From Xenorhabdus bovienii SS-2004 (GTDB lineage Bacteria > Pseudomonadota > Gammaproteobacteria > Enterobacterales > Enterobacteriaceae), in contig NC_013892.1 in the NCBI RefSeq assembly GCF_000027225.1, forward strand, positions 124,001-188,000: a stretch of DNA of 64,000 bases, written 5' to 3'. The notes below the pieces were generated by a model that saw only the letters and a program-made list of their open reading frames with translations, did not search any database and was not told the DNA's origin. This document shows, in pieces, positions 1 through 64,000 of the stretch. The stretch's first letter is position 1; every line of letters begins with the position of its first letter. The position numbers and the translations under genes were made by a program.

Positions 1-401
1 GCGGTAATCGAGAGCGATGAGGTGTTGCTGGCAAAGATCGTTCCGGCTGAACAGAGGGGTTCCAGTTGGCGGAACAGGTTCTGTTTGACCTCCAGTTGTT
101 CGATAATCGCTTCAATCACCAGTGCGCTCGGTGCCAGTGCCTGCAATGAGTCAACCCGTGTGATGCGCTGTAATAGGGCTTGGGTTGCGCCAGCTGCTGC
201 TTTGCCTGCCTCCACACGTTGATGCAGACGGGTGTGCAGCGTCTCCAGTGCACGCTGTGCCGCTTCATTATTCACATCAAACAGCAGGACGGAATATCCT
301 GCCTGAGCGGCGACCTGTGCAATGCCGATCCCCATCGTTCCCGCGCCAATGACAGCAATCGGGCCGTGAAGGATCGGATGATGATGTGCTGGCGTGTTCA
401 T
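1..401 (-). CDS. paaH: 3-hydroxyadipyl-CoA dehydrogenase, N-terminal part (cut by window edge)
   Basis: The product oxidises 3-hydroxyadipyl-CoA to 3-oxoadipyl-CoA in phenylacetate breakdown, using NAD. The visible first ~133 residues hold a Rossmann nucleotide-binding motif near residue 17 (IGAGTMGIGIAQVAAQAGY) and the downstream stretch FASNTSSLSIT typical of the 3-hydroxyacyl-CoA dehydrogenase family. The start is the ATG at 401, two bases after the stop of paaG, so the genes are probably translationally coupled. The rest of the gene runs off the left edge. The family is clear; the symbol rests mainly on its place in the paa operon. Confidence 0.9.
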   Translation of the reverse strand, partial: MNTPAHHHPILHGPIAVIGAGTMGIGIAQVAAQAGYSVLLFDVNNEAAQRALETLHTRLHQRVEAGKAAAGATQALLQRITRVDSLQALAPSALVIEAIIEQLEVKQNLFRQLEPLCSAGTIFASNTSSLSIT

Positions 402-403
402 GG

Positions 404-1201
404 TTATCTCCCTTTGAACTGTGGCTGGCGTTTGTCTATGAATGCACTGACACCTTCACGGAAGTCTTCACTGCGTCCGCACAGGCGCTGTAAATCACGT
501 TCGAGATTAAGCTGTTGATCCAAGCTATTGGCTGCGGCGGCATAAGTGGCTTTTTTGATGCAACTCAGCGCCACCGTTGGCTGGGTCGCCAGATGTTGAG
601 CGAGTTCCCGTGTTTTATCTTCTAACGCTTCGGGTTCGACGACCTGCCAGATCATGCCCCATTCCAGTGCTTGTTCCGCGCTGATTTTGTCTCCCAATAA
701 TGCCATTCCCATTGCCCGGGCATGGCCGATTTTATGGGGCAGGAACCAGCTACCGCCGGCATCCGGTGTCAGACCAATACGGCAGAAGGCTTGAATAAAG
801 CTGGCGGTACGGGAAGCGATCACAATGTCACAGGCCAGTGCGACGGAGACACCTGCGCCTGCTGCTACTCCGTTGACGGCGCAGATCACGGGTTTGGGCA
901 GGGAAGTCAGGCGACGGATCAGCGGGTTGTAGAAACGTTCAACGGATTGGCCGAGATCAGGAACGTCACCCTCTGAGATGATGGCGTTGCGATCATTTAA
1001 ATCTTGTCCGGCACAGAAGCCCCGTCCAGCGCCTGAGAGCAGGACACAGCGCACGGATTCATCTTGTTCAGCGATCTTTAGCGCTTCACTTAACTGCTGG
1101 TGCATTTCCTCGTTAAAGCTGTTAATGCGTTCTGGACGGTTGAGCGTAATGCTGAGGACACCTGCTTCAATATCAGTGAGTATCATTGACATATTTTCCA
1201 T
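404..1201 (-). CDS. paaG: 1,2-epoxyphenylacetyl-CoA isomerase (enoyl-CoA hydratase family)
   Basis: PaaG converts the ring-1,2-epoxide of phenylacetyl-CoA to oxepin-CoA and also shifts a double bond later in the pathway. The 265-residue product is a crotonase-fold protein. It carries the oxyanion-hole region GAGRGFCAGQDLNDR near residues 56-70 and the second loop GVAAGAGVSVALACD near residues 110-125. The Asp in AGQDL is the acid residue characteristic of PaaG-type isomerases. The length matches the family. It sits between paaF and paaH with gaps of only 2-3 bases. An internal ATG at codon 4 is an alternative start. Confidence 0.93.
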   Translation of the reverse strand: MENMSMILTDIEAGVLSITLNRPERINSFNEEMHQQLSEALKIAEQDESVRCVLLSGAGRGFCAGQDLNDRNAIISEGDVPDLGQSVERFYNPLIRRLTSLPKPVICAVNGVAAGAGVSVALACDIVIASRTASFIQAFCRIGLTPDAGGSWFLPHKIGHARAMGMALLGDKISAEQALEWGMIWQVVEPEALEDKTRELAQHLATQPTVALSCIKKATYAAAANSLDQQLNLERDLQRLCGRSEDFREGVSAFIDKRQPQFKGR

Positions 1202-1204
1202 CGA

Positions 1205-1978
1205 TCAGAACCCTTTGAATGTTGGTTTACGTTTTTCAAGAAAGGCGGTAATGCCTTCTTGGCGATCGGCTGTCCCTGCCAGAGCGACAAATTGCTGGCG
1301 TTCGGCGAGCAGCCCTTGTGACAGGCTGGTTTCGTGTGCAGTCTTGAGTGCAGCTTTAGCCGCCCGTAACGCCAGCGGCGAAAACTCACTGATGCGTTGG
1401 GCAATCTGTTCCGCGCGTTCTAATGTCAGAGCATCGATACAGACTTCGCTCACCAGCCCTGCCTGCTGTGCTTTCTGGGCGTTGATCGCTTCGCCAGTTA
1501 GGATCATTTGATTGGCCAGTGCTTTGCCCACACAGCGGATTAACCGCTGTGTGCCGCCAGCGCCCGGCATTAATCCCAATGTAATTTCCGGCAGGCCGAA
1601 GCGGGCACTTTCACCGCAAATCACCAGATCACAGGCCAGCACCAGTTCGCAACCTGCACCCAGTGCGTAGCCATTGACGGCCGCAATAAGAGGTTTGCTG
1701 ATGTTGTGCAAGCGCTGCCAGAGTTGTGGGCGGCGGTCTGTCATTGCCGTGGCAACGGTCTGCTGCTGTAGCTCCCTGAGATCGGCACCCGCCGCAAAAT
1801 AGCGTGATGCTCCTGTAATGACGATAGCGCCGGTTCCGGTATCGGCATCCGCCTGTTCCAATTGCTGGACGAGCTGCTCCAGACAATCATTGCTGAGGGC
1901 ATTACGGACTTCCGGGCGGTTCAGGGTCAGTGTGCGTACCCGTTGTTGCTGGTGGCATAAAATCCATTCGTGACTCAT
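1205..1978 (-). CDS. paaF: 2,3-dehydroadipyl-CoA hydratase (enoyl-CoA hydratase)
   Basis: PaaF hydrates 2,3-dehydroadipyl-CoA to 3-hydroxyadipyl-CoA, the substrate of PaaH. The 257-residue crotonase-fold protein has GASRYFAAGADLRELQ near residue 56 and the catalytic-loop pattern GLPEITLGLMPGAGGTQRL near residues 130-150. That second loop retains the Glu typical of true hydratases. This separates it from the adjacent paralogue PaaG, which has a different loop. It lies 24 bases downstream of paaE and 3 bases upstream of paaG in the same operon. Confidence 0.93.
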   Translation of the reverse strand: MSHEWILCHQQQRVRTLTLNRPEVRNALSNDCLEQLVQQLEQADADTGTGAIVITGASRYFAAGADLRELQQQTVATAMTDRRPQLWQRLHNISKPLIAAVNGYALGAGCELVLACDLVICGESARFGLPEITLGLMPGAGGTQRLIRCVGKALANQMILTGEAINAQKAQQAGLVSEVCIDALTLERAEQIAQRISEFSPLALRAAKAALKTAHETSLSQGLLAERQQFVALAGTADRQEGITAFLEKRKPTFKGF

Positions 1979-2002
1979 GGTAGCTCCTCATTTTTGACGG
2001 TG

Positions 2003-3088
2003 CTAGACGTCAAAATCCACAACCACGCCGTCACCTTTCGGCCACGACTGGCAGCTTAAGATATAACCGGCAGCCAATTGATCCGGCTCAAGGCTGTAGT
2101 TTACGTTCATGTCCACTTCACCGGATTTGAGACGGCATTTGCAGGTGGCACACACGCCTCCTTTACAGGCATAGGGTAAATCGGCACCTTGACGTAGTGC
2201 TGCATCAAGAATGCTGTCATCTTCGGTGTTCATGGCAATGTTCAGGGTGCGGCCATCCAGATGAATCTCCACACGGGTTTCACTGCGTTCGGCCAGATTG
2301 GCCGGGCGGGCAGCGGTACTTGATGGATTACGCCCGGTGTTGAAGCGTTCTGTATGGATACGTTCGGACGCCATGCCGGCCTGCTCAAGTGCAGATTTGG
2401 CATCATCCAGCATGGCTGCTGGCCCGCAGAGAAAGGCCTGTCCGAACTGGCTGAAATTGAGCAGGATTTTGCCGAGGTGTTGAAGGTGCTCGCTATCAAT
2501 GCGGCCGTTGAACATCGGGCTATCGGTGATTTCCTGACTGAAGAGGTACAGCACCTGAAAACGGTGCAGGTAGCGATTTTTCAGATCGGCCAGCGCTTCT
2601 TTGAACATCACGGAACGGCTGGTGCGGTTACCGTAAATCAGCGTGAAGGTGCTATCCGGTTCCAGCGCCAGTGTACTTTTGATGATCGATAGAATTGGCG
2701 TGATACCCGAACCCGCAGCGATTGCCAGATAGTTTCCCGCGTTGTTCCCATCGGGATGGTGGCCGAAATTGCCTTGTGGTTGCATGACATCCAGCTCATC
2801 CCCGACTTTAAGCCGCTGGTTGATGAAAGTCGAAAAACGCCCTTGATAGGTGGCCTTGACGCCAATTTGTAATCCATCGTCCAGTGGTGAACTGCAAATG
2901 GAGTAACAGCGGCGTAGCTCTGCACCATCCACCCGCGCCTTAAGTGTCAGGTGCTGGCCGGGTTGATAGCAAAAGAGGGCTTTCAACTCATCGGGGACAT
3001 GCAGTGTGACGGTCACGGCATCAGGTGTTTCCCGCTCAATCGCTGCAATGCTTAAGCGGTGAAAAGTCGGACGATGAAAAGTAGCCAT
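2003..3088 (-). CDS. paaE: Phenylacetyl-CoA epoxidase reductase subunit
   Basis: PaaE passes electrons from NADPH through FAD and a 2Fe-2S cluster to the PaaABC diiron monooxygenase. The protein is 361 residues. The N-terminal half has the FAD-binding motif RRCYSICSSP and the nucleotide-binding stretch AAGSGITPILSI. The C-terminal ferredoxin domain has the cluster motif YACKGGVCATCKC. The reading frame is open 231 bases further upstream into paaD, but the ATG at 3088 gives MATFHRPTFHRLS, matches the family's start and follows an AGGGAGCAGCAAA ribosome-binding region. I reject the longer form. Confidence 0.95.
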   Translation of the reverse strand: MATFHRPTFHRLSIAAIERETPDAVTVTLHVPDELKALFCYQPGQHLTLKARVDGAELRRCYSICSSPLDDGLQIGVKATYQGRFSTFINQRLKVGDELDVMQPQGNFGHHPDGNNAGNYLAIAAGSGITPILSIIKSTLALEPDSTFTLIYGNRTSRSVMFKEALADLKNRYLHRFQVLYLFSQEITDSPMFNGRIDSEHLQHLGKILLNFSQFGQAFLCGPAAMLDDAKSALEQAGMASERIHTERFNTGRNPSSTAARPANLAERSETRVEIHLDGRTLNIAMNTEDDSILDAALRQGADLPYACKGGVCATCKCRLKSGEVDMNVNYSLEPDQLAAGYILSCQSWPKGDGVVVDFDV

Positions 3089-3107
3089 CTTTTGCTGCTC
3101 CCTAAAC

Positions 3108-3617
3108 TCAAATACATTTGAAATAGTCGAAGGGTTCCAGACACTGCTGACAGCGATAGATCGCTTTGCAGGCGGTGGAACCGAATTCACTGATTTTTTC
3201 GGTCTCATGGCTACCACAACGTGGGCAGGTGATTGTTTCTGTTTCTGTCGGTTTTTCACAAGCCAGACCTTGTGGAGGCGCGATACCGAATTCCCGCAGG
3301 CGTTGTTTGGCATCGGCATTCATCCAGTCAGTTGTCCATGCCGGCCTCAGGCTGATTTCGACAGTGACCGATGTAAAGCCCGCCCGTGCCAGTGTTTGCT
3401 GAATCTCATTGATCAGGTATTCCGTTGCCGGACAACCGGAGTACGTCGGGGTGAATGTCACCCGCCAGCCGGTTAGCTGGGGGGTCACCGCCCGAACCAT
3501 ACCGAGATCAGTAATGGAGAGTACGGGAAGCTCAGGATCGGCAATCTGGTGTAGGCATTGCCAGATCTGATGGATGGCCGGATTCTGTAATTGTAATGTG
3601 TTAACGTGTTGTTCCAT
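3108..3617 (-). CDS. paaD: Phenylacetate epoxidase maturation protein PaaD
   Basis: PaaD is a small DUF59/MIP18-type protein thought to help assemble the iron-sulfur cluster needed by the PaaABCE epoxidase. The 169-residue protein has an N-terminal DUF59-like domain (IADPELPVLSITDLGMVRAV) and a C-terminal tail with four metal-type cysteines in CPRCGSHE and YRCQQCLEP. Its ATG is preceded by a strong GGGAGGGGAAG ribosome-binding site. The spacing to paaE is 19 bases, consistent with one transcript. The exact biochemical role in this organism is inferred from the family. Confidence 0.92.
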   Translation of the reverse strand: MEQHVNTLQLQNPAIHQIWQCLHQIADPELPVLSITDLGMVRAVTPQLTGWRVTFTPTYSGCPATEYLINEIQQTLARAGFTSVTVEISLRPAWTTDWMNADAKQRLREFGIAPPQGLACEKPTETETITCPRCGSHETEKISEFGSTACKAIYRCQQCLEPFDYFKCI

Positions 3618-3646
3618 CTTCCCCTCCCTTCGTGATCAACGGATGG

Positions 3647-4423
3647 TTACCAGTTACAGTTGGGATAAGTGCGTTGCAGATACTGCATTTCCGCCAGCAT
3701 GTATCCCAGATGTTCGGTATGCAGTCCCTGCTTGCCTCCCTGTCGGTAGGGCGTTTCCTGCGGAATTTCCAATGTGGCTTGGGCGAATGTCTCGTTGATA
3801 ATTTGCCGCCAGGGTTCGTACAAGGTACGGGGATCGACCGCAATGCCTTCTTCGGCCAGCCGCTGTTCCACTTCATCGCAATAGAACAGTTCGCCGGTAA
3901 AGCGCCACAGTTGATTGACCGATTGCCGGATTTTTTCGCGGCTCAGTTCCGTACCATCCCCCAGCCGGATCATCCAGCCACGGCTGAAACGCAGGTGATA
4001 TTCGACTTCTTTCAACGATTTGGTGCTGATAGCGGCCAATTGAGGATCGCGGCTCTGCCCCAGTGCCTGATGGAGCAGGACGTGATAAGCATCGATAAAA
4101 AACTGACGTACCAGCGTATCGTTAAAGCCGCCGTTGGGTTGCTCTACCAGCAGCAGATTGCGGTATTCTCGTTCATCGCGGCCAAATGCCAGCCGATCTT
4201 CATCAAAATCCATTCCGTAGAGTGTGGCGGCGTAGCTGAGAAAATGGCGCGCCTGCCCCAGCAGATCGAGGCCGATATTCGACAGGGCAAGGTCAATTTC
4301 CAGTTCTGGCGCATGGCCGCACCATTCACACAGGCGCTGTGCCAGAATTAACGGGGTATCCCCCTGCCGTAGCACATAATTAAGCAGGTCATGGTTGGAT
4401 GGATCAACGCTATGTGTATTCAT
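3647..4423 (-). CDS. paaC: Phenylacetyl-CoA epoxidase structural subunit PaaC
   Basis: PaaC is the non-catalytic ferritin-like partner that forms a stable heterodimer with PaaA in the phenylacetyl-CoA ring 1,2-epoxidase. The 258-residue protein shows the family's helical stretches, for example YVLRQGDTPLILAQRLCEWC at the N-terminus and a central LKEVEYHLRFSRGW. The protein is full length compared with E. coli PaaC (about 248 residues). It sits in the expected order after paaB, with an 11-base gap to that gene. Confidence 0.95.
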   Translation of the reverse strand: MNTHSVDPSNHDLLNYVLRQGDTPLILAQRLCEWCGHAPELEIDLALSNIGLDLLGQARHFLSYAATLYGMDFDEDRLAFGRDEREYRNLLLVEQPNGGFNDTLVRQFFIDAYHVLLHQALGQSRDPQLAAISTKSLKEVEYHLRFSRGWMIRLGDGTELSREKIRQSVNQLWRFTGELFYCDEVEQRLAEEGIAVDPRTLYEPWRQIINETFAQATLEIPQETPYRQGGKQGLHTEHLGYMLAEMQYLQRTYPNCNW

Positions 4424-4433
4424 ATTTCAGCTC

Positions 4434-4721
4434 TTACATATTCTTGATGCCATCAGGAATGGTATAGAAAGTCGGATGACGGTAGATTTTGTCTTCCGAG
4501 GGATCGAAAAAAGCCCCGCGCTCTTCAGGTTGTGATGCCACCAGATGGATAGATTTCACTACCCAGATGGAGCAACCTTCATTGCGGCGAGTGTAGACAT
4601 CGCGCGCGTTCTCCAGCGCCATTTGATCATCTGCTGCATGGAGGCTGCCGACATGACGGTGAGCCAGCCCCTGTTTGCTGCGGATAAAGACTTCATACAG
4701 CGGCCAATCGGTATCACTCAT
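4434..4721 (-). CDS. paaB: Phenylacetyl-CoA epoxidase subunit PaaB
   Basis: PaaB is a small subunit of the phenylacetyl-CoA epoxidase, thought to bridge the PaaAC catalytic core. It is required for activity but carries no catalytic metal. The 95-residue sequence contains the conserved stretches WPLYEVFIRSKQGLAHRHVG and RRNEGCSIWVV and ends with the conserved KIYRHPTFYTIPDGIKNM. The length matches the family exactly. It lies between paaA and paaC. Confidence 0.96.
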   Translation of the reverse strand: MSDTDWPLYEVFIRSKQGLAHRHVGSLHAADDQMALENARDVYTRRNEGCSIWVVKSIHLVASQPEERGAFFDPSEDKIYRHPTFYTIPDGIKNM

Positions 4722-4765
4722 ATTTTGTCTCCTGTTCCGGTTATCAATTCCGGTAATGAAACGGA

Positions 4766-5707
4766 TTAAGCAGCATTTTTTCTGGTGGCCATTTTCTTGG
4801 CATGGATTGAGGCGGCTTCACGTACCCAGCTTCCGGTTTCCCAAGCCCGGCGTTTGGCTTCCAGCCGTTCGTGATTACATATGCCCTGTCCTTTGAGCAC
4901 TTGATAGAATTCGTCCCAATCGATTTCACCAAAACGGTAATGTTCCGTGGTTGCATCCCAGACCAGTTCGGGATCGGGTGCGGTCATGCCCAGTGCTTCC
5001 AATTGCGGAACGGTGCTGTCGATAAATTTCTGCCGCAGTTCATCATTGCTGAACCGTTTGATTTTCCATGCCATGCTTTGGGCGCTGTTGGGTGAATCAT
5101 TGTCATTGGGGCCAAACATCATCAGAGTCGGCCACCAGAAACGGTTGATGGCATCTTGCAGCATCTTGCGTTGGGCGTCATTGCCCGCCGCCAGTACCAT
5201 AACGGCTTCATAACCCTGCCGCTGGTGGAAACTCTCTTCCTTGCAGATTTTCACCATCGCACGGGCATACGGGCCGTAAGATGCCCGACACAAGGCGACC
5301 TGATTGATGATCGCAGCCCCATCCACCAGCCAGCCAATCACCCCTACATCTGCCCAATTGAGGGTGGGATAGTTAAAGATGGATGAATATTTCATCTTGC
5401 CATTCAGCAGCTTCTGGTAGATGTCCTGACGGGTACAGCCCAGTGTTTCTGCCGCGCTGTACAGATAAAGCCCGTGTCCGGCTTCATCCTGTACTTTTGC
5501 CAGCAGCACCGCTTTGCGGCGTAGTGTCGGGGCTCGGGTGATCCAGTTGGCCTCCGGTAACATACCGACAATTTCTGAATGGGCATGCTGACCGATTTGA
5601 CGTATCAGGTTTTGGCGATAGGCATCAGGCATCCAGTCTTTGGCCTCAATGGAAAGATCCGCCGCGATTTTGGCGTCAAAGTGCGCTTGAAGTGAGTTAG
5701 TTGTCAT
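4766..5707 (-). CDS. paaA: Phenylacetyl-CoA epoxidase catalytic subunit PaaA
   Basis: PaaA carries the diiron centre that inserts oxygen into the aromatic ring of phenylacetyl-CoA. The 313-residue ferritin-like protein shows both metal-binding Glu-x-x-His motifs, [10 protein letters not shown] (Glu75, His78) and [10 protein letters not shown] (Glu158, His161), plus Glu45 in the first helix pair. It is the first gene of the minus-strand operon paaABCDEFGH and diverges from paaZ. The spacer of 324 bases between the two should carry both promoters. The start ATG at 5707 is preceded by GGAGGCAAC. Confidence 0.97.
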
Positions 5708-6031
5708 GTTGCCTCCGTTATGATTCTTATTTTTTTATTTTTAATATAAAAATGAATCATTTTACATAACTGTAAATCTACAAATTGATAACGTAAATAT
5801 CAAACAGTTAGGTTGTCTATTTGTAGTACACATCACAATATGAATTTTTATTTTTTTAAAAACAATAAGTTAATTTTTATTATTGGATAGGATAAGAATA
5901 TTAACAAGTGATCGCCCGCAAATGTTTTGCTTTTGTTAATTTATTGGGTGGTTTCGTTAATGGGATATATGATACATAAATACCATTAGATACTTGATAA
6001 TTGATTCATTAATTTGTTAGGTGGAGAAAAA
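5708..6031. promoter_or_regulatory. Divergent paaA/paaZ promoter region with a CRP-like site
   Basis: This AT-rich spacer separates the two divergent phenylacetate transcripts. At 5822-5837 the sequence TGTAG-TACACA-TCACA matches nine of the ten conserved bases of a CRP (cAMP receptor protein) site with the correct 6-base spacer. In E. coli both paa promoters are known to need CRP and IHF and to be repressed by PaaX. I could not pick out a PaaX operator, and no paaX gene is in the window. Confidence 0.5.
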
Positions 6032-8119
6032 ATGCAACAGTTAACCAGTTATATTTGTGGTGCTTGGGTTTATGGACAGGGCAACGCCAGAACCCTTCAT
6101 CATGCAGTGAGTGGTGAAGCCTTGTATCAGGTGTGTTCAGATGGCCTGCCACTGGCCGATAGCCTAGGATATGCCCGTGAAAAAGGCGGTAAGTCGTTGT
6201 CCGCCATGACGTTCCAGCAACGTGCGCAGATGATGAAAGCGGTGGCGAAGCATCTGCTTGCTAACAAAGAAACGCTGTATGCCATTTCGGCAGAAACGGG
6301 AGCGACCCGTGCGGATGGTTGGGTGGATATTGAAGGCGGCATTGCGACGCTGTTTTCTTATGCAGGGCTGGCGGGGCGTGAGTTACCGGATGATACCCTG
6401 TGGCCGGAAGATGAAATGATCCCGCTTTCCAAACAGTCGCAGTTTGTGGCTCGTCATGTGTTGACTTCGCGTCCCGGTGTCGCGCTGCATATCAACGCGT
6501 TTAACTTCCCTTGCTGGGGAATGCTGGAAAAACTGGCACCAACGTGGATGGCCGGTATGCCAGCTATCATCAAACCCGCGACGGCATCCGCTCAATTGAC
6601 GCAGGCGATGGTAAAAATGATCATCGATAGCGGTCTGGTGCCGGAAGGCGCTCTGCAATTGATCTGCGGTGGCATTGGCGATCTGTTTGATCATCTCGAT
6701 TATCAGGATGCGGTGACTTTTACCGGATCGGCGCAGACCGGGCAGAAGCTGCGTGTTCACCCACGACTGATCGAAAAATCCATTCCGTTTACCATGGAAG
6801 CCGATTCCCTTAACTGCTGTATGTTGGGCGAGGATGTTACGCCTGAAATGCCGGAATTTGGCGTGTTTATCAAGGAAGTTGTCCGCGAGATGACGGCTAA
6901 GGCAGGGCAAAAATGTACGGCCATCCGGCGTATTATCGTGCCAGTCAGTCAGCTTGAGGCGGTTAAACAAGCATTGCTTAAACGCCTTTCCGGAGTGACT
7001 GTCGGCGATCCCGCACTGCCGGAAGTGCGCATGGGCGCGTTGATTAGCCTTGAACAGCGCGATGAGGTTCAGGCCAAGGTTGATGAATTGTTGCGTCACG
7101 GTTGTGAGCCTCTGTGCGGTGGTGCTTTGGATCAACTGGTGCTGACAGGCAATTCCAGCAACGAGGGCGCATTCTACCCTCCGACTCTGCTCTATTGTGC
7201 TGATCCGGTAGCACATCAAGCGGTACATGGAACGGAAGCTTTCGGGCCTGTTTCCACCTTGATGCCGTATCAGGGGACAGAACAGGCGATAGCGCTGGTG
7301 TTGATGGGGCAGGGCAGTCTGGCGGGTTCGCTGGTTACGGCGGATGAGCAGATCGCGGTGCAGGTGATCCGGGCAACAGCGTGTGCTCACGGCCGTATGC
7401 TGGTGCTGGATGAGGCGGCATCTGCGGAATCTACGGGGCATGGATCTCCACTGCCTATGCTGGTACATGGTGGGCCGGGGCGTGCCGGCGGTGGCGAAGA
7501 GCTAGGCGGTCTGCGGGCGGTGAAACACTATATGCAGCGCACCGCGATTCAGGGCAGCCCAAACATGCTGGCCGCCATCGGCCGTGAATGGGTACGTGGT
7601 GCCAAAGTTAAGACCGATCCGGTTCATCCATTCCGTAAGTATTTCGAACAGCTTGAGATTGGTGAAAGCCTGCTGACGGCTCGCCGTACTGTCACCGAAG
7701 CCGATATCGTCAATTTTGCCTGTCTGAGCGGAGATCATTTTTATGCGCACATGGATAAACTGGGGGCGGCGGAATCTCTGTTTGGTGAGCGTGTGGCGCA
7801 TGGTTATTTTGTCGTATCAGCAGCAGCAGGCTTATTTGTGGATGCAGCGGTTGGGCCAGTGCTTGCCAACTATGGCATGGAAAACCTGCGTTTTATTGAG
7901 CCGGTGAAAATTGGCGATACCATTCAGGTGCGGCTGACCTGTAAGAAGAAGATCAAGAAAGTCCAGAAAACTCCTGATGACAAACCGCAAGGTGTTGTGG
8001 TGTGGGATGTGCAGGTTTTGAATCAGGAGCAACAACCAGTGGCGCTTTACAGTATTCTCACGCTGGTGGAACGGCAGCAAGGGGATTTTACCGCGTCTGA
8101 GTCGGTGCGGTTGAGATAA
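6032..8119 (+). CDS. paaZ: Bifunctional oxepin-CoA hydrolase / 3-oxo-5,6-dehydrosuberyl-CoA semialdehyde dehydrogenase
   Basis: PaaZ opens the oxepin-CoA ring and oxidises the resulting aldehyde with NADP. The 695-residue protein joins an N-terminal aldehyde dehydrogenase domain (roughly residues 1-520) to a C-terminal MaoC-type R-hydratase domain (roughly 540-690). The dehydrogenase domain has [14 protein letters not shown], the catalytic Glu in FTMEADSLN and the catalytic Cys in [11 protein letters not shown]. The hydratase domain has the motif [15 protein letters not shown] place the start at the ATG at 6032, eight bases after AGGTGGAG, rather than at the in-frame TTG at 6014. The gene is transcribed away from paaA. 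Confidence 0.95.
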
Positions 8120-8965
8120 ACAAATCGGAGATTTGTTGAGTAAGGGAACTGAAATGCCTGAGGATATTTGTCAAAAAAACAAAATAGCGGTGATCCTCAG
8201 GTTGTTCTCTAAAGTTTGAATTCGGGTTGCATTGCACTTGACGAAGCCGACGGCTGGTTAGCAAAGCTCGAAGCAGGAGATAATACGCATTAAGTGTACA
8301 CGTAATGGGTTGATGATATTATTTTTTATTTTAATCGTATTTCTTAAATATTTGTCAAGTATGTTATTTCTAACTCAGAAATAATGAAATTTCTTTGTGA
8401 TATTGATGACCTGTCCTCATTTTTAATGAAATTAAACAGAAGAAACTATATGGATATTAAATAGTTATTGTGATAGTTATTTGCTATATTATTGCGATAT
8501 TTTCCACATAAAATAATCAATATTAGTTCACTATAAATTCAATGGGTATATTGGTATTAAATAAATAATTATTTTTCTTTAAATACGGCTAATTATATGA
8601 ATTTTATGTTATTTGAATATAATATTAATGAGGTTAATATTTTAATTGGTTATATTTCATGATGTAAAATGTTAATATTTAAAATTAAAAATTGGGTTCT
8701 GTATCATCAATTATATAAAAATGTGATTTGACTAAAGTTAAATTCAATGTAATAGTCAATATCAAGCAAATCCATTTATTAACGCCTGATGATGTTTCCT
8801 ATTTTGGTCTTGTTAATCCAAAATACCGGGTAAATAATAAAAACAGATGAAATACCTTATGTAATGCAGTAACAGAAGGGATAGTTTGTTTAATGTTTAA
8901 ATTAAATGATAATCAGGCGTTATATTTTTTGCTTTTTTAATCAAGTTACCGCTGTTTTGCCTTTT
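8120..8965. other. AT-rich spacer with a long-loop inverted repeat
   Basis: No convincing gene lies in these 846 bases between paaZ and yhfS, whose 3' ends face each other. Near the paaZ end are two inverted repeats: CAAATC-GGA-GATTTG at 8121-8135, and CCTGAGGAT (8157-8165) paired with ATCCTCAGG (8193-8201) across a 27-base AT-rich loop. Either may act in paaZ transcript ending, but neither has a proper T-run. A short GC-richer island at about 8215-8310 is unlike its surroundings and unrecognised. The rest (about 8320-8940) is very AT-rich. Confidence 0.4.
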
Positions 8966-10060
8966 TTATTGACCGCTTTTCTGAAAAATACTTTCCCGCA
9001 AAATACGCATCACTGTTTCTGCCCCGCTGCGATTGGGATTAATGCGGATCATGCGTTTTTCCAGTGTAGGATCTGCCTGACGAAATGTACCGGAAATGCG
9101 GTAAAACAGCGGCGGGATTTCAAACTTGGATTCTGCACCCACTGGATAAGGTAATGCTCCCAACCCATGTGCGGCCGTCAGTACTGCTTCGGCGATAGGG
9201 TCGTGAAATTCCACCAATAACACTTTGGATTGAGCATTGGCCAGAAATGCCTGTTTCACCTGTGGCAATTCCCCCTGATTCAATCGTGTCACCAACGTTT
9301 CATTAACTTCCGCCTGTACTGCATGTATCACTGGCGCGGACACCAGCCCACGCAATGCTTCCATTGCCTGATAGCCTTGTATCTGACAGCCACCGGAGTA
9401 CATGCTGCGGCGTAGGGTCTCAATCATTGTTTGTTTGCCGATAACTAAGCCAACTCCCTGTGGCCCCAGTAACTTAAAACAGGAAAAACTGGAGAGTGTC
9501 GCGCCATATTCGCAGCCAATATGCGCCACTTTCATGGCTGCATAGTTATCATCGACCAATGAGGGAATTTGATACTGATGGAGTATGGCGAGCACATCTT
9601 GCAGGGCGTAGCTGTCATCTATCTTTTGCCGTGTATGCTGGATCAGGCTGGCAGCAGGTTGATATTGCCGGATGGCCGCTGCAATTTGTTCTGTATGATT
9701 GAAATCTGCATACACCACGTGAAGCCCCATTTGTTCAATCGATATCTTGGTCGTGGGATAAATCGGTGCATCGTGGACGAGCAATGTAGCGTTGGGACTG
9801 ACTAATGCCGCCAGCCCCGCGCGTAGCGCCCCTGTTCCGGCTCCATTGACAAAGGCTGCCGCTTCAGCACCAAAATGCTCCGCGATGACCGCTTCAATGC
9901 GATGGGTCATCCGGGGTTGGTGCAGATCCGGGACTAAGCCCAGATCACCTTGCGAGAGAAAATCAGCGCCGGGAAAGTGACGACAGATAATATCCACCAG
10001 TTTGAACTGCTGCTGCTGGGCTTGCGCCATCGTCATACTTTGCAATGGATAGGTTTTCAT
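8966..10060 (-). CDS. yhfS: YhfS-type PLP-dependent enzyme (aminotransferase/lyase fold I)
   Basis: The 364-residue protein belongs to the fold-type I PLP superfamily and resembles E. coli YhfS, whose reaction is not established. The likely PLP-binding lysine lies in SSFSCFKLLGPQG at about residue 199. Upstream, AAAFVNGAGTGALRAGLAAL matches the cofactor phosphate cradle, and SLVDDNYAAMK supplies the conserved Asp that contacts the pyridine nitrogen. It is the last gene of the yhf operon, four bases after yhfT, so coupling is likely. The family is certain; the substrate is unknown. Confidence 0.85.
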   Translation of the reverse strand: MKTYPLQSMTMAQAQQQQFKLVDIICRHFPGADFLSQGDLGLVPDLHQPRMTHRIEAVIAEHFGAEAAAFVNGAGTGALRAGLAALVSPNATLLVHDAPIYPTTKISIEQMGLHVVYADFNHTEQIAAAIRQYQPAASLIQHTRQKIDDSYALQDVLAILHQYQIPSLVDDNYAAMKVAHIGCEYGATLSSFSCFKLLGPQGVGLVIGKQTMIETLRRSMYSGGCQIQGYQAMEALRGLVSAPVIHAVQAEVNETLVTRLNQGELPQVKQAFLANAQSKVLLVEFHDPIAEAVLTAAHGLGALPYPVGAESKFEIPPLFYRISGTFRQADPTLEKRMIRINPNRSGAETVMRILRESIFQKSGQ

Positions 10061-10064
10061 TTGC

Positions 10065-11432
10065 TTATTTTATTCCCAGCAGATAGAGCACGTTGGCAAG
10101 GATACCCACCGCAATAGTTGCGATTGGGCCGATAGCCATCTCTACCAAAGGACGTCTGGAAGTACGGTTGAGCAGGTAGATTCCCGCCACGATCATAAAG
10201 CCTATACCCGGCAAAATAGCGTTGGAGGCAATCATACCACCAACCAGCAGGGCGACTTCGAGCATTTTGGTGATCGCGGTACGAATATGGCCACTACAGG
10301 CTTTTACGCCGGGGTATTTATCCAGCCAAATGGCGATTTTCGCCAGCAGCTGGATTTCAATGAACATGGTGATGCCGCCCGCAATAAAGGCGATCCACGG
10401 GTTGTTGGTCGCCAGACCCGCCACAAACACGAATTTCATGCCATTCGGGCTGTAAACTCCCGTGGCTATCGCCGTGGTGCCGACCAGCGGGATAAAGCTG
10501 ATGGCGCGTGCCAGTGCGACCAACAGGGCGTTGGTCTGTTCGCCCTGCGCCATTAATTGCAGGGAAACCGGGCCTTCGGCCAGCAGGCTGAAAGACATGG
10601 TCGCGGCACTTGCGGTCAGGCCGCCGCAGAGGATCAGCAGCCATTTGTTTTTCTGGATGCGTTCAATACGGGTAGAGAACAGCCCGACTAAGACTTCATT
10701 GGCTCCTTTCTGCTCCGCTGACTGGGCTGGACGCTCCCGCATCGCAAAGTAGAACATGGCAATCATCGACAACAGTAATGCTGCGCCGTTGGGATCGAAA
10801 CTGACCGGCTTTTCGATCATGCCACCAAAGCTGAGTGGGCCAACCGCCTTGGTGGCCAGATAGCCTATCAACGCGGTGAGCATGACCCATAGCCCTTTGC
10901 GGTAGCCATATTGATAACCCACAACTATTGCAGGGAACAGCGCGAAGCAGGCGACAATGGGATCGCCAACTTTCTTGAGGTCATCGGTGAAATTCACCGG
11001 CAGCATGGCAAACAGTTCGACGACTGAGCGCAGGCCGGCGAGCAAGGCAATAGCATACAGGGCGCCGATGATACCCGAGGCGATAAACCCTCTTCGGCTG
11101 TTGGCACACCAGATGCCGATCATATCAGTGCCGAGCAGCAGGCTGTGAACCAGCACAATCGGCGCTGCCAGTGAAAAGGGAATGCCAAAACCGACAACCA
11201 GACCGATGCTCAGGGCAAAGCTGGTCGCAGCGAGCGCTTTGCGGCTCATCCGGCCTTCAAGGTATTCCGGCAGCAGCGGGCGCAGACCATCATGGAAAAC
11301 AGCGATACCACGGTTTGCCATCATGGCGGCAATCGCGCCAATAGCAGCGAGTAATCCGGCCTTGAAAGGGTCAACTTCCATCAAGCTCATCAGAAAACTG
11401 TGAAGATGTTGTATGGCATTGATATCACTCAT
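10065..11432 (-). CDS. yhfT: YhfT-type polytopic membrane protein
   Basis: This 455-residue protein has many hydrophobic segments, about 10-12, and repeated Gly/Ala-rich stretches such as LVVGFGIPFSLAAPIVLVHS and LVGGMIASNAILPGIGFMIV. It matches the YhfT family, presumed inner-membrane transporters with no proven substrate. It begins eight residues before the first conserved stretch and lies 10 bases after yhfU. Its position with YhfU (a small soluble protein) and PLP enzymes suggests it moves the substrate or product of the operon. That role is an inference. Confidence 0.85.
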   Translation of the reverse strand: MSDINAIQHLHSFLMSLMEVDPFKAGLLAAIGAIAAMMANRGIAVFHDGLRPLLPEYLEGRMSRKALAATSFALSIGLVVGFGIPFSLAAPIVLVHSLLLGTDMIGIWCANSRRGFIASGIIGALYAIALLAGLRSVVELFAMLPVNFTDDLKKVGDPIVACFALFPAIVVGYQYGYRKGLWVMLTALIGYLATKAVGPLSFGGMIEKPVSFDPNGAALLLSMIAMFYFAMRERPAQSAEQKGANEVLVGLFSTRIERIQKNKWLLILCGGLTASAATMSFSLLAEGPVSLQLMAQGEQTNALLVALARAISFIPLVGTTAIATGVYSPNGMKFVFVAGLATNNPWIAFIAGGITMFIEIQLLAKIAIWLDKYPGVKACSGHIRTAITKMLEVALLVGGMIASNAILPGIGFMIVAGIYLLNRTSRRPLVEMAIGPIATIAVGILANVLYLLGIK

Positions 11433-11442
11433 GACATGCTCC

Positions 11443-11805
11443 TCACTGAGAAACGATGGTGTTGATGATCACCGGCAGGACAACATCAATATCCTGACCT
11501 GTAAAACCGAATGCTTTTTTACCTGCTTTCACATGGGCAATAATCTCGTCGTCAGACAGGATTTTACCCGGCATACTGATGGTGGCACATTGATTCAGGC
11601 CGATAAGTGCGATGGCGATTGCCAGTGCACCACCACCGCCGGTATTGCATGCACCGAGATAGTAATCTGCATCACCATTTTTAATCGCCATAGCGGCTTC
11701 AATGTCATTCATGATGGTAATTGCAGTGGCTTTGTCTCCCGCCAATTGCCGAATGCTTTCGGCTATTCTTTCTTTTTCTATTTGCCCGCCAATGACAAAT
11801 TTCAT
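11443..11805 (-). CDS. yhfU: YhfU family protein (DUF2620)
   Basis: This 120-residue soluble protein matches the YhfU/DUF2620 family. It contains a glycine-rich motif DYYLGACNTGGGGALAIAIA near residues 47-66 that could bind a small ligand or phosphate, and ends with GFTGQDIDVVLPVIINTIVSQ. No enzymatic function is established. It sits between php and yhfT. Its tight coupling with the YhfT membrane protein (10 bases) suggests the two work together. The length is normal for the family. Confidence 0.85.
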   Translation of the reverse strand: MKFVIGGQIEKERIAESIRQLAGDKATAITIMNDIEAAMAIKNGDADYYLGACNTGGGGALAIAIALIGLNQCATISMPGKILSDDEIIAHVKAGKKAFGFTGQDIDVVLPVIINTIVSQ

Positions 11806-11890
11806 GCTGTTCTCCCTCTCTTTTTATTTTGTACCGGATTGCTGATTGATTGAAAAAGCTAATTTTCGGAAAATACAGGGGTTAGAAAAT

Positions 11891-12979
11891 TTAAGTCTTA
11901 GAAAAGCCGTGTCGGAAAAATTGTGCAGGATTATCGCGTAACATGAGATCTATCTGCGTTTGGGAGAAACCAGCTGCCAGTAACATCGGCACGAATACGG
12001 TCAACAGGTAATCGAATCCAATTCCCCCGTTACTTTTTAAATGAGAACGGCGAGTGATATCCTGGGATAGCATCACTTGGCCCAGCAGACCACGTTTGGC
12101 GACTTCCCGCAACATGGCAATGCGCCCACTGTCTGGATAGTAGTTGTTTTTGCCAATCGTATCGAATTGTATCCACGCCCCTTCTTCAAGCAGGGGAATA
12201 ATTGTGTCGAGATTATCTTTCAGATCACAATGACCGATAGCCACATGTTCAGCGGAAACGCCAAATTCTTTGAGCAGAGCCAGTTGCTCACGTCCCATTG
12301 TGCTTAAGGTGGTATGGGTGGAGATAGGGCAGCCAGTGGCATGATGTGCCAGAGCGGCGGCGGCAAATACTTTCTTCTCATCCGCTGTGATTTGATCAAG
12401 GCTGGAACCAATTTCTGCTATCACGCCGGCTTTTAGCCCAGTACCGTCAATGCCCGTTTCAATTTCAGCAATCATATCGTCGGCAATCGCCTGTACACTC
12501 AATTCGCTGAAATGAGCGGGGAAAAATGGTTCTTTATAGTAACCCGTCGAAGCAATGATGTTGATGTGGCTATCACGCATCAAATCCAGTAGGAAGTTAG
12601 CATTGCGCCCCATGTAGCGGTTGGTCATCTCCGCGATGTTCCGTAGGCCAAGGGTATAAAGGTGACGAAGTTCATCGACGATCAGATCATATTGGTCTAA
12701 TCGACAGTCGAGACTGCCTTTCGCACCAGAGAGATCGATATGCAGGTGTTCATGCACATAGGTATAGCCCGATGTATCAATACAGGTATTTTGCTGTGTA
12801 CCCAGATGTGGGTTATTTAATTGTTTGTTTGATGAATATAGCAGCGTCTCACCCCGACGTTTAACCTGATATTCTTGGTAGTCCGCCTGTTTGAGTGCGT
12901 CTTCAGCTTCATCAATTCTGGATGAGGAATACGTAGCGGAATGTGTGGGCGTATTCCCAGTTTGTTTCTGGTATCCCAT
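11891..12979 (-). CDS. php: Phosphotriesterase homology protein with an unusual N-terminal extension
   Basis: The conserved region starts at about residue 68 (DTSGYTYVHEHLHIDLSG, including the metal-binding HEHLH) and runs to the end, with GEIGSS-type, STHTTLS and AIGHCDLKDN metal-ligand regions and MLSQDITRR carrying the last Asp. E. coli Php begins only about eight residues before HEHLH. Here no ATG, GTG or TTG lies close to that point in frame. The first ATG is 67 codons upstream and lacks a clear ribosome-binding site. The frame stays open back to the stop of yhfX at 13076. Either the start is non-canonical or the gene is fused to leftover sequence. The amidohydrolase family is certain, the true start is not, and the physiological substrate is unknown. 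Confidence 0.8.
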   Translation of the reverse strand: MGYQKQTGNTPTHSATYSSSRIDEAEDALKQADYQEYQVKRRGETLLYSSNKQLNNPHLGTQQNTCIDTSGYTYVHEHLHIDLSGAKGSLDCRLDQYDLIVDELRHLYTLGLRNIAEMTNRYMGRNANFLLDLMRDSHINIIASTGYYKEPFFPAHFSELSVQAIADDMIAEIETGIDGTGLKAGVIAEIGSSLDQITADEKKVFAAAALAHHATGCPISTHTTLSTMGREQLALLKEFGVSAEHVAIGHCDLKDNLDTIIPLLEEGAWIQFDTIGKNNYYPDSGRIAMLREVAKRGLLGQVMLSQDITRRSHLKSNGGIGFDYLLTVFVPMLLAAGFSQTQIDLMLRDNPAQFFRHGFSKT

Positions 12980-13075
12980 AAATATTTTTGTAGCATCATG
13001 TGGTAAATCGACTGGAGCGAAAATAACATTATTTAAGGGATAAGTGATATTAACTGTAATACTTTGATTGGATGA

Positions 13076-14251
13076 TTATTGAAAATAACCCCTGTTTTTC
13101 CAATTTCCTTGACTGTCATAAATGCCTTGAAGCTTTGGTGAACCGGATTGAATGCCGGAAACGAGAGCTACGTCGCTGCGGGTGACAAAAATCTGGGTAC
13201 GGAAGCACATGATCACTGGGCTGCCGATAGGATGGATACCGGATATCGGGATATGGTAATCAATGCAGGGATCTCCCAGACTCAGTACCCGCACGGTTTT
13301 GGGGGAGCGCGCATGTTCAGGGAAAACCAGCGCGTATTTCATATGTCCACGTTTATAGTAGCCGCCGCCATAGCAGTAACTGTTGCCGTCGTAGTGATGG
13401 GAAACCTCGGTGATATAAACCATTGAGATCTTTTCAGGTTCTTGGCCACTGATATTGGCGGGTATCGTGCCGGTCAGGGCATGTCCCGGCTCAAGGTGGG
13501 TAGCACCGTATTTTGCCAGCAGGGGGATGGTGTTGCAGCTTGATGCTGAAGGCGCATTGATTTGTGAGAGTTCAATGCCAAGCTGTTCAAGTCTGTTGCG
13601 CGCCCTGAGGAGGGTCTGCAAGTTGATGGTGGGCAGGGTTGTCTGATATCGGGCGTTCCACTCCAGGCAGGGGAAATGGGTTAAACCGCTCAACTTAATG
13701 CCCGGCATGGTTTTTAATACGTCAACGGTTGTATCCAGTTCATCGAAGAAGATACCTGCTTCCTGAGAGGGTAAAGTGATATCACGCTTATCAAACACTT
13801 TCAGCATGATGGGCTGAATCCGTCCCAATTTCTCTGCGGCATCTGAGATCGCCTGTGCTTTTTCAATGGAAAACACCGTAATGATACCCGGATGCTGTTT
13901 AAGCATGGTTTCTATCAGGTGTGCAGGGGTTTGTACCAAATGACCGATGTGGCATAGCGGTATGCCATGCTGACTCAGGGCATATGCCTCCCTGAAATCC
14001 ACGGCCACGACACCAGGGTAACCGAGTTCAATGAGCTTTTGAGCCAGCCAGGGATTACGGCCAATCTGTTTGGTCATCAAATAGAGTTCAATGCCATATT
14101 GCTCTGCTGCTTGCAGTAAATGCCGACCATTGTCCAAGACCTGATCGACATCAATGATGTAAGTGTCTGGTAATATCGCGCCTTGCTGCCAAAGGTCTTT
14201 TGCTATTTCAATCAATTTGGGGTTCTGTTTTTTCAGGGCATTGATAAACAT
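13076..14251 (-). CDS. yhfX: YhfX-type PLP-dependent enzyme (alanine racemase-like barrel)
   Basis: The 391-residue product is a fold-type III (alanine racemase-like) PLP protein. The motif LYLMTKQIGRNPWLAQ near residue 58 is the expected PLP-lysine region, and SYCYGGGYYKRGH lies near residue 305. E. coli YhfX has no proven reaction; amino-acid racemisation or a related step is plausible. I start at the ATG at 14251 (MFINALKKQNPKL), preceded by GAAGGGAAG, rather than at the in-frame ATG ten codons earlier. In E. coli yhfW lies between php and yhfX; here only 96 bases separate the two reading frames. Confidence 0.87.
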   Translation of the reverse strand: MFINALKKQNPKLIEIAKDLWQQGAILPDTYIIDVDQVLDNGRHLLQAAEQYGIELYLMTKQIGRNPWLAQKLIELGYPGVVAVDFREAYALSQHGIPLCHIGHLVQTPAHLIETMLKQHPGIITVFSIEKAQAISDAAEKLGRIQPIMLKVFDKRDITLPSQEAGIFFDELDTTVDVLKTMPGIKLSGLTHFPCLEWNARYQTTLPTINLQTLLRARNRLEQLGIELSQINAPSASSCNTIPLLAKYGATHLEPGHALTGTIPANISGQEPEKISMVYITEVSHHYDGNSYCYGGGYYKRGHMKYALVFPEHARSPKTVRVLSLGDPCIDYHIPISGIHPIGSPVIMCFRTQIFVTRSDVALVSGIQSGSPKLQGIYDSQGNWKNRGYFQ

Positions 14252-14355
14252 CGGCTTCCCTTCATGGCTGCAATGCGGCACGGCTGTGTGAAAATTAAAA
14301 AGACTGAGAAATTCAAATATTCATTTTTTTGAATATTTATAGTGTAAAACAAAAT

Positions 14356-14718
14356 TCAGGGAATTTTGGTTGCCAGTATTAAACCATATAAATTTACCAA
14401 CAGATAGCCTTCTTCGTTGGGGTGCAGTGTGATTGTGAATTTTTCTAACAATGCGCGATGGATTTTGAATAATTGTGCGCAGTGTTCTGACTGCTCGATT
14501 TTGGTCAAGATATTCTTTTCAAGTGGCAAAACAATTTCGCCGCGACGTGAGCGCATGAAAGCACTCGCCATGTGGGTAAGCGCCATTTCACCTTGTGGAT
14601 GATGGACAGGGATTAACCAGATATCTTCTAGATCATGCACAATATCAAGCATGTTATCGTAGATATCTTGGTCGATGACGCCACCTTGCAACAGGATAGT
14701 TAGTCGTTGTTCTACCAT
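14356..14718 (-). CDS. yhfY: YhfY, PRD-domain protein
   Basis: This 120-residue protein matches YhfY, a stand-alone PRD (PTS regulation domain)-like protein with histidines in VHDLEDIWLIPVHHPQGEM (near residues 29-47) and EMALTHMASAFMRSRRGE. PRDs normally regulate transcription through phosphorylation by the sugar phosphotransferase system. Here the domain is alone, so it may act with the adjacent regulator YhfZ; that is an inference. The length is the same as in E. coli. It lies 50 bases downstream of yhfZ. Confidence 0.85.
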   Translation of the reverse strand: MVEQRLTILLQGGVIDQDIYDNMLDIVHDLEDIWLIPVHHPQGEMALTHMASAFMRSRRGEIVLPLEKNILTKIEQSEHCAQLFKIHRALLEKFTITLHPNEEGYLLVNLYGLILATKIP

Positions 14719-14767
14719 TGCTTTTTGTTATACGTCAGGTTAATCATTTGATTTGGTTTATTGAGCG

Positions 14768-15676
14768 TCAATAAACTGGCTCGATTGTGCCTGCGACCAC
14801 GTTTTGTTGATGAGTCAGCAGTGCTTCCCGATCAACCATGGTGTACAGGAGTTGCTGGATGGGGATGTTGTCCTTACGAGCCAAAATAACGGCTTCGGAG
14901 GCTTTGATAAAGCACTCACTATCATCTGGAAGCTGAGTCATCAAACCTTGTGCTACCAGTTCGTGACCCTGCCCGACGTTCCAAATGGCCGCATCAATGT
15001 GGCCTTTCATGATTTGATTCAGACATTCGTGATAGGAGACCTCGACCACTTCAATCTCTTTTCCTTCAAAATACTGATTCGTCATTATTTTTTGGTCTGC
15101 TGAAGTACTGTCCAACCCAACCCGGCGAATGGAATCCATTTCGCCATGACGAAAGATTAATCTATGCCTGTCTGTATAACTTTGTGTCCCTAGTGAAAGC
15201 GCAATATATAAATCTTTATTTTCTGGGTGCTGCTCTGCGGCAAGTCTTGACGTTACTGCTAAGTCATAGACGCCATTCAGTAAGCATTCAATGCGGATGT
15301 CTGAACCACGCATATGTGCAAAATAAAAAGGAATCTCTGCACACAATGCTTTTAAACCACTGGCCAGACCTTCATAGGCGCGGGTATAAGGAAGCGGCAT
15401 TGCGCAGACCACATTGCCGATATCGGCATACTCCAAGAGTAATTTATGGTTAATCTGCGAAAGAAAGCTGCCATTACGACCACGACGCTTAATTCCAACC
15501 GCTTGTGCCTGTTCAAGAGATTTCAATGCTGCTTGCATTAAACCTACGGACAATCCACATTCTTTAGCCAGTAACTCGATAGTTTTCAGGCGGTTGCCAC
15601 ATTGCTCAGAGAGGAGATAACGAGCTAGAAACGATTGTGCAATCCCCTCTTTTTTAATGAATGTTTGACTCATCAT
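14768..15676 (-). CDS. yhfZ: YhfZ, GntR-like transcriptional regulator with a periplasmic-binding-like domain
   Basis: This is the first gene of the yhf operon and its likely regulator. Residues about 15-70 form a winged helix-turn-helix (LLAKECGLSVGLMQAALKSL, then GRNGSFL). The remainder resembles a substrate-binding-protein fold for sensing a ligand, with SRLAAEQHP and ILARKDNIP segments. The two adjacent ATG codons at 15676 and 15673 are both possible starts. The 302 residues match the E. coli protein's length. The ligand is unknown. Confidence 0.85.
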   Translation of the reverse strand: MMSQTFIKKEGIAQSFLARYLLSEQCGNRLKTIELLAKECGLSVGLMQAALKSLEQAQAVGIKRRGRNGSFLSQINHKLLLEYADIGNVVCAMPLPYTRAYEGLASGLKALCAEIPFYFAHMRGSDIRIECLLNGVYDLAVTSRLAAEQHPENKDLYIALSLGTQSYTDRHRLIFRHGEMDSIRRVGLDSTSADQKIMTNQYFEGKEIEVVEVSYHECLNQIMKGHIDAAIWNVGQGHELVAQGLMTQLPDDSECFIKASEAVILARKDNIPIQQLLYTMVDREALLTHQQNVVAGTIEPVY

Positions 15677-16105
15677 AGTAAGCTTTTATCCATTCTGGTT
15701 TATTTTCATAAATTTGAACATAAATCGCAATAAGCGAATTATAGAAAGGGGATTAATATCACAACTGAAAAAAAAATGAAAATTTAAAAAAGCAATAAAT
15801 ATAAATATTATCAATATCTTGAATGTATATTTAAATTTATTACTGAAGATATAAAAATCAGCGTTATGGGAGAATATAGGGAAATCTGCGTGTAGACCCT
15901 ATCTGTCTGCTGTATTTACCTTACTGTAAGGTGATTTTTGCTATACTATTTGTTACGTAATGAAATGGTTAGATTATATTTTGCTTATTGTTTTTTTAGT
16001 AATCAATTAGAAATTTAAATGAAATAGATGCATTCTTCACCTGTTTTAGGTTATTACTATCTTATCTGCGTTATTTTTCATATAAAGAAAATAATAAAAT
16101 CATTA
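15677..16105. other. AT-rich spacer between yhfZ and a GNAT gene
   Basis: This holds the upstream region of the yhfZ operon. A perfect short hairpin ACCTTA-CTG-TAAGGT lies at 15918-15932, followed by GATTTTTG. It could be a weak terminator or an operator. I see no gene: the only open frame (16028-16213) is AT-rich, has no ribosome-binding site and overlaps the end of the acetyltransferase gene. Confidence 0.4.
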
Positions 16106-16615
16106 TCATATTGGTTTAGTCATAATATGCAGGGTACTTTTCTGCTTGGAACGGGAAAAGATAATATTTTTGTACCATTTCATCCCTTTTCTTTCATAGA
16201 ATTTGATGGCTAATGTGTTCTGTTCTAATACTTCCAGCCAAAGCCATTGCAACCCCTGCTCCTGACCGAGTTTGACTATATGGTCAAATAATTGCTCACC
16301 GTATTTTTGTCCGGTCTGATGTGGCATCAGATGGAGCTTATGCAAATAGACGCCAGTTAAATCGCTATCAGGGAGCGGTTCATAGAAGACGATTTTGGCA
16401 AAACCGACTGAGTGATGAGTTTCAGCAATAAACCACTTGTGATTGGTGGTGTTGAGTGAGTTCGATATTTTTTCTGGTGAACCCTCTTCGGCGACATATT
16501 CTTCCAATTCGGTTTTGTTATGCCACAAATAGGAAAAGTGAAAACGATAGCTTTCCTCAATGAGCTGGGATAACAGCACCGCGTCTTTGATTGTCGCTTC
16601 CCGAATGGTTAACAT
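16106..16615 (-). CDS. GNAT family N-acetyltransferase
   Basis: The 169-residue protein starts MLTIREATIKDAVLLSQLIE, the usual N-terminal strand and helix of Gcn5-related acetyltransferases. It has the acetyl-CoA-binding region LHKLHLMPHQTGQKYGEQLF near residues 95-115 and a C-terminal NTLAIKFYERKGMKWY motif. I place the start at 16615, seven bases after a perfect GGAGG, rather than at the ATG 16 codons upstream. It stands alone between the yhf operon and glpD. The acceptor substrate (amine, amino acid, protein or drug) cannot be told from the sequence. Confidence 0.85.
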   Translation of the reverse strand: MLTIREATIKDAVLLSQLIEESYRFHFSYLWHNKTELEEYVAEEGSPEKISNSLNTTNHKWFIAETHHSVGFAKIVFYEPLPDSDLTGVYLHKLHLMPHQTGQKYGEQLFDHIVKLGQEQGLQWLWLEVLEQNTLAIKFYERKGMKWYKNIIFSRSKQKSTLHIMTKPI

Positions 16616-16837
16616 AGAGTAACCTCCAAGGTTAATTAGATCAGCTTTTCGACATCCTACCATGCCAATAGAAATATGATGATTTAAATAACCAGTTGAA
16701 TAAAATTAAAAATTAAGAAATCTCAGTAGAAAGTAGGGATGATTTATTTCGAAACTTTATGGTCATTTTCAGGAAAGAAAATGAGCGGGAAGATACTTTT
16801 AGGGTAGGAATGAAAAAGATTATGCGAGAGGAAAGAT

Positions 16838-16867
16838 AAAATGGCGATAATCTCTTATCGCCATTTT
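16838..16867 (-). terminator. Rho-independent terminator of glpD
   Basis: A perfect 13-base-pair stem, AAAATGGCGATAA paired with TTATCGCCATTTT around a TCTC loop, lies 16 bases beyond the glpD stop. The stem begins and ends with A/T runs, so it can work on either strand, but the position fits glpD. Confidence 0.85.
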
Positions 16868-16882
16868 TCAGCAAGGGTAGAG

Positions 16883-18388
16883 TTAGCTTTGTGCCTGACT
16901 TGATTGAACGTTCTGTGCCAGCCAGTCAGCAACCCGCTGTTTCTGTTCATCGGTCAGCCACATACCCAATTTAGTCCGGCGCCAGATAGCATCGTCTAAC
17001 TGAGTCACCCACTCATGTTCGACCAGATAACGCAACTCGGCTTCATACAGGCCGTGGCCGAAGAACTCGCCTAAATCTGTCAGGGCTTCTGCGCCTTTCA
17101 GGATTATCTGGCAGTTGCTGCCGTAAGTACGGGCATAGCGTTGTGCCACACCTTCTGGCAGCCAGTTATGACGCTGGCGTAGCAGGCGTGCATAACCATC
17201 GCGATCATGGCCTTCCAGTTCACCACCCGGTAATTTACCGTTTTTAGTCCACGCCTTACCTGCGTTTGGATAGTACTGTACCAGTTTCTCCAGCGCGTGT
17301 TCAGCCAGTTTCCGGTAGGTTGTCAGCTTACCGCCAAAGACGGACAACAATGGCATCTGCCCCTGTTCATCCTGTACATCCAGCGTGTAATCACGGGTGA
17401 TCGCCTGTGGTGAATCTGATTCATCATCGCACAGTGGGCGAACGCCGGAGTAAGTCCAGACAACATCACTACGGTTAAGCTGTTTCTTGAAGTGGTTGTT
17501 ATAAACTTTCAGCAAATAGCCGATCTCTTGATCGTCAATTTTAACTTCTTTTGGATCGCCTTTGTATTCAACATCGGTGGTGCCGATGATGGAAAACTCA
17601 TCATTCCACGGAATAACAAACACGATACGGTTATCTTCGTTTTGCAGAATATAGGCTTGAGGTTCATCATGCGCACGAGGTACAACGATATGGCTGCCCT
17701 TGATCAGACGGATACCGTAAGGTGATTTCAGTTTCAGCCCATCATCAAAGAAGTTTTTGACCCACGGGCCAGTCGCGTTGACTAAGCCTTTGGCGCGCCA
17801 TGTATCGGTTTTGCCCGTGGTGAGATCTTTCGCTTCAACCATCCAGTAACCCTTTTCACGCCATGCGCGGGTCACTTGAGTACGGGTACGGACTTCACCG
17901 CCATGCTTCTGGACTTCCTGAGCGTTCAGGACAACCAGACGGGCATCATCGACCCAGCAGTCGGAATATTCAAAGCCACGGCGGATGGAAGGTTTCAGCA
18001 CGGAATTCGCACCAAATTTCAGCCCCTTGCTGCTTGGCAGACTAACGCGTTTACCCAAGTTATCATACAGGAACAGGCCAATGCGGATCATCCAGGCTGG
18101 GCGCAGATGCGGCTGATGGGGCAGGCGAAAACGCATTGGGAATGCAATATGGGGTGCTAATTTCAGTAATACTTCACGCTCTGCCAGTGCTTCACTGACC
18201 AGCCGGAATTCATAATGTTCCAGATAGCGCAGGCCACCGTGGATCAGCTTGGAACTGGCAGACGAAGTCGCACTGGCCAAGTCTTGACCTTCCAATAGCA
18301 GGACGGAAAGTCCCCGGCCAGCGGCATCTGCCGCAATACCCGCGCCGTTAATTCCGCCGCCAATCACAATCAAGTCTTTGGTTTCCAT
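16883..18388 (-). CDS. glpD: Aerobic glycerol-3-phosphate dehydrogenase
   Basis: GlpD oxidises glycerol-3-phosphate to dihydroxyacetone phosphate at the inner membrane and feeds electrons to ubiquinone. The 501-residue flavoprotein starts with the FAD motif DLIVIGGGINGAGIAADAAG and contains SSKLIHGGLRYLEHYEFRLV, GVRPLCDDESDSPQAITRDY and the C-terminal FGHGLYEAELRYLVEHEW. The length equals that of E. coli GlpD. The ATG is preceded by GAGGGGGATGTA. GlpR-type operators lie just upstream. In E. coli glpD diverges from glpEGR; here it follows glpR on the same strand. Confidence 0.97.
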   Translation of the reverse strand: METKDLIVIGGGINGAGIAADAAGRGLSVLLLEGQDLASATSSASSKLIHGGLRYLEHYEFRLVSEALAEREVLLKLAPHIAFPMRFRLPHQPHLRPAWMIRIGLFLYDNLGKRVSLPSSKGLKFGANSVLKPSIRRGFEYSDCWVDDARLVVLNAQEVQKHGGEVRTRTQVTRAWREKGYWMVEAKDLTTGKTDTWRAKGLVNATGPWVKNFFDDGLKLKSPYGIRLIKGSHIVVPRAHDEPQAYILQNEDNRIVFVIPWNDEFSIIGTTDVEYKGDPKEVKIDDQEIGYLLKVYNNHFKKQLNRSDVVWTYSGVRPLCDDESDSPQAITRDYTLDVQDEQGQMPLLSVFGGKLTTYRKLAEHALEKLVQYYPNAGKAWTKNGKLPGGELEGHDRDGYARLLRQRHNWLPEGVAQRYARTYGSNCQIILKGAEALTDLGEFFGHGLYEAELRYLVEHEWVTQLDDAIWRRTKLGMWLTDEQKQRVADWLAQNVQSSQAQS

Positions 18389-18401
18389 TACATCCCCCTC
18401 T

Positions 18402-18443
18402 GAAATGTTCGGAACAGTTCTTTAATGCTCGTTTTCGCTCAAA
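18402..18443 (-). promoter_or_regulatory. GlpR-type operators upstream of glpD
   Basis: Two elements resemble the GlpR operator (consensus close to TATGTTCG-x4-CGAACATA): AATGTTCGGAACAGTTC near 18404-18420 and AATGCTCGTTTTCGCTCAAA at 18424-18443. They cover the region just before the glpD ribosome-binding site, as expected for repression by GlpR when glycerol-3-phosphate is absent. Matches are imperfect and made by eye. Confidence 0.55.
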
Positions 18444-18605
18444 AGATTGTAATCAAAATTTCATCAATCGCCAACCTTTAACTAGGAAAAAACCTATTCG
18501 CGTGATGCAGATAACAAATTTTTATCATATGTATAAGATTAATAAGGAATTTGCGGGAAGCAAATTGAGGGCAGAAATTTGGGAGCAGGGGCTTGCAACG
18601 GGAAG

Positions 18606-18633
18606 CCCCACCTTATTCATATTTCAGGTGGGG
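18606..18633 (-). terminator. Hairpin downstream of glpR
   Basis: CCCCACCT (18606-18613) pairs perfectly with AGGTGGGG (18626-18633) around a 12-base loop, starting about 18 bases after the glpR stop. There is no long T-run on the minus strand, so termination may be partial and leave some read-through toward glpD. Confidence 0.6.
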
Positions 18634-18650
18634 AAATGAATAAAATGTGA

Positions 18651-19409
18651 TTAGCACAGTTCCAGTTTGACACTATGCTGCTCAATGATTTTCTGGATGC
18701 TGGCAGGAGGCACTTTATCCGTAAACAGGAAATCAATAAGATTCATGTTGCCGAGGTTGACCATCGCACTACGGCCAAATTTTGAATGGTCGGCAACCAG
18801 CATCACGCAGCGGGAGTTCTCAATAATGGCGCGTTTGGCTCGGACTTCATGGTAATCGAATTCCAGCAGAGAGCCATCGCTATCGATGCCGCTGATCCCA
18901 AGAATGCCAAAATCAAGGCGGAACTGGGAGATGAAATCCAGAGTTGCTTCACCAATAATGCCGCCATCACGGGAACGGACTTCACCACCCGCCATAATTA
19001 ACCGGAAATCTTCTTTCCCCATGAACAGGCTGGCAACATTGAGGTTGTTGGTGACAATCCGTAAATCCCGGTGATTAAGTAGTGCATGCGCGACGGCTTC
19101 GGGAGTGGTGCCAATATCAATGAACAGGGTTGCACCATTTGGGATCTGGGTGGCAACCTGCCGGGCAATACGGGCTTTTTCATCTGACCACATGATTTTA
19201 CGGTCATGATAGGCGGTATTGACGGAGCTGGAGGGTAGTGCAGCTCCGCCGTGATGACGCTGGATCTTATTTTTGTCTGCCAGATCATTTAAGTCACGCC
19301 GGATGGTTTGCGGGCTGACATCAAAGTGTTCAACCAGCTCTTCAGTGCTGACATAACCTTGAAGGCGCACCAGCTCGATTATTGCATCATGTCGCTGAGT
19401 TTGCTTCAC
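18651..19409 (-). CDS. glpR: Glycerol-3-phosphate regulon repressor (DeoR family)
   Basis: GlpR represses glp genes until glycerol-3-phosphate binds. The 252-residue protein has the N-terminal DeoR helix-turn-helix (STEELVEHFDVSPQTIRRDLNDL, residues about 17-39) and the C-terminal sugar-phosphate sensor fold with DIGTTPEAVAHAL and GGEVRSRDGGIIGEATLDF. The start is a GTG at 19409, five bases after AGGGGA, which gives the family's MKQTQRHDAIIELV start. The gene lies downstream of glpE and glpG and upstream of glpD on the same strand. Confidence 0.95.
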   Translation of the reverse strand: MKQTQRHDAIIELVRLQGYVSTEELVEHFDVSPQTIRRDLNDLADKNKIQRHHGGAALPSSSVNTAYHDRKIMWSDEKARIARQVATQIPNGATLFIDIGTTPEAVAHALLNHRDLRIVTNNLNVASLFMGKEDFRLIMAGGEVRSRDGGIIGEATLDFISQFRLDFGILGISGIDSDGSLLEFDYHEVRAKRAIIENSRCVMLVADHSKFGRSAMVNLGNMNLIDFLFTDKVPPASIQKIIEQHSVKLELC

Positions 19410-19470
19410 AACATTCCCCTAATGTTTTGCATAGATGGATTATAATTGACCAACGTTATTTGGAATATTA

Positions 19471-20304
19471 TTAATTTTTTTGTTTACGTAAATTATCCCA
19501 TAGCCCCATGAGTAAGCCGATGATTAACCCCGAAAAATGAGCAGCATTGGCGATATTCAGTGAAAACATATCGAAATAGCCAACCAATAACCAGATGACC
19601 GAGATAGCGATTAACCCTCTGGGGACACTGATCCCTCTTTTGGGGGACATTTCACCCGTCAGCCAAACGTAGCTGATCAGTGCGTAGACCACACCAGAAA
19701 GCCCACCAAAATGCGATCCACTGAACAAGGATTGTGCCCAGTCAGTGAAAACCGCAGAGACTATCGTAATTTCAAAGAGTTTTCCGGCACCCATATGCCT
19801 TTCCACCTGACTGCCGAGATACCACCATAACGCGAGATTGAACAGAAGATGTGTCAGGGAGAAATGCAGCAGGGCAGGGCTGACCCAGCGCCATAATTCC
19901 AGATATTGTTCACCATTAGGCCACGCTAGCCAGCGCATGACATCGGAATCTCCTGCCACCTGCATCCATAGATAAACTAAGATACAGAGAGCGGTCACGG
20001 AGATAGTCAGCGGGCCGGACTGACTTTTCAAGGTGCTCAAATTCAGGCTGTTGTGATATTTAAATGAATAACCCGATTTGCCAGCTTGCCAACTGGCGGT
20101 TTGATAGCGCTCATTGAATGGATCGCGGGAAAATTGGTTAAGTTCCTGCTCAACAAAACTTAACTGGTTTTCATCTTCCAGCCACAATTCAACCAGTGCT
20201 GGCTCATGGGTAGGACGCATGGTCAAGTGAATGCCCTGTGTCACCATATAATCAATAAAGGCTTGAGCCAGTCGTGGATTGGATATTGAGGTTACGTGGA
20301 TCAT
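19471..20304 (-). CDS. glpG: Rhomboid intramembrane serine protease
   Basis: GlpG cuts membrane-spanning segments of substrate proteins within the bilayer. The 277-residue product has the cytoplasmic N-terminal domain (residues 1-~90) and six membrane segments. The catalytic dyad is Ser203 in [11 protein letters not shown] and His256 in NAAHFSGLI. His152 and Asn156 in [11 protein letters not shown] form the oxyanion region. Positions agree closely with E. coli GlpG. It lies between glpE (73 bases) and glpR (61 bases), so the three are probably co-transcribed. Confidence 0.96.
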
Positions 20305-20377
20305 TGCGCGTTTTATCTGCCTTAAGTTGAAGTTAATCGCACAGGGCTAATTAGATTAGAATCAGTATGTTAAGAAA

Positions 20378-20701
20378 CTATAGCGTGTTAACAGCCTCAG
20401 GATAGCTTCTCTGCCATACGTCAAAGCCACCATTAACACTGTAAACGGTTTCAAAACCCATATTCACAAGGTATTGTGCGGCGCCTTGACTACTGTGGCC
20501 GTGATAGCACATCACCATGACAGGCTGGTCAAAATCAGTTTCTTGCAGGAGGTTATTGAGGGTTTCATTGGTCAGATGAAATGCGCCTGTTGTATGTCCG
20601 GCACGGAAACTCTGTGGATCACGGATATCCACCATAACAGCAGTTTTATTCAGCCAATGCTGGTAGGCTTGTTCAGGGTTTATTGTTTGAAAACGGTCCA
20701 T
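20378..20701 (-). CDS. glpE: Thiosulfate sulfurtransferase (rhodanese)
   Basis: GlpE transfers a sulfane sulfur from thiosulfate to acceptors such as cyanide or thioredoxin. The 107-residue single rhodanese domain has the catalytic Cys65 in the active-site loop [12 protein letters not shown], plus [20 protein letters not shown] near residues 25-44. Size and cysteine position equal those of E. coli GlpE. It is the first gene of glpE-glpG-glpR. Confidence 0.95.
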
Positions 20702-20773
20702 AAATACTCAATGTTATTTCTAATACTTTCCATTTAAAGGCATTAATTTCTTAATAATCGTCTTTATGACTTT

Positions 20774-20805
20774 ACGCCTTCCCAACGTTTCCATTGGAAA
20801 GGCGT
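20774..20805. other. Hairpin between nfuA and glpE
   Basis: ACGCCTT (20774-20780) pairs with AAGGCGT (20799-20805), and inside it TTTCC-ATT-GGAAA forms a second possible stem. The structure lies between the nfuA stop and the glpE start on the minus strand. It may end the nfuA transcript or lie in the glpE leader; no T-run is present. Confidence 0.35.
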
Positions 20806-20864
20806 GGAAATACTGGCTAAAAATGCTAAGAACAGAAAAAGGGTCAAAAAATACAAATCAAGAA

Positions 20865-21440
20865 TCAGTAATAAGAGTGTTCGCCACGCTGGTGTTCAGT
20901 CAGGTCTCTGACCCCTTTCAACTCAGGGAACATATTCAACAACTCTTTTTCTATCCCTTCTTTCAAAGTGACATCGACCATAGAACACCCATTACAACCA
21001 CCGCCGAATTGCAGGATGGCATAACCTGCATCGGTGATTTCCATCAGGCTGACACGGCCGCCATGACCTGCAAGCTGAGGGTTGATCTGCGATTGCAGGA
21101 CATATTCAACACGCTCAATCAGTGGAGCGTCATCCGTCACTTTGCGCATTTTGGCGTTCGGGGCTTTCAGGGTCAGCTGGGAGCCAAGTTGATCAGTTAC
21201 AAAATCAATGACGGCTTCTGCCAGAAAAGGAGCACTGATTTCATCAACATAGGCAGAAATCTGGTCAAATTTTAGTTCGGTATCAGTGGCTTCAACAGCA
21301 TCCGGTGGGCAGTAGGAAACACCGCATTCAGCCGTCGGGGTTCCCGGATTAATGACAAAAACGCGGATCTGTGTACCCGGTTCTTGACTTGCCAGTAGCT
21401 TGGCAAAGTGCGCTTGCGCTGCTTCAGTAATATTAATCAT
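20865..21440 (-). CDS. nfuA: Iron-sulfur cluster carrier protein NfuA
   Basis: NfuA delivers 4Fe-4S clusters to target enzymes under iron limitation or oxidative stress. The 191-residue protein has a degenerate A-type N-terminal domain and a C-terminal Nfu domain whose CNGCSMVD motif supplies Cys149 and Cys152, the cluster ligands, at the same positions as in E. coli. It lies downstream of gntX on the same strand with a 72-base gap. Confidence 0.97.
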
Positions 21441-21512
21441 GTCATTTGCTCAATAGTTGACTGTAATAGTTGACTCTTCTAGTTGGTTATAATACGCCCA
21501 TTTATAAAGGAA

Positions 21513-22196
21513 CTACAAGGTTCGGCATATTGCCCAAGCTTGCACGGAGTGAGCACCCGCACGAATCAACAACTGTGAGGCTTCATGCAACGTTGTCCCC
21601 GTGGTGATCACATCATCGAAAATCGCGACATTTTGATCGGTAAAATCGCCACGCAATTGAAAGGCATGCTTAAGATTGGTTTTCCGTTGAGTGGCAGATA
21701 AGCCCCGTTGTGTGAGTGTAGCACGCGAGCGCCACAAAAGATCGGGCTGATAGTGGCATTGTAACCAGCGTGATAACGGCTTGGCGATCAGTTCAATTTG
21801 ATCGAATCCACGTCGCCAGCGTTTTTTGCTGTGCAGAGGAATGCCGAGTATACAATCCGGCTTATTCCAGCGGCCATCACGATAACCCTGTAACCAATGC
21901 AGGAGAAACAGACGGGCTAATACTGTCGCGAGTTGTGGGGTGCCGTGATATTTGTAGCGTCGGATAAGCCGGCTTAATGGCGGGGCATAGTCTGTAATGG
22001 CGATGAGGTGTTGCCACGGGGGCGGATTTTTCAGGCAGCGGCCACAGGGAAAATCTCTTGATTCGGCAGGCAGAGCACAGCGCGGACAGACATGTTTCAG
22101 CCGTTTTAATTGCTGGTGGCAGATATGGCAGATCCCATGATGAGCAAAATACAAACTTTGATGGCATAGCCAACAGTATCCAACCATTGTTAGCAT
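21513..22196 (-). CDS. gntX: GntX/ComF family phosphoribosyltransferase-like protein
   Basis: The 227-residue protein belongs to the ComF/GntX family, related to DNA uptake and DNA metabolism proteins. The N-terminus has zinc-type cysteine pairs (CWLC, CHIC, CPRC, CGRC in residues 8-54). The C-terminus has the phosphoribosyltransferase motif VAIFDDVITTGTTLHEA. The frame is open 105 codons further upstream, but the ATG at 22196 gives MLTMVGYCWLC, the exact family start and the same length as E. coli GntX. It diverges from bioH. Confidence 0.93.
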   Translation of the reverse strand: MLTMVGYCWLCHQSLYFAHHGICHICHQQLKRLKHVCPRCALPAESRDFPCGRCLKNPPPWQHLIAITDYAPPLSRLIRRYKYHGTPQLATVLARLFLLHWLQGYRDGRWNKPDCILGIPLHSKKRWRRGFDQIELIAKPLSRWLQCHYQPDLLWRSRATLTQRGLSATQRKTNLKHAFQLRGDFTDQNVAIFDDVITTGTTLHEASQLLIRAGAHSVQAWAICRTL

Positions 22197-22234
22197 AGGT
22201 TCCTTCCTTGATGACAAATAAGATGAGAATAACA

Positions 22235-23011
22235 ATGAATAAGTTGTTTTGGCAGATAATGGGTGAGGCTCCACGCGATCTTGTGATGCTGCACGGATGG
22301 GGATTGAATTCTGAGGTCTGGCGTTCCGTGGAAACGCGACTGTCTTCGCATTTCCGCTTACATCTGGTGGATTTGCCGGGGCATGGTCGCAGCCAGCCGT
22401 ATCCGGCAATGACTCTGGCAGAAATGGCGGATACTGTATGGCAGCAGGCACCGGAGAATGCGTTGTGGCTGGGCTGGTCGCTGGGAGGATTGGTTGCCAG
22501 CCGTATTGCATTGGATCATCCGGCGGAGGTCGCGGGTCTCATTACCGTGGCATCTTCGCCGAAGTTCAGTGCGGAAGGTGACTGGCCGGGGATTAAACCG
22601 ACCGTATTGAGGGCTTTTGAGCATCAACTGAGTGAGGATTTCCAGAAGACCGTTGAACGTTTTCTGTCATTGCAGACCTTGGGTACTGACAGCGCACGTC
22701 AAGATGCACGTTTACTGAAATCTGTGATATTGAATCAGCCGATGCCGACAGTGGAAGTACTCAATGCAGGGCTGGAAACTCTGCGTACCGATGATCTGAG
22801 GGCGGAACTGGCTCAACTTCAGCTACCTTTTTTGCGTCTGTATGGTTATCTGGATGGCCTTGTGCCGCGTAAAATTGCTGCACAACTCGACAATGAGTGG
22901 CCACATACCCATTCGGTCATTATGCGTAACGCGGCTCACGCGCCTTTTGTTTCCCATCCTGATGAATTTGTGGATGCCGTAATGGAGTTTGTGGCTAACG
23001 CAGGATTGTGA
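22235..23011 (+). CDS. bioH: Pimeloyl-ACP methyl ester carboxylesterase
   Basis: BioH removes the methyl group from pimeloyl-ACP methyl ester and so completes the pimeloyl moiety for biotin. The 258-residue alpha/beta hydrolase has Ser82 in the nucleophile elbow LGWSLGGL, the catalytic Asp in [11 protein letters not shown] and His in [12 protein letters not shown] choose the ATG at 22235 (MNKLFWQ) because it matches the family start; the in-frame ATGs at 22208, 22211 and 22223 are possible but less likely. The gene diverges from gntX. Confidence 0.94.
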
Positions 23012-23020
23012 TTATTGCGT

Positions 23021-23050
23021 ATTACCCATAACTTGTTAGTTATGGGTAAT
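23021..23050. terminator. Bidirectional terminator between bioH and the OsmC-type gene
   Basis: A perfect 13-base-pair stem, ATTACCCATAACT paired with AGTTATGGGTAAT around TGTT, fills the 46-base gap between the convergent genes bioH and the OsmC-family gene. Confidence 0.8.
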
Positions 23051-23057
23051 TGACCGT

Positions 23058-23501
23058 TTATCTGGAAGGATAAACTTCAGTGACAATTTCAGGTGCATTG
23101 AGGATGGTATCAAGAACAGGGCAGTTGCTTTCGACAAAATCAATAAAATCGCGGATCTCTTGTTCGGTATTATCGGCTTTGATATAGAATTTGGAGGTGA
23201 TTTTGGAAAACCCCATTTTGGTGTTTTTATTTCTTCCTGTGAAGCCGTCGGTATCCAATTCCCCTTCCATTTTTACCTGAATATCAATCAAGTTGATTTT
23301 ATGTTTGCGGGCAAAACTTTTCGCCACAATACATTGGCAGGCACCGAAAGCTGAAAGTAATGCTTCCACAGGATTCATGGCTTCATCAGTTCCTCCCAGA
23401 TTTTTGGGTTCATCCACATGGAAGGAAAAGCCACGTGTTGAACATTGCATTTTGAGGTGACCGGATGATTCTATTTCAGCAGTAAATAACTCTTTAGGCA
23501 T
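23058..23501 (-). CDS. OsmC/Ohr family peroxiredoxin-like protein
   Basis: The 147-residue protein has the OsmC fold signatures. The first cysteines are in AFGACQCIVAKSFARKH (near residues 52-68) and the second catalytic Cys is in FVESNCPVLDTILNAP (near residue 126). OsmC/Ohr proteins reduce organic hydroperoxides. The sequence is closer to generic OsmC-like proteins than to OsmC or Ohr themselves, so I give no symbol. The ATG at 23501 follows a GAGGATAATAAT leader. It is the last gene before the first insertion block. Confidence 0.85.
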   Translation of the reverse strand: MPKELFTAEIESSGHLKMQCSTRGFSFHVDEPKNLGGTDEAMNPVEALLSAFGACQCIVAKSFARKHKINLIDIQVKMEGELDTDGFTGRNKNTKMGFSKITSKFYIKADNTEQEIRDFIDFVESNCPVLDTILNAPEIVTEVYPSR

Positions 23502-23758
23502 ATTATTATCCTCAGGTTATTAAATATTGACAGCACTAACACCCAGATAATAAGAGAATAATTTTTATTTTTCAATTTATGTTTGAGGAGTGAGGTTTTA
23601 TTTTTCAATTCACTATCGGCCGATTAATGCCTGATAAAAGTGACAATAATCACAATGTTAAGGATTATATTATAAAGGTTATTATTTTACTTATTATTTT
23701 GAGTCATGACTTCAAAGCGTTAATTTGATATTCTTGAACTTTTTAATGGGATATCATC

Positions 23759-24037
23759 ATGACTGTTACGATAGAAGTGACTTGTCGATATTGCGACCAA
23801 GCAGAACCTGTACGCAAACACGGAACAGGTAAGGCTGGCTTCCCTCGCTACTATTGCAAAGGCTGCCAAAGAACCTTTCAACTCAACTATCGTTACAACG
23901 GCCATAAACCGGGTATGAAAGAAAAAATTGTGGATATGGCAATGAATGGCTCTGGCGTGAGAGACACAGGCCGTGTATTAGGTCTCGGTATCAATACGGT
24001 GATGCGGACATTAAAAAACTCTCGCCAAAAAAAGTAA
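23759..24037 (+). CDS. insA: IS1 InsA, DNA-binding protein
   Basis: InsA binds the IS1 ends and represses transposition. The 92-residue product has an N-terminal zinc finger (CRYCDQ and CKGCQRTFQL) followed by a helix-turn-helix (GSGVRDTGRVLGLGINTVMRTL). Near its end the slippery heptamer AAAAAAC (24013-24019) would let ribosomes shift back one base and continue into the insB frame, producing the InsAB' transposase. Confidence 0.85.
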   Translation: MTVTIEVTCRYCDQAEPVRKHGTGKAGFPRYYCKGCQRTFQLNYRYNGHKPGMKEKIVDMAMNGSGVRDTGRVLGLGINTVMRTLKNSRQKK

Positions 24038-24471
24038 CATCGCGACAGATCGCTTATGACGATGTCACACTTATCTGTGAATTGGATGAGCAGTGGTTTT
24101 TTATAGGCAATAAAAAACAACGTCATTGGCTTTGGTATGCTTTTGATACGAAAAGGAAACAAGTCATCGCCCATGTCTTTGACCCCCGAACGGATGCAAC
24201 CTGCCGAAAATTGCTCAACTTATTGGTGCCTTTTAATATTCGTTTCATCACGACCGATAACGGGGGAAGTTATGCCAGAGAAGTGGTGCCGGAAAAACAT
24301 AGGGTAGGCAAAATTTTTACCCAACGTATAGAGCGGCATAATCTCAATCTGCGAATTCATATCAAAAGGTTGGCAAGAAGAACCATTTGTTACTCACGTT
24401 CAATGGAAATCCACGAAAAACTCATTGGCGCATATATTGAAAAACATCATTACAACCCTTTGGAGTCATGA
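24019..24471 (+). CDS. insB: IS1 InsB' catalytic part, reached by -1 frameshift
   Basis: After the -1 shift at the A6C site the frame reads from CTC at 24019 to the TGA at 24469-24471. It includes the IS1 transposase core with ICELDEQWFFIGNKKQRHW (first Asp), FITTDNGGSYA (second Asp) and QRIERHNLNLR (Glu), the DDE residues of this family. The first in-frame ATG of the separate frame is at 24082. No stop interrupts the frame, so the element may be active. The stop codon lies inside the right terminal repeat, as usual for IS1. Confidence 0.82.
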   Translation, partial: LSPKKVTSRQIAYDDVTLICELDEQWFFIGNKKQRHWLWYAFDTKRKQVIAHVFDPRTDATCRKLLNLLVPFNIRFITTDNGGSYAREVVPEKHRVGKIFTQRIERHNLNLRIHIKRLARRTICYSRSMEIHEKLIGAYIEKHHYNPLES

Positions 24472-24473
24472 CC

Positions 24474-24882
24474 AAAAATAAGACAACCACGGATGTCAAG
24501 TCAGGCCAACAGCTCAGGTATTACGGTGATTTCGTTCGATTTTTCTGCTGTTTTCTGTTGCCTCAGTACCTTCTTGTTTTCTGTGGCAAACGCACTCACC
24601 ATATGGATGGTTGAACGCCGATCTTCACGGTGATAAGAGGCGTGTCATGTTTTACCATCAATTGCGATTAAACTGCTTTCAGTGAGTTGATTCACAGTCT
24701 GCATCCAGCTGGCATTGCTGGAATTGACGAGGTTCAATACAAGCAATGACCCGGGCAAATAGTGCCATGCACAGGGATACCGACTTTGAGCAGCCCTTTC
24801 TTTTGAAATCATTTAAGGTGACCGTTGCCGTAGTCTTCAATATCTTGTCAGCCTTCAGCTCCGGCGATGACGGCGCAAACGG
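24474..24882 (-). pseudogene. ISAs1-family transposase remnant
   Basis: On the minus strand from 24882, translated fragments in shifting frames read CAVIAGAEG then a stop then QDIEDYGNGHLK, followed by TIARVIACIEPRQFQQCQ, SLIAIDGKT, REDRRSTIHMVSAFATEN and NEITVIPELLA. These are characteristic pieces of ISAs1 (H-repeat-type) transposases. Several stops and frameshifts make the gene dead. It ends abruptly where the IS1 copy begins at 24473. Confidence 0.8.
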
Positions 24883-25658
24883 TTAAAAAAAGAATATCAA
24901 AAAGGGGGTATTGGATTTTAAATGATTGTCTACTATTTGACCGAAATGCAGTGAAAATGCGTCGATATTCATAGGGATTATCCCGAAAAGGAGCGTATGA
25001 GATCATATCCGTCCTTGCAGGTCAAATCCGGTTTTTGTTAACAAAATCTTCACGATCTTGCCCTAATGGAATACCTGTCCCTTAAGAATGTTCTGAATAT
25101 CATATTATTTATTAATTTTTTATTATATTTACTTAATTTTTTCCACACTAAAACTCAATATAATATAATTTATTTTTGGTCTAATGTATTTTGTTTGTGC
25201 TTGAAATATACATTTTTTGCGTATTTATGGCGTAATTAACTAAACATAGTGATTATTAATTTAATAACTACTATTGGATTGCAAATAAAAAAAATTCAAC
25301 CATAATAGGTCATCTGAAATTTATATAATTATTATTAACCTGACGGCAGTCTATGTCGTCACAAATCTGGAGCTTATGCAGATTTCAGCTACATAAACTC
25401 TGATCTAAATCACCACCAGGTTTATATTATTAAGTAATGATTAGGCATTTTGTGGAGAAACTATAGTAATGGTAATTCTTGGAAAATATCAATAGGTCTG
25501 ATTAGATGGTTTGTATTTTAATATATCGGATGATCACTCCTTTATTTACCAAAACAGTGGTAAGCGCTGAATCTGAGTTTTAAAAACAAGGCATAGATGG
25601 TTTGTCTTTCGGGTGATAATGTACTGACTCCTTGGTTAGTATTCCTTAAGGAGTTTCC
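24883..25658. other. AT-rich spacer without recognised genes
   Basis: About 780 bases of low-complexity AT-rich DNA lie between two IS remnants. I see no open frame with a ribosome-binding site, no clear hairpin terminator and no familiar protein fragment. It is probably the eroded residue of older insertions. Confidence 0.4.
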
Positions 25659-25791
25659 TTGTCTCACTATTCACTAGATCAGGCTGCCCAGTAGAAACAG
25701 GGAGAAATTCCCACATTAGTTACCGCTGCAAAATTTGCTCAATATGTAGGTGTTAATGTAATTCGTGCTGGGAAAACAGCTGTGGGAGAGT
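25659..25791 (+). pseudogene. Possible small phage-type regulator remnant
   Basis: AAGGAG (25648-25653) precedes a TTG at 25659. The frame reads MSHYSLDQAAQ, an amber stop, then KQGEIPTLVTAAKFAQYVGV before ending about 20 residues later. The second part looks like the start of a small helix-turn-helix protein such as a phage Cox/excisionase, cut off by the IS5-type element. This is weak evidence from a short stretch. Confidence 0.3.
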
Positions 25792-26603
25792 GATATTATT
25801 ATTAAACGTCAGCAGCCTTGTTTGCCCCTTGTCCATTCAGAGCTAGCAGGACGTCTACATGTTGAATATCGCCGTGTGATGAATGGGGTGTTCTGGGTGG
25901 GGGCACCATGGCACGATTTACCTGAGCGCTATGGGCCTTGGAAAACGGTCTATAACCGATTTAATCGCGGATCAAAATCGGGCATTATCGACAAAATATT
26001 TAACCGATTACTGTCTGTTCTTGATGAAAAAGGCTTAATTGACTGGTCTGAAATTTGCCTAGATGGCAGCAATATTCGCATCAGTAAAGATGCTGCAGGC
26101 GCGAAAAAAAACATCTCGATATTGCTGGCGATTATGTGCTGGGTCGCTCACGTGGTGGTTATGATACAAAAATCTATTTGGCAACTGACGGAAAGGGCTT
26201 TCCATTTAACCTGATGTTGACCGTAGGGCAAGCCCATGAAAGTCAATCCGCTATCCCTTTGCTCGACGGAGTTGGCGTACAACGTAAAAATGGCTTCATG
26301 AAATGGCGTGGCAAAGCCGTGTTGGCCGATAAAGGCTATTCGGGCGGAAAACCCCGCAGTTACCTGCGAAAATTGAGACTAAAAAGCATTATTCTTTATA
26401 AAGTCAATGAAAAAGGTAGTAGTGATGGGTGTACACAATTTGATGAACCGATTTGTCGTAACCGCAATGTTGTCGAACGCTGTTTCGGTTTTCTTGAAGG
26501 AAATCGGCGTATCACAACCCGTTATGAAAAAACAGCACGAAACTATCTGTCCATGGTGAAATTGGGCAGTATTCGACTCTTTTGCAGAAGGTTATATAAT
26601 TGA
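25765..26603 (+). mobile_element. IS5-family transposase (IS427-like, two overlapping frames)
   Basis: The first frame (25765-26214) carries the N-terminal part with FWVGAPWHDLPERYGPWKTVYNRF and the first catalytic Asp in ICLDGSNIRIS. A run of eight A at 26105-26112 is where a -1 shift leads to the second frame (GDYVLGRSRGGYDTKIYLATDG, the second Asp in VLADKGYSGG, and the Glu in NVVERCFGFLEGNRRI), ending at 26603. Such a shift is programmed in IS427-group elements, so the enzyme may be made. The GTG at 25765 gives an atypical N-terminus and I could not find the terminal repeats, so the left end may be damaged. Confidence 0.75.
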
Positions 26604-26709
26604 GTGATATAGCCTAGCGCTAAAACTATTCTGTTCTACGGAGTGAATATTCGTCAGGCCTATAATTTTAGAAAGAACCGTTATAATAATTATTATAAGA
26701 TAAAACAAA

Positions 26710-26727
26710 AAATGTGATTTCACATTT
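26710..26727. promoter_or_regulatory. Palindrome upstream of the cupin operon
   Basis: AAATGTGA-TT-TCACATTT is a perfect 8-base inverted repeat with a 2-base spacer, 85 bases before the cupin gene. The spacer is too short for a CRP site (6 needed). It is a candidate operator for the operon at 26812-30475; the binding protein is unknown. Confidence 0.35.
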
Positions 26728-26811
26728 ATGAAACAGTTTTTATATACTTGCATTACATTTTAAGGTATTTACAAAAAAAATTAGATATATATTTTATGTG
26801 TGGGGAAAACA

Positions 26812-27540
26812 ATGAATATTCGTAATAGAACACCGAATTTTGATGACGTAGCTAACATTGTGAAAATTCTAGGGATAACATCTAATAATGGTGAATCTTT
26901 TGATAGAGATTTGCATCTTTATTCACTAATAGAAAAACCATGGGGGTTTGAATATCGGGTTTATTGTGATTCAATTTTTGATGTATGGAAATTACATATA
27001 TCTCCACAGGAAAAAACCTCTATGCATTGCCATATTCAAAAAGATACTGTTCTCATCTGCTTAAATGGTAGTGGTGTGACAAAATTCCTTGATGGTGATG
27101 AGTTTAATATATCTGTTGGCCAAGTGGTTTATATAGAGCGAGGAGTTTTCCACCAAACTATTTCGACTGGAAATGATTACCTTGAACTTATTGAGGTAGA
27201 AAATCCAAGAAATAAATTCGACCTATTACGTTTGTCAGATGATTATGGTCGAGCGGCTCAATCATATGAAAATGTTAGTCTTAATCATGACCTGCTTTCT
27301 CCACTAAAATTAATCTCACCAGGAGCATATATTCGAAATGTTGACATAAACTCTAAATTTTCTTTTTTCCTTGAAAAATTAAATATTGATATATTAGATG
27401 ATGAAAATATTTTATTTATTGTCAGTCTTAGTATTGATAGTCATCTTTCAGGAAAAATAAATATCTTTTTAAAAGAAGATGTTAAATGTCGTAGCTATAT
27501 TGGCCAACAAGTCTTACTAATATCACGAAAAAATAAATAA
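26812..27540 (+). CDS. Cupin-domain protein, first gene of an unrecognised operon
   Basis: This 242-residue protein has a single recognisable cupin. Cupin motif 1 is at His72 and His74 (SMHCHIQKDTVLICLNGSG), and motif 2 ends at His114 (GQVVYIERGVFHQTI). The preceding EKPWGFEYRVY resembles mannose-6-phosphate-isomerase-type cupins. The C-terminal 100 residues are not recognisable. The fold could be an isomerase, epimerase, dioxygenase or ligand sensor. The ATG at 26812 follows GGGG by seven bases; an in-frame GTG lies four codons upstream. The gap to the next gene is 11 bases. Confidence 0.75.
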   Translation: MNIRNRTPNFDDVANIVKILGITSNNGESFDRDLHLYSLIEKPWGFEYRVYCDSIFDVWKLHISPQEKTSMHCHIQKDTVLICLNGSGVTKFLDGDEFNISVGQVVYIERGVFHQTISTGNDYLELIEVENPRNKFDLLRLSDDYGRAAQSYENVSLNHDLLSPLKLISPGAYIRNVDINSKFSFFLEKLNIDILDDENILFIVSLSIDSHLSGKINIFLKEDVKCRSYIGQQVLLISRKNK

Positions 27541-27551
27541 AGGTATATTTT

Positions 27552-28127
27552 ATGTTAGATAAATTTAAATTGGTTATTATTACCGGACCAGGATTCCAAG
27601 ATCATGATCTCGTTTACACTTATTACCGCTCAATAGAAGAGGGTTATGATGTTTCCATCGCTACTAAAGATGGAGAATCTGTAATTGGAAAGTATGGCAT
27701 CTCAGTACCTATGGATAAACGGGCAAAACAAAATATTACATTTGACGATTTGAATGAAGAAAAATTTGATCTTGTCATTCTTACTGGTGGTCATGAAGCA
27801 CCTGACCGGGTTCGTCAGGATCAACGGGTAAAAGATTTTGTGTCTAATATGTCTAAACAAGAAAAAGTAGTAGCAGGCTTGTGCCATGGTCCTTGGATCA
27901 TGATTTCTGCTGGTGTGATGAAAGGCAAGTTAGCTTGTGCTTATGTGGGTTTGAAAGATGACATGGAGAATTCTGGGGCTAATGTTATTGAAGCTGATGT
28001 TGTTGTAGATAAAAATATTATCACATGCTCTTACTATTCTGAATGTGGGAAATTTATGAAAGAAACTTTTGCGGCAGTTAAAAGATGGAACAAAGGTGAA
28101 AAGCTAACAGAACCATTAGTGGTGTAA
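27552..28127 (+). CDS. DJ-1/PfpI superfamily protein (PfpI-like)
   Basis: The 191-residue protein has the superfamily's nucleophile elbow AGLCHGPWIMISAG, with Cys111 followed by His112, and the strand DLVILTGGHEAPDRVR near residues 73-88. Family members include the PfpI/YhbO stress proteins, isonitrile hydratase and DJ-1 deglycases. The region that usually holds the PfpI catalytic Glu reads GFQDHDLVY here, so that residue is not obvious. It sits 11 bases after the cupin gene and 3 before the HAD gene. The substrate is unknown. Confidence 0.8.
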   Translation: MLDKFKLVIITGPGFQDHDLVYTYYRSIEEGYDVSIATKDGESVIGKYGISVPMDKRAKQNITFDDLNEEKFDLVILTGGHEAPDRVRQDQRVKDFVSNMSKQEKVVAGLCHGPWIMISAGVMKGKLACAYVGLKDDMENSGANVIEADVVVDKNIITCSYYSECGKFMKETFAAVKRWNKGEKLTEPLVV

Positions 28128-28130
28128 AAT

Positions 28131-28868
28131 ATGATTATTGCACTTGATTTTGATGGTGTGGTTGTTGATGCTATCGATGAATGCCTTCTGGTTTCTTGGA
28201 ATACATTTAACGGAAAAGGATATCAGCAATTTAATAAAAATACTTTGGAATCCATTCCTAGATCTTTCAGAGAAAAATTTCTCAATTATAGAAGTTACGT
28301 GAGACATGATGGGCATTTTATTGTTCCCTATTATTTAAATGATGAGGTTTTTGTAAATAAGGATAGTTTCGAAAATGTTTATTCTAGAATATCCACGTCT
28401 GATAAAGATAGATTTAGAAATTCATTTATAGAATATAGAATTAAGGTGCGTAATACATACCCCAAAGTATGGACGTCACTGCATAAATTTCTTATGGATA
28501 TTGAGACATTATTAAATTCAGGAAATGAGTTCATCATAGTTTCAGGAAAGGATTCTAGTTCTATACATTTTTTATTGTGTATGATAGGGGTTGAATTTCC
28601 CATTTCAAAAATATATGGAAGGATGACCAATAAATCTGAAACATTAAAATCCATAAATAATAAAGCGTACATGAAAGGAGAGAAATTTATTTTTATAGAT
28701 GATAATTTAGATAATGTTAAAGAAGCTATTAATAATGATATCCCTTCTGTTTGGGCAGAGTGGGGATACAACACAAAAGAACAATTTTGTGAAGCAAAAC
28801 AGCTTAAAATCCCTTCGCTGAAGCAGAAAGACTTAAGCGATCTTATCAAATCACTTCATCAATATTAA
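28131..28868 (+). CDS. HAD-superfamily hydrolase
   Basis: All four haloacid dehalogenase motifs are visible in 245 residues: motif I ALDFDGVVVD (Asp6, Asp8), motif II IIVSGKDSS (Ser138), motif III near Lys168 (GRMTNKSE) and motif IV FIFIDDNLDN (Asp190, Asp191). The Asp two residues after the nucleophile points to a phosphatase. A long helical cap (residues ~15-125) separates motifs I and II, suggesting a small-molecule substrate. It starts three bases after the previous stop, so translation is coupled. It is strikingly AT-rich. Confidence 0.8.
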   Translation: MIIALDFDGVVVDAIDECLLVSWNTFNGKGYQQFNKNTLESIPRSFREKFLNYRSYVRHDGHFIVPYYLNDEVFVNKDSFENVYSRISTSDKDRFRNSFIEYRIKVRNTYPKVWTSLHKFLMDIETLLNSGNEFIIVSGKDSSSIHFLLCMIGVEFPISKIYGRMTNKSETLKSINNKAYMKGEKFIFIDDNLDNVKEAINNDIPSVWAEWGYNTKEQFCEAKQLKIPSLKQKDLSDLIKSLHQY

Positions 28869-28878
28869 GTGAGGAAGT

Positions 28879-29592
28879 ATGATCAATAATGTTAAAAGAG
28901 CTTTAATTATCGTAACATCACATGCAATTTTAGGGAAAACGGGAAGGCAAACTGGATTTTATTACGAAGAACTTGCTACACCTTATTGGGAATTTGTTGA
29001 TGCGGGATACACCGTTGACATAGCCTCTATTAATGGAGGGACAGCTCCCGCTGATCCAAGTAGTGTTAAAAGTTCCGACCAACAACCAAAGTCTGTGCGT
29101 CGTTTCCTCAACGATAAAAGCTGTATGAATAAGGTTAATACTACAAAATCAATTTTGAATATTGATCCGAATAGCTATCAGATTGTCTTTCTTCCCGGTG
29201 GGCACGGTACGATGTGGGATTTTGCTCAATCTATGTCTCTGGCAACGCTACTTAGCAAGCTCTATCAAAACGGTGCTGTTCTTGGTTCTGTATGTCATGG
29301 TGCAGCCGGATTGTTGAATGTAAAAACTGCTGATGGTATTCCACTTGTGGAAAACCGAAAAATTAATTCTTTCACTGAAGCTGAAGAACAAGCCTCTGGT
29401 TTAGATAACGTAGTTCCTTTCATCCTCGAAACTGAGCTCAAAAAACTCGGTGCACATTTTGAATGTGCGGCTAATTTTGAACCCTATGTAGTATCTGATG
29501 GTCGTTTGATAACTGGTCAAAATCCAGCATCTTCTGGTTTGGTAGCCGCTGCTATTCTCAAGGCTGCTAATCATCTTTACAATAAGGAGTAA
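28879..29592 (+). CDS. DJ-1 superfamily protein, Hsp31/glyoxalase III-like
   Basis: This 237-residue protein is the second DJ-1-type enzyme in the operon but from a different branch. It has [20 protein letters not shown] (the conserved Glu near residue 30) and the nucleophile elbow [14 protein letters not shown] (Cys139, His140). [20 protein letters not shown] and the C-terminal [10 protein letters not shown] complete the pattern of Hsp31-like class I proteins. Relatives convert methylglyoxal to lactate without glutathione or act as protein repair enzymes. The ATG follows GAGGAAGT. Confidence 0.82.
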
Positions 29593-29599
29593 CAATATT

Positions 29600-30475
29600 A
29601 TGACCAAAGAAATTCTTTGTGGATTCGGTGTGGGTGTAGACGCGGTTGCCGGTTGGTTATCTTCGTATGGTGGTGAAGATTCACCAAGTGACATTTCACG
29701 TGGAATGTTTGCTGGTGAAATCGGTGTTCCACGGCTTCTTAATTTGTTCAAAAAATTTGATATCCCAACAACTTGGTTTATACCTGGTCATTCGATCGAG
29801 ACATTTCCTGAACAAATGAAAATGGTTGTAGATGCAGGTCATGAAATTGGTGTACATAATTACAGTCATGAAAATCCTATTGATATGACGCCGGAACAGG
29901 AGAGGATAGTCTTACAAAAAAGTATTGATATGGTCACCAAATTATCTGGGAAAAAGCCAACAGGATATGTGGCTCCTTGGTGGGAGTTTTCTCCATCAAC
30001 TACAGATTTGCTCTTAGAGCATGGCATCAAATATGATCATTCTCTTATGCATAACGATCATCTTCCATATTATGTACGTAAAGGTGATTATTGGACGAAA
30101 ATTGATTACACAAAACATCCTGACGAATGGATGAAGCCGTTGATCAGGGGGAAAGAAACTGATCTTGTCGAACTTCCTGCTAGTTGGACCGTAGATGACA
30201 TACCTCCTTTTATGTTTATGAAAAATAAAGCCAATAGTCAAGGTTTTATGAATCCGCGTGATATTGAACAACTATGGCGCGATCAATTTGATTGGGTGTA
30301 TCGGGAAATGGAATATGGTATTTTCACTTTTACTATTCATCCTGATGTTTCAGGCAGACCTCATGTATTAATGATGCTTGAAAGACTTTTGGTACATATG
30401 TTGGGTCATCCTGGCGTAAAATTTATGACACTCAATGATATTGCGGATGATTTCAAAAAAAGAAATCCACGATAA
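29600..30475 (+). CDS. CE4 polysaccharide deacetylase family protein (PgdA/cyclic imide hydrolase-like)
   Basis: The 291-residue protein carries the CE4 NodB-type fold. The motif 1 Asp is in [18 protein letters not shown] (Asp14), and motif 2 HNYSH supplies the metal His86 and His90. Then come [10 protein letters not shown] and a C-terminal [11 protein letters not shown]. This subfamily covers Helicobacter-type peptidoglycan deacetylase PgdA and bacterial cyclic imide hydrolases, which also lack a signal peptide as here. A cytoplasmic small-molecule amidase is therefore as likely as a sugar deacetylase. It ends the five-gene operon (7 bases after the DJ-1 gene). Confidence 0.8.
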
Positions 30476-30494
30476 TAAAAATATAGGCTATTTA

Positions 30495-30516
30495 AAGCAG
30501 CCATTTCTGGCTGCTT
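30495..30516. terminator. Bidirectional terminator
   Basis: AAGCAGCCA pairs perfectly with TGGCTGCTT around TTTC, followed by ATTTCAT on the plus side and preceded by an A/T stretch. It lies between the convergent CE4 gene and the LysR gene and would end both transcripts. Confidence 0.75.
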
Positions 30517-30519
30517 ATT

Positions 30520-31419
30520 TCATCCAAAGTAACCCTGTTGAGCTAAGTTGATTATATGATTTTTAACATATAAAACTCTTGGGTGCCGCAGTGCGCTTTT
30601 ATTCCACACAAGATAAAAATTATTCTCTGGAATATTAGTATTATGGTTTATTTTGAAAACTTTCCTGCTTTTAAATCCATCTTCGCATAAATATTCAGGC
30701 ATAACGGTCCATCCATTATTATCACTTATAATTCTCCCAATTACTCTGAGATCAGAGATGGTAATTGATGGTAAAATATCTGCCTCAACACCAAAAACTA
30801 ATTTATAATAATCTCTAATTAGAGGTAATTGATTATCGTAGGAAATTAATGGGTATTTTTCTAATATTTCAGGGCTGATTGATTTGTTCTTTAATTCAGC
30901 TGCTATAGATGCTGATGTTACTATAATGAGTTTTTCTTTTCCTATGATTTCAAAGCCGAATTTATTTTCATCTGGGCAAGATGTTGTAAAAGCCAAATCA
31001 CTATCTCCATCATTCAAACTAGAATAAATTTTTTTTCGGTCACCAATCAACAGCTTAAATCTGAGCTGTTTATTAATGATTGAGGATAAAATATTTGCTG
31101 ATTTTGCCCATAGAAAATCAGCTGGAGCAATGATCTTCACGACACCTTCAATTTTCTTCGATTTTCCACGAATTAATGAGAGTTTGGTTTCAATCGCATC
31201 TAAATGAGTCCCTATTTGAAGGACAAGATCATCGGCTTCAGCCGTAGGTATAACGCCATGGGAGCGACGAGTAAATAATACACTACCCATAAATGACTCT
31301 AGAGAGTGTACATGTGCAGATACAGCAGGCTGACTCACTCCCAGCCTCGTTGCAGCTTTTGAAATCGAACCAGATCTATAAACATCAAGAAAACTACGTA
31401 ATTGAATAAGATAGCTCAC
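30520..31419 (-). CDS. LysR-family transcriptional regulator
   Basis: The 299-residue protein has the N-terminal helix-turn-helix GSISKAATRLGVSQPAVSAHVHSLE (residues 17-41) and a C-terminal effector-binding domain (residues ~90-295). The start is a GTG at 31419, eight bases after GGAG. It diverges from the MFS gene and converges with the five-gene operon, so it is most likely to regulate the exporter and perhaps the operon. The inducer is unknown. Base composition matches the neighbouring AT-rich genes, suggesting they arrived together. Confidence 0.88.
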   Translation of the reverse strand: MSYLIQLRSFLDVYRSGSISKAATRLGVSQPAVSAHVHSLESFMGSVLFTRRSHGVIPTAEADDLVLQIGTHLDAIETKLSLIRGKSKKIEGVVKIIAPADFLWAKSANILSSIINKQLRFKLLIGDRKKIYSSLNDGDSDLAFTTSCPDENKFGFEIIGKEKLIIVTSASIAAELKNKSISPEILEKYPLISYDNQLPLIRDYYKLVFGVEADILPSITISDLRVIGRIISDNNGWTVMPEYLCEDGFKSRKVFKINHNTNIPENNFYLVWNKSALRHPRVLYVKNHIINLAQQGYFG

Positions 31420-31601
31420 AGACAGTTCTCCTCTTCCAGAAGTAACTCTTGTTCAATGGTCATGTAAAAATATTGAATTACTTGTTGAAATATAAATGAT
31501 ATTAAAATACTTATATCATATGCAATATAAATTTATTTTTATTATGTCTATTCTATATTTATTATGATCTTACATAGTCATAGGATATTTTGGAGTCGAA
31601 T

Positions 31602-32783
31602 ATGCCGTTTGTTATTTATATTTTTTCTTTGTGTGCGTTTGCTCTCGGACTGACAGAATTTCTGGTGATTGGACTTGTATCAGCCATATCTACTGACTTC
31701 CATACATCAGTAGAGTCTGTTGGTTTAACAGTCACGGCTTACGCAGTAGGAGCGACCATTGGAGCCCCATTCCTTACAGCAGTAACCACGAGATGGTCAC
31801 GAAAAGGTGTAATGCTCACTACAATGATGATTTTTTCTATCGGGAGCCTGGCGGCAACATTTTCCAGTAGTGTTGAAATGATGATTGTTTCGAGATTTGT
31901 CGCTGGTCTTGCTCACGGACTGTTCTTAGCTGTTTCAGCTAGTGTCGCGACTGATCTTGTTCCTCCAGAAAAAAGTGGGGCAGCAGTTGCATGTGTTTTT
32001 ACTGGGCTAACACTGGCGCTTGCCTTAGGTGTTCCAATAGGAACATATTTAGGAAGTGTTGTATCTTGGAAATTTAGTTTTTCTTTGGTTACGATATTTG
32101 GATTAATCGGCCTTATCGGATTGATTTTTTTGATGCCAGCCAATACAGGAAATAAAAATGATGTGATTGCACACCCGGTAAAATCATTATCTTATATATT
32201 TAGTCCTACTCTTCTTTTAGGTGCACTTGTTACTGTATTAGGTTATACAGGTGCATTTACTTTGTATACATATATCTCCCCTTTCCTTTATCAGGTAACC
32301 AAAGTTTCTATTCAGACAGCAAGTTATATGATGTTGATTTACGGAGGATTTGCTGCTGCTGGAAATATTATAGGTGGAAAAATGACAGATGCTATCGGAG
32401 CGGATCGCTCTGTCATGATCATATTATTGTCACTGAGCGCTGATTTACTACTTATGTACTTTTTCGGGCAATCATTGATAATAATGGGTATTCTAATTGC
32501 AATTATTGGTGCAATTTCTTATGCGGCAGTTCCTGCCATGCAAGCTAGAGTAATAAGCATTGCTAAGTATAATGTTCCTGAAGCAATTCCGGTGGCTTCG
32601 GGGCTTAACATTGCAGGTTTTAACGCAGGAATAGCTTTAGGCTCCGTTGTGGGGGGAATAATTATTTCTTATTTATCCATTGCTTACCTTGCATTAGGCG
32701 GTGTTGTAATATCATTAGCTGGGATATGTGTCATGATATTTCTCCCTAGACCAACCAAGATTTTGATCAGTCAGGATGAGTAA
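31602..32783 (+). CDS. MFS efflux transporter (DHA1 type)
   Basis: The 393-residue protein has about 12 membrane segments and the drug:H+ antiporter pattern of the AraJ/YdhP-like branch. Residues 1-25 resemble FALGLTEFLVIGLVSAIS, the loop after segment 2 is TRWSRKGVM, and the motif C-like stretch is TLALALGVPIGTYLG. I use the ATG at 31602, seven bases after GGAG, rather than the TTG at 31590. It diverges from the LysR gene, a usual arrangement for a regulated exporter. It may export the product of the adjacent operon or be an independent drug pump. Confidence 0.87.
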   Translation: MPFVIYIFSLCAFALGLTEFLVIGLVSAISTDFHTSVESVGLTVTAYAVGATIGAPFLTAVTTRWSRKGVMLTTMMIFSIGSLAATFSSSVEMMIVSRFVAGLAHGLFLAVSASVATDLVPPEKSGAAVACVFTGLTLALALGVPIGTYLGSVVSWKFSFSLVTIFGLIGLIGLIFLMPANTGNKNDVIAHPVKSLSYIFSPTLLLGALVTVLGYTGAFTLYTYISPFLYQVTKVSIQTASYMMLIYGGFAAAGNIIGGKMTDAIGADRSVMIILLSLSADLLLMYFFGQSLIIMGILIAIIGAISYAAVPAMQARVISIAKYNVPEAIPVASGLNIAGFNAGIALGSVVGGIIISYLSIAYLALGGVVISLAGICVMIFLPRPTKILISQDE

Positions 32784-32852
32784 TATGTTTTAATCTTATG
32801 TTTATTATAGATATTCTATTTTAATAAAACAGGATACTTTGATAGATAGGAT

Positions 32853-33599
32853 GGTTGTGTATTCAAAGCGTTGTTCTTAAGTTATAATCACCATTTTTAT
32901 GGGGAGAACTTGAGTGGCAACAGTGGAAGTAAAATGCCGCTTTTGTAACCAAACAAAAGCGGTGAAAAAGTATGGTAAAGGGAAAGGGGTCACCAGCGTT
33001 ATCGTTGCTTTTCCTGTCATCGCACTTTCCAACTGGATTATTCTTATCGCGCCTGCTATGCCGGGATAAAAGAACAAATCTTTGATCCTGCTATGAATAA
33101 TTCAGGTATTCGTGATACCGCACGGGCATTACATATCAGTATTAATGCTGTTGTTCGCACCCTAAAAAACTCCGCCAAGATGGGTAACCTGGATAATTTG
33201 GAAATTCAGTTAATCTGTGAAGTTGACGAGATGTGGTCTTTTGTCGGCAATAAAAAACAACAACGTTGGTTATATTATGCTTGGGAACCCCGTCTGAAAC
33301 GTATCATTGCTCATACCTTCGGAAGGCGGAATAAGAAAACGCTGAAGAAGCTATTGAAAAAACTCGCTCGATTCAACGTAGCTTTCTGGTGTACAGATAA
33401 TTTAAATGCTTACAATATGTTACAAACGAATAAACACCTCATCGGGAAAAGTTTCACGCAGCGGATCGAGCGTGAAAATCTCACCATTCGTAATCGAATT
33501 AAGCGATTAAACCGCAAAACATTGGGTTATTCAAAGTCGCCGGAAATGCATGATAAAGTCATAGGGACTTTTATCGAAAGAGAATATTATATTTAGAAT
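32853..33599 (+). mobile_element. IS1-family insertion sequence, copy 2 (right end missing)
   Basis: The left terminal repeat GGTTGTGTATTCAAAGCGTT begins at 32853 and matches the ends of copy 1 at 23702-24473. The inner organisation has the same spacing (about 60 bases to insA). The right repeat is absent: the element stops just after the transposase stop at 33596 and continues directly into an IS3 fragment. The protein is clearly divergent from copy 1, so the two are different IS1-type elements. Confidence 0.75.
32914..33596 (+). pseudogene. IS1 transposase (InsAB) broken by one missing base
   Basis: From a GTG at 32914 the frame reads the zinc-finger start VATVEVKCRFCNQTKAVKKY. It then meets AAAGGGGTCACC near 32983-32994, where a fifth G is needed to continue as GGHQRYRCFSCHRTFQL. 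The frame resumes with MNNSGIRDTARALHISINAV and stays open through InsB to 33596, including CEVDEMWSFVGNKKQQRW, FWCTDNLNAYN and QRIERENLTIRNR. Unlike copy 1, the insA and insB parts are fused in one frame although an A6C run is present. One base lost in the G-run kills the N-terminus, unless it is a sequencing error. Confidence 0.75.
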
Positions 33600-33614
33600 C
33601 AATCAACGGATTGA

Positions 33615-34133
33615 ATGCATAACCCGAGCATCCAGTGGTCCGGTGATATTACGTCCATCCGCATAAAAGAGGGCTGGCGCTATCTTGCCGTGGTGATTGA
33701 TTTATTTTCCCGTCGCGTGGTAGGAATGGCAATATCTTCCTCCCCGAATGCTGAGTTGGTATGTCGGGCACTGAACAATGCGTTAGAAACGCGTTATATT
33801 GAAGGCCGACTGATTTTTCACTCAGATCAAGGAAGTCAATACAGCAGCAAAAAGTTTCGCCGGTTACTCTGGCGAAATCAGGTTATCCAAAGCATGAGTC
33901 GAAGAGGCAACTGCGATGATAATTTCCCAATGGAACGGGTATTCCGGAGCTTGAAAAGTGAATGGATCCCACCAGAAGGTTATCTGGATATTCATGATGC
34001 GATACGGGATATTACCCAATATCTGGGTGGCTATTACAATCACCAACGTCCCCATCGCTTTAATGGCGGGATGTCATCGGTTGAATACGAAAGAGGTTGG
34101 GAAGAGGCTAAAAATATGTCCGATATCTTTTGA
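33615..34133 (+). pseudogene. IS3-family transposase OrfB, C-terminal fragment
   Basis: The 172 residues cover only the catalytic integrase core. The first Asp is in WSGDITSIRIKEGWRYLAVV, followed by DLFSRRVVGMAI. The second Asp is in IFHSDQGSQYSS and the Glu in MERVFRSLKSEW, before the C-terminal YYNHQRPHRFNGGMSSVEYE. OrfA and the N-terminal half of OrfB are absent and a stop lies just upstream of the ATG. The right end near TTTTGACCACTATA (34128-34141) may be the IS3 terminal repeat. It directly abuts feoC. Confidence 0.78.
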
Positions 34134-34143
34134 CCACTATACC

Positions 34144-34383
34144 TCAGTTTTTTACCATCAGTTGATACACCTTAATAGTGCATTTCTGCGTTTCTGGACA
34201 TTGCTTGCAGCCACCGCTCAGGCAGGAGGAAGTATCGACTTCCTCCAGTTTACCCATTGTGACGAGCTGTTTGAGCATGGCTTCTACCATCGGTAGCGGT
34301 GTTGAAAACTGATGGCTCAGTGACCTTGCATCGGTGCGCCCGTTGAGGGCGACAGCATCCCGGATTTTCAACAGGCTAATCAT
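34144..34383 (-). CDS. feoC: Ferrous iron transport regulator FeoC
   Basis: FeoC is a small winged-helix protein that binds the N-terminal domain of FeoB and, in enterics, protects it or senses oxygen through an iron-sulfur centre. The 79-residue protein has the winged helix (KIRDAVALNGRTDARSLSHQF) and a cysteine cluster SCLSGGCKQCPETQKC with four Cys near residues 54-68. It lies 9 bases downstream of feoB. Its 3' end lies one base or so from the IS3 remnant, so the insertion came just past its stop. Confidence 0.93.
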   Translation of the reverse strand: MISLLKIRDAVALNGRTDARSLSHQFSTPLPMVEAMLKQLVTMGKLEEVDTSSCLSGGCKQCPETQKCTIKVYQLMVKN

Positions 34384-34392
34384 GTCTGGCTC

Positions 34393-36708
34393 CTAGTGAC
34401 AGCTACCGTTAGAGCATTCGCAGCTCCGGCCTGCGGTGTTATTGAACGTCATGGTGACTCTGCTGCGAGCACGGCGTAAGCCGATAAAGACCAGTACGTT
34501 AAATACAATCACGGCCAGAATGGTAATCAGGCTGCTTTGTGGATGCGCCGAAAATGTCGTGACTTGATAGAACACTGCCGCCAGCGAATAAGCGACATCT
34601 AATCCCCACAGGATGGAGAAGAGCATCCAGCCACGGCTGGTTTCACGGGCAATCGCCCCCATTACCGAAACACAGGGTACGTACAGCAGTACGAAAATCA
34701 GATAACTGTAAGCGGAAATGGCGGAACCAAATTTGGCACTCATCGTTCCCATCGCGCCGCTATCCATATTGCCATCGCCTTTACTGGCCTCAATCGGGTT
34801 GGAAAGGGCACTCAGGGTAAATGTCTCTTTCAGGCTGTCCCATGTCTCCGCAACGGCACCTTTCAGTTCATTCAGCAGATGGAATTCATCCGGATTGAAT
34901 GGCGCTTGGTTGAGGTTCTCAGCGGTATACAGGGTATTCAGCGTACCGACGACAACCTCTTTTGCCATCGCACCGGTGATCAGGCCAACCGTCGCCTGCC
35001 AGTTATCGGAATGTACGCCGATAGGATACAGGAGTGGTGTGATCACCTTACTGACAGAAGCCAGCGCAGATTCGTTGATGTTATCCACCGCTTTGCCGGA
35101 GAAGGAGAAACTATTCAGGGCACCAATGAGTATGCTGGCTGCAACGATCACTTTACCTGCACGGATCACAAAACCTTTCAGACGCTGCCATGACTGGAGC
35201 AGCAGGGTTTTGGCATGGGGGACGTGATAGACCGGCAGTTCCATGACGAATGGCGATGCTTCACCGCGCATCAGGGTGTGTTTGAGGAGCAGGCCGGTCA
35301 GGACAGCGACTGTGATACCGAGTATATACAGCGAGAAGACGATGCTGGCACCGCTTTTACCAAAGAAGGCGGCAGCAAAGACGGCAAAGATGGCCAGTCG
35401 TGCTCCGCAGGACATAAAAGGCGCCATCATGATGGTGATCAGCCGTTCACGCGGTGCGTCTAATGTTCTGGAGCCCATCACGGAAGGAACGTTACAGCCA
35501 AAGCCGACAATCAAGGGTACGAAAGATTTACCCGGTAAACCCAGTGATTGCATTAACCTATCCATCACAAATGCGGCACGAGCCATATAGCCTGAGTCTT
35601 CAAGAAAGGAAAGGAACAGGTACATCAGGCCGATTTGAGGAACCAGTGGCAGCACCGTGTTGATCCCCCCACCAACGCCTTGGGCAAGGAAAACCGTCAA
35701 CCAATCCGGGAAGTGAAGTGTGTGGCCGAGCCAGCGCATACCATCAATGAAAATGGCGGTGGAAGCACCATCGAATATCGGTTGCAGCGCGCCACCAAGA
35801 TTGATGGCCAGCACAAACATCAGATACATGACGAACAGGAAAATCGGCACACCCAGCCAGCGGTTCAAGATCACTTTATCCATCACTTGAGTCAGCTTGT
35901 GCGGTGTCGCGGCATGGGTATCAATGACAGCCAGGCACAGCGCATTAATCGCTTGATAGCGTGAATCGGCGATAACCAGTTCCGGCTCGTCAAGCTGCTG
36001 CTGTTGCAGGCGCATTTTGCTCTCAGCGAGCTGCGACTGCGTTAGTCCTGCTCGCTCACGGCTGTAAATGTCCCCTTCCAGCACCTGCAAAGTCAGCCAG
36101 CGGCGCTGTTGCGGGTTGAAATTCTGAGTTATCTGGCTGGCAAGATGATTGACTTCCTGCAACAGGGAATCGGGATATTCAATCCGTACAGGTTGGGAAG
36201 ACGGTTGATAATGGTCGATGGCTTTCTTCAGTGTATCGATCCCCGTGGCACGGGTAGAAACCAGCGGAATAACCGGGCAGCCGAGGCGTTGCTCCAGCGC
36301 CGCAATATCAATGTTGATATGTTGGTTTTTGGCGATATCCAGCATATTCAGAGCGACAATACAGGGGATGCCCAGTTCAATTAGTTGCAGCGAGAGATAG
36401 AGATTGCGTTCCAGATTGGAAGCATCAACGACATTGATCAACATATCGGCTTCACCACTGAGAATGTAGTGGCAGGCAATCTGTTCATCAATGGAGGTCT
36501 GCTCCGAAATGGTCGTGAGGGAATACGTTCCGGGAAGGTCGACAAGCTCGATTTGCTGCTCATCGGTGGTAAAACGGCCGGTCTTGCGTTCTACCGTAAC
36601 ACCTGCCCAGTTACCTACCCGTTGCCGGGAGCCGGTGAGTTGGTTGAACAGCGTGGTTTTGCCGGCATTCGGATTACCGATCAGACCTATTGTTAATTGT
36701 TTCATCAT
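34393..36708 (-). CDS. feoB: Ferrous iron permease FeoB
   Basis: FeoB is the GTP-dependent inner-membrane importer of Fe(II). The 771-residue protein starts with a G domain: G1 GLIGNPNAGKTTLFNQLTG, G3 VDLPGTYSL and G4 ALNMLDIA. The polytopic membrane domain contains the two gate motifs LVPQIGLMYLFLSFLEDSGYMARAA and FGCNVPSVMGSRTLDAPRER, each with a conserved Cys or Glu/Asp set. The cysteine-rich tail ends RSCECSNGSCH. I use the ATG at 36708; the ATG at 36705 is equally possible, and the TTG at 36720 is unlikely. Confidence 0.97.
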   Translation of the reverse strand: MMKQLTIGLIGNPNAGKTTLFNQLTGSRQRVGNWAGVTVERKTGRFTTDEQQIELVDLPGTYSLTTISEQTSIDEQIACHYILSGEADMLINVVDASNLERNLYLSLQLIELGIPCIVALNMLDIAKNQHINIDIAALEQRLGCPVIPLVSTRATGIDTLKKAIDHYQPSSQPVRIEYPDSLLQEVNHLASQITQNFNPQQRRWLTLQVLEGDIYSRERAGLTQSQLAESKMRLQQQQLDEPELVIADSRYQAINALCLAVIDTHAATPHKLTQVMDKVILNRWLGVPIFLFVMYLMFVLAINLGGALQPIFDGASTAIFIDGMRWLGHTLHFPDWLTVFLAQGVGGGINTVLPLVPQIGLMYLFLSFLEDSGYMARAAFVMDRLMQSLGLPGKSFVPLIVGFGCNVPSVMGSRTLDAPRERLITIMMAPFMSCGARLAIFAVFAAAFFGKSGASIVFSLYILGITVAVLTGLLLKHTLMRGEASPFVMELPVYHVPHAKTLLLQSWQRLKGFVIRAGKVIVAASILIGALNSFSFSGKAVDNINESALASVSKVITPLLYPIGVHSDNWQATVGLITGAMAKEVVVGTLNTLYTAENLNQAPFNPDEFHLLNELKGAVAETWDSLKETFTLSALSNPIEASKGDGNMDSGAMGTMSAKFGSAISAYSYLIFVLLYVPCVSVMGAIARETSRGWMLFSILWGLDVAYSLAAVFYQVTTFSAHPQSSLITILAVIVFNVLVFIGLRRARSRVTMTFNNTAGRSCECSNGSCH

Positions 36709-36769
36709 ACTTTTTGCCAATCAGGGAATGAGACTTTCTGTGGTATTTGGTTGGTGACTGTACTGAATT

Positions 36770-37000
36770 TCATTCAAGTGGGGTGTTATCTAGTGTGATA
36801 AACGCTAAGTCTTTTTTACGCAGGATCAGATTGACTCTGCGTGTTTCGATTTGTACAGGATCGCCTAAAGGAGCCACGCGAATGACCTGAAATGTGGAAC
36901 CAGGCAACATCCCGAGTGACAATAATTTCTGCCGATAGGCGGGGCTAATCTGTGCAGAAAACCCCAGAATTTTATAACTTCGATTTGGAAGAAGTGACAT
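36770..37000 (-). CDS. feoA: Ferrous iron transport protein FeoA
   Basis: FeoA is a small SH3-like cytosolic protein needed for FeoB activity. The 76-residue sequence contains the near-invariant [19 protein letters not shown] and [20 protein letters not shown]. The start at 37000 ([11 protein letters not shown]) follows GGAAG by five bases and fits better than the ATG four codons upstream. It is first in feoABC, 61 bases ahead of feoB. Confidence 0.95.
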
Positions 37001-37106
37001 ATAAACTTCCATTAAAACTGAAAAGGTAAGTGATTATAAGAATTATTATCCCTAATCAAGCAGGAACCACAAGAAAAAAGTACGTTTATTATTTCTGATC
37101 CTGATT

Positions 37107-37183
37107 GTGAATGATAATAATAGTAAATATTCATGATATTTATTTATCACTGAATTTTTATGGAAGAAATTGATATTAATCAA
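37107..37183 (-). promoter_or_regulatory. feo control region: Fur-like box and perfect FNR site
   Basis: TTGAT-ATTA-ATCAA at 37170-37183 is a perfect match to the FNR consensus. GTGAATGATAATAATAGTA at 37107-37125 matches about 13 of 19 positions of the Fur consensus. Both lie 107-183 bases upstream of feoA. They fit the known control of feo in E. coli, where FNR activates without oxygen and Fur represses when iron is plentiful. Confidence 0.6.
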
Positions 37184-37369
37184 ATTAATGGTTATTTAAT
37201 TGAAAGTAAATGACATTTCTATTATTGTATATTTAAATTAATAATCATTTATTAATAAATAGAATGAATGATTTAAACGTGAAAGATGAAATGAATACCT
37301 GCTATTACAAGCCCCGATAACATATGAGGCTTGTTGATTTTTATTTTTCGATTAGTATTACGAATGTTT

Positions 37370-37897
37370 TTATTGATTTTCAGGCGGATGAGTCAATTCA
37401 CTCAGTGGAACAAAAACGCGGCCATCATCTTGTTGATTGTGCCAAAGTTCGGAATCGTATACCCACCACTCTTGAACGTCTAATTCATAAAACCGCCGGC
37501 GGCCATGGCCGTGAAATTCACTGAGAGGCCGGGCTTTTTTCTTTCTGATATTTTCATCAGGAAAAAGGAAGTTAAAGTAGTAATCGTAAGTTTCCTGCAA
37601 CTCATTGTCCGGGATTTCGTGAGCCTGGCCGATAAACTGTGCCCCTGCAAGATCCAGTGATGTGTCAGGATTGACCCGGTTGTGGTAAAGCGAGCCACTG
37701 ACTAATGGGTTGATAGAAATTTCGTGCGAATGACGGGTAATCAATTTTGAATACCAGATCAGGCGTAATGGATCGTATCTTGGAACATACAGCAGTGACG
37801 CTGACCAAGGTGAGCCTGAATCAGGATGGTGAGTGGCAAGGCTGAAAAATCGTATATTGCTGAGTAGATCAAAACTGCTTTTAGCATATTTATTCAT
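37370..37897 (-). CDS. Pyridoxamine 5'-phosphate oxidase-like FMN-binding protein
   Basis: The 175-residue protein resembles the split-barrel flavin-binding family that includes YhbP-type proteins. The N-terminal half has SNIRFFSLATHHPDSGSPWS and WYSKLITRHSHEISINPLVS, the usual strand and substrate-cleft segments. The later segment FYELDVQEWWVYDSEL is also typical. The enzymatic role is unknown. It stands alone between feoA and a Tn3 remnant. Confidence 0.75.
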   Translation of the reverse strand: MNKYAKSSFDLLSNIRFFSLATHHPDSGSPWSASLLYVPRYDPLRLIWYSKLITRHSHEISINPLVSGSLYHNRVNPDTSLDLAGAQFIGQAHEIPDNELQETYDYYFNFLFPDENIRKKKARPLSEFHGHGRRRFYELDVQEWWVYDSELWHNQQDDGRVFVPLSELTHPPENQ

Positions 37898-38200
37898 AAC
37901 TTTTTCCTCAACAGAATATATCTGTATATCAGAGCATTATGGAATTATTAATTTGTTATATTTTTATATTATTCAATAGGATTTCATGAATATGAAATTT
38001 ATTGAATGATAGATTATACGGAGTATTGGCAGGAATCGTCAGTTATAATCACTCATTCAAATTTGTTATATTAGTAATAAATTAAATCAATTTTATGAAG
38101 ATTATGACATTTTTACTGATGGGGTGTGTGGGAAGGCCGTTTATTTTCCTCTTGCCGATACTGGCCTTTTTAAATCAGATTGTTAGCGATGACATCGGCG
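37898..38200. other. Spacer between the PPOX-like gene and the Tn3 end
   Basis: About 300 bases hold no gene. AAGGCC (38132-38137) and GGCCTTTTTAAA (38163-38174) could form a long-loop hairpin with a T-run on the plus strand, a possible terminator of an older transposon gene. Nothing else is recognised. Confidence 0.35.
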
Positions 38201-38238
38201 TTTAGCGTGGTTTTTTCGTTCCATTGGACGTCGACCCC
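38201..38238 (-). mobile_element. Tn3-family 38-bp terminal inverted repeat
   Basis: Read on the minus strand from 38238, the sequence begins GGGGTCGACGTCCAATGGAA and continues CGAAAAAACCACGCTAAA. It closely follows the Tn3 terminal repeat, sharing GGGGTC, GACG, TGGAACGAAAA, CACG and TAA in register. The outer end (GGGG) faces right, so the element it ended lay to its left. Confidence 0.75.
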
Positions 38239-38279
38239 CTATCTTAGTCGATAAATCAAACACACCAAAAACAGACGAT

Positions 38280-38718
38280 TCACAAATTTATGGATAGATT
38301 TCTCTCTGGCTTATCCACAAAGATTGTGGATAAGTTTATATGGGGTAGACCCAACAGTCGTGTCACCAGCCGCCATTTTGACTACGGAAGTTCAAGACGA
38401 GCATTCATATTGAGTCGAACCGTCCATATGGATTGACGTGTTCCCATATCAGTGGCGTCAGAGCAGCATAATCCCGGGGCGTAAATTTTCCCTCCTAATG
38501 GGGTTGGGACAATACTTCCTGGATCATCAGTGTGTTGATATCAATCATGCAGTTTTGAATCAGGTGCAGCGCCAGCATGCTGACTTAATGAGCTTCGCGA
38601 GGATTACTCGTCATCTCACCACGGCGTGCAAAGAATACAAAATTAGTTACACCATTCCATTGTTTGGCTACATTCAGTTCTTCGTTAACTTTCCTACGTA
38701 ATGTTCCGTTCAGGTAGT
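38280..38718 (-). pseudogene. Tn3-family transposase C-terminal remnant
   Basis: On the minus strand the decayed frame reads ELNVAKQWNGVTNFVFFARR, then GEMTSNPREAH and a stop. It continues VSMLALHLIQNCMIDINTLM, a stop, then TPRDYAALTPLIWEHVNPYG followed by RFD. This is the C-terminal region of a Tn3-type TnpA, which in Tn3 ends with a similar alternation of LSPLGxEHIN and NxYG. After one missing base the next frame gives MNARLELP, a stop, and an open stretch to 38280. Its orientation does not fit the terminal repeat at 38201-38238, so the two came from different elements or were rearranged. Confidence 0.72.
38311..38333. repeat. Inverted pair of perfect DnaA boxes
   Basis: TTATCCACA and TGTGGATAA face each other across AAGAT, a perfect 9-base inverted repeat whose arms both equal the DnaA-box consensus. 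The surrounding frame of the Tn3 transposase remnant stays open through it, so it may be coincidental coding sequence. No AT-rich unwinding element or iterons were recognised nearby. Confidence 0.45.
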
Positions 38719-38881
38719 GGCACAAAAAGGACTAACGGGGGCATTTGTGCAGAAATTTACGGTTTCATCTTGTTGTTGGTGTGGTCACTTTTTATATGAA
38801 TGTGTTATATTAATTTTTTAATTAAAAATGGATATATTGTATGGATGAGAAAGATGATTTGATGTAAAAATAGATAATATC

Positions 38882-39040
38882 ATGGTTAATAGTTCAGTGA
38901 AATCTGAGGGAAAACTAGCTGTAATGATGATATTCTGTTTTCAATTATTGTCAGTAACTCAAACTGATATGATTAAAATGCGTGTTTCGGATGGTAGAGA
39001 GTTGGTATTAAAATTTGAAGAAAACAAAGTTAATCATTGA
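38882..39040 (+). CDS. Small hypothetical protein (52 residues)
   Basis: A 53-codon frame runs from the ATG at 38882 to the TGA at 39038-39040, 12 bases before the next gene. The product has a hydrophobic stretch LAVMMIFCFQLLSV (residues 12-25) and a charged tail ending VSDGRELVLKFEENKVNH. No strong ribosome-binding site is seen. It may be the remaining end of a decayed gene or a true small protein linked to the operon that follows. I do not recognise it. Confidence 0.35.
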   Translation: MVNSSVKSEGKLAVMMIFCFQLLSVTQTDMIKMRVSDGRELVLKFEENKVNH

Positions 39041-39052
39041 TTGAGGTTATAT

Positions 39053-39823
39053 ATGGAATTCGATAGTAACAGCCATGAAAATGCCATACAGGAAGCGCAA
39101 AGGATTTTAAAAGAAGCTCAAACTGATCTTGCTTTAAGATTGGAAAAGGCGGTTGAAGGTGTAAGGGAAGTTGCACAGGAAACAATGCATACCATAGGAC
39201 AAGGAGGGCAGAGAGCTTTATGGAGAACTTCATATTTTTTTGACAGTTATGAAGATGTATATCAAAGAATAAATAGAGAAGATGCAAGGGTATTTCTCGC
39301 GGCTTGGTCGGTAGCTAGAGGAGGTTTATTTGAAAATAATGTTATAAAAAAAATTGTTGATATTTACATAGATAAATTATTAGAGCCTCATGAGCGTGAT
39401 CAGGCTTTTTTAAATGAACTTTATGAAAAATTAGTTCGTTCGTCTACAATCATGATGCATTTAGTCGCTAAATTTAAGACATCAGGTTTGGCAAAGAATG
39501 CTGTTGTTTCTGCCATAACAGAAGCTATCTATGTAGCAGTAATTAAAAAAGCATTTATTAGGGAAGGCTTTAAGAAGTTTGGAATGTCTATCACTTTAGC
39601 ATTTCAATTTTATGGTTATTTTGATAAGGCTGCTGTATCTGCGAGTAAGTTAAAAAGAGAATGTCCTGTTTTATACTGGTCTTTTTATGCTAATGAGATA
39701 GAGATGTTGTATTTTATTTTTGAACCTTTATTTAAACATGGCATTTCTACAATAAAAAAAGGAAAAGGGAGTAATGTAGATGATGTTTATTTAGCTATAA
39801 TGGAAATCGTTGGTTATAACTGA
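39053..39823 (+). CDS. Unknown helical protein, possible Hcp-associated T6SS effector
   Basis: The 256-residue product is not recognised. Residues ~5-50 form a heptad-like, alternately charged helix (EAQRILKEAQTDLALRLEKA) ending in a Gly patch TIGQGGQRALW. Residues ~85-140 are helical with a charged EPHERDQAFLNELYEKL. Residues ~150-200 are largely apolar (AITEAIYVAVIKKAF and GMSITLAFQFYGYF), so membrane contact is possible. The ATG at 39053 follows GAGG by eight bases; the TTG at 39041 is rejected. It is followed after 31 bases by a two-segment membrane protein and converges with an hcp gene. An effector-immunity pair is an inference from that context. Confidence 0.55.
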   Translation: MEFDSNSHENAIQEAQRILKEAQTDLALRLEKAVEGVREVAQETMHTIGQGGQRALWRTSYFFDSYEDVYQRINREDARVFLAAWSVARGGLFENNVIKKIVDIYIDKLLEPHERDQAFLNELYEKLVRSSTIMMHLVAKFKTSGLAKNAVVSAITEAIYVAVIKKAFIREGFKKFGMSITLAFQFYGYFDKAAVSASKLKRECPVLYWSFYANEIEMLYFIFEPLFKHGISTIKKGKGSNVDDVYLAIMEIVGYN

Positions 39824-39854
39824 ATTTCAGGTCATGTTAGTCAGGAGCTAAGAT

Positions 39855-40067
39855 ATGTTTAGTAAAGGATGGTTAAGAAGAGAAATAATGTCATGGCTTA
39901 AGGGAATTTATTCTTATATAATATGGTCTTTTATTCCAACTCTATGTGTTTTTAGTTGGTCTCTTTTTGCGTTTGTTATTTTCCCAAATCATTGGGGGTT
40001 GTTAACTGTGGTAGGTATTATTATTGTTTTATTATTTACTGCTTATTTTGCATTTAAATCTAACTAA
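39855..40067 (+). CDS. Small two-helix membrane protein, possible immunity protein
   Basis: This 70-residue protein has a basic N-terminus (SKGWLRREIMSWLKG) and two hydrophobic segments at about residues 18-43 and 48-67, so it should sit in the inner membrane. The start follows AGGAGC by seven bases. It forms a two-gene unit with the unknown protein upstream and ends inside a bidirectional terminator. Small membrane proteins encoded just downstream of a toxin often protect the producer from membrane-acting effectors; here that is only a hypothesis. Confidence 0.55.
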   Translation: MFSKGWLRREIMSWLKGIYSYIIWSFIPTLCVFSWSLFAFVIFPNHWGLLTVVGIIIVLLFTAYFAFKSN

Positions 40068-40088
40068 GCATATTTTATATGCTTAGTT
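40062..40088. terminator. Bidirectional terminator between the membrane protein gene and hcp
   Basis: AACTAAGCATA pairs perfectly with TATGCTTAGTT around TTTTA, followed by AATATTTTT. It overlaps the stop codon of the upstream gene and ends 8 bases before the hcp stop. Confidence 0.8.
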
Positions 40089-40095
40089 AATATTT

Positions 40096-40575
40096 TTAAT
40101 AAATTCGTTCATCCCATATGCTATAAGCTGATGTTCCAGCTGTTATATGACTCCATGCGATAGATTTATATTTTAGCTGTACTTTTTCATATGGCATTTT
40201 ATCATTACTGTTAATTGAATTTGGATAAACACAGGATATATCAACAATTGTCGCTTCTGTTATTTTTAATTCATAGAAAAGTTCCAATTGCCCTGATGAG
40301 CTTGTTCTATAAAAAATAAATCCACCATTCAGTGATTCATTAGAATCTATAGCTATGGATAATAATGGTGAAGATTTATCTATTGGTTTTATGAATTGTA
40401 TTGGGTGATGACTTACGTTTTGATCTCTAGTCATCGAATGATCTAAGCTTAATACTTGTATTTGGTCTTCGTGCCCTTTTTGATACCGATTTCCTATAGA
40501 ATCAAGCGTTGAACACCCTGCGGAGATTAAACCTTGCTTCTTGCCGTTTAAAGTTAAATAGATCATGTATGACAT
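40096..40575 (-). CDS. hcp: Hcp family type VI secretion tube protein
   Basis: Hcp forms stacked hexameric rings, the inner tube fired by the T6SS, and can carry small effectors in its lumen. The 159-residue product begins MSYMIYLTLNGKKQGLISAG and contains SLDHSMTRDQNVSHHPIQF, GQLELFYELKITEATIVDIS and the conserved end SHITAGTSAYSIWDERIY, the pattern of the enterobacterial long-type Hcp. No C-terminal toxin extension is present. I start at 40575; the ATG four codons upstream is unlikely. It is an orphan hcp, convergent with the unknown two-gene unit and 86 bases from an IS6 remnant. Confidence 0.93.
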   Translation of the reverse strand: MSYMIYLTLNGKKQGLISAGCSTLDSIGNRYQKGHEDQIQVLSLDHSMTRDQNVSHHPIQFIKPIDKSSPLLSIAIDSNESLNGGFIFYRTSSSGQLELFYELKITEATIVDISCVYPNSINSNDKMPYEKVQLKYKSIAWSHITAGTSAYSIWDERIY

Positions 40576-40660
40576 AAAGATTACCATCCTAGTTTTTTAT
40601 TCAAATGATGTTAACTCGATAGATATTTAGGCTAAAAAAAGTAACTTAACATAAAAAAAA

Positions 40661-41380
40661 GGTTCTGTCGCATTAACGGCGAGTTTATCAGTCGCATCCG
40701 GTGTGATTATTTTTCACACAGTTCAGTCGATAAAACAGCTCTGCTGGCGATAAATTCTCGCCTTCATTTTGAAGACATTGTCCTTTACGCGGCATGATGA
40801 CTAACTCTATTCCTATCAGCAACGTTTGTGCCCGGCGGAACGATTTAAATCCTAGCATCGAATGGACCCGACGTTTGACATGGCGATGGTCTTGCTCAAC
40901 GAGGTTATTCAGGTATTTATTTTGCCGGATTTCAATCACCTGCTGAGGCGATTCTTCTGCATTGAGAAGGTATCGCTTTACGGAAAAAACGCAGGGCTGC
41001 TGTTGCATCGCGGCGGGCTGTCAGTATCAACCGCCCGATAAAGGTATTTCCACTGACCTTTCACTTTGATATAGGTTTCATCCATCCGCCACCGGGAACC
41101 AATGGGTTTTTTGCGTGGTCGGAAAGCCTTGCCGAGCAGGGGCACCAGACGTAACACCCAGCGATGTATCGTGGCATGGTCGACCTCAATGCCGCGCTCT
41201 GCCATCATTTCTTCGAGATTGCGCAGACTCAAGGCATAAGCGAGGTACCAACGAACACATTGGGCAATGATATCGACAGGATAATGCAGACGTTTGAACG
41301 CTTTTCGGATAAGGGACATCGTTCTGGACTCGCTCAAAAACAGGGGTGCTTACCTGATGACCGCTTAATGCGACAGAACC
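40661..41380 (-). mobile_element. IS6-family element, internally deleted
   Basis: Perfect 16-base terminal repeats (GGTTCTGTCGCATTAA at 40661-40676 and its complement at 41365-41380) bound a 720-base element, about 100 bases shorter than a typical IS6-family member. No clear 8-base target duplication is seen in the A-rich flanks. Confidence 0.8.
40688..41337 (-). pseudogene. IS6-family transposase with frameshift and deletion
   Basis: The N-terminal part (41337 to 40978) reads IRKAFKRLHYPVDIIAQCVRWYLAYALSLR and the first Asp region MDETYIKVKGQWKYLYRAVD. Then AVDTD jumps to SPPRCNSSP out of frame where family members continue toward LLTARRDATAALRFFRKAI. The C-terminal part (to 40688) keeps KYLNNLVEQDHRHVKRRVHS. 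The section holding the second Asp is missing, so the enzyme is dead. Confidence 0.8.
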
Positions 41381-41460
41381 AAATATATTGTGGTCGCACA
41401 CCAATAGAGACATTATTGGAAGGAAAATCAATTTGGGCTGAAAAGAATCTAACCCGAATT

Positions 41461-41503
41461 TAATCTGACAGGCACTAAATCAAAGTGGGCAACTGTCAAA
41501 TTA
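41461..41503. repeat. Linker repeat 1 of the triplicated immunity-like genes
   Basis: TAATCTGACAG at 41461-41471 and CTGTCAAATTA at 41493-41503 form an 11-base inverted repeat with one mismatch around about 21 bases. The same linker recurs at 42329-42370 and 43190-43232, marking tandem units of about 865 bases. Confidence 0.75.
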
Positions 41504-41514
41504 AGTCTGAATGA

Positions 41515-42297
41515 CTACATCTTAGTTTGTTTGCTGTTTCTTGATTCAAGAATACGCATTAATTTATCAAAGTCTGGTATTACATCACCATTGTATATTA
41601 TTGTGCCGTCAGGATAAGTCATTGATGTATCTGCATCCTTATTTTTTCCTCCATTCCAATGAGTTAAAAATTTTTTTTCATATAAGACATTAAGATGAAT
41701 TTTTCTGCCATTATCCATTTTATATGTCATAACATCATGCTCTCCTACCAAATAAAATGATTGACTATGCCCCCCTAAGAACCTCTCTCTTAGTAAAGGA
41801 AATAGAGTAATTTCTTCATTTAAATTACCTGTTTTTTTTATATATCCCCCATCAAATTCTTGTGGTGCATTACCATCAATAACAAATGTCGTTTTAAATC
41901 CAAAATTATCGTCAATAAGAGGCGCAATTGTTGACGTATCTTTCAGTTTCACTTCGAAAGTAAGATTACTCAGTTTCCAATCACACTTCCCCCCTCCCTC
42001 CTTAGGGACACTGACCTCAACTTGATTTGACTGACCGATTGATAGCGGGTAGGTAGCATGATGAAAACCCGGAACAGAATACGATTTCATATTCGCAGTT
42101 CGGCGTTCTTTGCGGCAAATTTTAGAACGATACATGGCTGAAATGGGTAAGGCATCCAACTCATCCGGAATAGTGGCCATAAAATGAACATTCTCTCCAT
42201 TAATCGGTGGAGAGAATGATCCGCTTTGCGCACATCCTTGTATGAAAAACACAGCAAGCAGGGGGGATAATACGCGTTTATTACAGAGAAATTTCAT
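41515..42297 (-). CDS. Putative T6SS immunity lipoprotein, paralogue 3
   Basis: This is the third and most distal of three tandem paralogues downstream of a lipase effector. The start at 42297 gives MKFLCNKRVLSPLLAVFFIQ followed by GC, a signal peptide with lipobox, so the mature protein is an outer-membrane or periplasmic lipoprotein beginning at Cys22. The first ~160 residues are nearly identical to the other copies (for example ISAMYRSKICRKERRTANMK). The last third differs (RERFLGGHSQSFYLVGEHDV, ending SRNSKQTKM). The family is not recognised; immunity to the lipase is inferred from position and export. Confidence 0.7.
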   Translation of the reverse strand: MKFLCNKRVLSPLLAVFFIQGCAQSGSFSPPINGENVHFMATIPDELDALPISAMYRSKICRKERRTANMKSYSVPGFHHATYPLSIGQSNQVEVSVPKEGGGKCDWKLSNLTFEVKLKDTSTIAPLIDDNFGFKTTFVIDGNAPQEFDGGYIKKTGNLNEEITLFPLLRERFLGGHSQSFYLVGEHDVMTYKMDNGRKIHLNVLYEKKFLTHWNGGKNKDADTSMTYPDGTIIYNGDVIPDFDKLMRILESRNSKQTKM

Positions 42298-42328
42298 GGG
42301 TGCTTTCCTTGTATCGTTCAACCGAATT

Positions 42329-42370
42329 TAATCTGACAGGCCTAAATCAAAGTGGGCAACTGTCAGATTA
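42329..42370. repeat. Linker repeat 2
   Basis: TAATCTGACAG (42329-42339) and CTGTCAGATTA (42360-42370) are a perfect 11-base inverted repeat around CCTAAATCAAAGTGGG-type sequence. It lies between the second and third immunity-like paralogues. No T-run follows on either strand. Confidence 0.75.
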
Positions 42371-42393
42371 AGTCTGAATGACTACATCTTAGT

Positions 42394-43158
42394 TTATTTG
42401 CTGTTTCTTGATTCAAGAATACGCATCAATATTTCATATTCAGGTCTAACCTCGCCATAAACAATATCGCCATTAGGATATGTCATAAATGGCCTGTCAT
42501 TGTTCTTTCTATCAGTCCAAACTGAAAGCATTTTTTTTATATATATGTAACTTAGGTTAATGTTTTTAGTCGCTCCTACTTTATACGTTAACGGATCTCC
42601 TTTCCCTATAAGATAAAATGAAGTCTCATTTACACTTAAAAATAATTTTGTTAGAAGGGGAAATAAAATTATTTTTTCATGCAAATTTCCATTTATTTTT
42701 AAATAACCGCCATCAAATTCTTGTGGTGCATTACCATCAATAACAAATGTCGTTTTAAATCCAAAATTATTTTTAATAAGAGGCGCAATTGTTGACGTAT
42801 CTTTCAGTTTCACTTCGAAAGTAAGATTACTCAGTTTCCAATCACACTTCCCCCCGCCCTCCTTAGGGACACTGACCTCAACTTGATTTGGCTGACCGAT
42901 TGATAGCGGGTAGGTCGCACGATGAAAACCCGGAACAGAATACGATTTCATATTCGCAGTTCGGCGTTCTTTGCGGCAAATTTCAGAACGATACATGGCT
43001 GAAATGGGTAAGGCATCCAACTCATCAGGCATAGTGGCCGTAAAATGAATATTCTCTCCATTCATCGGTGGAGAGAATGAGTCGCTTTGCGCGCATCCTT
43101 GTATGAAAAACACAGCAAGCAAGGAGGAGAATGCGCTTTTATTGCATAGAAATTTCAT
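42394..43158 (-). CDS. Putative T6SS immunity lipoprotein, paralogue 2
   Basis: A 254-residue middle copy of the triplicated family. It starts at 43158 with MKFLCNKSAFSSLLAVFFIQ followed by GC (lipobox, Cys22); an ATG eight codons upstream is in frame but lacks a site as good as AAGGAAAAC. It shares with the other copies RSEICRKERRTANMKSYSVP and GGGKCDWKLSNLTFEVKLKD. Its C-terminal third is close to paralogue 1 but not identical (YKVGATKNINLSYIYIKKML). Selection for varied specificity, or drift after duplication, could explain the differences. Confidence 0.7.
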   Translation of the reverse strand: MKFLCNKSAFSSLLAVFFIQGCAQSDSFSPPMNGENIHFTATMPDELDALPISAMYRSEICRKERRTANMKSYSVPGFHRATYPLSIGQPNQVEVSVPKEGGGKCDWKLSNLTFEVKLKDTSTIAPLIKNNFGFKTTFVIDGNAPQEFDGGYLKINGNLHEKIILFPLLTKLFLSVNETSFYLIGKGDPLTYKVGATKNINLSYIYIKKMLSVWTDRKNNDRPFMTYPNGDIVYGEVRPEYEILMRILESRNSK

Positions 43159-43189
43159 GGGTGTTTTCCTTGTATCACTCAACCGAATT

Positions 43190-43232
43190 TAACCTGACAG
43201 GCCCTAAATCAAAGTGGGCGACTGTCAGATTA
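43190..43232. repeat. Linker repeat 3
   Basis: TAACCTGACAG (43190-43200) and CTGTCAGATTA (43222-43232) form an 11-base inverted repeat with one mismatch between paralogues 1 and 2. It shares CCTAAATCAAAGTGGG with the other linkers. Confidence 0.75.
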
Positions 43233-43255
43233 AGTCTGAATTACTATTTCTTAGT

Positions 43256-44020
43256 CTATTTGCTGTTTCTTGATTCAAGAATGCCCATTAACTTTTTATA
43301 TTCAGGTCTAACCTCGCCAGAAACAATATCACCATTAGGATAGGTCATAAATGGCATGTCATTGTTCTTTCTACCCGTCCAAACTGAAAGCATTTGTTTT
43401 ATATATATGTAATTTATATTAATTTTTTTAGCCGTTCCTATTTTATACGTTAACGGACTTCCTTTCCCTATAAGATAAAATGTATTCTCATTGCCATTTA
43501 AAAAGCTTTTTGTTAGAAGGGGAAATAAAATTATTTTTTCATGTAAATCCCCATTTATTTTTAAATAACCGCCATCAAATACTGCTGGTGCATTACCATC
43601 AGTAACAAATGTTGTTTTAAATCCAATATTATCGTCAATAAGAGGTGCAATTGTTGACGTATCTTTCAGCTTGACTTCAAAAGTAATATTACTCAGTTTC
43701 CAATCACACTTCCCTCCCCCCTCCTTAGGGACACTGACCTCAACTTGATTTGACTGACCGATTGATAGAGGGTAGGTAGCATGATGAAAACCCGGAACAG
43801 AATACGACTTCATATTCGCAGTTCGGCGTTCTTTGCGGCAAATTTCAGAACGATACATGGCTGAAATGGGTAAGGCATCCAACTCATCAGGAATCGTTGC
43901 GATAAAATGAACATGCTCTCCATTAATGGGTGGAGAGAATGAGTCGCTTTGCGCGCATCCTTGTATGAAAAGCACAGCAAGTAGGGAGGATAATACGTTT
44001 TTATTACATAGAAATTTCAT
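43256..44020 (-). CDS. Putative T6SS immunity lipoprotein, paralogue 1 (effector-proximal)
   Basis: This 254-residue copy overlaps the end of the lipase effector gene by 17 bases (ATG at 44020, lipase stop at 44004-44006). Such translational coupling is typical for effector-immunity pairs. The signal peptide MKFLCNKNVLSSLLAVLFIQ is followed by GC (lipobox). The mature protein carries the conserved RSEICRKERRTANMKSYSVP and CDWKLSNITFEVKLKDTSTI segments. A periplasmic lipoprotein fits protection against a phospholipase delivered to the periplasm. The family name is unknown to me. Confidence 0.75.
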   Translation of the reverse strand: MKFLCNKNVLSSLLAVLFIQGCAQSDSFSPPINGEHVHFIATIPDELDALPISAMYRSEICRKERRTANMKSYSVPGFHHATYPLSIGQSNQVEVSVPKEGGGKCDWKLSNITFEVKLKDTSTIAPLIDDNIGFKTTFVTDGNAPAVFDGGYLKINGDLHEKIILFPLLTKSFLNGNENTFYLIGKGSPLTYKIGTAKKININYIYIKQMLSVWTGRKNNDMPFMTYPNGDIVSGEVRPEYKKLMGILESRNSK

Positions 44021-45950
44021 TGGCGCCTTCCTTATATCGCTCAAGAGCGTGTTTCAATAATTCATCCTGGTTAACATCTTGTTTAAAAATATCGTGCAGG
44101 TTATTTTCGAGTGCCATAAAAGTGGTGTTACGTTTTGCATTCAGTGGAGAGGCATCTTGATGATGTATTAATTCATCAAATTTCTCTTTTGAAGCTATTA
44201 GCTTAGGCGTTTTCGTTGGCTCTAAGAAACTGAGCAATTGATTATTTATAATGGCTTGATATTTACTGCCCATAAAGTGGTCTGTTGCCGTCGTTATAAT
44301 CGTATCTAAATCAGGATTATTCCATTGTGGGAATATTTCATCGAGAACAGACTTATCTCCCTTTAATGAGTCCACATATTCCTGTTGTTCATTCTCTAGT
44401 CCTTTATCTAATGAATTAGCTATGCTCGGAACTAAATAAAACTTATAGATGCCATTCATGCGCCATCTTTTTTTACCCGTAAAACCGACACCATTCTTAC
44501 TTGGAATTCTTTCTTCACCCATTTGTCTCGCCTGAAAGAAGCTCACGGTATTCCCTTGGTGATAATAGACTTCACCCATCTCGGGGAGAGATTTTTGTAT
44601 TGGAATGGTCGGCAATGTTGCCAAAGTCCAGCTAAAGCCAAAAATGGTTCCTAGTGGCCCATAAACTTCAAATAACCAGTTATCCATATTGGTATCAAAT
44701 GGCACGCTCGTTACGCTATCGGCATCATTGACATGTCGGAAGTGATTCAGTGACGTTAAGGCTTTAACGCCACTTCCAGTGAGGACTCTCGGCATTCCAT
44801 ACGTATAAAGGAGCGGGTTATTATTTCTTAGCTCTGTGGCGTGCAATAAAGCAAGTGCCCCCCCCAAACTATGACCGCAGATAAATAACTTTTTAAGATT
44901 AATATGTTGTGATGATTCTTTGATTTGTTTAATTTCATTTATAAAATATTTTTCCATGCACTGATAAGCTTCTAAAAAGCCCTTATGAACCTTGGCTTTT
45001 CCACCGGGAAGAATATTCTCTGGGCATGGAATAGGGCGGTAAGTCCCATCCGTCAGCGCATCTCTCGAGCTTGCCGTCCCTCGCCATGCCGCAATAATTT
45101 GCGTTTCATTTTCAACAAAAAACATTTGAGTATCATGCTCAAACGTTTCAGGCGTTTCCACTTGTTCAACATCCAGGAATATTGCCGGTCGATAACGTTC
45201 TTTAAATGGTACATCGTTTACAATCGCGGGATAAACGGAATGATCATTGATAACAGGGGTTTTTGATAAGTCAAAGCATTGCTGGTAGAAAAAAGAAGTG
45301 GTCGTATCGGGAGTATTAATAAATTTCCTCATATTAATATCAGGAGAATCTGGGTTAACCATCACTTCATTCTTATACACCAATAGTGACATGAGTCCTA
45401 GGTTATACGCATTCACTATATCGTAGTTTGGTGTATGTTTTAGGATTAAAGACCATGCTCTAAACGGACATACCTCAATCACATGACGTTGATTAAAATC
45501 CTCACCGTAAAACTCTAATCCTTTAAATTCATTTTCTTTCGGAAAATGGTAGTAAGGTAGCCCAAACTTAGCTTGTTCCCACTTTGCAATATTAGGGGCT
45601 TTGTCACACAACTCACCAATGACAGCATAACGATAAAAATAACCTTTGGATTCGGCATCTGGCTTGACTGTTGAATGAGACTCACCACGCAATGTTCGTA
45701 ATGGTCGTGTTTCCATCTCATCGGCAAGTTTTTGCCCACGGAGAAATAAACGTATAGGAGAAGCAGGCAATTTATCTGCTCGGATCATGCCGTTTTCATC
45801 CGTCTTTCCCGGACGCTCAACTTTACTATTTTTTAAAATATAGTCCATCTTAGAAATGGGTTTATTGTGTTCATCAACAAGCTGAATTTCTATTTTGTTC
45901 TTTAACATTCCCGGGCAATTATGACAATAAACCGAATTAGCATTACTCAT
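44004..45950 (-). CDS. T6SS class-3 lipase effector (Tle2/TseL-like architecture)
   Basis: The 648-residue protein is probably a phospholipase fired into rival cells. The Lipase_3 nucleophile elbow FICGHSLGGALAL places the catalytic Ser at 361. Likely partners are Asp411 (HVNDADSVTSVPF) and His464 (VYYHQGNTVSF). MFFVENETQIIAAWRGTAS upstream is also typical of class-3 lipases. The N-terminus has a CHNCPG cysteine pair and an Ig-like segment (IEIQLVDEHNKPISKMDYIL to about residue 75), probably for loading. Gene order vgrG, DUF4123 chaperone, lipase, immunity matches V. cholerae vgrG3/tap-1/tseL/tsiV1-type cassettes. No secretion signal peptide is present, as expected for T6SS cargo. Confidence 0.85.
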   Translation of the reverse strand: MSNANSVYCHNCPGMLKNKIEIQLVDEHNKPISKMDYILKNSKVERPGKTDENGMIRADKLPASPIRLFLRGQKLADEMETRPLRTLRGESHSTVKPDAESKGYFYRYAVIGELCDKAPNIAKWEQAKFGLPYYHFPKENEFKGLEFYGEDFNQRHVIEVCPFRAWSLILKHTPNYDIVNAYNLGLMSLLVYKNEVMVNPDSPDINMRKFINTPDTTTSFFYQQCFDLSKTPVINDHSVYPAIVNDVPFKERYRPAIFLDVEQVETPETFEHDTQMFFVENETQIIAAWRGTASSRDALTDGTYRPIPCPENILPGGKAKVHKGFLEAYQCMEKYFINEIKQIKESSQHINLKKLFICGHSLGGALALLHATELRNNNPLLYTYGMPRVLTGSGVKALTSLNHFRHVNDADSVTSVPFDTNMDNWLFEVYGPLGTIFGFSWTLATLPTIPIQKSLPEMGEVYYHQGNTVSFFQARQMGEERIPSKNGVGFTGKKRWRMNGIYKFYLVPSIANSLDKGLENEQQEYVDSLKGDKSVLDEIFPQWNNPDLDTIITTATDHFMGSKYQAIINNQLLSFLEPTKTPKLIASKEKFDELIHHQDASPLNAKRNTTFMALENNLHDIFKQDVNQDELLKHALERYKEGANEISM

Positions 45951-45965
45951 AAATAGGTGCTCCTG

Positions 45966-46760
45966 TTATTTTTCTTGTTCCATAGCCAATAGATAATTCT
46001 GACCGGACATATTTTCAATACGTTGTCCGGCTTCCAGCTTTTGTCTCAACCACTGCTCAATCCGTGGTTCTAAACTGCCTTCTGGCTGATCCAATTTCTT
46101 CGCCATTACACCGTGGTTTTCCCATAGATCGTTATAGAGAGAGCTGCTTAAGACTTTCAGGCCATAAGGCGAATGCAGCCAAACCAGTTGTAGGTGTTCG
46201 CCCAATGTAAAAGGAATATCGTCATTGCCTTGTCCACATTCCTTCGGACGGTGGAAATGTGTGGTCTGGGACAGGTCAATCATCAGTTCCGTGACAGGAG
46301 TCAGCATCAGTGACCAGTCACTGGGCGTGAAGGCCGATACCATCGCGCCAAATACCCGTGTATCCATCATGCGAAATATCACTTGTTCGCCATTCAACGT
46401 CACCAATTGTCGTCGTTGCCAGTGGGTAAGCTGTTCCTGCCACGACTTATGGCTTCGATAAGCCCAACCCCAGCTGTTGTCACTGAGTTCATGTTTATCT
46501 AGCACTGCACCAATCTGAAATAAATGATTTACTTTCGCCTGCACCAGCCACGGGCTTTGTTTCAGCATTTTGCGCATCGGCGTACCGCTATATAACGGAA
46601 AAGCTTCTTCTACCCAGTCATTGAGATAAAAGTGTGCCACCGGATCAGGTTTCGCCAGTGAATTGAGGATAAAAAATACGGGCGCATCATTAGATTTATT
46701 CAGCCATTCTTGCCAGCTTACCGGGGATTCTGTGTCCTCTGCGGGAATTGCATTTTCCAT
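45966..46760 (-). CDS. DUF4123 T6SS effector chaperone (Tap/Tec type)
   Basis: DUF4123 proteins load a specific effector onto VgrG and are not themselves secreted. The 264-residue protein shows the usual pattern: PVFFILNSLAKPDPVAHFYL at residues 28-47, LYSGTPMRKMLKQSPWLVQA and GWAYRSHKSWQEQLTHWQRR. It lies 8 bases after vgrG and 15 bases before the lipase, so the three are one transcription unit and the lipase is almost surely its client. Confidence 0.87.
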   Translation of the reverse strand: MENAIPAEDTESPVSWQEWLNKSNDAPVFFILNSLAKPDPVAHFYLNDWVEEAFPLYSGTPMRKMLKQSPWLVQAKVNHLFQIGAVLDKHELSDNSWGWAYRSHKSWQEQLTHWQRRQLVTLNGEQVIFRMMDTRVFGAMVSAFTPSDWSLMLTPVTELMIDLSQTTHFHRPKECGQGNDDIPFTLGEHLQLVWLHSPYGLKVLSSSLYNDLWENHGVMAKKLDQPEGSLEPRIEQWLRQKLEAGQRIENMSGQNYLLAMEQEK

Positions 46761-46768
46761 TATTACGG

Positions 46769-48691
46769 TTACTCCTTGGCTGGTTTAATAACGGGACTGA
46801 CGTCTTGTTGTGCCAGTTCCGGGCAATAAGGATGTGCCGGAAATACCATTTCCACCTCCGGCAACGGCTCCACGCCCTCCGGCAGTTGCAGGTTTACCCC
46901 GCGTCCGCTGCCGCCTGAGCCTTGGCCAACATTAATCGGTGAAGACAAAATCCCGCCCGGGGTCACTTTGAGAAAACTGCCGCCCACTTTCAGGGTAATT
47001 TCCGATGCCGCTTCCAATACCATTTTGCCGCCGCTTTTCAGGTGAATTTCCTGCCCGCTATCAATCACTGTGGCATCTCCCGTCTGGATATGCTGGCTGC
47101 CGGCAATCCGGTGTGACACATCCCCTTCGGTGGTGATTTTTCTGGAACCGGCGACCTGATGATGGTCATCGGCGCGGATATCGTGGTAGCGGTTGTTATC
47201 GATGCGCTGTTTCTGGTCATGTTTGATATGCCAGTAGGCATCGTTTTCGATATGGGCGGTAAAGTCTTTCTGGCCGTGGATATAGACTTCCTCGCTGCCT
47301 TTCGCATCCTCAAACCGCAGTTCGTTAAAACCTTTGCCTTTATGGGTTTTGGTCTTGAAGGTCGTACGGGTTTTTTGTGCCGGTAAATCCAGTGGCGGGC
47401 GGTTCAGGCCGTTATAGACAGACCCCGTGACGATCGGTCGATCAATATCGCCGTTGAGGTAGGAGATAATCACCTCCTGCCCGATGCGCGGTATCGCCAT
47501 AAAGCCAAAGCCATGACCGTTCCAGCCTTGTGCCACCCGTACCCAGCAGGATGCGCCATCATCCGCGTTGTCATAGCGGTTCCAGTGAAAATGGATTTTA
47601 ATGGCACCGTCTTTATTGACGAAGATTTCTTCTCCTTCGGGACCCACGACGATGGCGGTTTCATCGCCATCTGCTAAGGGCTTGTAATAGAACGGCGGAC
47701 GCCAGTCGGCGAGGCCGTCGATAAAGCTGAACTGATTGGAGAGTGTCGTGCCATCACCGCCATCATGACCCAGTGCCTGTGGGCAGCGCCCATGATGGCT
47801 GATACCGACAATCTGCCAGCGGGCATTCAATGGGGCGTGCGGGTGATTTTTGATCTCGAAGATTTTACCCGGCATCAGTTTGATGCAGTTACTGTTTCCG
47901 CTGCCGGTCTTTTTCTGGTTATCCAGCGCTTCATGACGGTATTTTAAGAACGGTTTGGCCGCCGCATCTTTCTGGAAACGCCCGTAGCTCTCAAAGACGG
48001 TATAAGGGGTTTGTGTACCAAAATCGCGAAAACCTTCACTGCTTTCCATATGGGAAAGGTGATAACGCGGATTGTCGTAGTTAAAGTCTTTGTGGAGGCT
48101 GCGTTGCGGACTCATTCCGACGCCCAGCCGTACCTGATAAATCGTATCTATCCCATGGGCAGTTTCCGGTTGCGGGCTGTAAGTCAGCGGCAGCCCGGCC
48201 GTCATCCCCAGATGACTGTCGCTGAAAAATGCCGTTTCATCCTCAAACCAGAAACTGATGCCTTCTTCCGCGGCCAGACGATTGAAAAATGCATAGTCAG
48301 ATTCCCGTTTCTGGGTCACGTATTCCCTGTCCTGATTGAGCGTCAGACGCCAGAGGGCAGGGCGCACCGTCAGGGTATAGAGGGTTTTATTGCCGTCGGT
48401 GCCTGCCCAGTCGGCGTGGGAGATGATACCGGTGATTTTGCGCTGTGCGAGTTCCCCATTAAAGATTTGTAACACCGCTTCCTGCATCAGCAAGGCGGTC
48501 AAATCCACTTCCGTCTGGGGTTTAAACGGGTTCAGTGTGTGCGTTTTGACCAGCGTCAGGTTCAGGGTAAACAGCTCAGATAACCCTTCCTGCAGGGAAA
48601 ATTCCCCCACGCTGAACGTATCTTCAGGAAGCCCCGCGACCTGAAAAGTAAATCGTAATCCACTTTTGGCAGAAGACAGCATATTCATCAT
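46769..48691 (-). CDS. vgrG: VgrG (TssI) type VI secretion spike protein
   Basis: VgrG trimers form the T6SS needle tip and carry effectors. The 640-residue protein has the N-terminal gp27-like domain (RFTFQVAGLPEDTFSVGEFS, then GISFWFEDETAFFSD) and the gp5-like OB fold and beta-helix (YDNADDGASCWVRVAQGW, GFMAIPRIGQEVIISYLNGD, GSVYNGLNRPP, then AASEITLKVGGSFLKVTPGG). The C-terminus is only a short Pro-rich tail, so there is no fused toxin; cargo must be loaded by the DUF4123 protein. The start follows AAGGAG about nine bases upstream. It lies 37 bases after tssF. Confidence 0.95.
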   Translation of the reverse strand: MMNMLSSAKSGLRFTFQVAGLPEDTFSVGEFSLQEGLSELFTLNLTLVKTHTLNPFKPQTEVDLTALLMQEAVLQIFNGELAQRKITGIISHADWAGTDGNKTLYTLTVRPALWRLTLNQDREYVTQKRESDYAFFNRLAAEEGISFWFEDETAFFSDSHLGMTAGLPLTYSPQPETAHGIDTIYQVRLGVGMSPQRSLHKDFNYDNPRYHLSHMESSEGFRDFGTQTPYTVFESYGRFQKDAAAKPFLKYRHEALDNQKKTGSGNSNCIKLMPGKIFEIKNHPHAPLNARWQIVGISHHGRCPQALGHDGGDGTTLSNQFSFIDGLADWRPPFYYKPLADGDETAIVVGPEGEEIFVNKDGAIKIHFHWNRYDNADDGASCWVRVAQGWNGHGFGFMAIPRIGQEVIISYLNGDIDRPIVTGSVYNGLNRPPLDLPAQKTRTTFKTKTHKGKGFNELRFEDAKGSEEVYIHGQKDFTAHIENDAYWHIKHDQKQRIDNNRYHDIRADDHHQVAGSRKITTEGDVSHRIAGSQHIQTGDATVIDSGQEIHLKSGGKMVLEAASEITLKVGGSFLKVTPGGILSSPINVGQGSGGSGRGVNLQLPEGVEPLPEVEMVFPAHPYCPELAQQDVSPVIKPAKE

Positions 48692-48727
48692 GTTTTGTTT
48701 TGCTCCTTATTGTGCTTTCTCTATTGC

Positions 48728-50485
48728 TTACATATCCCTGCGTAATCCATAGACTTCCCAGAATTCCCACAGGGCTTTGTGACAGTTCGGGGTATACACA
48801 TTCAGCTTGACGAAGGTGGACTGGCCGACAAAACAGGCCATAGCCTGATTAATCAACCGGCAGAAACGGTACATCTCCCCCGGATTGGCGTAGCCGTCAG
48901 GGTTCAGTGTGAGTGACAACAGGTGACCCCGGACGGGTCTGCCCTTATACATCCTGTCGGTCAGGCGTTCCTCCACCCGGACGATGCCGTCAATATGCCG
49001 GCGGATATGGCGGCTCAGCGGACGATTGAGTTCGGCGTAAGGGTCAAACAGGCGGAGGAAATGTTTCAGGCTTTCGGTAGTAAATAACAACATCGGCGGG
49101 CTGGAGAGGCAGGAAAGCAGCGGCCAGCCGGAATTATCCTGTAACATCGACGGGTAATCGGTGGCGACCGGCGTAATATTGTGCACATTGAGATGGGACG
49201 GGGAACCTTCCTGCATCACGGTGAGGGTGCCTTTTTCCAGCGCAATGGCCTGTTCATGGTAACCCCAGGAATGACAGGCGACGGCGATCTCCGGTAAGTT
49301 CACGGCGGGTCGGCCGGTCAGGTCAAAAAAATGGAGCTGGTGCGTCAGCCTTCCCGGCAAATCACGCGCTGTCTGGAGCAGGTAGTAAAAAGTGTCAGCT
49401 TCCCCGTCTTCTGCCAGCCAGCCCATTGCCGGGGTAAACTGGTCAATGGGCAGGTAGCGGTATGGCGTGCCGCGTTGCTGTTTCTCATCAGGCTGCTGAA
49501 TAACCTGAATATCGCGCAGCCGGAACAATCGCACGGACTCCCCGAGCGGCAGGGGATAGCGATGATTTTCTGGCGTCAGCGGAATGGGGAGGCTGGTCAG
49601 ATTTTCCAGATGAATGGCCGGGACGCAGCCCAGCATAAAGGCATCATCAACGTCTTCCAGTGGCAATTCGCCTTCAAAACGAAAAATGAGTTCAAAGGTG
49701 CCGTCGGCATTCAACGGCACCTCACGGCAGTAGTCACTGATATCCACCGTCATAAAGTTATAAAGCTGGGGCAGCGCATAATATTCAATGAGAGACTGAA
49801 GCCCGGCATAAGTGTGTTTTTCCATCGGCAGGATGGGGGTATCGAACAGATTGTGCCAGCCATAAGGAAAACAGCTCAGTTCTCGCTGTTCACCCCGGAC
49901 TCTCAGGCTGACGTCACTGATATGTTGATCCAGCCACAGGCTTAATAGCGCCGCCTGTTCACTGTCCGTACCGAGGAAAAAAGACAGTGACCCGCTTTGC
50001 CAGACGGGGGAGGGAATGCCTGTCTGGCAAAGCGTCAGCACTATCTCACTGTGTGTGCCGGTTTTCTTCACCGCCCTGTCCAGCACGATAAGGGGTTCGA
50101 TATGCAGGGAACGGCAGGTTTTAAACGTGAGTAACTGCCCGTTGACATGGGCAGAAACCGGCGTGCCTGCCGGGATATCAACGGCGCCCTGATGTTCTCC
50201 GTCGGTGGGATGAAATTGCATGACCGTCGTAGGCGGAATGGGACTCAGGGCCAGCGGCCAGATACGGGAAAGAATGCCGTGGGTAATTTCGGGGAAATCA
50301 TCCTCAAGTTTATCCCGTAAGTGGGCGATCAGCAGGGCAAACGCTTCGAAGACACGTTCAATATCCGGATCATGAGAGGCAAGCAGAAAGTCGGCCAGGT
50401 GAGGCGATTCTTTCGCCACGCGTTGAGCCAGTTCCCTCATATAGGCTCTTTCCCGCAGGTACATAGACTCCTTGTTGTTTTTCAT
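48728..50485 (-). CDS. tssF: TssF (VasA/ImpG) T6SS baseplate protein, orphan
   Basis: TssF forms part of the T6SS baseplate wedge with TssG, TssE and TssK. The 585 residues begin with the characteristic MYLRERAYMRELAQRVAKES, then PHLADFLLASHDPDIERVFE and PEITHGILSRIWPLALSPIP, and include FDPYAELNRPLSRHIRRHID and VYTPNCHKALWEF near the end. The length is normal. In full T6SS clusters tssG follows directly; here vgrG follows and no other core gene is near. The start could also be the internal ATG at codon 8 (after AAGGAG). Confidence 0.88.
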   Translation of the reverse strand: MKNNKESMYLRERAYMRELAQRVAKESPHLADFLLASHDPDIERVFEAFALLIAHLRDKLEDDFPEITHGILSRIWPLALSPIPPTTVMQFHPTDGEHQGAVDIPAGTPVSAHVNGQLLTFKTCRSLHIEPLIVLDRAVKKTGTHSEIVLTLCQTGIPSPVWQSGSLSFFLGTDSEQAALLSLWLDQHISDVSLRVRGEQRELSCFPYGWHNLFDTPILPMEKHTYAGLQSLIEYYALPQLYNFMTVDISDYCREVPLNADGTFELIFRFEGELPLEDVDDAFMLGCVPAIHLENLTSLPIPLTPENHRYPLPLGESVRLFRLRDIQVIQQPDEKQQRGTPYRYLPIDQFTPAMGWLAEDGEADTFYYLLQTARDLPGRLTHQLHFFDLTGRPAVNLPEIAVACHSWGYHEQAIALEKGTLTVMQEGSPSHLNVHNITPVATDYPSMLQDNSGWPLLSCLSSPPMLLFTTESLKHFLRLFDPYAELNRPLSRHIRRHIDGIVRVEERLTDRMYKGRPVRGHLLSLTLNPDGYANPGEMYRFCRLINQAMACFVGQSTFVKLNVYTPNCHKALWEFWEVYGLRRDM

Positions 50486-50726
50486 TAGCTTTCTCTTTTT
50501 ATCCTAATGTACCGATGAATAATTCATCGGCATGTTATGCGTAAAGTTTATATAAAATCAGTATCCTGCCAGAGGTTGGGGGTTTATTGTACGGGCTTAT
50601 CAATTATCATTCTTAATGAACTTTGATTTTTTTATGATTTAGGAAAAGTCTTACTAACGATATCCATCATGGTTGAAAGGGTACTGAGGCCGGATAGCAG
50701 AGTTGTCTGGCTGGATGCGCCTGAAC
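50486..50726. other. Upstream region of the T6SS cassette
   Basis: This 241-base stretch should hold the tssF-vgrG promoter. I see no gene. AT-rich patches near 50590-50640 could carry promoter elements, but I cannot single one out. Confidence 0.3.
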
Positions 50727-51033
50727 GGTTCTATCGCATTAACAGAGAAAGTTTGTACGGAGGTGGGGATGATGACTATTTATGGAGTCAATCGATAAAA
50801 CATCTCTGCCGGTGACAATGTCTTATCTTCGGGTTGTGAGTATTGCCCTTTACGCAGCATCGAAACGAGTTCTATCCCCGCTAAAATCGTTTGTGCGCGG
50901 CGGTATTGGCCCCACTTTTATCGATAGTCACGACGGCGGGTCTGCCGTGCTGGCGTATTGCTTTACGGAAAAAACGCAGGGCTGCCGTTGCATCGCAGCG
51001 GGCTGTCAGTATCAACCGCCCCGTAAAGGTCTT
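50727..51033 (-). mobile_element. IS6-family element remnant
   Basis: GGTTCTATCGCATTAACAG at 50727 resembles the terminal repeat of the element at 40661. The minus-strand frames then give LSPAEMFYRLTP, RRAQTILAGIELVSMLRKGQ and, further in, TAALRFFRKAIRQHGRPAVV and TIDKSGANTAA. So the C-terminal part and the second Asp region of an IS6 transposase survive, joined by a deletion. The junction VDTDSP is the same as in the copy at 40661-41380, so both descend from one already damaged element. The N-terminal half is lost. Confidence 0.72.
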
Positions 51034-51034
51034 T

Positions 51035-51066
51035 CGTCTAACTGGCTCAGGTGAGCCAGTTAGACG
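51035..51066. terminator. Strong hairpin downstream of tex
   Basis: CGTCTAACTGGCTCA pairs perfectly with TGAGCCAGTTAGACG around GG, a 15-base-pair stem 15 bases past the tex stop. There is no T-run on the minus strand, so it may act as an RNA 3' stabiliser or partial terminator. Confidence 0.6.
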
Positions 51067-51080
51067 ATGATTATCCCGAA

Positions 51081-53423
51081 TTAACGCTTTTTGCCGAATG
51101 CAGCAGCCAGAGCATCACTCATGGCGCTGTTGGACAATGCCGTTGATCCCGGAGAGCGGGAAGTCTGGCGGTTTCTGCCATTACCATTGCGCTCGTTGCT
51201 ATTACGCGGGTTACTGCTCTGAGAACCGCTACGACGTGCCGGAGCTTCGCCGGGTTGCTCATCAAGACGCATAGTCAATCCGATACGCTTGCGGTTCAGG
51301 TCAATGTCCATCACCTTCACTTTCACGATATCGCCAGTCTTGACCACGGTATGTGGATTTTCCACAAAACGATCAGACAGTGAGGAGATATGGACTAAGC
51401 CATCCTGATGTACACCGATATCCACGAAAGCACCGAAATTGGTAACGTTAGTGACCGTTCCCTCCAGAATCATGCCGGCGCGCAGGTCCTTCATGGTTTC
51501 GACGCCATCAGTGAAAGTCGCTGTCTTGAATTCAGGACGCGGGTCACGGCCGGGTTTTTCCAGCTCTTTCAGGATATCCGTAACGGTCGGGATACCGAAT
51601 TTATCCGTGGTAAAGTCCTGTGCCTGCAAACCACGCAGGGCGCCAGGATTGCCCATCAGTTCAGACAGGGACTGTTCGGTAGTGGCCAGGATCTTCTCGA
51701 CAACCTGATAGGTTTCAGGGTGAACGGTTGAGGCATCCAGCGGGTTATCACCCTGATTGATGCGTAGGAAGCCGGCACATTGCAGGAACGCTTTTGGCCC
51801 CAGACGATTCACTTTCAACAGTTGATTACGGTTGTCGAAGCGGCCGTTTTCATCACGCCAGTTCACGATATTCTGGGCAACCGACTTGGATAGCCCTGCG
51901 ACGCGGGTCAGCAGAGCGACTGATGCGGTATTCAGGTCAACACCGACGCCATTTACACAGTCCTCAACCACGGTATCCAGCTTTTTGGCAAGCTGAGTCT
52001 GGCTGACATCGTGTTGATACTGACCAACACCAATAGATTTTGGATCGATTTTCACCAGTTCTGCCAGCGGATCTTGCAGGCGACGGGCAATGGAAACGGC
52101 ACCACGCAGTGAAACATCCAAATCAGGGAATTCCAATGCTGCCAGTTCAGAGGCGGAATAGACGGATGCACCTGCTTCACTGACTATCACTGCCTGAGCC
52201 TTGACGTCAGGGTATTGTTTCTGGATGTTAGCAAAGAAGCGTTCCGTTTCACGGGATGCCGTACCATTACCAATGGCGACTAACTCGACTTGATATTTGG
52301 TGCACAGAGCGGCAACGGCAGCAGCAGCTTTGACTTCTTGCCCGGTATGCGGGTAAACGGTATCTGTGGCAATCAGCTTGCCTGTAGAGTCTACGACGGC
52401 AACTTTCACCCCAGTCCGTAACCCCGGATCTAATCCCATCGTGGCGCGCATACCCGCAGGGGCGGCCATCATCAGAGCGTTCAGGTTACGGGCGAAAACG
52501 TTGATCGCTTCATCTTCGGCTTTCTCGCGCAGCGTCCCCATCAGCTCAGTTTCCAGATGCAGCAGCACCTTGATGCGCCATGTCCAGCTCACCACGGCTT
52601 TACGCCAACTGTCAGCCGGCGCGTTATTCAGCCGCAGGTTCAGGTGATCGGTGATAATCTGTTCGCAATAGCTCTCTTTAGGAGCTTCCTCAAATTGAGG
52701 ATCGGCATTCAGAGCCAGTTGCAGGATGCCTTCATTGCGCCCACGGAACATGGCCAGAGCGCGATGGGATGGAACGGTGGCAATCGGTTCATGGTGATCA
52801 AAATAATCACTGAACTTGGCGCCTTCCTCTTCCTTACCTTCGACAACTTTGGCGGCCAGATGCGCATTCTTCCACAGATATTCGCGCACTTTCACCAACA
52901 GAGCCGCATCTTCGGCAAAGCGTTCCATCAGGATATAACGTGCGCCATCCAGTGCAGCCTTGGTATCGGTAACGCCTTTGTCGGCATCAACATAGGCGGC
53001 TGCCGCCAGTTCTGGCGTTTGTTGCGGATCTTGCCACAGCAGGTCGGCCAGTGGCTCCAGCCCGGCTTCAATGGCAATTTGCCCACGGGTGCGGCGCTTG
53101 GGTTTATACGGTAAGTACAGATCTTCCAGTTCGGTTTTACTCTGCGTGGTATTAATCGCCTCTGCGAGCTCAACGGTTAACTTTCCCTGTTCCTCAATAG
53201 ATTTCAGAATAGTCTGACGGCGATCTGATAGTTCGCGCAGATAACCCAGGCGGCTTTCGAGTTGGCGAAGCTGAGTGTCATCCAAACCTCCGGTGGCTTC
53301 TTTACGGTAACGGGCGACAAAGGGAACGGTATTTCCCTCATCGAACAGAGTAATGGCGGCGAGGACTTGCTGTGGTTGAGCCTGTAACTCACCGGCAATG
53401 ATTCGACTTAAAGATTCATTCAT
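51081..53423 (-). CDS. tex: Tex family RNA-binding transcription accessory protein (YhgF)
   Basis: The 780-residue protein matches bacterial Tex, a nucleic-acid-binding homologue of Spt6. Domains in order: N-terminal helices with IRELQ-type stretch [20 protein letters not shown], a YqgF-like RNase H fold ([20 protein letters not shown], residues ~330-430), helix-hairpin-helix repeats ([20 protein letters not shown]) and a C-terminal S1 domain ([20 protein letters not shown], near residues 645-720). A basic, Ser/Asn-rich tail follows. In E. coli it neighbours feoA; here the second insertion block lies between them. It diverges from greB. Confidence 0.95.
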
Positions 53424-53663
53424 AGACTGTTTTCTTCAACTTTCTTAGCGGCTGTAGATATCATCAGAATTGCACAGACAGTGCCAGATTCATCTAACAT
53501 AATAATGGCATGGTTCAAACTGGCTCCATTTATACGTGCAGAGCGCGATAATTTCCAGTTTAGCGCGATATTTCGGTCATGTTGAGACAGATTTCATCGA
53601 ATATCTTATGGGTTAAGATATAGTACTCCGCCATTAATCATATTTTCTCAAGTGGGTTTTTTC

Positions 53664-54146
53664 ATGGCGAAGAGTAACTACATTACCCGAGAAGGCTGGC
53701 ATGCGCTTGATCAGGAGCTGAAATATCTCTGGAAAGTCGAACGCCCCAACGTAACTCAGGCTGTTTCCGATGCTGCGGCACTGGGAGACCGTTCGGAAAA
53801 TGCCGAGTACATTTATGGCAAAAAAAGATTAAGAGAAATTGACCGTCGTGTGCGATTTTTATCCAAGCGACTTGATGCACTGCAAATTGTTGATCCTGAT
53901 CCGAGACAGGAAGGCAAAGTCTTTTTTGGTGCATGGGTGAAAGTCGAAAACGAAAAAGCCGAAGAACATATTTTTCGTCTGGTGGGGCCGGATGAATTTG
54001 AACCTGCCAAAAAGTGGATTTCTATTGATTCACCTGTGGCCAGGGCGCTGCTTGGCAAGCAGGTGGATGATGAAATCACCGTCATGACTCCCAATGGTAT
54101 GGCGATTTACTGGATTCTGGAGATTGGCTACCAGCCGTTGGGGTAA
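53664..54146 (+). CDS. greB: Transcription elongation factor GreB
   Basis: GreB enters the RNA polymerase secondary channel and stimulates cleavage of backtracked RNA. The 160-residue protein has the N-terminal coiled coil with the acidic tip SDAAALGDRSENAEYIYGKK (Asp and Glu that coordinate the catalytic Mg) and the C-terminal FKBP-like domain (ISIDSPVARALLGKQVDDEI). YIYGKKRLREIDRR with its basic patch distinguishes GreB from GreA. I start at 53664; the upstream GTG at 53652 is unlikely. Confidence 0.95.
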   Translation: MAKSNYITREGWHALDQELKYLWKVERPNVTQAVSDAAALGDRSENAEYIYGKKRLREIDRRVRFLSKRLDALQIVDPDPRQEGKVFFGAWVKVENEKAEEHIFRLVGPDEFEPAKKWISIDSPVARALLGKQVDDEITVMTPNGMAIYWILEIGYQPLG

Positions 54147-54306
54147 ACCACGGAGATAGGGAGCAAGGATGGCAGGCAGAACCATAAGCAATTGTTGATA
54201 ATGCCGTAAACAGCCTTAAAATACATGAAGTTAGTCTCTACTGAAGTTTGGGGTTTCTGTGAGAGTAATGGATATGGCGGGCATGGAGCATCTTGGGAGC
54301 TGAAAC

Positions 54307-55026
54307 ATGCAAGAGAGTTATAAAATCCTTGTTGTTGATGATGATATGCGCTTGCGGGCGTTGTTGGAGCGTTATTTATCAGAGCAGGGTTTTCAAGTTC
54401 GTAGTGTAGCAAATGCAGAACAGATGGATCGCTTATTAACCAGAGAATCCATTCAATTGATTATACTGGATTTAATGTTGCCAGGCGAAGATGGCCTATC
54501 TATCTGTCGAAGATTGAGAAGCCAGCATAACCCGATCCCCATTATCATGGTGTCAGCGAAGGGGGAGGAGGTTGACCGGATTGTTGGCCTTGAAATCGGC
54601 GCTGATGATTATCTCGTCAAGCCTTTTAACCCGCGTGAACTGCTGGCTCGTATGCGAGCGGTGATGCGCCGTCAGAGCCATGAGTTACCGGGGGCACCAA
54701 CGCCGGATAATGCGGTAGTGAAGTTTGGCAAATTCAAACTCGATCTTGGAACGCGTGAAATGTTCCATGAAGATGAGCAATTGTCCCTGACCAGCGGCGA
54801 ATTTTCTGTATTGAAAGTTTTAGTTTCCCACCCTCGCGAGCCACTGTCGCGGGATAAATTGATGAGTCTGGCACGGGGAAGGGAATATGGTGCAATGGAA
54901 CGCTCCATTGATGTACAGGTTTCCCGTCTGCGCCGCTTGATTGAAGAAGATCCTGCCCATCCCCGCTATATTCAGACGGTCTGGGGGCTGGGATACGTTT
55001 TTGTGCCTGATGGAAGCAAGGTATGA
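54307..55026 (+). CDS. ompR: Osmoregulatory response regulator OmpR
   Basis: OmpR controls outer-membrane porin genes and many others in response to EnvZ. The 239-residue protein has the receiver domain with acidic pocket VVDDD, phosphoacceptor Asp55 ([13 protein letters not shown]), Thr/Ser at MVSAKGEE and Lys at [16 protein letters not shown]. The C-terminal winged helix includes [20 protein letters not shown] and [18 protein letters not shown]. The ATG follows GGGAG. Its last four bases overlap the envZ start (ATGA). Confidence 0.98.
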
Positions 55027-56024
55027 AAAGGCTCTGGCTCTCTCTGCGCGCTTTGTTCTCCCATGTTATTTATTTAACTTTGGTAATTGTGCTGGGCAGC
55101 CTGATGATCAGTTATCTGGCTGCCCAGAGACTGGTCGAGATGGAAAAACTCTCATTCGCCATCGTGTTCTTTTATGTCTTTGCCAGTGTTTTCACGGCGG
55201 CTTCGGCTGTTTCTATCACCTTCTGGTTTTACCTACGCGCCCAGAGACAGCCATTGAGAACGATGCAGAAAGCAGTGAGAGAGATGGAAAAAGGGAAAAT
55301 AGCAGCACCACTCCCCGAAGCGGGAGCTCCTGCCATACGTTCGCTGATCAGGGCGTTTAATCAAATGTCGACAGCGCATAAAGCGCTGGAGACGGATCGC
55401 GCTAGCTTGATAGCGGGTGTGAGTCATGACTTGCGCACACCATTGACTCGCATACGGCTGGCGCTGGAACTGATAGAAGGGAAAGACAATTTTCTTCGGG
55501 AATCTATCAATCGTGATATTGAGGAGTGTAATGCGATGATCGATCAATTTATCGATTATCAGCGGTCTGGGCAAAATATGCCAATGTTGTGCTGCGAGTT
55601 GAATGGGTTGCTTGATGAAGCGATAACTGTAGAAAATGACGGCGTCGGGAATATTGAAAATCATCTGTCAGCCAACCCGGTTGTCATTATGGCTAATCCC
55701 CTGTCAATCAAACGCGTCTTGAGCAATATGTTCACTAACGCCCATCGCTATGGACAGGGATGGATTCGGGTCAGTAGTGGCGTTACGGAAAAGTTTGGCT
55801 GGTTTCAGGTGGAAGATAATGGCACAGGGATGACAGAAGAAGAAAGCGCTACCCTGTTCCAGCCCTTCACACAGGGGCAACGCGTTCACAATAATGGGGG
55901 GGCAGGTCTGGGGCTTGCCATCATCCGACGCATCGTTGATATCCATGATGGTTACATCGAAGTCGGAAGAAGCGAAAAAGGCGGGTTGTCCATGCGCGTT
56001 TATATCCCACGGGTGACGAAATAA
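55023..56024 (+). CDS. envZ: EnvZ osmosensor histidine kinase lacking the periplasmic domain
   Basis: EnvZ phosphorylates and dephosphorylates OmpR. The 333-residue protein has two membrane segments at about residues 14-34 and 45-67 separated by only about ten residues ([10 protein letters not shown]). E. coli EnvZ is 450 residues with a periplasmic loop of more than 100. The HAMP region is followed by the H-box [20 protein letters not shown] (His135), the N-box [14 protein letters not shown]1 VEDNGTGM, the F region FQPFTQG and G2 GGAGLGLAI. All catalytic motifs are intact. A short EnvZ is reported for X. nematophila, which supports the assignment to that group. Confidence 0.96.
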
Positions 56025-56044
56025 TAATGTCCCTTCAAAAGAGG

Positions 56045-56084
56045 CTGTCATAAAAATGTCATAATTAATACATTTTGCTGTCAT
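56045..56084 (+). promoter_or_regulatory. Tandem Pho boxes upstream of pstS
   Basis: Four 7-base repeats recur every 11 bases: CTGTCAT (56045), ATGTCAT (56056), AATACAT (56067) and CTGTCAT (56078). The first pair, CTGTCATAAAAATGTCAT, matches the PhoB-box consensus at 17 of 18 positions. The second pair is weaker on one side. This is the expected PhoB activation site of the pst operon, about 125 bases before the start codon. Confidence 0.85.
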
Positions 56085-56208
56085 TGAATTAACTTATTTT
56101 TCCCCTGAATCCTTTTTTCAGATAAAAATTATTCAGATACAGGCAAAGTTGTTGACGTAGTTTGACGCTTGTTTTTAATTAATGATGCGTATCCCAGCAG
56201 GAGGGAGT

Positions 56209-57249
56209 ATGAAACCAATGCGTACCACCGTGGCAAGCATCATGGCAGCAGCACTTGCCATGACATCTCTGTCTTCGTTTGCTGCTTCCAGTCTGACGGG
56301 AGCGGGGGCGACATTCCCGGCACCGGTATATACCAAGTGGGCAGATTCCTATCAAAAAGAAACGGGCAATAAAATCAATTATCAGGGTATTGGCTCTTCG
56401 GGTGGTGTGAAACAGATTATTGCCCATACCGTTGATTTTGGTGCATCTGATGCCCCGCTTTCTCATGAAAAACTCGAAGCTGATGGCCTGTTCCAGTTTC
56501 CAACGGTGATCGGTGGCATTGTGCTGGCCGTGAATATTTCTGGTATTAAATCCGGCCAGTTGGTCTTGGATGGCAAAACCCTCGGTGACATTTATCTGGG
56601 CAATATCAAGAAATGGAATGATCCGGCGATTACAAAACTGAATCCCGGCCTCAGACTCCCCGATCAGAATATCGCCGTCATTCGTCGTGCGGATGGCTCT
56701 GGTACTTCCTTCGTCTTCACCAGCTACCTGTCCAAAGTGAATAGTCTCTGGAAGGAAAAAGTCGGGGTGGGTTCGACGGTTAAATGGCCGGCCGGCTTGG
56801 GGGGCAAGGGTAACGATGGCATTGCCGCGTTCGTCCAGCGTTTGCCCGGTTCCATCGGTTATGTCGAATACGCCTATGCGAAACAAAATAACCTCGCTTA
56901 TACCAAATTGATTTCGGCAGACGGCAAAGTCGTTGCGCCTACTGAAGCGAATTTCAGTGCTGCGGCGAAAGGGGCGGATTGGAGCAAAAGTTTCGCTCAG
57001 GATCTGACAGCCCAGAAAGGTGACAATGTGTGGCCGATCACTTCAACGACTTTTATTCTGATCCACAAACAGCAGAAAAATGCGGCGAATGGGATTGAAG
57101 TGCTGAAATTTTTCGATTGGGCTTATGAGCAGGGCGGAAAACAGGCGAAAGATCTGGATTATTCTGTCCTGCCGCAAGACGTCATTGGACAGATACGTGC
57201 AGCATGGAAGCGCGACATAAAAGACAGCAGTGGTAATCCGCTGTACTAA
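56209..57249 (+). CDS. pstS: Periplasmic phosphate-binding protein PstS
   Basis: PstS captures phosphate for the PstCAB importer. The 346-residue precursor has a signal peptide cleaved after SLSSFA (near residue 24), leaving [20 protein letters not shown]. Phosphate-contact segments are visible: [21 protein letters not shown], and [20 protein letters not shown]. The ATG at 56209 follows GGAGGGAG and gives the same length as E. coli PstS; the in-frame ATG at 56182 is rejected. Confidence 0.97.
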
Positions 57250-57351
57250 AATTATCTTTATATTAACCGTTGTTGAATCGGTCACTTTGATTCATTCCCC
57301 CTTTGCGCCCTTTTGCTGAGGGGGAAATTAACCCAAATGAGAATTAAGCGT

Positions 57352-58308
57352 ATGGCCGAACGTAAAACGGCACTGAAAGCACCAAGCAAAAATGGCGATA
57401 TTATTTTCAGCGCACTGGTTAGACTAGCTGCGCTGATGACGTTATTTCTGCTGGGGGGCATTATCATTTCGCTGATTATTGCTGCCTGGCCGAGTATCAA
57501 AACTTTTGGTTTTGGTTTTCTATGGAACAAGGATTGGGATGCGCCGGCAGAGCAATTTGGCGCACTGGTGCCGATTTATGGCACATTGGTGACCTCACTG
57601 ATTGCCCTGATTATTGCCGTTCCTGTGAGTTTTGGTATTGCCCTGTTTTTGACGGAACTGGCACCTAACTGGTTGAAACGTCCGCTGGGCGTGGCGGTTG
57701 AACTACTGGCCGCGATCCCCAGTATTGTTTATGGCATGTGGGGGCTGTTTGTCTTTGCTCCTCTGTTCGCCACTTATTTCCAGCAACCTGTCGGTGATGT
57801 GCTGTCGAGTATTCCCATCGTGGGAGAACTGTTCTCCGGCCCGGCTTTTGGTATCGGCATTCTGACGGCAGGCATCATTCTCGCCATCATGATTATTCCT
57901 TATATCGCTTCCGTTATGCGTGATGTGTTTGAGCAAACGCCGGTCATGATGAAGGAATCCGCCTATGGGATCGGCTGTACAACCTGGGAAGTGATTTGGC
58001 GTATCGTCCTGCCTTACACCAAGAATGGCGTGATTGGCGGCGTCATGTTGGGGCTTGGCCGGGCGTTGGGGGAAACGATGGCGGTGACCTTTATTATCGG
58101 TAATACCTACCAACTTGACAGTCTCTCTCTCTACATGCCGGGGAATAGCATTACGTCCGCCCTGGCCAACGAATTCGCCGAAGCGGAATCCGGCTTGCAT
58201 ACCGCAGCATTGATGGAACTGGGACTGATCCTGTTTGTGATCACCTTTATTGTGCTGGCGTTGTCGAAATTGATGATCCTGCGTCTGGCAAAGAATGAGG
58301 GGCGCTGA
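57352..58308 (+). CDS. pstC: Phosphate ABC transporter permease PstC
   Basis: PstC pairs with PstA as the inner-membrane channel of the high-affinity phosphate importer. The 318-residue protein has six membrane segments and the ABC EAA-loop [20 protein letters not shown], followed by [40 protein letters not shown] is also conserved. I start at 57352 ([11 protein letters not shown]) by comparison with E. coli; the ATG at 57337, better placed behind GAGGGGG, would add five residues. It begins about 100 bases after pstS. Confidence 0.95.
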
Positions 58309-58309
58309 G

Positions 58310-59218
58310 ATGACCACGGGTAATAATCCTCAGCCACGTGCGGTTGGCGCGATAAATACGGCGGAGATGAACAACCGCCGCCGGATGCAGGCATGGCGCC
58401 GACAGAAAAACCGTATTGCCCTGTTGTTGTCTATGGCAACGATGGTATTTGGCCTGTTTTGGTTGATCTGGATTTTATTCTCCACCGTCACCAAAGGCAT
58501 TGATGGCATGTCGCTGGCGCTGTTTACTGAAATGACACCCCCGCCTAATACCGAAGGTGGCGGGCTGGCAAACGCCATCGTCGGCAGTGGGCTGCTGATT
58601 TTCTGGGCAACCGTGTTTGGCACGCCATTGGGTATCATGGCCGGCATCTATCTGGAGGAGTATGGCCGCCGCTCATGGCTGGCTGAAGTGACCCGCTTTA
58701 TCAACGATATTCTGTTGTCAGCACCTTCGATTGTCGTCGGATTGTTTGTTTACTCGGTGATTGTGACAAAAATGCAGCATTTTTCCGGTTGGGCAGGGGT
58801 TATCGCATTGGCGTTGCTCCAAATTCCCATCGTGATCCGCACGACCGAAAACATGTTGAAACTTGTCCCGGATAATCTGCGCGAAGCCGCTTATGCGCTG
58901 GGTACACCGAAATGGAAAATGATCTCTGCCATTACGTTAAAGGCTTCGATATCCGGCATCATGACCGGTGTCTTGCTGGCGATAGCCCGTATTGCAGGGG
59001 AAACCGCGCCTTTGCTGTTTACCTCGCTTTCCAATCAGTTTTGGAGCACCGATCTCAGTCAGCCGATTGCGAACCTGCCCGTTACCATCTTCAAGTTTGC
59101 CATGAGTCCTTTCTCTGACTGGCAGCAACTGGCGTGGGCAGGAGTCTTGCTGATTACCTTGTGTGTACTGCTGATCAACATTGTGGCGCGTGTGCTGTTT
59201 AAGAATAAAAAGCACTGA
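58310..59218 (+). CDS. pstA: Phosphate ABC transporter permease PstA
   Basis: PstA is the second membrane subunit of the phosphate importer. The 302-residue protein has six hydrophobic segments, the EAA-loop region [20 protein letters not shown] and [20 protein letters not shown], plus [20 protein letters not shown]. The ATG at 58310 lies one base after the pstC stop, preceded by GAGGGGCGCTGAG, so translation is coupled. The ORF could start five codons earlier within pstC but the later start matches the family. Confidence 0.95.
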
Positions 59219-60040
<822 letters not shown>

Positions 60041-60057
60041 TATGGGGCATATAGCGT

Positions 60058-60774
60058 ATGGACAATCTGAATCATAGCAAACACATTTCCGGCCAGTTCA
60101 ATGCAGAGCTGGAACATATTCGCACGGAATTAATGACAATGGGTGGGCTGGTGGAAGAACAGCTCAGTAAGGCGATTCTGGCGATGCACAATCAGGACGG
60201 AGAGCTGGCTCGGCAAGTCATCGAAGATGACCAGAAAGTGAATATGATGGAGGTGACGATCGATGAAGCCTGCGTCCGTATCATCGCCAAGCGCCAGCCG
60301 ACCGCGAGTGACTTGCGCCTGATTATGGTGATCTCTAAGACCATTGCAGAGCTGGAACGCATTGGTGACGTTGCGAATAAAATCTGTCAGACGGCGCTGG
60401 AAAAATTCTCGCATCAGCAGCAGCCCTTGCTGGTCAGCCTGGAATCGTTGGGACGCCATGCTATCCAGATGCTGCACGATGTACTGGATGCTTTTGCCCG
60501 TATGGATCTGGAAGAAGCCATCCGCATCTACCATGAAGATAAAAAAGTCGATCAGGAATACGAAGGGATCGTCCGCCAGTTGATGACTTACATGATGGAA
60601 GATCCCCGCACTATTCCAAGCGTCATGACCGCGCTTTTTTGTGCCCGCTCCATTGAACGTATCGGGGATCGTTGTCAGAACATTTGTGAATTTATTTTCT
60701 ATTACGTCAAAGGGCAGGATTTCCGTCACGTTGGCGGCGATCAACTAGAAAAACTGCTCACTAAAGACCAATGA
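60058..60774 (+). CDS. phoU: Phosphate signalling protein PhoU
   Basis: PhoU links PstSCAB to the PhoR/PhoB system and keeps the Pho regulon off when phosphate is plentiful. The 238-residue all-helical protein consists of two three-helix repeats. Metal-binding E/D-rich motifs are visible: [20 protein letters not shown] in the first repeat and [20 protein letters not shown] in the second. It follows pstB by 17 bases and ends the operon. Confidence 0.97.
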
Positions 60775-60788
60775 TCTTAACTGCCTGA

Positions 60789-60816
60789 AACGCGGGAATT
60801 TTATTCCGGCGTTTTT
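60789..60816 (+). terminator. Rho-independent terminator of pstSCAB-phoU
   Basis: AACGCGGGAAT pairs with ATTCCGGCGTT around TTT with one mismatch, followed by TTT. It lies 15 bases past the phoU stop. Confidence 0.75.
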
Positions 60817-60931
60817 GGCTTTCTTATTCCTAAAAATGATAAACATATCATTTTATATTATTTCAAGTGCTATATTGAAATTGATAGCTTCTGTCGGACA
60901 ATAAATATTTTATTACCAACAGGGGTGTTCA

Positions 60932-61780
60932 ATGAAATTTCGCAATCAATCCCGCGTAGCGACTGTTGCGCTGCTGACCAGTCTGGCATTGGTTTCTGGT
61001 GTGGCGAAGGCAGATAAACTTGATGATATTAAAAAAACCGGTACGGTACGGATTGCGGTATTCGACAGTAACCCACCGTTTGGTTTTATTGATCCGCAAA
61101 CGAAAAAACTGGCGGGCTATGATGTGGACATCGCCAACGCGGTTGCCAGTGATCTCGGTGTAAAACTGGAATTACGTCCGACTAACCCAGCCAACCGTAT
61201 TCCTCTGCTATCTTCCAAGAAAATTGACTTAATTGCCGCTAATTTCACGATCACCGATGAACGTGCCAAACAGGTCAATTTTTCCATCCCTTATTTTGCC
61301 ACCGGACAGAAGTTCATTGCCCGCAAAGGTGTTCTGAAAACCCCGGATGATATCGCTAAGCTGCGTATTGGGGCAGATAAAGGCACTGTACAGGAGATCA
61401 CGCTGCGTGAGCGTTATCCGACAGCAAAAGTCATCTCTTATGACGATACTCCACTGGCATTTGCGGCCTTAAGGAATGGTAACGTTCAGGCGATCACGCA
61501 GGATGATGCGAAATTGGTTGGTTTGCTGGCAAACGTACCGGAAGCGCAAAAAGCAGATTTTGAAATTTCACCCTTCAGCATTACCCGTGAATATCAGGCG
61601 GTAGCCGCTACCAAAGGAGAAGATCGGTTGATTAATGCGGTTAACCAGACGCTGCTGAAACTGGAAAAAGACGGTGATGCAGAGAAGATCTACAACCGTT
61701 GGTTTGGTGCTGAGACGAAATCGGCTCAGCCGCGTGGTGATTTTAAATTCGCCCCATTAGACAGTCAGGCAAAACCTTAA
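60932..61780 (+). CDS. Polar amino-acid ABC transporter substrate-binding protein
   Basis: The 282-residue precursor has a cleavable signal peptide (SLALVSGVAKA, ending near residue 27) and the SBP_bac_3 fold. FDSNPPFGFIDPQTKKLAGY DVDIANAV-type sequence is followed by the ligand-contact segments NRIPLLSSKKIDLIAANFTI and TDERAKQVNFS. The later segments are RIGADKGTVQE and ITQDDAKLVG. Glutamate/aspartate or cystine-type amino acids are the likely ligands; the exact one is not clear. A rho-independent terminator separates it from the permease genes. Confidence 0.88.
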   Translation: MKFRNQSRVATVALLTSLALVSGVAKADKLDDIKKTGTVRIAVFDSNPPFGFIDPQTKKLAGYDVDIANAVASDLGVKLELRPTNPANRIPLLSSKKIDLIAANFTITDERAKQVNFSIPYFATGQKFIARKGVLKTPDDIAKLRIGADKGTVQEITLRERYPTAKVISYDDTPLAFAALRNGNVQAITQDDAKLVGLLANVPEAQKADFEISPFSITREYQAVAATKGEDRLINAVNQTLLKLEKDGDAEKIYNRWFGAETKSAQPRGDFKFAPLDSQAKP

Positions 61781-61809
61781 TCTACTTTAGGAAAATAACG
61801 CCTGAAACT

Positions 61810-61842
61810 AGCCCCGTTTTTGCGGGGCTTTGCTGTTTTTTT
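61810..61842 (+). terminator. Terminator between binding protein and permease genes
   Basis: AGCCCCG pairs perfectly with CGGGGCT around a 6-base TTTTTG loop, followed by TTGCTGTTTTTTT. It probably keeps the binding protein in excess over the permeases by partial termination. Confidence 0.85.
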
Positions 61843-61856
61843 ATGCGGTGAATGAT

Positions 61857-62594
61857 ATGTTTGAGCAATTTATTACCGAACACTTACTGGCTCCTGAATA
61901 TCTGCGATGGCTCTGGCAGGGGTTCCTTATCACCTTATGGCTTTCTGTCTGCACCATCATTTCTTCTACCTTGCTGGGTTTTATGATTACTGCAGCGCGG
62001 GACAGCCAGATCAAACCGTTGCGTTGGCTGGTTACGGCTTACACCACCGTATTCCGCAATACGCCACTGTTGGTACAACTGTTTTTCTGGTATTTCGCTT
62101 CCGGTCAAATTTTACCTCAGGCCGCCATGATTTGGCTGAATACCTCCCATGAAATCCCCATTGCGGGTCTGACACTGGCATGGCCATCCTTTGAATTTTT
62201 GGCGGGGTTTATTGGCTTGACGCTCTATTCCGCGCCTTTTGTGGCTGAGGAACTGCGGGCAGGCATTCAGGGCATCGGCCGTGGGCAAAAATACGCCGCG
62301 CATGCATTGGGGCTGACGGACTGGCAGGCCATGCGCTATGTCGTATTGCCGCAGGCATTGAAAATCGCCATGCCACCCCTGTTGGGGCAATATATGAATA
62401 TCGTCAAAAATTCCTCATTGACGATGGCGATTGGTGTGGCAGAGCTTTCCTACGCTTCCCGTCAGGTGGAGACGCAATCACTGCAAACCTTTGAGGCGTT
62501 TGGTGTCGCGACGGTACTTTATATCGCCGTCATTGCCATCATGGAAGGTTGGGGACAGTGGCGTCAACAGAGAATACTGGTGAGGGGATACTGA
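61857..62594 (+). CDS. Polar amino-acid ABC transporter permease 1
   Basis: The 245-residue protein has about five membrane segments and the HisM/GlnP-type ABC permease pattern: FRNTPLLVQLFFWYFAS, APFVAEELRAGIQGIGRGQK, AAHALGLTDWQAMRYVVLPQ and NSSLTMAIGVAELSY. I choose the ATG at 61857, behind GGTGA, as it starts right after the terminator; the frame opens nine codons earlier at a TTG. It is followed after one base by the second permease gene. Confidence 0.9.
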   Translation: MFEQFITEHLLAPEYLRWLWQGFLITLWLSVCTIISSTLLGFMITAARDSQIKPLRWLVTAYTTVFRNTPLLVQLFFWYFASGQILPQAAMIWLNTSHEIPIAGLTLAWPSFEFLAGFIGLTLYSAPFVAEELRAGIQGIGRGQKYAAHALGLTDWQAMRYVVLPQALKIAMPPLLGQYMNIVKNSSLTMAIGVAELSYASRQVETQSLQTFEAFGVATVLYIAVIAIMEGWGQWRQQRILVRGY

Positions 62595-62595
62595 T

Positions 62596-63345
62596 ATGGA
62601 CTTTACCGTTATTACGGAAAATTGGCGCTACTTGTTGCTCGGCACCTTTCCTGATGGGCCGTTGGAAGGCGCGGCGCTAACCTTGGTGATCAGTATCATG
62701 GCAGGGGTGATTTCCATTGTCTTGGGTACGGTGGCGGGGGTTGCGCTGGCGATGCTGCGTGGCTTCTGGGTTAACCTGCTCGCGGCAATATTGGGCTTCT
62801 TCCGTGCCATTCCCGTGATTATGCTGATTTTCTGGACTTACTTTCTGCTGCCGGTGGTACTGGGAATGGAAATTCCCGAAATCACCACTGTGGTCTGTGC
62901 ACTGGCGTTGATCACCTCCGCTTATTTGGCGCATGGCGTCAAAGCGGGCATTCTGGCGATTGGTGAAGGTCAATGGCGTGCAGGGTTATCGCTGGGCTTC
63001 AACCGTTGGGAAGTGTTGTGGTATATCGTCTTGCCGCAGGCATTGAGAATGATGGTGCCGTCATTTATTAACCAATGGATTGCCTTAATTAAGGATACTT
63101 CATTGGCCTATATTGTGGGTGTGGCAGAATTATCATTTTTAGCAACACAGGTAAATAACCGTAGCATGGTATATCCGATGGAAGTCTTTTTATTTGTTGC
63201 GCTGGTTTATTTTGTCATGTGTTTATCACTGGAGCTCATTGCCAACTCTGTCGCCCGCCGTTTTTCGATGCAACGGCAAAGAACAACACTGTTCGGTTTC
63301 TGGCGTAAAAAAACATTGATAATGATTCCGAAAATTAATATCTGA
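62596..63345 (+). CDS. Polar amino-acid ABC transporter permease 2
   Basis: The 249-residue protein is the paralogous second permease, with GFFRAIPVIMLIFWTYFLLP, AHGVKAGILAIGEGQWRAGL and the EAA-loop SLGFNRWEVLWYIVLPQALR, then IKDTSLAYIVGVAELSFLAT. Such HisQ/HisM-type pairs form a heterodimer with one ATPase. No ATPase gene follows; the next gene is an inverse autotransporter. The ATPase may be encoded elsewhere or shared with another importer. Confidence 0.9.
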   Translation: MDFTVITENWRYLLLGTFPDGPLEGAALTLVISIMAGVISIVLGTVAGVALAMLRGFWVNLLAAILGFFRAIPVIMLIFWTYFLLPVVLGMEIPEITTVVCALALITSAYLAHGVKAGILAIGEGQWRAGLSLGFNRWEVLWYIVLPQALRMMVPSFINQWIALIKDTSLAYIVGVAELSFLATQVNNRSMVYPMEVFLFVALVYFVMCLSLELIANSVARRFSMQRQRTTLFGFWRKKTLIMIPKINI

Positions 63346-63377
63346 GCCTGATCAGATATTTTATGGTTGTATTAATT

Positions 63378-63404
63378 CCCTGCTGTTAAAGGCAGGGGAT
63401 TTTT
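63378..63404 (+). terminator. Rho-independent terminator of the ABC permease genes
   Basis: CCCTGC (63378-63383) pairs with GCAGGG (63392-63397) around TGTTAAAG, followed by GATTTTTTATA. It ends the permease transcript. Confidence 0.85.
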
Positions 63405-63655
63405 TATATCACTATCTTTTAAGATGGCTATTGGGTAATGAAATAAGTTAAGAAATGTTTTATTTGTAATAATAAATTAATCCAGAATTTCAAAAAGCAA
63501 TAATTTTTTCTTATCGGCTGATAACTATTTTTCATTAATAGATATTTAATAATTTCTTCTAATATATCAAGATGGAATAATAGCATTATCTTTTTTCTAC
63601 ATGGATATTTGGTGATGAGATTTTGTTGCTTATAGACATTCTGAGGTTCTCATAT
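63405..63655. other. AT-rich leader of the invasin-type gene
   Basis: About 250 AT-rich bases separate the terminator from the autotransporter start. They should hold its promoter. No clear regulatory motif is recognised. Confidence 0.35.
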
Positions 63656-64000
63656 ATGTTTTCATATTTTAGTAAAATCATTCGTTTTGTTATTGTGTTA
63701 TATGTATTAATTCTACCGTCTACAATGATGAATGCCTTTGCGGATGGCAATGTTCTGATTGAAAAAACAGATAATCATCACGTAAGTAACAAAACGTCTG
63801 ATATAGACTTTTCGGTTAATGATTCAAGTAAAAAATTCTTGAATTCGACGACCAATAAAAAGGATACCATACAAAAAAACGAGGATATCTCAGAACCCGA
63901 TACACCTAATAGCATTGCAAGACATCTTCAGACCGCAGGCAACATGCTGTCCTCTTCTCCTTCGCAATTGGCCGAACAAGCTAAATCTTATGCCTTGGGA
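63656..64000 (+). CDS. Invasin/intimin-type inverse autotransporter, N-terminal part (cut by window edge)
   Basis: The first 115 residues are visible. A signal peptide (FVIVLYVLILPSTMMNAFA, cleavage near residue 30) is followed by a Ser/Asn/Lys-rich linker and then SIARHLQTAGNMLSSSPSQL AEQAKSYALG-type sequence. This is the start of the conserved periplasmic helix region preceding the beta-barrel of inverse autotransporters (the intimin and invasin family). No LysM domain shows in this part. The ATG follows TGAGG. The protein is probably a surface adhesin; its passenger lies beyond the window. Confidence 0.75.
   Translation, partial: MFSYFSKIIRFVIVLYVLILPSTMMNAFADGNVLIEKTDNHHVSNKTSDIDFSVNDSSKKFLNSTTNKKDTIQKNEDISEPDTPNSIARHLQTAGNMLSSSPSQLAEQAKSYALG

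Follow-up and report, generated by a model that had tools for sequence, protein, structure and literature searches.

The 64,000-nucleotide stretch of Xenorhabdus bovienii SS-2004 DNA that we analysed (the window) contains five closely packed genes for a cupin, a PfpI-like protein, a HAD protein, an Hsp31-like DJ-1 protein and a CE4 protein, followed by genes for a LysR-type regulator and a transporter. This raises the question of whether these genes form a genuine unit and, if so, what chemistry they would carry out together. We found no published description of the cluster in the open-access library that we searched, which is not proof of absence.

A foreign operon between an OsmC-like gene and feoB

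An ORF check upheld the five reading frames called in a first-pass annotation of this DNA, together with their coordinates and intergenic gaps of 11, 3, 10 and 7 bases, and Pfam matches across the operon (PF07883/PF01050, PF01965 twice, PF01522, LysR and MFS_1) agreed with the families it had given for the cupin, the two DJ-1 proteins, the CE4 protein, the regulator and the transporter. The divergent arrangement of lysR and the MFS gene was as annotated, and so were the insertion sequence (IS) remnants on both sides, which consist of two IS1 pieces, an IS5-type piece and an rve-type piece.

Features of the operon and its flanks, as positions in the window
Feature	Position	Strand	Remarks
Left flank, IS1	23759-24471	+	transposase piece
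Left flank, IS5-type	25765-26603	+	transposase piece
Cupin gene	26812-27540	+	in-frame GTG at 26800
PfpI-like gene	27552-28127	+	ORF
HAD gene	28131-28868	+	ORF
Hsp31-like DJ-1 gene	28879-29592	+	ORF
CE4 gene	29600-30475	+	ORF
lysR (LysR-type regulator)	30520-31419	-	PF00126/PF03466
MFS transporter, drug-exporter-like	ATG 31602 to 32783	+	PF07690; diverges from lysR
Right flank, IS1 transposase	33093-33596	+	
Right flank, rve-type transposase piece	33615-34133	+	

The operon is of foreign origin and has moved horizontally: the GC content of its five genes is 0.352, versus 0.516 for bioH and 0.522 for feoB, and together with lysR and the MFS gene it sits within ~10.9 kb of inserted low-GC DNA that separates an OsmC-like gene from feoB, two genes that are just 338–561 bases apart in 4 of 17 readable genus-mates. 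A megablast search, a mode that detects near-identical DNA only, gave no match in E. coli genomes. The words shared by the upstream regions were AT-rich dyads of doubtful meaning; a promoter scan returned 21 promoter-like sites, versus 29.3 in shuffled sequences, and a terminator scan six terminator-like sites, versus 3.1 in shuffles.

A core shared by three bacterial lineages

Examination of other genomes revealed seven further loci that keep the cupin, PfpI-like, HAD and Hsp31-like genes together, so that eight are now in hand (two enterobacterial, four betaproteobacterial and two actinobacterial); in all eight the cupin, PfpI-like and HAD genes occur in the same order with the Hsp31-like gene nearby, and each locus also has a transporter gene and a gene for a LysR or TetR regulator. 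The five-gene unit of the first-pass annotation stands for four of its members; the CE4 gene, present in 2 of the 8 loci (the window and Rouxiella), falls outside the core. The remaining six loci carry a gene of the glyoxalase superfamily (VOC): a glyoxalase-I-like gene in all four from betaproteobacteria, two of whose proteins scored 107 and 113 bits on TIGR00068 (cut-off 120), and VOC domains in both from actinobacteria, which also have ferritin-like PF12902 and SDR-like genes and, in one case, an ABM-VOC fusion. The window cluster itself has no glyoxalase I gene, and when the ORFs of the clusters were read by eye, none was recognised as a kinase, ligase, NRPS or PKS gene.

Before counting, we dropped weak HAD matches (E-values of 4e-7 to 1e-3) that started at model position 62 at the earliest and had no N-terminal DxD, which removed the HAD rows of 1 of 3, 32 of 36 and 13 of 14 genomes in three scans and, in the one genome of the 14 that was kept, two weak secondary matches; a 23-residue CE4 match in genome G021 was dropped likewise. 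Locus L055, nearly the same as L054 and containing runs of N, was left out of the HAD and Hsp31 alignments and of the distance comparison. Over the seven loci used there, distances were correlated among the four core proteins (r = 0.50–0.84), and between 1 and 112 of 5040 permutations reached such values.

The insertion sequence pieces on both sides could suggest an accidental assembly of unrelated genes between mobile elements. This is contradicted because the core recurs in seven further loci, giving the same core in eight loci of three lineages; we reject the idea as exceedingly improbable and conclude that the operon is real. A role in anti-phage defence was also rejected, none of the five proteins matching PADLOC models.

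Conserved and altered active sites

The PfpI-like protein (PF01965) is the best conserved of the operon, the copies from the eight loci being 59–81% identical to that of the window, and it scored below the cut-off on TIGR01382 (130.2 bits versus 139.05). It resembles the PfpI/YhbO DJ-1 proteins (PH1704, YhbO) in Pfam family, in its Cys-His pair (C111-H112) and in having an acidic residue, Asp85, aligned to PH1704 Glu74. The acidic partner reported missing in the first-pass annotation is therefore a different one: what is absent is the counterpart of PH1704 Glu12, a position at which all 8 operon copies have Gln16 and all 8 non-operon relatives (20–31% identical) have Glu. We take PH1704 E12 to be the equivalent of DJ-1 E18, and the roles of the PH1704 residues are likewise our assumption. 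According to PMC12135873, DJ-1 E18 and HchA E77 are essential for methylglyoxalase and esterase activity, and the DJ-1 substitution E18Q abolishes cPGA hydrolysis. Unlike the PfpI/YhbO proteins, the window protein has Gln for this essential Glu, has two further invariant cysteines (C129 and C159) and belongs to a separate clade.

The Hsp31-like protein gave a profile match of E = 4e-46 to glyoxalase III 4lru, presumably the Candida protein, and scored 58.5 bits on the HchA model versus a cut-off of 365. Its E31, C139, H140 and E170, aligned to 4lru and 1qvv, are invariant among the Hsp31-like proteins (eight rows from seven loci), so that the window protein keeps these residues as in the Hsp31-type glyoxalase III enzymes (4lru, yeast Hsp31), while differing from 4lru in belonging to a bacterial subfamily nearer 4p5p and 1u9c. 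A Glu and a Cys are described as essential for Hsp31-type glyoxalase III activity in PMC4021431, and we regard the window protein as a candidate glyoxalase III. It is not specific to the cluster's clade: by tblastn an unlinked Caballeronia relative is 50.9% identical to it, versus 41–48% for the betaproteobacterial and actinobacterial operon copies. The four nearest unlinked relatives in a plasmid collection lie among old-yellow-enzyme (OYE), ADH, SRPBCC or glyoxalase genes, in operons that share this Hsp31-like subfamily with the window and have LysR in 3 of 4 cases and a glyoxalase in 1 of 4; unlike these electrophile operons, the window cluster has no OYE or ADH gene, and the cupin-PfpI-HAD core was not among the annotated genes of the four stretches (7.7 kb each).

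HAD superfamily proteins carry a DxD in motif I and a DD in motif IV, and the operon's HAD protein has invariant D6/D8 and D190/D191 in a seven-sequence alignment. Neither Pfam nor NCBIfam holds a model that matched it at an E-value of 0.001; its profile reaches predicted HAD phosphatases (E = 2e-6), and its matches to PDB profiles are weak and mainly to the C-terminal half. A scan with a two-sequence HAD alignment found no relatives in 600 stretches of viral contigs. The cupin has a domain of the sugar-phosphate-isomerase type, with H72, H74, H114 and a PRNK motif invariant; it is 35–62% identical to the window protein across the eight loci and passed the cut-offs for Cupin_2 and MannoseP_isomer (36.2 and 31.1 bits versus 27.2 and 23.6) and fell below that of the equivalog TIGR01479 (40.8 versus 372.95). 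The MFS protein scored 221.9 bits on NF033135, versus a cut-off of 400.

By sequence the CE4 protein belongs to the cyclic-imide hydrolase/HpPgdA family (HP0310, HxnM and the P. putida YZ-26 imidase): it matched 3qbu at E = 1e-144, aligns to HpPgdA over 291 residues with no gap, and keeps the metal ligands D14, H86 and H90 plus W127, W128 and H247. The first-pass statement that all its key catalytic residues were visible was mistaken, for the protein has Gly12 where an Asp of HpPgdA contacts the catalytic water. Gly occupies this position in both operon copies (window and Rouxiella), whereas the 8 other sequences compared all have Asp there; from the residue roles given for the family in PMC3084791, which places Asp12 near the catalytic water, this Asp is the presumed base, which the window protein lacks. 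A further difference from the family is the setting among DJ-1 and HAD genes: an amidase or asparaginase gene adjoins the CE4 gene in all seven regions holding its relatives from outside the operon (six bacterial, 65–75% identical, and one archaeal, 48%), and is absent from the window operon. In PMC3084791 none of the substrates tried with HpPgdA was turned over; PMC3688963 reports that it acts on acetylated xylan, chitin, chitosan and pNP-acetate, and cites earlier work calling it a peptidoglycan deacetylase; for HxnM the proposed reaction is the opening of a cyclic imide ring (PMC9304392); and the natural substrate of HpPgdA-type proteins is called uncertain in PMC3084791 and PMC9304392. Given the amidase or asparaginase neighbours of the seven relatives and the inactivity of HpPgdA in PMC3084791, we rejected an ordinary peptidoglycan deacetylase as the identity of the window protein.

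Possible functions of the cluster

We tentatively favour, while rating it somewhat short of an even chance, the explanation that the cluster is an inducible module, acquired by horizontal transfer, whose enzymes act on one particular reactive carbonyl compound, probably a phosphorylated one, and whose product is exported. In its favour are the constant gene order and correlated distances of the core, the VOC genes of the other lineages, the glyoxalase III residues and unlinked neighbourhoods of the Hsp31-like protein, the transporter and regulator genes at every locus, and the by-eye reading that recognised no kinase, ligase, NRPS or PKS gene. LysR would sense the compound, the cupin would rearrange it and the HAD protein would dephosphorylate it; the Hsp31-like enzyme could then convert an oxoaldehyde to a hydroxy acid, joined in other lineages by the glyoxalase-I-like VOC protein or a third DJ-1 protein, and the Gln-type PfpI protein might catalyse a similar step with modified chemistry. 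The enterobacterial CE4 protein would handle a ring-closed, imide- or lactam-like form, and the transporter would remove the product. Counting against this explanation are Gln16, Gly12, the want of glyoxalase I in the window, the Hsp31-like protein's occurrence beyond the clade and the rarity of the cluster.

The first-pass annotation had offered two readings, carbonyl repair or detoxification and synthesis with export. The former gains from the glyoxalase-I-like gene that joins the betaproteobacterial clusters and from the electrophile-type genes around the four unlinked Hsp31-like relatives; because the PfpI-like protein has no DJ-1 methylglyoxalase Glu and the CE4 protein no presumed base, a simple repair story would leave two of the five enzymes out of account. 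That DJ-1-type enzymes serve here in a general repair of glycated or acylated proteins or metabolites is unlikely, even with two DJ-1 superfamily proteins, one of them bearing glyoxalase III residues: the rarity of the cluster and its lateral acquisition speak against such a role, and with Gln16 the most conserved of its DJ-1 proteins would be expected to have lost the known activities. Synthesis with export is a rival that we regard as credible though doubtful. Here the core would produce a small metabolite of the amide, imide or lactone-like type, DJ-1 and VOC proteins would catalyse steps at its ring or carbonyl groups, and export would fall to the MFS protein. This would suit the exporter-like gene and dedicated regulator, the altered active sites of the PfpI-like and CE4 proteins, the rarity and lateral transfer, and the PF12902, SDR-like and ABM-VOC genes of the actinobacterial loci; set against it, no gene for building a carbon skeleton or activating a carboxylate was recognised in the clusters by eye, and several accessory genes are typical of detoxification. 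Nitrogen scavenging, in which the CE4 protein would open cyclic imides, as happens in the breakdown of nicotinate or imides, and the remaining genes would deal with the product, would fit the amidase or asparaginase beside the CE4 relatives and the reaction proposed for HxnM in PMC9304392; we consider it very unlikely, as the window operon has no amidase, and CE4 is present in just two of the eight loci, with the presumed base lost in exactly those two.

Returning to the favoured carbonyl module, two of the operon's enzymes are without a residue that their known relatives need, and unfamiliar chemistry may be involved. We speculate, with slightly less assurance than for the module as a whole, that the separate PfpI-like clade (Gln for the proton-transferring Glu; C111, C129 and C159 invariant), the unclassified HAD protein and the cupin make up a core pathway of three enzymes, so far undescribed, that acts on a reactive phosphorylated metabolite and has spread across phyla by lateral transfer, and to which enterobacteria recruited a protein of the cyclic-imide-hydrolase fold that lost its presumed base and now performs a different, perhaps non-hydrolytic, step.

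The natural substrate of DJ-1 superfamily proteins is still argued over, and the cluster is a compact gene set in which to seek one. Both the clade with Gln in place of Glu and the CE4 proteins with Gly12 offer naturally occurring variants of well-studied active sites, and our survey ties HpPgdA-type proteins, in bacteria and in a single archaeon, to amidase-linked gene clusters.

Setting of the operon in the window

The first-pass annotation had described five ORFs separated by gaps of 11, 3, 10 and 7 bases, with LysR and MFS genes beside them, and our ORF reading of the window (G000:C1:124001-188000, in a genome of 4,225,498 bases on one contig) bore this out; its family names were upheld by Pfam/NCBIfam for all proteins except the HAD protein, which had no match in either. 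The IS flanks it had reported are also present, as IS1, IS5-type and rve-type transposase genes bracketing the operon, and the GC content of the five operon genes is 0.352, versus 0.516 for the neighbouring bioH and 0.522 for feoB. This stretch is an island: the OsmC-like gene lies about 10.9 kb from feoB in the window, versus 338-561 bases in four of the 17 genus-mates for which a feoB locus was returned and about 1.37 kb in two more (in 11 of the 17 the OsmC gene fell outside the 1.5-kb feoB flank, which is uninformative either way). Among 30 genomes of the genus searched, the window's own genome gave the only full CE4 match.

Features of the window (positions within the 64,000-nt stretch)
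Feature	Position	Strand	Remark
ORFs resembling the yhfS/T/X/Z cluster	8966-15676		
AT-rich dyad	26680-26710		TTATAATAATTATTATAA; upstream of cupin
Cupin	26812-27540	+	
PfpI-like	27552-28127	+	
HAD	28131-28868	+	
Hsp31-like DJ-1	28879-29592	+	
CE4	29600-30475	+	
LysR	30520-31419	-	
AT-rich dyad	31490-31530		ACTTATATCAT; between lysR and MFS
MFS	31602-32783	+	
Lipoprotein-like ORFs	41515-44044		three, tandem, closely similar
Lipase-like ORF	44004-45950		adjoins lipoprotein-like ORFs
VgrG-like ORF	46769-48691		adjoins the same region

Recurrence and gene order

When 72,556 plasmid records were searched with CE4, a Rouxiella badensis plasmid (NZ_CP060593.1) proved to carry all seven genes in unchanged order; its cassette has a GC content of 0.365, versus 0.491 over the 8 kb with which that stretch begins. 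This record carries two imperfect cassette copies near its ends (L003 and L007), each with frameshifts or ambiguous bases; the frameshifts differ between copies, and arsenic genes are likewise present twice near the two ends, along with the cassette. The doubling is probably an assembly overlap, and genes of the record are partly unannotated for that reason. One of the two AT-rich dyads of the window shares a 13-base core with Rouxiella (that upstream of the cupin gene) and the other is found in both; they could be LysR sites or chance occurrences in AT-rich DNA.

The most specific probe for the cluster was the HAD protein. A scan of genome contigs, limited in sensitivity by its use of two short HAD peptide patterns, identified two relatives, in an Aquabacterium MAG (L009; Betaproteobacteria, Burkholderiales) and in Mycolicibacterium vanbaalenii (L010; Actinomycetota, Mycobacteriales), in each of which the genes run cupin, PfpI, HAD, with an Hsp31-like gene nearby. 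HAD profile searches added G508, with gene order as in L010 (two strong matches in 298 genomes, one being L010's own), and G747, G1014 and G985, with order as in L009 (four strong matches in 300 genomes, one being L009's own). Searches of 394 genomes from the same order as the window (single-sequence query), 329 from its phylum and 296 from L010's phylum gave no further strong match; the first two sets include the window's own genome and the third that of L010, and these samples overlap, each being a subset of a larger group. Based on these few matches the cluster looks rare but spread over two phyla, and we found no description of it among the papers that our open-access literature searches listed.

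The neighbourhood search that the first-pass annotation had proposed gave the cupin-PfpI-HAD order, with an Hsp31-like gene nearby, in all eight loci; G1014 has a beta-propeller-like gene between PfpI and HAD, pieces of which occupy the same place in G985, on a contig with runs of N. The Hsp31-like gene directly follows HAD in the two enterobacterial and two actinobacterial loci, comes after a VOC gene and a divergent LysR gene in Aquabacterium and G747 (which has two copies), and lies ahead of the cupin gene in G1014 and G985. Over seven loci, the four core proteins have correlated distance matrices (r 0.50-0.84; such values were reached in 1 to 112 of 5040 permutations), as expected of genes travelling together.

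Every locus has a regulator gene (LysR in seven, TetR in Mycolicibacterium) and a transporter gene, presumably for export (MFS in four, SLAC1-type in two and EamA-type in two, the last by Pfam in G1014 and from a very similar ORF in G985). CE4 is present in only two of the eight. All four betaproteobacterial loci have a glyoxalase-I-like VOC gene (63-66% mutual identity); the two that were scored against TIGR00068 gave 107 and 113 bits, just under its cut-off of 120. The actinobacterial loci add a third DJ-1 protein (that of L010 has isonitrile hydratase and plant DJ-1D structures as relatives), a ferritin-like PF12902 protein, an SDR-like gene and a VOC domain, which in G508 is fused to an ABM (antibiotic-biosynthesis-monooxygenase-like) domain. 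This ABM-VOC fusion lies inside the actinobacterial cluster (L015, 9327-10100, minus strand) and resembles LsrG weakly by NCBIfam (29.1 bits against a cut-off of 135).

Active sites and possible functions

Our tentative preference is for an inducible module that would process and export one reactive carbonyl compound, a reading favoured by the gene content. Its main support comes from the Hsp31-like protein, which keeps E31, C139, H140 and E170 in alignment with the glyoxalase III 4lru and with yeast Hsp31, and from the neighbours of its unlinked relatives: the four plasmid matches ranking next to Rouxiella each have old-yellow-enzyme, alcohol dehydrogenase, SRPBCC or glyoxalase genes around them, and a LysR gene accompanies three. 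This gene is the loosest member of the cluster: the window's copy shares more identity with an unlinked Caballeronia protein (50.9%) than with the betaproteobacterial and actinobacterial operon copies (41-48%), so repeated recruitment is a possibility. The HAD profile has weak matches to predicted HAD phosphatases (2ah5, E 2e-6), and the invariance of D6, D8, D190 and D191 among seven aligned sequences makes phosphatase-type catalysis plausible. For the cupin, the matches are to Cupin_2 and mannose-6-phosphate-isomerase-type domains, and the two proteins together hint at a substrate that would be phosphorylated and sugar-like.

Only somewhat less probable is a cluster for biosynthesis or tailoring; the gene content speaks for the carbonyl module instead, and what keeps the biosynthetic reading alive is the altered active sites of the PfpI-like and CE4 proteins. 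The PfpI-like protein is the best conserved of the core (59-81% identity to the window's across the eight loci), versus 20-31% for eight outside proteins of PfpI type, of which five are plasmid-encoded and three were taken from two of the same genomes. It retains C111-H112 and Asp85, and the position of PH1704 Glu12 is Gln16 in all eight operon copies and Glu in all eight outsiders. We take this position to be E18 of DJ-1 and E30 of yeast Hsp31. According to passages of PMC12135873, DJ-1 no longer acts on cyclic 3-phosphoglyceric anhydride once it carries E18Q, and both E18 and HchA E77 are essential for methylglyoxalase and esterase activity; part of PMC4021431 gives the equivalent Glu of a yeast DJ-1 as required for glyoxalase III activity. 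From these alignments we infer that the chemistry of the protein has changed, under strong selection. Two further cysteines beyond the nucleophile C111 are invariant in the operon clade, C129 (Thr in all outsiders) and C159 (replaced outside by Ser seven times and by Ala once).

The best solved relative of the window's CE4 protein is HpPgdA (3qbu, E 1e-144), for which part of PMC3084791 describes D12 and H247 beside a metal-bound water, metal ligands D14, H86 and H90, and inactivity on the substrates tested, including allantoin; it also suggests a small-molecule substrate. Contrary to the inactivity, passages of PMC3688963 report that HpPgdA acts on acetylated xylan, chitin and pNP-acetate. 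In sections of PMC9304392 and PMC8478523, HpPgdA is placed together with HxnM, a proposed cyclic imide hydrolase, and with the imidase of P. putida YZ-26. Amidase or asparaginase genes lie beside CE4 relatives in all seven regions gathered (L004-L006 and L056-L059: three rhizobial, Klebsiella, Rubrobacter, Thioclava and the archaeon Haladaptatus), the pattern to be expected with a half-amide as following intermediate, which agrees with an imide role; the regions look like an imide-catabolism operon on plasmids of Alphaproteobacteria, Klebsiella and Rubrobacter. Six of the seven also have a small hypothetical protein and a GTP-binding protein nearby. The window and Rouxiella copies keep the metal ligands but have Gly12, whereas the other relatives (these seven and one from G126) all have Asp12, and due to this the operon copies seem to have left ordinary imide hydrolysis.

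Elsewhere in the window, the lipoprotein-like, lipase-like and VgrG-like ORFs presumably represent an effector lipase of type VI secretion together with immunity genes that have been duplicated, and the ORFs resembling the E. coli yhfS/T/X/Z cluster presumably include a phosphotriesterase homologue.
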